Both the position numbers and the translations under genes were made by a program. Positions 1-18,481 of a DNA stretch of 18,481 nucleotides are shown in pieces. The DNA is taken from NCBI GenBank assembly GCA_013824045.1, contig PNND01000022.1:1-18481 (forward strand). Direction: 5' to 3'. How positions within the stretch are numbered: the first letter of the stretch is position 1; every line of letters starts with the position of its first letter. This DNA is from Rhodobacter sp. (GTDB lineage: Bacteria > Pseudomonadota > Alphaproteobacteria > Rhodobacterales > Rhodobacteraceae). The notes below the pieces were generated by a model. The model worked only from the letters and a program-made list of their open reading frames with translations, made no database searches and was not told where the DNA came from.

Positions 1-1032
1 TCCGTCGGGCGACATGTCCATGATGCCGCCCCAGGACCGCAGCACCTTGGCCCGCCCGATCATCGGCATCAGGGTCATGCCCGCCTCCATTACATGTTCC
101 ACCATGGGGAGGTTCCCGCGTGACGCGTAAGAGGCGTAGAAATCCAGATCGCCCCCAAAGACCAGACCGCCCTTATCGGATTGGCTGATGTAGAAATGGC
201 CCATTCCGAAGCTTACGACATGGTCGATCACGGGCTTCAGCCCTTCGGTCACGAAGGCCTGCAGGATGTGGGATTCGATAGGAAGGCGCAGGCCTGCCAT
301 GGCGGCGACCTGGGAGGAGCGGCCTGCCACCACGATGCCCACCTTCTTGGCACGGATCGCGCCGCGCGTGGTCTGCACGCCCACCACCTTGCCGTTCTGG
401 ACGTCGATCCCCGTCACTTCGCAGTTCTGGATCAGATCGACGCCGCGCTTGTCGGCCCCGCGCGCATAGCCCCAGGCCACGGCATCATGCCGCGCCGTGC
501 CGCCGCGCGGGTGATAGAGGCCGCCATAGATGGGAAAACGCGTCTGTTCGAAATCGAGATAGGGCAGATGTTCGCGCACGCCTTCCCGGTCCAAGAGGAT
601 CGCGTCATCGCCTTGGTTGATCATCGCATTGCCGCGCCGGGCAAAGGCATCGCGCTGGCCATCGGAGTGGAACAGGTTGATCAGCCCGCGCTGCGAATGC
701 ATCACATTGTAGTTCAGGTCCGGCTCCAGCCCTTCCCACAGCTTCATCGAATGGGAATAGAATTCCGAATTGCCCGGCAGGAAGTAGTTGGCGCGCACGA
801 TGGTGGTGTTGCGCCCGATATTGCCAGAGCCGAGATAGCCCTTTTCCAGCACGGCGATGTTGGTCAGTCCGTGGTTCTTGGCCAGATAATAGGCGGTGGA
901 CAGGCCATGCCCGCCGCCGCCGATGATGATGGCGTCATATTCCGCCTTGGGGGCCGGGTCGCGCCAAGCGGGCTTCCAGCCCTTGTTGCCGAAAAGCCCT
1001 TCGGTGATGACCTTCAAGCCTGAGTAACGCAT
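1..1032 (-). CDS. soxB: Sarcosine oxidase beta subunit, heterotetrameric (partial, C-terminus off left edge)
   Basis: The flavoprotein subunit of heterotetrameric sarcosine oxidase oxidatively demethylates sarcosine to glycine; the one-carbon unit passes to tetrahydrofolate or leaves as formaldehyde. The visible 344 residues begin MRYSGLKVI and carry an FAD-binding Rossmann motif (IIIGGGGHG, about residues 35-42), then GSGNIGRNTTIVR at 68-80. The GLYHPRGGTARHD stretch holds His174, which matches the histidine (His173 without the initiator Met) that covalently binds FMN in this family. The family is usually a little over 400 residues, so roughly the last 70 lie beyond the window. The start at 1032 is supported by AGGAAAGG 7 nt upstream. 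In known sox operons soxD, soxA and soxG follow soxB, so they are expected to the left. Monomeric sarcosine oxidase or a generic DadA-like oxidase fits less well, because the N-terminus and the FMN-His motif are specific to SoxB. Confidence 0.95.
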   Translation of the reverse strand, partial: MRYSGLKVITEGLFGNKGWKPAWRDPAPKAEYDAIIIGGGGHGLSTAYYLAKNHGLTNIAVLEKGYLGSGNIGRNTTIVRANYFLPGNSEFYSHSMKLWEGLEPDLNYNVMHSQRGLINLFHSDGQRDAFARRGNAMINQGDDAILLDREGVREHLPYLDFEQTRFPIYGGLYHPRGGTARHDAVAWGYARGADKRGVDLIQNCEVTGIDVQNGKVVGVQTTRGAIRAKKVGIVVAGRSSQVAAMAGLRLPIESHILQAFVTEGLKPVIDHVVSFGMGHFYISQSDKGGLVFGGDLDFYASYASRGNLPMVEHVMEAGMTLMPMIGRAKVLRSWGGIMDMSPDG

Positions 1033-1112
1033 GGACAGACCTTTCCTGACGCCGGGCATTGAACCGGGTCCCTGCCGTTTGTTCAACAGGAAGCAGCAGT
1101 TTCCTGTGCTGC

Positions 1113-1133
1113 CCGCGACAAAAGGTGTCGCGG
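1113..1133 (-). terminator. Hairpin downstream of the alpha/beta-hydrolase
   Basis: CCGCGACA and TGTCGCGG form a perfect 8-bp stem with a 5-nt loop (AAAGG on plus). It lies 24 nt past the hydrolase stop and about 80 bp before soxB. A second, weaker stem, ACAGGAA/TTCCTGT at 1086-1107 with an 8-nt loop, follows on the minus strand. Neither has a clean U-tract, so they may be partial terminators or mRNA 3'-end stabilisers. Confidence 0.45.
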
Positions 1134-1156
1134 ACGGGCTGCTTTACGCGGCAGGG

Positions 1157-2077
1157 CTATTCGGCCAGCTTTTCGCGCAGGAAGGCCACCACCTCGGCCA
1201 GCGCGTCCAGCCGCTTGAACTGACCCGTGCCGTGGCCCGAGTCGGGCAGCAGGCGATATTCCAGCTCGCGTGTTCCCGGACGCGCGAGCAGCGCCGCAAC
1301 AAGGCGCCCCGACTGCACGCGCGAGATGTTGGTGTCGTCGGACCCGTGCATGATCAGGAACGGGGGAAGCACGGCTTCTGCAGGCAGGGCGGCCAGCATG
1401 GTCAGGGGGCTGGCCGCATCGGCAAGATCGGGGTTCTCGCCCACAGGCGCGCCGATCAGCCGGGATTCAGCGGAGTCTGCATCATCCGTCGGCCCCATCT
1501 TGGCGGTCATGCCAATCGCTGCCATGTCGGCATCCATCTGGGAAAACAGGATCGGGGGAAACCACACGACAGAAGCCCGCAGCGCCGTTGCCGGATCAGC
1601 CGCGAGGCTGATCCCCGCCACCGCCGACAGATGCCCGCCCGCCGAGGCACCGAAAGAGGCGATCCGCATCTCGTCATAGCCCAAGGCATCGCCGTTGGCG
1701 CGCACATAGGCAAAGGCATCCTGCAGATCGTCATACTGTCCGGGCCAGACCGCCTGATCGGAGAGACGGTAGTTGATCGAGGCCACCGCGATGCCTGCGC
1801 GCAGGAACATGTCCAGCCCGTCGGGGTCTGACTTGTCACCAACCATGAAGCCGCCACCGTGGATAAAGACGACGATGGGCGGATTCTCCACGCCATCGGG
1901 CACGTAGATATCCATGATGTTGCGGTCGGCAGAGCGGTCGGCATAGGCCAGATCGTCATGCAAGACATAGTCGGGGCCGGGCGGGCCTGCGGCGACACCG
2001 GGGGGCGGGCCGTCCTGCGCCTGCACAACCCCGGCAAACATCATGGCAATGGCGGCAATCAGATAACGTGAGGACAT
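1157..2077 (-). CDS. Secreted alpha/beta-hydrolase (esterase/lipase, HSL/BD-FAE-like)
   Basis: A 306-residue predicted carboxylesterase with an N-terminal export signal (MSSRYLIAAIAMMFAGVVQA, likely cleaved after residue 20), so it acts in the periplasm or outside. The HGGGF oxyanion motif is at 73-77. The nucleophile elbow G-A-S145-A-G is in a GxSxG setting, an acidic residue sits in HGSDD (Asp248, or Asp247), and the catalytic His is His282 in SGHG. The region after the elbow resembles BD-FAE-type esterases, but no substrate can be named. The start at 2077 is preferred over an upstream in-frame ATG at 2119 because GAAAGG lies about 6 nt upstream and the signal peptide begins there. The upstream ATG would also add residues encoded by the terminator hairpin. 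Its leader is only 28 nt after that hairpin. No functional link to soxB or gdh is evident. Confidence 0.88.
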   Translation of the reverse strand: MSSRYLIAAIAMMFAGVVQAQDGPPPGVAAGPPGPDYVLHDDLAYADRSADRNIMDIYVPDGVENPPIVVFIHGGGFMVGDKSDPDGLDMFLRAGIAVASINYRLSDQAVWPGQYDDLQDAFAYVRANGDALGYDEMRIASFGASAGGHLSAVAGISLAADPATALRASVVWFPPILFSQMDADMAAIGMTAKMGPTDDADSAESRLIGAPVGENPDLADAASPLTMLAALPAEAVLPPFLIMHGSDDTNISRVQSGRLVAALLARPGTRELEYRLLPDSGHGTGQFKRLDALAEVVAFLREKLAE

Positions 2078-2105
2078 GGGAAACCTTTCAAGGCGAAGAA
2101 ACAAA

Positions 2106-2128
2106 GAGTGGGCCGACAAGGCCCACTC
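2106..2128 (-). terminator. Rho-independent terminator after gdh, possible leader attenuator of the hydrolase
   Basis: GAGTGGGCC and GGCCCACTC form a perfect 9-bp stem with a 5-nt loop. On the minus strand it is followed by the T-rich run CTTTGTTTCTT, the classic intrinsic terminator layout. It lies 87 nt after the gdh stop but only 28 nt before the hydrolase ATG. Confidence 0.8.
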
Positions 2129-2214
2129 CGTTCCCTAACGCCCGTCGGGACAAACTCCGTCGCATCGCCCCGCACTTTGTTGCGTTGCGGCGATTTTCCC
2201 CCTGCGCCGTGCCG

Positions 2215-3645
2215 TCACAACCCCTTTGACCGGTAGGACTGCGCCACGCGCCCGATCGACACAAGATAGGCGGCCATACGCAGATCTTCGACATCCGCGC
2301 GGCTGTGCCAGACCTCGCGCATGGCCTGATATGCGGTACGCATCGTGTCATCGAGGCCCGAACGCACCAGCGCCAGTTCATCCGATCCGGTGAGGAACTT
2401 TTCCTTGAAATCCGGCGACAGGCTCCAGCCGAGCTGCTGGTCGCTGGACAGGCGTTCCAGTTCCTCGACCAACAGGCGGGAACGTGCCTCTTCCGCCCGG
2501 CGCTGCATGCGGCCAAAGCGGATATGCGACAGGTTCTTGACCCATTCGAAATAGCTGACCGTCACGCCCCCCGCATTGGCATACATGTCGGGGATGATGA
2601 CCGCGCCCTTTTCCCGCAGAATTTCATCGGCCCCAAAGGTGATGGGGCCATTGGCCGCCTCGACGATCAGGGGCGCACTTATGCGTGGGGCATTGCCCTT
2701 GTGGATCACGCCTTCCAGCGCGGCGGGGATCAGGATGTCGCAATCCTTTTCCAGCACCGCTGCGCCATCGGCGGTGTAGTCCGCCCCGACAAAGCCCTTC
2801 AGCCCGCCCGTGGCGGCCATGTGCTGGCGCACGGCCTCTACCTCAAGCCCGGCATCGGATACCAAGGCACCGTCACGTTCGATGATGGCGGTGATCTTCA
2901 CCCCATCCTCTTCCGACAGGAACTTCGCCGCGTGATAGCCCACATTGCCCAAGCCCTGCACAACGGCGCGCTTGCCTTCCAGCCCGCCGGACAACTTGGC
3001 CTTGGCCACATCTTCCGGGTGGCGGAAGAATTCGCGCAGGGCGAATTGAACGCCGCGCCCCGTCGCCTCCACCCGGCCCTGAATGCCGCCCGCATGGGGC
3101 GGCTTGCCGGTGACGCAGGCCTTGGCGTTGATGTCGGTGGTGTTCATGCGGGCATATTGGTCGGCGATCCATGCCATTTCCCGCTCGCCCGTGCCCATAT
3201 CGGGGGCGGGCACGTTCTGCGCCGGATGGATCAGGTCGCGCTTGATCAGCTCATAGGCGAAGCGGCGGGTGATCTGTTCCAGCTCGTCAACATCCCAAGC
3301 GCGGGGGTCGATGCACAGCCCGCCCTTCGACCCGCCAAAAGGCGTTTCCACCAGAGCGCATTTATAGGTCATCAGCGCGGCCAGCGCCTCTACCTCATCC
3401 TGGTTAACGGAAAGGGCATAGCGGATGCCGCCCTTCACCGGTTCCATATGTTCGGAATGGACCGACCGATAGCCGGTGAAGGTTTCGATCTTGCCCCGCA
3501 GGCGCACCCCGAAACGGACCGTGTAGGTCGAGTTGCAAACCCGGATCTTCTGTTCCAGACCGGGGCTGAGATCCATCAGCCGCACCGCGCGGTTGAACAT
3601 CAGATCGACGGATTCCCGAAAGCTGGGTTCACCGGAATGTTGCAT
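2215..3645 (-). CDS. gdhA: Glu/Leu/Phe/Val-type glutamate dehydrogenase
   Basis: A 476-residue cytosolic enzyme interconverting glutamate with 2-oxoglutarate and ammonium. The substrate-binding PVKGGIRY segment is at about 69-76 and the family signature ETPFGGSKGGLCIDP at 100-114, with active-site Lys107 in GGSKGG. PAPDMGTGE at 146-154 holds the catalytic Asp149. The Rossmann motif GLGNVG is followed by an acidic residue (IIERDG), which favours NAD over NADP, though weakly. Length is near that of mammalian-like hexameric GDH cores rather than the 1,600-residue NAD-GDH. The start at 3645 is chosen over one 19 codons upstream because GGGAGG lies 6 nt before it, and alignment with the family is good from MQHSGEPSFRE onwards. 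It is transcribed alone or leads the minus-strand series ending in soxB, but a strong terminator follows it. Leucine dehydrogenase is less likely, given length and signature. Confidence 0.93.
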   Translation of the reverse strand: MQHSGEPSFRESVDLMFNRAVRLMDLSPGLEQKIRVCNSTYTVRFGVRLRGKIETFTGYRSVHSEHMEPVKGGIRYALSVNQDEVEALAALMTYKCALVETPFGGSKGGLCIDPRAWDVDELEQITRRFAYELIKRDLIHPAQNVPAPDMGTGEREMAWIADQYARMNTTDINAKACVTGKPPHAGGIQGRVEATGRGVQFALREFFRHPEDVAKAKLSGGLEGKRAVVQGLGNVGYHAAKFLSEEDGVKITAIIERDGALVSDAGLEVEAVRQHMAATGGLKGFVGADYTADGAAVLEKDCDILIPAALEGVIHKGNAPRISAPLIVEAANGPITFGADEILREKGAVIIPDMYANAGGVTVSYFEWVKNLSHIRFGRMQRRAEEARSRLLVEELERLSSDQQLGWSLSPDFKEKFLTGSDELALVRSGLDDTMRTAYQAMREVWHSRADVEDLRMAAYLVSIGRVAQSYRSKGL

Positions 3646-3832
3646 GTCATCCTCCCTGTCGCGCCGGAACAGGGGGCGCGGCCCTTGCCGTGAGGCTAGC
3701 ACAGCCGAATGCTGTGGCCTCGGTTTACGACGGACAGATTTGCACGGGGTTTAAGACGCCCGGATGAAACGCATGCAGATTCACCTGTCGCAGCAGGCGC
3801 GTGCCACCTGTCTGGCATAGCCGAACGCCCTT

Positions 3833-3898
3833 ATTCGTTAACGAATGCGCCCGGTTCTTTCCCAATCCTGCCTCAATCCTGCCTAGCAGAATGGTTAA
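3833..3898. promoter_or_regulatory. Perfect 14-bp palindrome plus CtrA-like half-site ahead of the Tad genes
   Basis: ATTCGTTAACGAAT (3833-3846) is a perfect inverted repeat centred on TTAA. About 45 bp further on, ATGGTTAA (3891-3898) reads TTAACCAT on the minus strand, the half-site commonly assigned to the response regulator CtrA in Rhodobacteraceae. CtrA is known to influence motility, Tad pilus and gene-transfer-agent genes in this group, so placement upstream of a Tad cassette is sensible. Binding itself is inference, and no full TTAA-N7-TTAA site is present. Confidence 0.4.
3863..3884. repeat. 11-bp tandem direct repeat
   Basis: CAATCCTGCCT occurs twice back to back, 3863-3873 and 3874-3884, between the palindrome and the CtrA-like half-site. 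It could be a paired protein-binding site or a simple duplication. Confidence 0.7.
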
Positions 3899-3957
3899 AA
3901 CAGCCAGACTTGAGGATGGGTACCAATCCGCTTGGAACATCCCGGAAAGGGCGAGAC

Positions 3958-4251
3958 ATGACGATTTATCATATCCACCGCCGCACGAGGGCAATCCTTG
4001 CCTTGGCAGCTTCGGGCGAATCAGTCTCCGGGAGCCTTCGGGCCGCCCGCAAAGCACTGTCTGCGGCCCCGCCACAATCATGGCGGAATTTGGCCGACCG
4101 TTTCGGCGATACCCCCGGCTTCAACCTCGAATCTTCACAACGCTTGCAGCCTGCACCGGCATCCCGCATCCCTGACCGGGGGTGCAAGGATGCGGTAAAC
4201 CGGATTTCCGGGCTGCCGTGCAACGATCATGGGATCATGGGTCATGCGTAA
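3958..4251 (+). CDS. Doubtful 97-codon ORF overlapping the TadG start
   Basis: A frame starting MTIYHIHRRTRAILALAASGES has an AAAGG/GGGCGAG-like sequence just upstream and ends in a TAA that overlaps the TadG ATG (ATGCGTAA), an arrangement that could couple translation. Against it, the product has no recognisable domain or membrane segment. It is rich in basic and small residues in a scrambled way, and only about two thirds of its third positions are G or C, clearly fewer than in the neighbouring genes. It may be a leader peptide, an unrecognised small protein or chance. I do not assign a function. Confidence 0.22.
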   Translation: MTIYHIHRRTRAILALAASGESVSGSLRAARKALSAAPPQSWRNLADRFGDTPGFNLESSQRLQPAPASRIPDRGCKDAVNRISGLPCNDHGIMGHA

Positions 4252-5893
4252 GACTGTCCTTTCTCTTCTCGGCCGTCCGTTTCGTCGGTTCCGCCGCAGC
4301 GAGGACGGCTCGCTGCTGGTCTTCGGCCTTTTCCTCTTCGCCACCTTCTTCCTGATGAGCGGCATGGCCGTTGATCTGATGCGGACCGAGAACCGCCGCG
4401 CCGCGCTGTCGCAATCGCTGGACCGCTGCGCCCTGAACGCCGCCGCGCTGCGCCAGACGCTGGACCCCGCCACCGTGGTCCGCGACTGCGTGGAACGCGA
4501 TGGGATGCTGCCCTTCCTGACCGAGGTCAAGGTGACGAGCCTCGCCGGACAACGTTCGATCGAGGTGAAGGGCAAGATCCCGGTCGAAACGATGTTCATG
4601 GGTGCATCCGGTATCGACGTGATCGATGTGGCCGCACGCTCGGTCGCCGAACAGCGGGCCACGAATATCGAGATCGTCCTCGCGCTTGACGTGTCCGGGT
4701 CGATGGCGGGAACCAAGCTGGATTCGCTGAAAACCTCGGCGAGGAACTTCGTGTCGACCGTTCTGGGCAACAACACCGACAGGATTTCCATCGCGGTCGT
4801 GCCCTACAACGGTCAGGTCAACCTTGGTCCGAACCTGCGGACCAAGTTCAACGTGACGAACATTCCGGGCCTGACGGCAACGCAGAACGTGAACTGCGTC
4901 GACATGCCGTCGAGCGTGTACAGCAATACCGGTATTGCGCGTACTCTGCCGATGCCCGCTACGGGCTGGGCAGATGCGTTTACGACGCTGGGCTCCTTCC
5001 CGACCAGCTATTCGACGGACGGCCGCGCGCCGACCGCGACCAACGTCTGGTGCCCGCCGTCGACGGCGAACATCGTGCGCCTGCAGGATGACAACATCAC
5101 AGCCCTGCACACCTATATCAATAACCTGACTGCGATCGGCGCAACCTCGATCAACGCAGGGATGAAGTGGGCTGGCGCGATGCTGGACCCGCAGTTCCGC
5201 AGCGTCGTGAACGAATATGTCGATGTGGGCACCATTCCGGTGGAATTCCGCGACCGCCCGTTCGACTATTCGAAGCGTGACGCGCTGAAGATTGTCGTCC
5301 TGATGACAGACGGGGAAAACTTCGGCGATGTGCGTCTGAACGACAACTTCCGCACCGGCCCTTCGCCCATCTTCAGGGGAACCGATGGCAACCACTCCAT
5401 CCAGTTCACGTCGGGCCGTCCGGCGGCGGCAGGGACCAACCAGTTCTGGGTGCCCCACCGCAACGAATGGCGCGCAACGTCTTGGGGCGGAACCACCAGC
5501 ACGACTGGCACCCCGCAAAGCTGGCAGCAAGTCTGGCAGGAGCTGAACGTCAGCTGGACCGCATGGCACCTCTATGCCCGCGCGCTTGGCACCTCCAGTT
5601 CCACGCGGACGAGCCTGTACAACACCTGGTTCAACAACTTCCGGAGCCAGCGCGGCACCAACGTCTCGACCCCTGAAATGGACGCCGAACTGCTGCAGAT
5701 CTGCAATCTGACGAAACAGCAGGGCGTGCTGGTCTACGGGATCGCCTTCTCGGCGCCCACGCGCGGCATCAACGCGGTCAGAGGTTGTTCTTCCTCGGAA
5801 GGCCACTTCTTCAACTCGACCAACACCACCCAGCTGAACGCCGCTTTCCAGGCCATCGCCACCAACATCACCCAGTTGAGGCTCGTGAACTGA
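4244..5893 (+). CDS. TadG-like Flp pilus assembly protein with vWA domain
   Basis: A 549-residue membrane-anchored protein of the TadG type, part of the Tad/Flp pilus system used for adhesion. A basic N-terminus and SEDGS motif precede one membrane segment at about 24-45, leaving the bulk periplasmic. The G22-SLLVF context lacks the Glu at +5 that TadV needs, so it is probably not cleaved like a pseudopilin. A von Willebrand A domain begins at about 143 with a MIDAS: Asp149-x-Ser151-x-Ser153 in DVSGS, Thr301 in GATS, and Asp356 in MTDGE. The spacing from Asp149 to Thr301 is long, implying an insertion, and a second S/T/N/W-rich stretch follows Asp356. Several Cys residues could form disulfides. 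The start is uncertain: ATGs at 4229 and 4244 are in frame and none has a good Shine-Dalgarno. Its stop overlaps the next start (TGATG). Confidence 0.85.
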   Translation: MRKTVLSLLGRPFRRFRRSEDGSLLVFGLFLFATFFLMSGMAVDLMRTENRRAALSQSLDRCALNAAALRQTLDPATVVRDCVERDGMLPFLTEVKVTSLAGQRSIEVKGKIPVETMFMGASGIDVIDVAARSVAEQRATNIEIVLALDVSGSMAGTKLDSLKTSARNFVSTVLGNNTDRISIAVVPYNGQVNLGPNLRTKFNVTNIPGLTATQNVNCVDMPSSVYSNTGIARTLPMPATGWADAFTTLGSFPTSYSTDGRAPTATNVWCPPSTANIVRLQDDNITALHTYINNLTAIGATSINAGMKWAGAMLDPQFRSVVNEYVDVGTIPVEFRDRPFDYSKRDALKIVVLMTDGENFGDVRLNDNFRTGPSPIFRGTDGNHSIQFTSGRPAAAGTNQFWVPHRNEWRATSWGGTTSTTGTPQSWQQVWQELNVSWTAWHLYARALGTSSSTRTSLYNTWFNNFRSQRGTNVSTPEMDAELLQICNLTKQQGVLVYGIAFSAPTRGINAVRGCSSSEGHFFNSTNTTQLNAAFQAIATNITQLRLVN

Positions 5894-6426
5894 TGCGTAT
5901 GTCATCCATGATGCGCCGCTTCCGGCGGCGCGAGGACGGTTCGGCCACGGCGGAATTCGTCATCCTTGTACCGCTGCTCTTTGCGATCTTTGTCGCAACG
6001 ATCGAAATCGGCATGATGATGTCGCGCTGGTCCAGCATAGACCGTGCCTCGGACATGGTGATCCGGTCGCTTCGGCTTGGCCAGTACACCAACCCGACAC
6101 CGCAACTGCTGCGGCAGGAAATCTGCGATGATGTGTTCCTCGTCGAGAATTGCTTCGAGAACATCGCCGTGGACATTCGCCGCATCAACCGGACCACGTT
6201 TGTGATGCCGGACAGGGATGCACCCTGCGTGACCCGCGATATCGACATCATTCAACCGGTCGTCGAAGTGACGCCGGGCCAGCAGAATGACCTGATGCTG
6301 ATCCGCGTCTGCGTGGCGGTGGATGCCTTGTTCCCGACATCGCGCGTTGCCTTGCCGATCACATTGGATGCTCAGGGCGGCTACGCGCTGTCGGTTGCAT
6401 CTGTGTACGTCAACGAACCAAGCTGA
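5893..6426 (+). CDS. TadE-like pseudopilin
   Basis: A 177-residue minor pilin-like protein. The basic leader MRMSSMMRRFRRREDG is followed by a G16/SATAEF site, which fits the processing motif of TadE/TadF pseudopilins (cut after Gly, Glu at +5, Phe at +6) by the prepilin peptidase TadV. A hydrophobic segment runs from about 22 to 42 (FVILVPLLFAIFVATIEIGMM). The remaining domain would face the periplasm and holds Cys residues in EICDD, ENCFE, APCVT and IRVCV that could pair. The ATG at 5893 shares one base with the TadG stop, so the two are translationally coupled. No prepilin peptidase, secretin or ATPase gene is nearby, so it must rely on a Tad machine encoded elsewhere. Confidence 0.82.
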   Translation: MRMSSMMRRFRRREDGSATAEFVILVPLLFAIFVATIEIGMMMSRWSSIDRASDMVIRSLRLGQYTNPTPQLLRQEICDDVFLVENCFENIAVDIRRINRTTFVMPDRDAPCVTRDIDIIQPVVEVTPGQQNDLMLIRVCVAVDALFPTSRVALPITLDAQGGYALSVASVYVNEPS

Positions 6427-6437
6427 GGGACAGTATC

Positions 6438-7019
6438 ATGAATTTCCTGTCCAAAATCACATCAGGTATCAAGCGGTCTGTCAGCCGGTTCGGCAAAGAC
6501 ACCTCTGGAAGCCTTTTGGCAGAAGCGATGTTCATCGTACCCGTCATGGCGATGGGGATGTCGGGCTTCTACGCCTTTTGGGATGCCTATCAGACCCAGA
6601 ACCGCGTGCAGAAAGGGGCCTATGCCATTTCCGACATGCTGTCGCGAGAGATGGTTCCCGCGTCGCCGGCCTTCTTGAACGGGCTGGAAGCCACGCTGGA
6701 ATATCTGATCGGCACGGATGCCCGCACCCGCATCACCAGCATCCGCCGCAACTCGGGCGGTCCTGTCGGCGCGACCGGGTTGACGGTGCTGTGGTCGCAT
6801 TCGCCCGGCGCCACGATGCCACCGCTGACCAATGCCACGCTCAATCAGGTGATATCAGAAGTGCCGATGATGGCCGTGGGCTCGAACGTCGTGGTCTATG
6901 AGGTTGTGGTCCCCTACGCTCCGGTGACAGATATCCTGACGCTGACCACGATCAACGAAGTCGTCGTCATGCGGCCGCGTTTCCTGCCCACGCTCTGCCT
7001 GACGGGCGTGACCTGCTGA
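6438..7019 (+). CDS. Second TadE/TadF-like pilus assembly protein
   Basis: A 193-residue protein, third in the cassette, 11 nt after the previous stop, with GAGGG about 8 nt before the ATG. The amphipathic basic N-terminus ends in DTSG24/SLLAEA: Gly at -1 and Glu29 at +5 agree with a TadV-type site, but +6 is Ala rather than Phe, so cleavage is less certain. The hydrophobic helix (MFIVPVMAMGMSGFYAFWDAY) spans about 31-51 and is followed by an extracytoplasmic domain. The protein ends CLTGVTC, with Cys as its last residue, which may form a terminal disulfide loop or pair with another subunit. All three Tad proteins share a short (E/K)D-x-S/G motif just before the helix, suggesting a common origin. 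A hairpin terminator follows 57 nt downstream. Confidence 0.75.
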   Translation: MNFLSKITSGIKRSVSRFGKDTSGSLLAEAMFIVPVMAMGMSGFYAFWDAYQTQNRVQKGAYAISDMLSREMVPASPAFLNGLEATLEYLIGTDARTRITSIRRNSGGPVGATGLTVLWSHSPGATMPPLTNATLNQVISEVPMMAVGSNVVVYEVVVPYAPVTDILTLTTINEVVVMRPRFLPTLCLTGVTC

Positions 7020-7075
7020 TCGGCGCGTGACGCGGGCCTCCTTCGGGGCTGTGCGCCACGGCACCAACCTTCTGC

Positions 7076-7101
7076 ACGGGGCGGCGTTGTCCGCCCCGTT
7101 T
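7076..7101 (+). terminator. Terminator of the Tad cassette
   Basis: ACGGGGCGG (7076-7084) and CCGCCCCGT (7091-7099) form a perfect 9-bp stem with a 6-nt loop, followed by a short T run. It lies 57 nt after the last Tad gene and 45 bp ahead of the pirin gene, separating the two units. Confidence 0.72.
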
Positions 7102-7145
7102 GCGTGACCTAGGTTAGGTTCACGCCAGCAGCAGGAAGACCGCCC

Positions 7146-8057
7146 ATGTCCATTCGTCCCGTCGTTCAGGAAGACCGTGCCCAGCCCACCTATGAAGGCG
7201 CGGGCGTGCATCTGCACCGCGCCTTTGGCTTTGGCGACCCGGACCGGATGGATCCGTTCCTGCTGTTTGATGATTTCCGCAACGAAGACCCGCGCGATTA
7301 CATGCGCGGCTTTCCGTGGCATCCCCATCGCGGGATCGAGACGATCACCTATGTTCTGGCCGGTGCCGTCGAACATGGCGACAGCCTTGGCAACCATGGC
7401 CTGCTGAAAGGCGGCGATGTCCAGTGGATGACCGCAGGGTCCGGCATCCTGCATCAGGAAATGCCGCGCGGGAATGCCAAGGGGCAGATGCACGGCTTCC
7501 AGCTTTGGGCGAACCTGCCCTCCAGCCTGAAGATGACCGCGCCGCGCTATCAGGACGTGAAGGGCAAGGACATCCCCGAAATCATGGATGATGACGGCAC
7601 GGTGGTGAAGGTGATCGTCGGGTCGTTCTGGGGCAAGACCGGCCCCGTGGACGGGATCGCCGCCGATCCGCAATACCTTGATATCTATGTTCCACCGGGG
7701 CGGAAGAAGACTTTCAAGGTGGATACATATCGCCGCGCCTTCGCCTATGTCTTCGACGGCAAGGGCACCTTCCGCGATGCCAGCCGCCCCAAGGGCGTGC
7801 TGCTGGAAAAGGAAGTGATGGGGCAAGAGGTGAACATCCGCGACATGTCGGGCGACCGCACGCTGGTGCAGTTCGGCACCGGGGATGAGGTGACGGTGCA
7901 GGCCGGGCCGGATGGCATCCGGTTTCTGCTGATCTCGGGCGCGCCGATTCAGGAACCCGTGGCATGGCACGGCCCCATCGTGATGAACACGCAGGCAGAG
8001 ATCCGGCAGGCCATGGCCGAATTGAAGAACGGCACCTTCATCCGGCCCGCGCATTGA
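7146..8057 (+). CDS. Pirin family protein (cupin, quercetinase-like)
   Basis: A 303-residue bicupin of the pirin family. The iron ligands are present in the N-terminal cupin: His59 and His61 in WHPHRG, and His103 and Glu105 in ILHQE, matching His56/His58/His101/Glu103 of human pirin. MTAGSGILHQEMP and the FDDFRNEDPRDY segment are family hallmarks. Bacterial pirins include enzymes with quercetin 2,3-dioxygenase activity and redox-sensing regulators, and the physiological substrate cannot be read from sequence. The start at 7146 has AGGAAG about 7 nt upstream. The CCTAGGTTAGG sequence at 7108-7118 lies in the upstream gap. It stands between two hairpins and looks monocistronic. No signal peptide, so cytosolic. 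Confidence 0.92.
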   Translation: MSIRPVVQEDRAQPTYEGAGVHLHRAFGFGDPDRMDPFLLFDDFRNEDPRDYMRGFPWHPHRGIETITYVLAGAVEHGDSLGNHGLLKGGDVQWMTAGSGILHQEMPRGNAKGQMHGFQLWANLPSSLKMTAPRYQDVKGKDIPEIMDDDGTVVKVIVGSFWGKTGPVDGIAADPQYLDIYVPPGRKKTFKVDTYRRAFAYVFDGKGTFRDASRPKGVLLEKEVMGQEVNIRDMSGDRTLVQFGTGDEVTVQAGPDGIRFLLISGAPIQEPVAWHGPIVMNTQAEIRQAMAELKNGTFIRPAH

Positions 8058-8090
8058 CGCGAGGGGCGCTTGCGGCTTTGGTGCAACTGG

Positions 8091-8112
8091 GGCGCGCATC
8101 CCGATGCGCGCC
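8091..8112. terminator. 10-bp hairpin between pirin and lipoprotein genes
   Basis: GGCGCGCATC (8091-8100) and GATGCGCGCC (8103-8112) are perfect inverted repeats around CC, giving in practice a 9-bp stem with a 4-nt loop. It lies 33 nt past the pirin stop and 8 nt before the lipoprotein's TGGAG sequence. Without a T run on either strand it could be a rho-assisted terminator or a leader structure. Confidence 0.5.
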
Positions 8113-8130
8113 AGCCTGACTGGAGCCCAG

Positions 8131-8352
8131 ATGATGCGCCTGCACCCTGCCCTCGCCTTCGCCTCTGTTGCCCTGCTTGCGGGGTGCAATGAGCCGGGCT
8201 TCATCCGCAAGGCCGAACCCGCGGCCACCCCCGCGCTCTTGCCGATCGAAGAGATCCTGACCGGCGACAGCCCGCAACTGGATGCCGAGGCCGCTGCCGC
8301 CCTGACAGCGCGCGGGGCCGCGTTGCGGGCAAAGGCGGGGACAGCGGGTTAG
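8131..8352 (+). CDS. Small lipoprotein, function unknown
   Basis: A 73-residue protein with a type II signal: MMRLHPALAFASVALLAGC, lipobox L-L-A-G-Cys19. After lipidation only about 55 residues remain, including ATPALLPIEEIL and an Ala-rich helical tail (LDAEAAAALTARGAALRAKA). Asn at +2 does not signal inner-membrane retention under the E. coli rule, so outer-membrane sorting is possible. TGGAG at 8121-8125 suits the ATG at 8131 (5 nt) or the next codon at 8134 (8 nt); an ATG at 8104 lies inside the hairpin and is unlikely. The homoserine dehydrogenase gene starts 68 nt downstream. I do not recognise the family. Confidence 0.7.
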   Translation: MMRLHPALAFASVALLAGCNEPGFIRKAEPAATPALLPIEEILTGDSPQLDAEAAAALTARGAALRAKAGTAG

Positions 8353-8420
8353 GCCGCGTTGCAAGCCTTGCCGTGAACAGCTAAGGGGGCGATGAGCCTG
8401 CCCGAATGATGGAGTATCCA

Positions 8421-9716
8421 ATGCCTGCGCCCCTTCGCCTTGGTCTTGCCGGTCTGGGAACCGTGGGCATCGGCGTGGTGAAGATCGTGCAAAAGCACGC
8501 CGACCTGATCGCCGCCCGCGCTGGCCGCCCGGTGGTGATCACCGCCGTCTCGGCCCGTGACAAGACAAGGAACCGCGATGCCGACCTGTCGGGTTATGCT
8601 TGGGAGACAGACCCTGTCGCACTGGCGCAGCGCGCGGATGTGGATGTTTTTGTCGAGGTGATGGGTGGCCATGAAGGCCCCGCCCGCGCCGCGACCGAGG
8701 CCGCGATTGCCGCTGGCAAGGACGTGGTCACCGCCAACAAGGCGCTGCTGGCCCATCACGGCCATGCGCTGGCGCTGGCCGCCGAAGCGGCAGGGCGCGT
8801 GATCCGGTTCGAGGCCGCCGTGGCGGGCGGCATTCCGGTGATCAAGACCCTGACCGAAGGGCTCGCCGGCAATCAGATGCGCCGGGTGATGGGCGTGATG
8901 AACGGCACCTGCAATTACATCCTGACCCGCATGGCCAATGCGGGGCTGCCTTACGAGACCGTCTTCGAAGAAGCCCGCCAGCTTGGCTATCTGGAGGCCG
9001 ACCCGAACCTTGACGTCGGCGGCATTGATGCCGGCCACAAGCTTTCCCTGCTGGCTGCCATCGCCTTTGGCACAAAGGTCAGCTTTGATCATGTGGAACT
9101 GGAAGGCATCGGCAATGTCTCGATCGAAGACATCCGCATGGCCGATGACATGGGCTATCACATCAAGCTGCTGGGTGTGGCGCAGATGACGGGGCGCGGG
9201 CTGGAACAGCGCATGACCCCCTGCCTTGTGCCTGCCGAAAGCCCGCTGGGCCAGTTGCAGGGCGGCACCAATATGGTGGTTCTGGATGGCGACAGCGTGG
9301 GCCAGATCGTGCTGCGCGGCCCCGGCGCGGGAGAAGGGCCAACGGCCAGCGCGGTGATGGGCGACGTCATCGACCTCGCGCGCGGTATCCGCGTGCCGAC
9401 CTTTGGTCGCCCTGCCGCCACGCTTGCCGATCCGATCCCCGCCAAGGCCGCAACCCCGGCCCCCTATTACCTGCGCATGACCCTGATCGACAAACCCGGC
9501 GCTCTGGCCAAGGTGGCCACCTGTCTGGGTGAGGCGGGCATTTCCATCGATCAGATGCGCCAGATCAATCAACCCGGTGAGGCGGATGACAAGGCGGTGG
9601 TGCTGATCGTCACCCACAAGGCCGCACCCGCCGACATCGCCTATGCGCTGGCGCGCTTTGGCGAAACCGGCGTGGTCATGGGCGCGCCTGTCGCCATCCG
9701 GATCGAGGAAGTCTGA
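8421..9716 (+). CDS. hom: Homoserine dehydrogenase with C-terminal ACT domain
   Basis: A 431-residue cytosolic enzyme reducing aspartate-4-semialdehyde to homoserine, at the branch to threonine, methionine and isoleucine. The NAD(P)-binding GLGTVG is at 11-16, TANKALL follows, then EAAVAGGIPVIKTL and MNGTCNYIL. The catalytic core carries GYLEADPNLDVGGIDAGHKL with the conserved Asp and Lys. A C-terminal ACT domain from about residue 350 (YYLRMTLIDKPGALAKVA) points to allosteric control, usually by threonine. Length is normal for the monofunctional ACT form. The start at 8421 is preferred over 8406 because GGAG sits 6 nt before it and the Rossmann strand follows directly. A weak TTGCAA at 8359 might be part of its promoter, without a convincing -10. 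Its 3' flank holds the hairpin cluster at 9726-9833. Confidence 0.96.
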   Translation: MPAPLRLGLAGLGTVGIGVVKIVQKHADLIAARAGRPVVITAVSARDKTRNRDADLSGYAWETDPVALAQRADVDVFVEVMGGHEGPARAATEAAIAAGKDVVTANKALLAHHGHALALAAEAAGRVIRFEAAVAGGIPVIKTLTEGLAGNQMRRVMGVMNGTCNYILTRMANAGLPYETVFEEARQLGYLEADPNLDVGGIDAGHKLSLLAAIAFGTKVSFDHVELEGIGNVSIEDIRMADDMGYHIKLLGVAQMTGRGLEQRMTPCLVPAESPLGQLQGGTNMVVLDGDSVGQIVLRGPGAGEGPTASAVMGDVIDLARGIRVPTFGRPAATLADPIPAKAATPAPYYLRMTLIDKPGALAKVATCLGEAGISIDQMRQINQPGEADDKAVVLIVTHKAAPADIAYALARFGETGVVMGAPVAIRIEEV

Positions 9717-9725
9717 GGGCGGGAC

Positions 9726-9833
9726 GAAAACTTTTCGCAGAAAAGTTTTCAGAAGGTGCAAATTTTTCTGCGAAAATTTGCCAGCCGGTCCTTGACCGGC
9801 GGGCCCGGAAAATTCTTCGCAGAAGAATTTTCC
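9726..9833. repeat. Cluster of four hairpins, three sharing a TTC-GCA-GAA core
   Basis: Four inverted repeats lie within 108 bp after hom. H1 (9726-9750): 11-bp perfect stem, loop GCA. H2 (9758-9781): 9-bp stem, 6-nt loop, with core TTCTGCGAA, the reverse complement of the H1 core. H3 (9784-9800): GCCGGTC/GACCGGC, loop CTT. H4 (9807-9833): 12-bp perfect stem, loop GCA. H1 and H4 share TTCGCAGAA at the tip; H2 carries it inverted. The A/T-rich stems stand out in GC-rich DNA. They may act as a bidirectional terminator or mRNA end for hom, or be copies of an intergenic palindromic repeat. Confidence 0.85.
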
Positions 9834-9945
9834 GCAGCGCCATCCGAAACACCTTGTCTTTCGTCTGTTAGCGCGACCACGCTTGCCCCACCCTTGCCCG
9901 GACGTTAAGGGGCTGGGGCACAGCCGGGGCGAGGAGCGACGACAC

Positions 9946-10911
9946 ATGGCCGACAAGCAGGAATTCGAAGACCGCCTTCTCTCGTTGGGCCTTGCCCGCG
10001 TGTCCGAGGCCGCCGCCTTGGCCAGCGCGCAACTGATCGGGCGCGGCGATGAAAAGGCCGCCGATCAGGCCGCCGTGAATGCCATGCGCGACCAGCTCAA
10101 CCTCTTGGACATCGCCGGGGTGGTGGTGATCGGCGAGGGCGAGCGGGACGAGGCGCCGATGCTCTATATCGGCGAACAGGTTGGCACCGGGAACGGCCCT
10201 GCCGTGGACATCGCGCTTGACCCGCTGGAAGGCACCACGCTCACCGCCAAGGACATGCCTAACGCCCTGACCGTGATCGCCATGGCCCCGCGCGGCACGA
10301 TGCTGCATGCGCCCGACGTCTATATGGAAAAGCTGGCCATCGGCCCCGGCTACAAGCCCGGCACCGTGACCATGACCATGAGCCCGTCGGAACGCGTCTC
10401 GGCATTGGCTGCCGCCAAGGGCTGCTCGACCGAGGATATCACCGTTTGCGTGCTGGAACGCCCCCGGCATGAAGAGATGATCGCCGAGATCCGCTCCACC
10501 GGCGCGTCGATCCGGCTCATCACCGATGGTGACGTGGCGGGTGTCATGCATTGCGCCGAACCCGAGGTGACGGGGATCGACATGTATATGGGTTCGGGTG
10601 GCGCGCCCGAGGGGGTGCTGGCCGCGGCGGCGCTGAAATGCATGGGCGGGCAGTTCTTCGGCAAGCTTCTGTTCCGCAACGAGGATGAGCGCGCCCGTGC
10701 CCGCAAGGCCGGGATCACCAATTTCGACCGCGTCTACACCCGCGACGATCTGGTGCGCGGCGACGTGATCTTTGCGGCCACGGGCGTGACCAGCGGATCG
10801 CTCCTTGCGGGGATCAAGCGCGAACCCGGTTTGGTCACGACAGAGACGATCCTGATGCGCTCCAAGACCGGATCGGTCCGGCGGATGACCTATCGCAGCC
10901 CGGTGAAGTGA
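9946..10911 (+). CDS. glpX: Class II fructose-1,6-bisphosphatase
   Basis: A 321-residue cytosolic Mg/Mn-dependent phosphatase converting fructose-1,6-bisphosphate to fructose-6-phosphate for gluconeogenesis (and for the Calvin cycle in autotrophic relatives, where a sedoheptulose-bisphosphatase role is also known). Metal- and phosphate-binding motifs are GEGERDEAPMLYIGE at 63-77 and DPLEGTT at 92-98. GDVAGV and GSGGAPEGVLAAAALKCMGG are also typical. Length agrees with GlpX proteins. The start at 9946 has GAGGAG 9 nt upstream, and an in-frame ATG at 9883 would add residues unlike the family. It is followed by two stem-loops and then recJ on the same strand, so the two may share a transcript. 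Confidence 0.95.
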   Translation: MADKQEFEDRLLSLGLARVSEAAALASAQLIGRGDEKAADQAAVNAMRDQLNLLDIAGVVVIGEGERDEAPMLYIGEQVGTGNGPAVDIALDPLEGTTLTAKDMPNALTVIAMAPRGTMLHAPDVYMEKLAIGPGYKPGTVTMTMSPSERVSALAAAKGCSTEDITVCVLERPRHEEMIAEIRSTGASIRLITDGDVAGVMHCAEPEVTGIDMYMGSGGAPEGVLAAAALKCMGGQFFGKLLFRNEDERARARKAGITNFDRVYTRDDLVRGDVIFAATGVTSGSLLAGIKREPGLVTTETILMRSKTGSVRRMTYRSPVK

Positions 10912-10921
10912 ACGCCGGTAT

Positions 10922-10976
10922 GCCCTGTCTTTCCGAGGGCAGGGCTTGCAGGAGGTGCCGCTTTGCGGCACTTCCT
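10922..10976 (+). promoter_or_regulatory. Two stem-loops between glpX and recJ, the second burying a GGAGG sequence
   Basis: GCCCTG/CAGGGC (10922-10945) forms a 6-bp stem with a 12-nt loop. Next, 10950-10961 pairs with 10965-10976 in a 12-bp stem (one G-U) with loop TTT. Its left arm contains GGAGG (10951-10955), so the only good Shine-Dalgarno-like sequence near recJ would be closed in RNA. It ends 5 nt before the recJ ATG. It may be a glpX terminator without a U-tract, a translational control element, or an intergenic palindromic repeat. Confidence 0.6.
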
Positions 10977-10981
10977 TCGGC

Positions 10982-12733
<1,752 letters not shown>

Positions 12734-12785
12734 CCGCGATGCGCGGCTATCCCGTCAAAGCGCCGCTCTGTCGCACATTTTCCCC

Positions 12786-12813
12786 TTGCGAGTCACCCGC
12801 CCCCCCTTTAGAC
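12786..12813 (+). promoter_or_regulatory. Possible sigma-70 promoter of tRNA-Glu
   Basis: TTGCGA (12786-12791) and TTAGAC (12808-12813) are spaced by 16 bp, with the expected transcription start a few bases before the tRNA at 12830. The 96-bp gap after recJ holds nothing else I can identify. The -35 is only a partial match. Confidence 0.45.
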
Positions 12814-12829
12814 ACCCGCCACCGACAGT

Positions 12830-12904
12830 GGCCCGTTCGTCTATCGGTTAGGACACCAGGTTTTCAACCTGGGAAGAGGGGTTCGACTCCCCTACGGGCT
12901 GCCA
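12830..12904 (+). tRNA. tRNA-Glu (anticodon UUC)
   Basis: A 75-nt gene including encoded CCA. The acceptor arms GGCCCGT/ACGGGCT pair with one G-U at the first position. The D-arm is TCGTCTATCGGTTAGGA, the anticodon stem CCAGG/CCTGG encloses TTTTCAA with TTC at 12863-12865, and the T-arm is GGGG-TTCGACT-CCCC. The discriminator is G. T5 follows directly and could serve as a terminator. It also supplies glutamyl-tRNA for tetrapyrrole synthesis by the C5 route where that is used; most alphaproteobacteria instead use the Shemin route. Confidence 0.97.
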
Positions 12905-13045
12905 TTTTTCCTACCATTCCGCCTGCCTGCACCCGCGCGCCTTTTGCGGCGATGGGCTGTTGCGCGCATTTTCCTGCGCACCCACTCCACACCCCAGCAC
13001 TGCCATGCCATGATGCCACCATACTCATGGCCGGATGAGGCACCC

Positions 13046-14674
13046 ATGCCCACGATCCCCCTTGGCCCCACGGGCCATAGCGACCCTTTCACCCGCAACG
13101 CCTTGCCCCCGGCAGAGCAGTGGCCAGACCTGCGGCTGGACGGCTTCGACTACCCCGAATGGCTGAACGCCGCCGTGGAACTGACCGACCGGATGGTGGA
13201 ACGGGGCTTTGGCGATCATACCGCGCTGATCGGCAATGGCCGGGCGCGGACCTACAAGGAACTGACCGACTGGTCGAACCGCATCGCCCATGCGCTGGTG
13301 GAAGATTACGGCGTCGAACCCGGCAACCGTGTCCTGATCCGATCCGCCAACAACCCGGCCATGGTGGCCTGCTGGCTGGCCGCCACCAAGGCAGGCGCGG
13401 TGGTGGTCAACACCATGCCCATGCTGCGCGCGGGTGAGTTGACGGCCATCGTGATCAAGGCTGAAATCACCCACGCCCTCTGCGATACCCGCCTGATGGA
13501 GGAACTGGTCGCCTGCCAGAAGGCCAGCGCCTTCCTCCACACCGTCGTGGGCTTTGACGGCACCGCCAACCACGATGCCGAGCTTGACCGGATCGCCTTG
13601 CGTAAACCCGTCCGCTTTACCCCGCCACCCACGGGCCGCGATGATGTGGCGCTTCTGGGCTTCACCTCGGGCACGACCGGAGAGCCGAAGGCCACGATGC
13701 ATTTCCACCGTGACCTGCTGATCATCGCTGATGGCTATGCGCGCGAGGTGCTGAACGTCACCCCCGCAGACGTCTTTGTCGGCTCCCCGCCGTTGGCCTT
13801 CACCTTCGGCCTTGGCGGGCTGGCCATCTTCCCTTTGCGCTTCGGTGCGGCGGCGGCGCTGCTGGAACAGGCCAGCCCCCCGAACATGATCGACATCATC
13901 ACCGAACACCGCGCCACGATCTGCTTCACCGCCCCCACCGCTTACCGCGTCATGCTCAAGGCGATGGAGGAAGGGGCGGATCTGTCCTCACTCCGCGCCG
14001 CCGTCAGCGCGGGCGAAACCCTGCCCGCCCCGGTCTATGACGAATGGATGGCGCGCACCGGCAAGCCCATGCTCGACGGCATCGGCGCGACCGAGATGCT
14101 GCACATCTTCCTCACCAACCGCTTCGATGACCACCGCCCCGGCTGCACCGGCCGCCCCGTCACGGGGTATGAGGCGCGGATCGTCGGCCCCGACATGGAA
14201 GAACTTGCCCGCGGCGAAGTGGGCCGTCTGGCCGTGCGCGGCCCCACCGGCTGCCGCTACATGTCCGACAGCCGACAGACCGGCTATGTGAAGAACGGCT
14301 GGAACCTGACGGGCGACAGTTTCTGGCAGGATGACGAGGGCCGCTTCCACTTTGCCGCCCGCTCGGACGACATGATCATCTCCGCGGGCTACAACATCGC
14401 CGGGCCAGAGGTCGAGGCGGCGCTGCTGTCGCACCCCGCCGTGCTCGAATGCGCCGTGATCGGGGCCGCGGACGCAGAACGCGGCCAGATCGTCGAGGCG
14501 CATGTGGTGCTCGCCCCCGGCCAAGCGGGCGATGCGCTGATGGTCAAGCTTTTGCAGGACCATGTGAAAAAGGTGATCGCCCCCTACAAATACCCGCGCC
14601 GGGTGCTGTTCACCGATGCCTTGCCGAAAACCCAGACCGGCAAGATCCAGCGCTTCCGGTTGCGTCAGGCCTAG
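13046..14674 (+). CDS. Aromatic acid-CoA ligase, benzoate/2-aminobenzoate type
   Basis: A 542-residue ANL-superfamily ligase that activates a carboxylic acid with ATP and CoA through an acyl-adenylate. The P-loop FTSGTTGEPKATMHFHRD spans about 206-223; the HFHRD ending is typical of benzoate and 2-aminobenzoate-CoA ligases. The A5 motif reads GIGATEMLHIF, again of that subgroup. LTGDSFWQDDEGRF, the hinge RSDDMIISAGYNI and the C-terminal lysine Lys533 in TQTGKIQRF are intact. The start at 13046 has GATGAGG 5 nt upstream. The convergent operon of acyl-CoA dehydrogenase, crotonase, thioesterase and MarR genes favours an aromatic acid degraded as its CoA thioester, with anthranilate the best guess. 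The exact substrate is inference, and a medium-chain or other aryl acid is possible. Its TAG shares CTAG with the opposing Rid gene stop. Confidence 0.88.
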   Translation: MPTIPLGPTGHSDPFTRNALPPAEQWPDLRLDGFDYPEWLNAAVELTDRMVERGFGDHTALIGNGRARTYKELTDWSNRIAHALVEDYGVEPGNRVLIRSANNPAMVACWLAATKAGAVVVNTMPMLRAGELTAIVIKAEITHALCDTRLMEELVACQKASAFLHTVVGFDGTANHDAELDRIALRKPVRFTPPPTGRDDVALLGFTSGTTGEPKATMHFHRDLLIIADGYAREVLNVTPADVFVGSPPLAFTFGLGGLAIFPLRFGAAAALLEQASPPNMIDIITEHRATICFTAPTAYRVMLKAMEEGADLSSLRAAVSAGETLPAPVYDEWMARTGKPMLDGIGATEMLHIFLTNRFDDHRPGCTGRPVTGYEARIVGPDMEELARGEVGRLAVRGPTGCRYMSDSRQTGYVKNGWNLTGDSFWQDDEGRFHFAARSDDMIISAGYNIAGPEVEAALLSHPAVLECAVIGAADAERGQIVEAHVVLAPGQAGDALMVKLLQDHVKKVIAPYKYPRRVLFTDALPKTQTGKIQRFRLRQA

Positions 14675-15081
14675 CCGGGGATCACCGCCGTCGCCTCAAT
14701 CTCCACCTTCGCGCGGTCCTCGACCAGCGCCACCACCTGCACCAGCGCCATCGCCGGGTAATGTCGCCCGATCACCGCCTTATAGACGCGGCCCAATTCC
14801 TTGAGCGACCCAAGGTATTCCCGCTTGTCGGTGACATACCAAGTCAGCCGCACCAGATGCTCCGGCCCTGCCCCCGCACAAGCCAGCACCTCGACGATGG
14901 ACTTCAGCGCTTGCTCCACTTGCCCCACGAAATCATCCGTCTCAAAGACCTGATCGGCATTCCAGCCGATGATCCCCCCCGTGAACACCATCCGCCCCGT
15001 GGCGGCGACCCCGTTGGAATAGCCGATGGCGGGCTTCCAATGCGACGGGTGCAGGAATTGCAGCGCGGTGTCGGTGGTCAT
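14671..15081 (-). CDS. Rid (YjgF/YER057c/UK114) family protein lacking the RidA arginine
   Basis: A 136-residue chorismate-mutase-like trimeric fold. Typical features are YSNGV, VFTGG(I), VEQALKSIVEVLA, RLTWYVTD and a VEIEATAVI C-terminus. Archetypal RidA hydrolyses reactive 2-aminoacrylate-type imines using an Arg in a PARS motif; here the same place reads YPA-Met111-AL, so the Arg is absent and this is one of the divergent Rid subfamilies. The Glu of the EIEA motif is kept (Glu129). The start overlaps the thioesterase stop by 4 nt (ATGA), with GGAG 8 nt upstream, making it the last gene of the operon. In this setting an enamine or imine hydrolase acting on a pathway intermediate is attractive, as 2-aminomuconate deaminases also belong to this fold, but this is inference. 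Confidence 0.9.
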   Translation of the reverse strand: MTTDTALQFLHPSHWKPAIGYSNGVAATGRMVFTGGIIGWNADQVFETDDFVGQVEQALKSIVEVLACAGAGPEHLVRLTWYVTDKREYLGSLKELGRVYKAVIGRHYPAMALVQVVALVEDRAKVEIEATAVIPG

Positions 15082-15488
15082 GCCTGTGTCTCCAGATGCG
15101 CGGTCAGCACCGCGCGAATACGATCGGGCCAGCGGGCCGGCCGCCCCTCGGGCGACATCCAGACCAGCACCAGCCGAGCCATCAGGCGATGTTCTCCGCC
15201 GCTGCCCATGTCCAGCCGGAGGGTGACGGAACTGCCGCCCACCCGCTCCACCACCAGCACCCAGTCCAGCACATCGCCCAACCGCGACGGCGCGCGGAAA
15301 TCCGTCTCGATCCGCGCTGTCGGCACGCCGATCCCGTCCGCCATCATGGCATGATAGGAATAGCCCACCACTTCGCGGAAGAAATTCTCGCAGACGGAAT
15401 TCGTCATCTCGAAATAGCGGGGATAAAAGACGATCCCCGCCGGATCGCAATGGTTGAACTCCACCCGGATCGTACGCGCATAGCTCAT
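15078..15488 (-). CDS. Acyl-CoA thioesterase, 4-hydroxybenzoyl-CoA thioesterase-like hotdog
   Basis: A 136-residue single-hotdog protein. [19 protein letters not shown] at 10-28 is the signature of the 4-hydroxybenzoyl-CoA thioesterase/YbgC group, with Asp15 corresponding to the catalytic Asp17 of the Pseudomonas CBS3 enzyme. It hydrolyses an acyl- or aroyl-CoA to the free acid and CoA. In a CoA-dependent aromatic pathway such enzymes often free CoA from dead-end or over-accumulated thioesters. It overlaps the acyl-CoA dehydrogenase stop by 4 nt (ATGA) and has only a weak Shine-Dalgarno (GCTGGG), so translation is probably coupled. Substrate not readable from sequence. Confidence 0.88.
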
Positions 15489-16621
15489 CCCAGCACGCTC
15501 CGCGCGATCACCACCCGCTGCACATCCGATGCGCCTTCATAAATGCGCAGCGCCCGGATCTCGCGATACAGGCTCTCCACCACCGATCCGTGCCGCACGC
15601 CATCGCCGCCATGCAGTTGCACCGCCATGTCGATCACCTCCTGCGCGGCCTCGGTGGCGTAAAGCTTGGCCATCGCCGCCTCGCGCGTGACGCGCGCGGC
15701 GCCATTGTCTTTCACCCAGGCCGCGCGATAGACCAGCAGGGCAGCCGCGTCGATCTTCAGTGCCATATCGGCCAGATGCCCCTGCACCATCTGCAATTCG
15801 GCCAGCGCCTGCCCCTGAATCCGCCGCGCGCGCGTCCGCGCCAGCGCCTCATCCAACGCCCGACGCGCAAAGCCCAGCGCCGCCGCCCCCACGGTCGAGC
15901 GGAACACATCCAGCACCGACATGGCGATCCGGAACCCCGCGCCCGCCTCGCCGATCAGCGCCTCTTCCGGCAGCACCATCCCCGTCATCCGCAAACTCGC
16001 CAAAGGATGCGGCGCGATCACCTCCAGCCGCTCCACAACCTGCAGCCCCGCGCTCTTTGCCGGCATCAGAAAGGCCGACAACCCCTTCGCCCCCGGCGCC
16101 TCCCCCGTCCGCGCAAAGACGACATAGACATCGGCAATCCCGCCATTGGAAATCCATGTCTTCTCGCCCTCGATCAGCCATCCGCCCTGCACCCGCGTGG
16201 CCGTGGTCGCGGTTGCCGCCACATCCGACCCCGATCCCGGCTCGGTCAGCGCAAAGCCCGCAATCGCTGCCCCCGCCCGCGTGCGTGCCAGCCATTCCTG
16301 CTGCTCGGGCGTGCCGAACAGGCTCACCGGCCCCATGCCCAGCCCCTGCATGGCAAAGGCGAAATCCGCCAGCCCGTCATGCCGCGCCAAGGTTTCGCGG
16401 ATCAGGCAGAGCGTGCGCACATCCAGCCGCTCGCCCGCCCCCGCCCCGCTGTGGCGCAACCAGCCGCCATCCCCCAGCATCGCCACCAGAGCCCGGCAAG
16501 CCGCATCCACATCGCCATGATCCACCGGCAGATGCGCCACGCACCACGCCTCAAGCGCGACAGCCAGGTCGCGATGCCGATCTTCAAAGAAGGGCCAGTC
16601 CAAGAAACTCGTATCGCTCAT
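15485..16621 (-). CDS. Acyl-CoA dehydrogenase
   Basis: A 378-residue FAD enzyme, normal length, that desaturates acyl-CoA at the alpha-beta position and passes electrons to ETF. Flavin and substrate motifs are [13 protein letters not shown] followed by GEKTWISNG, and [11 protein letters not shown] near the C-terminus. The catalytic base is Glu362 in [10 protein letters not shown]. The N-terminal domain is short and atypical ([21 protein letters not shown]). The start at 16621 has only AGAG upstream; the open frame continues upstream through the palindromic repeats, but those residues do not resemble the family. It is separated from the crotonase by 85 bp of repeats, the only sizeable gap in the operon. 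Role: likely dehydrogenation of a ring-derived or branched acyl-CoA in the CoA-thioester pathway. Confidence 0.92.
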
Positions 16622-16639
16622 CTTCTCTGTTCCAAATAT

Positions 16640-16705
16640 CCTCAGGGGGTGAGGCCGTAAGGCCGAGGGGGCGCGAGCGCCCCCTGATTTTTCGCATGAA
16701 AAATC
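16640..16705. repeat. Array of four palindromes inside the operon
   Basis: In plus-strand order: CCTCA/TGAGG (16640-16654, loop 5), GGCC-GTAA-GGCC (16653-16664), AGGGGGCGC/GCGCCCCCT (16666-16685, effectively 8 bp with a 4-nt loop) and GATTTTTC-GCAT-GAAAAATC (16686-16705, 8-bp stem). They abut one another with almost no spacer and begin 1 nt after the crotonase stop on the minus strand. The last stem shares the TTC-GCA-GAA theme of the cluster at 9726-9833. Likely a mobile intergenic repeat, an mRNA processing/stability element or a partial terminator. Confidence 0.8.
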
Positions 16706-16706
16706 G

Positions 16707-17519
16707 TCAATCCCCGCCAAACACCGGCGTCTCCTTGGCCACAAAGGCGCGGTAAGCCCGCTCGAAATCGCGGGTCTGCATGCAGATGGCCTGCGCTTGC
16801 GCCTCGGCCTCGATCGCCTGCTCCAGCCCCATGTTCCATTCCTGATTGAGCTGGGTCTTGGTGATCCCATGGGCAAATGTCGGCCCCGCCGCCAAGGCAC
16901 GCGCCAGCGTCATCGCCGCCCCTTCCAACTCTTCTGCCGGATGCAGGCTGTTCCAGAACCCCCAGCGCTCGCCCTCTTCGGCCCGCAGCACCCGGCCTGT
17001 ATAGAGCAGTTCCGCCGCACGCCCTTGCCCCACGATCCGGGGCAGCATCGCGCAGGCCCCCATGTCACAGCCCGCCAACCCCACGCGGGTGAACAGGAAG
17101 GCGCATTTCGCCCCCGGTGTCGCCAGCCGCAGGTCGGATGCCATCGCCATGATCGCCCCTGCCCCCACGCAGACGCCATCCACCGCCGCGATGATGGGCT
17201 TGCCGCAGCCGACCATCGCCTTGACCAGATCGCCGGTCATCCGGGTGAAGGCGAGAAGCTCCTTCATCTCCATCCCCACCAGCGGGCCGATGATGTCATG
17301 CACATCGCCGCCGGAACAGAAATTCCCCCCATTGGACGCGATCACTACCACATCCACATCCGTGGCATAGACCAGCGCGCGGAACGTATCGCGCAACTCG
17401 GCATAGCTTTGAAACGTCAGCGGGTTCTTCCGCTCGGGCCGGTTCAGCCGCACCACGGCGACCCGGTCCACCACCTCCCACAGGAAATGTTCGGGCCTGA
17501 GCCCCGCCATCGCGCCCAT
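16707..17519 (-). CDS. Crotonase (enoyl-CoA hydratase/isomerase family), atypical active site
   Basis: A 270-residue crotonase. [12 protein letters not shown] at 24-35, the oxyanion segment [10 protein letters not shown] at 66-75 and [20 protein letters not shown] at 115-133 are clear. In classical hydratase two Glu residues (144 and 164 in rat) act as acid/base; here the first aligns with Phe143 (AFLFTRVG) while the second is kept as Glu170 (RAAELLYTG). The loop reads GCDMG (Asp152), suggesting different chemistry such as ring hydrolysis or isomerisation. ATG 17519 is chosen because GGGAGG lies 6 nt upstream; it shares one base with the MarR stop (TGATG). A GTG at 17522 and ATG at 17510 are alternatives. 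It lies between MarR and acyl-CoA dehydrogenase in the operon. Confidence 0.9.
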
Positions 17520-17965
17520 CACGCGCCTCCCATGCGTTTGAGAATATCGGTCAGCGTATCCAGATCCGCCTCGGACAGGTTGGCAAAGCGGCGCGAAACC
17601 TCCGCCTCATGCCCGGCGGCCAGCCCTTCGAACTGCGCCAGCCCCTCCGCCGTCAGCGCGACAAAGACCGTGCGCCGGTCCGTCTCGGACGGGGTTCGCC
17701 GCACCAGCCCGTCCTTTTCCAGCCGGTCCACCACCGTGGTCGCATTGCCGTTCGATACCAGCAGCATCCGGCTCAACTCGCTCATCGTCACACCATCGCG
17801 GCGGCGATAAAGCGCGGCCATCACGTCGAAGCGCGGCAGGGTCGTCTGGTGCTGTACCCGCAGGAATTCGCGCAGGTCGCTTTCGGCCACCCGTGTGACC
17901 CCCAGCAGGCGAATCCACATCTTCAACCGCCGTTTCGACAGCGGGTCCGTGGCGGGATCGCTCAT
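17519..17965 (-). CDS. MarR family transcriptional regulator
   Basis: A 148-residue winged-helix dimer. [47 protein letters not shown] is the recognition helix and wing, with the conserved DRR. Flanking helices ([14 protein letters not shown] and the C-terminal [16 protein letters not shown]) form the dimer interface. MarR regulators beside aromatic CoA ligases usually repress the pathway and are released by the aroyl-CoA, so this one probably controls its own operon; its operator is expected ahead of the first gene, beyond the right edge, and perhaps ahead of the ligase. The start at 17965 overlaps the SDR stop by 4 nt (ATGA), with a G-rich GGGGAG just upstream. A longer in-frame start at 18031 would lie inside the SDR gene and lacks family support. 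Confidence 0.93.
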
Positions 17966-18481
17966 GTCTCCCCCCCGGCAATCACGATGCCCTGCCCGTT
18001 CACGCCCTCGGCCCCGTCGGATGCCAGCCACAAGGCCGCCGATGTCACCTCATCCGGGCGATACAGGCGGTTCTGCGGGCTCATCGCCTCCAGCGCGGCG
18101 CGGGCCTCGGCCAGCGACCGGCCGGTTTTCTCCGAAATCACCTTGATGGAATGGTCGGTCATCTCGGTATCAAGGAAGCCTGGGCAGATCGCGTTCACCG
18201 TCACCGGCCCGCGCGCCACCTCTAGCGCCAGCGACCGCACGATCCCCATCACCCCATGTTTCGCCGCCGCATAGGGGGCCACCTTGGCATAGCCCTTCAC
18301 CCCCGCCGTCGACGCCACGGCAATCAGCCGCCCCCAGCCATCGAACTGCCGCAACCCTTCGCGGAAGGTCAGGAAGACCCCCGTCAGGTTCACCGCCAGC
18401 ATGGCATTCCATTGGTCCAGCGTGGTGCGGGCAAAGGGCGCGCTGTCCGCCTGCCCCGCATTGGCGATGACCACATCCACT
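17962..18481 (-). CDS. Short-chain dehydrogenase/reductase (partial, N-terminus off right edge)
   Basis: The last 172 or so residues of a classical SDR, an NAD(P)-dependent oxidoreductase. Visible are VDVVIANAG (the structural NAG motif), NLTGVFLTF, the catalytic Ser in ASTAGVKG, the YAAAK motif with Tyr and Lys, and the CPGFLDTEM segment after it. The C-terminal [12 protein letters not shown] is typical. The Rossmann TGxxxGxG part must lie beyond the window. It is the first visible gene of the minus-strand operon and in context probably a 3-hydroxyacyl-CoA or hydroxy-ring-acyl-CoA dehydrogenase, acting on the product of the crotonase. FabG-like annotation would be equally consistent with sequence alone. 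Confidence 0.93.
   Translation of the reverse strand, partial: VDVVIANAGQADSAPFARTTLDQWNAMLAVNLTGVFLTFREGLRQFDGWGRLIAVASTAGVKGYAKVAPYAAAKHGVMGIVRSLALEVARGPVTVNAICPGFLDTEMTDHSIKVISEKTGRSLAEARAALEAMSPQNRLYRPDEVTSAALWLASDGAEGVNGQGIVIAGGET

Follow-up and report, generated by a model that had tools for sequence, protein, structure and literature searches.

Anthranilate is a breakdown product of tryptophan. The bacterial systems described for its aerobic, CoA-dependent degradation include the abm clusters of Azoarcus evansii, which, according to two reviews, comprise a CoA ligase, a two-domain flavoprotein monooxygenase/reductase (ABMR) and beta-oxidation-type steps. On plasmid pAL1 of Arthrobacter sp. 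Rue61a, a ligase, an ABMR and a Rid protein with Met in the column of RidA Arg105 (Met105 Rid) are encoded close together, and anthranilate-CoA ligase activity is reported for the pAL1 ligase (PMC3534580); ARUE_RS22905/22910 are taken to be ARUE_113p00220/00230 on the basis of position. Because too little was known about it, tryptophan degradation through anthraniloyl-CoA monooxygenase/reductase was not included in a 2022 survey of catabolic pathways (PMC9007349).

The locus analysed here is a whole contig of 18,481 nucleotides (the window) of a Rhodobacter/Tabrizicola-like alphaproteobacterium. It very probably carries a truncated cluster for aerobic CoA-dependent anthranilate degradation of the ABMR kind, and is in this respect a member of an already known kind of bacterial cluster. 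The features are as follows:

13046..14674, plus strand: AMP-forming aryl-CoA ligase, 542 aa (PF00501/PF13193)
14671..15081, minus strand: Rid (YjgF/UK114) protein (PF01042)
15078..15488, minus strand: 4HBT hotdog acyl-CoA thioesterase (PF13279/PF03061)
15485..16621, minus strand: acyl-CoA dehydrogenase (ACAD), 378 aa (PF00441/PF02770)
16622..16706, no strand: repeated hairpin-rich intergenic element in the crotonase/ACAD gap (from sequence)
16707..17519, minus strand: crotonase-fold protein of the NF006107 (PRK08258) type (NF006107)
17519..17965, minus strand: MarR-family regulator (PF01047)
17962..18481, minus strand: SDR-family oxidoreductase, 5' part lost at the contig end (PF13561)

The coupled SDR-MarR-crotonase-ACAD-thioesterase-Rid operon converges on the ligase gene, and all seven genes are present with matching families, as the preliminary description of this DNA had read them. 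The stop codons of the Rid and ligase genes share the tetranucleotide CTAG, while the start of the thioesterase gene overlaps the ACAD stop codon. The intergenic element at 16622..16706 has at least 13 more partial copies elsewhere in the genome. The crotonase scores 477.7 bits against NF006107 (cut-off 330) and, in an alignment with PaaF and PaaG, has an Arg at the position of the PaaF PEI-motif Glu and an Asp near that of PaaG. With ACAD, crotonase and SDR confirmed by family, the window encodes beta-oxidation-like functions of the kind that the preliminary description had assigned to the later steps; a hydratase, a dehydrogenase and a thiolase are seen only in the DNA of a relative, past the window edge. 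The operon genes run to position 18481, where readable DNA had been expected to continue; the contig instead ends there and cuts the SDR gene, the reading frame of which extends further in relatives.

The ligase contains both motifs formerly attributed to it, HFHRD and GIGATEMLHIF. Its top PDB match is an anthranilate-CoA ligase (4wv3, 274.6 bits) and its identity to the pAL1 enzyme is 53%, which favours its earlier placement among the benzoate/2-aminobenzoate-CoA ligases, the aryl-CoA ligase kind of ABMR-type anthranilate clusters, whereas its score of 365 bits against TIGR02262 (benz_CoA_lig) is slightly below the curated cut-off of 375.25. The protein is, thus, probably a 2-aminobenzoate (anthranilate)-CoA ligase. 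The best 80 of 585 related loci encode ligases of 78-90% identity across at least 531 of the 542 residues; because of this conservation and the NF006107 match of the crotonase, the ligase and its cluster are not considered a product of chance. Some loci with ligases among the closest (L009 and L012) have no operon in the analysed stretch.

A two-domain flavoprotein had been predicted beyond position 18481, and in relatives it is found at the syntenic spot. The ABMR consists of a VioD-like FAD monooxygenase part followed by an Oxidored_FMN domain, lies immediately upstream of the SDR gene in loci of convergent arrangement (L010, L013, L224 and L225) and, in close relatives, scores 1273.6 and 1275.7 bits against NF006101 (cut-off 1078). 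The organism's own contigs C23 (9925-18480) and C84 (2-1208) align with positions 1-8567 (89%) and 14794-16000 (91%) of the same-genus locus L225, leaving between them a gap of 6.2 kb that is flanked on both sides by the alignment. The L225 counterpart of this gap holds the ABMR along with divergent genes for a PaaF-like hydratase, a PaaH-like dehydrogenase and a PcaF-like thiolase. Family and protein searches of the organism's own 83%-complete assembly found no ABMR, giving just hits to the OYE domain (28-36%) and weak hits to monooxygenases, and a scan of viral contigs found none; its placement is therefore based on synteny, from which we infer that an ABMR lies upstream of the SDR gene in this organism.

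Among relatives, 15 of the 18 genomes from the same genus have an NF006101 match above the cut-off, and of the 80 ligase loci (the best 80 of 585), 63 contain an ABMR. Seven near-full-length flavoprotein matches just below the cut-off (968-1053 bits) are outside the counts. SDR and MarR genes accompany all 15 same-genus ABMR loci, and crotonase, ACAD, thioesterase and Rid genes 14 of them, the exception (L213) being cut by its own contig end. Across the phylum, the thioesterase is found in only 20 of 65 ABMR loci.

Anthranilate is well supported as the substrate by context and homology, because tryptophan 2,3-dioxygenase (TDO) and kynureninase (KynU) genes are enriched near ABMR loci and both occur in the organism's own genome. 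At least one of the two is located within ~9 kb of 12 of the 65 phylum ABMR loci versus none of 40 control old-yellow-enzyme (OYE) loci (Fisher p 0.003, with kinship ignored; Fisher values assume independent genomes, though these genomes are related). In L014 and L016 the TDO gene is flanked by the Rid and ligase genes, and in L059 and L066 it directly follows the ligase gene; neither TDO nor KynU is found within ~9 kb of the 15 same-genus loci. The organism's KynU and TDO score above cut-off and are both on contig C189. Together with the 4wv3 match and the likeness to the assayed pAL1 ligase, this favours the substrate that the preliminary description had proposed. Aryl-CoA ligases of this type also take benzoate and fluorobenzoates besides 2-aminobenzoate (PMC8388817), such that another benzoate (plain or, e.g., fluorinated) could be the natural substrate and anthranilate a side activity; this is most improbable given the TDO/KynU enrichment, the TDO gene inside the operons of L014 and L016 and the linkage to Rid, an enamine/imine-related family.

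A salicylate-CoA route is also conceivable, in which the flavoprotein would form gentisyl-CoA by C5 hydroxylation and the thioesterase would free gentisate for subsequent ring cleavage. NF006101 carries the NCBI name salicylyl-CoA 5-hydroxylase/oxidoreductase, and plasmid annotation labels both cluster kinds salicylyl-CoA 5-hydroxylase. ABMR-family flavoproteins do occur in gentisate-type loci (three of the 65 phylum loci, plus L114), where gentisate dioxygenase, FAH and a thioesterase match are found beside them (L114, L168, L171 and L198). However, SDR, crotonase, ACAD, Rid and the window-type ligase were not found in these four loci at the thresholds used, whereas the window operon has all of them, and the kynurenine genes group with window-type loci. 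We know of no use of an ACAD/crotonase/SDR set in gentisate breakdown, and neither gentisate dioxygenase nor FAH was detected among the eight window proteins scanned or in the 15 same-genus loci. The salicylate route is, thus, very unlikely for this cluster, and anthranilate remains the favoured substrate. Two loci (L050 and L054) have the full cluster plus a gentisate-dioxygenase homolog nearby on the opposite strand. In a tree made by a quick method and with some long branches, gentisate-type loci fall in two places amid the anthranilate-type ones; the ABMR alone was, therefore, dropped as a substrate marker. The combination of Met105 Rid and flavoprotein is usable as a sequence mark that separates anthranilate from gentisate clusters.

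In its active site, the Rid protein of the window unexpectedly has Met in place of the Arg105 regarded as essential in the Rid deaminases (RidA, Rid1-3 and RutC), as do all 132 Rid proteins gathered from related loci. These homologs retain Glu120 and nearly always Tyr17. The Met105 form is also encoded in three actinobacterial clusters, one adjoining the assayed anthranilate-CoA ligase, and was not found in the four gentisate-type loci or in two gentisate-only genomes searched. The Rid occurs in 19/19 genomes with an ABMR versus 1/20 without one, in a 41-genome count from which G000 and G031 were set aside. All nine anthranilate-type genomes without a Rid in the initial stretch have a Met105 Rid elsewhere, in eight at 0.2-2.1 kb outside the stretch and in one (G154) far off, a result predicted before its outcome, though with earlier data already known. 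An exclusive tie to ABMR was dropped because genome G035 has a Met105 Rid (46%) without an ABMR. The G035 gene adjoins an amidase-like and an acyl-CoA-synthetase-like ORF, both named by reading.

Under the current rule, deaminase function in a Rid protein depends on Arg105 (PMC8113886, PMC5619798). Two readings of the Met105 Rid are weighed against this rule. We tentatively propose, at a likelihood a little short of even, that it forms a distinct group of dedicated pathway deaminases that hydrolyse the enamine CoA thioester formed by ABMR; the change from Arg105 to Met would reflect a thioester in this substrate at the place of the carboxylate of other Rid substrates. Alternatively, the cluster may be of the anthranilate type while its Rid, having lost Arg105, has no deaminase activity and is protective or chaperone-like, the enamine deaminating spontaneously. 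This is a serious possibility, held somewhat below even, and agrees with accounts in which Rid proteins without Arg105 have so far yielded no deaminase activity and the RutC R104A variant is inactive (PMC8113886, PMC4433059); it is at odds with the ABMR co-occurrence, the conserved Met with Glu120 and Tyr17, and the result for gentisate-type loci and genomes. Rid genes have been placed in other aromatic regulons, those of BoxR and CatM/BenM (PMC6449761). Among the open-licence PMC papers listed, none was found to assign a Rid to the anthranilate pathway in its title or the start of its abstract, and no paper in that literature joins 'anthraniloyl-CoA' with 'RidA', though Schuhle 2001 (A. evansii) and Parschat 2007 (pAL1) may already list a Rid gene. 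A deaminase role, if true, would supply the enzyme for an unassigned step and overturn the rule that Rid proteins without Arg105 are non-deaminases; the Met105 Rid, thus, offers a sharp test of that rule.

The conserved gene set supplies candidates for the steps after ABMR. In the proposed pathway, TDO and KynU (contig C189) would convert tryptophan via kynurenine to anthranilate, from which the ligase would form 2-aminobenzoyl-CoA. As an enamine thioester, the predicted ABMR product has no free carboxylate; the Rid may hydrolyse this product to 2,5-dioxocyclohexanecarboxyl-CoA and ammonia. The SDR would then reduce one keto group. BadI opens its ring at a beta-keto thioester; the crotonase, a candidate ring-opening hydrolase/isomerase, may act similarly to yield a linear C7 dicarboxylyl-CoA, with degradation completed via beta-oxidation by the ACAD and the PaaF/PaaH/PcaF-like set. 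For the SDR, crotonase and ACAD, the order of action given here is a guess. The MarR protein is probably an aryl-CoA sensor, and the thioesterase may recover CoA from dead-end esters. A C7H8O4-CoA detected only in anthranilate-grown Rue61a (PMC3534580) fits the putative deaminated intermediate.

Compared to known systems, the window is likened to A. evansii by described content, and differs in that its ABMR gene falls in an assembly gap and its ligase gene is convergent to the operon. Similarly to pAL1, it has a Met105 Rid and a related ligase, and the pAL1 ABMR is 50% identical to that of L010; by contrast, pAL1 encodes FAH, a cupin, an acyl-CoA thioesterase and PaaX regulators where the window has SDR, crotonase, ACAD and MarR. 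The Rid of the window shares the fold family, Glu120 and Tyr17 of the RidA/RutC deaminases but has Met in place of Arg105. The Rid-family 2-aminomuconate deaminase AmnE is a precedent for a pathway deaminase in aromatic catabolism, though in AmnE the arginine is retained (Arg117) and the substrate is a free acid (PMC6742747). On the megaplasmid of Ruegeria pomeroyi DSS-3 (SPO_RS21860-21905), an ABMR-SDR-MarR-crotonase-ACAD-ligase-Rid cluster is divergent from tryptophan 2,3-dioxygenase; its ligase is 81% identical to that of the window but lies on the operon strand, and a cupin replaces the thioesterase.

The right end of the window carries, as the preliminary description had claimed, an aryl-CoA ligase gene opposing a compact operon, and all seven genes are found:

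within 13046-18481, forward strand: aryl-CoA ligase, facing the six-gene operon
within 13046-18481, reverse strand: SDR-MarR-crotonase-acyl-CoA dehydrogenase (ACAD)-thioesterase-Rid operon, on the strand opposite to the ligase

In the window sequence, ATGA overlaps join SDR/MarR, ACAD/thioesterase and thioesterase/Rid, the MarR/crotonase junction overlaps as TGATG, and the ligase and Rid genes end in a common CTAG at 14671-14674, which holds both stop codons. The sole wider gap in the operon (16622-16706, crotonase/ACAD) is a hairpin-rich, REP-like intergenic element that recurs in partial form at 13 or more other places in the source genome (74-89% over 37-109 bases; 40 of 328 candidates scored), and its fold has a z of -1.89, with 9 of 200 shuffles equally good. 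The source genome is in 512 contigs (83% complete) and the window is the entire contig C23; thus, the truncation of the SDR is an assembly effect. Left of the cluster (1-12733) lie RecJ (family match) and ORFs named by reading: a cut FAD-dependent oxidoreductase, alpha/beta hydrolase, glutamate dehydrogenase-like, pilus-assembly/vWA-like, pirin-like, homoserine dehydrogenase and fructose bisphosphatase-like.

The ring-attacking enzyme, described beforehand as missing from the window and expected beyond 18481, is indeed absent, and synteny in relatives supports this placement; the source assembly itself (83% complete) has neither an NF006101 match over the cut-off nor a close homologue of 2-aminobenzoyl-CoA monooxygenase/reductase (ABMR). 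Loci of a Tabrizicola sp. (L010) and a Rhodobacter sp. (L013) share the convergent arrangement of the window and encode, directly upstream of the SDR, a flavoprotein with a VioD-like N-terminal and an Oxidored_FMN C-terminal part. The L010 flavoprotein (761 residues) scores 1273.6 bits to NF006101 (cut-off 1078) and falls slightly under the cut-off of Pfam FAD_binding_3 (21.3 vs 22). The NF006101 cut-off is passed in 15 of 18 same-genus genomes (G003, G004 and G013 are under); SDR and MarR adjoin ABMR in 15/15 of these loci, and crotonase, ACAD, thioesterase and Rid are present too in 14/15, the exception, L213, being cut by the start of its contig. A 16-kb stretch of the relative G018 (L225) aligns with C23:9925-18480 (89%) and, past the hole, with C84:2-1208 of the source genome (91%). 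Between these flanks, L225:8568-14793 encodes the remainder of the SDR, ABMR and three further enzymes, none of which reaches the cut-off of its nearest named family:

in L225:8568-14793: hydratase, nearest PaaF (244 bits vs cut-off 371)
in L225:8568-14793: dehydrogenase, nearest PRK08268/PaaH (359 vs 508)
in L225:8568-14793: thiolase, nearest 3-oxoadipyl-CoA thiolase (561 vs 605)

Taken together, the three point to dicarboxylyl-CoA beta-oxidation, and these PaaF/PaaH/PcaF-like genes and ABMR are expected, from L225, in the source organism. Counting against a simple picture, the operon is not found in the fetched stretches of L009 and L012, whose ligases are among the closest listed. The L009 ligase (Rhodobacter amnigenus, 12101-20231; 90%), one of the two closest among the matches listed, lies beside Rieske-type oxygenase, GST, amidohydrolase and BMP-type ABC transporter genes (ORFs named by reading).

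Across 398 genomes sampled from the phylum, 65 NF006101 matches over the cut-off occur in 63 genomes, and all were taken with stretches of up to 20 kb, some shortened by contig ends. At the thresholds used, these loci include MarR (55), crotonase (54), SDR (51), ACAD (48), ligase (48), Rid (45) and thioesterase (20); the thioesterase is optional. ABMR, SDR, crotonase and ACAD co-occur in 42 of the 65, with Rid in 31 and ligase in 33 of these 42 within the stretch.

Anthranilate is indicated as substrate by the ligase, whose best PDB match is the anthranilate-CoA ligase 4wv3 (274.6 bits; benzoate-CoA ligases, 253.1) and which is 53% identical to that of plasmid pAL1 of Arthrobacter sp. Rue61a, for which anthranilate-CoA ligase activity is reported from E. 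coli extracts (PMC3534580). Tryptophan dioxygenase (TDO) or kynureninase (KynU) is encoded in 12/65 ABMR loci vs 0/40 controls (p 0.003, genomes treated as independent), the controls being stretches around OYE-part-only matches, 24 of them from genomes with an ABMR locus as well. Any of four kynurenine-related queries, a set including less specific cyclase-family and alpha/beta-hydrolase queries, matches in 21/65 vs 0/40 (p 2e-5). TDO or KynU also occurs in 20 of the best 80 ligase loci (of 585); TDO lies between Rid and ligase in L014 and L016 (in L016 as two alignment pieces) and immediately after the ligase in L059 and L066. In the source genome KynU and TDO stand together on contig C189. 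Against anthranilate count the absence of TDO/KynU within reach of same-genus ABMR loci (0/15) and the presence of the same flavoprotein family in gentisate-type loci (L114, L168, L171, L198), which are interspersed with the remaining loci at two positions of the tree. These four encode it beside gentisate dioxygenase and FAH homologues; thus, the name salicylyl-CoA 5-hydroxylase spans two apparently different pathways. A possible archaeal counterpart of the pathway lies in a haloarchaeal stretch (L278, Natronococcus sp. CG52 plasmid, 3853-19460). It encodes kynureninase and indoleamine dioxygenase together with a ligase that shares 45% identity with that of the window; its ABMR-like protein has diverged, reaching 826 bits to NF006101, below the cut-off, and no Rid match falls in the stretch.

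Searching 166 loci with three query Rids (threshold 60 bits) gives 132 Rids, and alignment with E. coli RidA places Met at Arg105 in 132/132, with Glu120 retained in 132/132 and Tyr17 in 129/132 (one Phe, two gaps); these are not 132 independent cases, since species overlap among loci and the threshold favours relatives. In 41 relatives, a Rid of at least 110 bits is present in 19/19 genomes with ABMR over the cut-off vs 1/20 without (p 3e-10, genomes treated as independent); the counts exclude G000 and G031, in which the flavoprotein is divided between contigs and which each have such a Rid. In two alignment sets of 30 loci (no row for 3 and 6 loci, respectively), Met105 occurs in 22/22 (including that of the window) and 13/13 Rids of at least 110 bits, copies G005:C9 and G025:C71 omitted, and in 0/5 and 1/11 weaker paralogues (L336, 82 bits). 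Anthranilate-type genomes lacking Rid in the fetched stretch have a Met105 Rid elsewhere (9/9), as does each of G235, G354 and G355, where the ABMR locus is cut short. G335 and G388, with a gentisate-type locus only, have no Met105 Rid in the genome (best matches 26 and 50 bits). The one genome with Rid and no flavoprotein match, G035, encodes its Met105 Rid (46%; L311, 9371-13989) beside amidase-like and acyl-CoA-synthetase-like ORFs.

C7H8O4-CoA is reported from Rue61a only when the strain was grown on anthranilate (PMC3534580), and is compatible with a deaminated dioxocyclohexanecarboxyl-CoA, which hydrolytic deamination by Rid would give. Rid is the natural candidate for this step because it is common, with ligase and ABMR, to the proteobacterial and actinobacterial versions and is not found in gentisate-type loci; thioesterases and small cupins are likewise present in some members of each version, and gentisate-type loci too give thioesterase matches. 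In the RidA paralogue TdcF, the corresponding arginine holds ligands by their carboxylate (PMC4433059); loss of this residue would be understandable here, as the proposed substrate carries a thioester. Against a deaminase role, no deaminase activity has so far been reported for Rids without Arg105 (PMC8113886). The crotonase (NF006107) aligns with Arg at the Glu of the PaaF PEI motif and Asp near that of PaaG. BadI opens the ring of a beta-keto thioester, and by analogy a BadI-like opening would suit this crotonase; SDR, ACAD and the PaaF/PaaH/PcaF-like enzymes may then carry out beta-oxidation of the linear dicarboxylyl-CoA. We infer all enzymatic steps in the source organism.

Judged by sequence, the anthranilate-CoA operon is genuine and well conserved; it is of a kind already known, widespread and ordinary in outline. 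Its added interest lies in later steps without assignment in the accessible parts of the literature and in the Met105 Rid, which opens one of them to direct test. The R. pomeroyi cluster diverges from a TDO gene and has a small cupin where the window has the thioesterase; in Gemmobacter fulvus a small cupin adjoins the thioesterase. Met105 also occurs in the Rids of three actinobacterial clusters, whose surroundings differ from the window in FAH, cupin and acyl-CoA thioesterase genes (pAL1, Rhodococcus); the Rhodococcus record lists SDR and ACAD further along, to which sequence searches gave no match.
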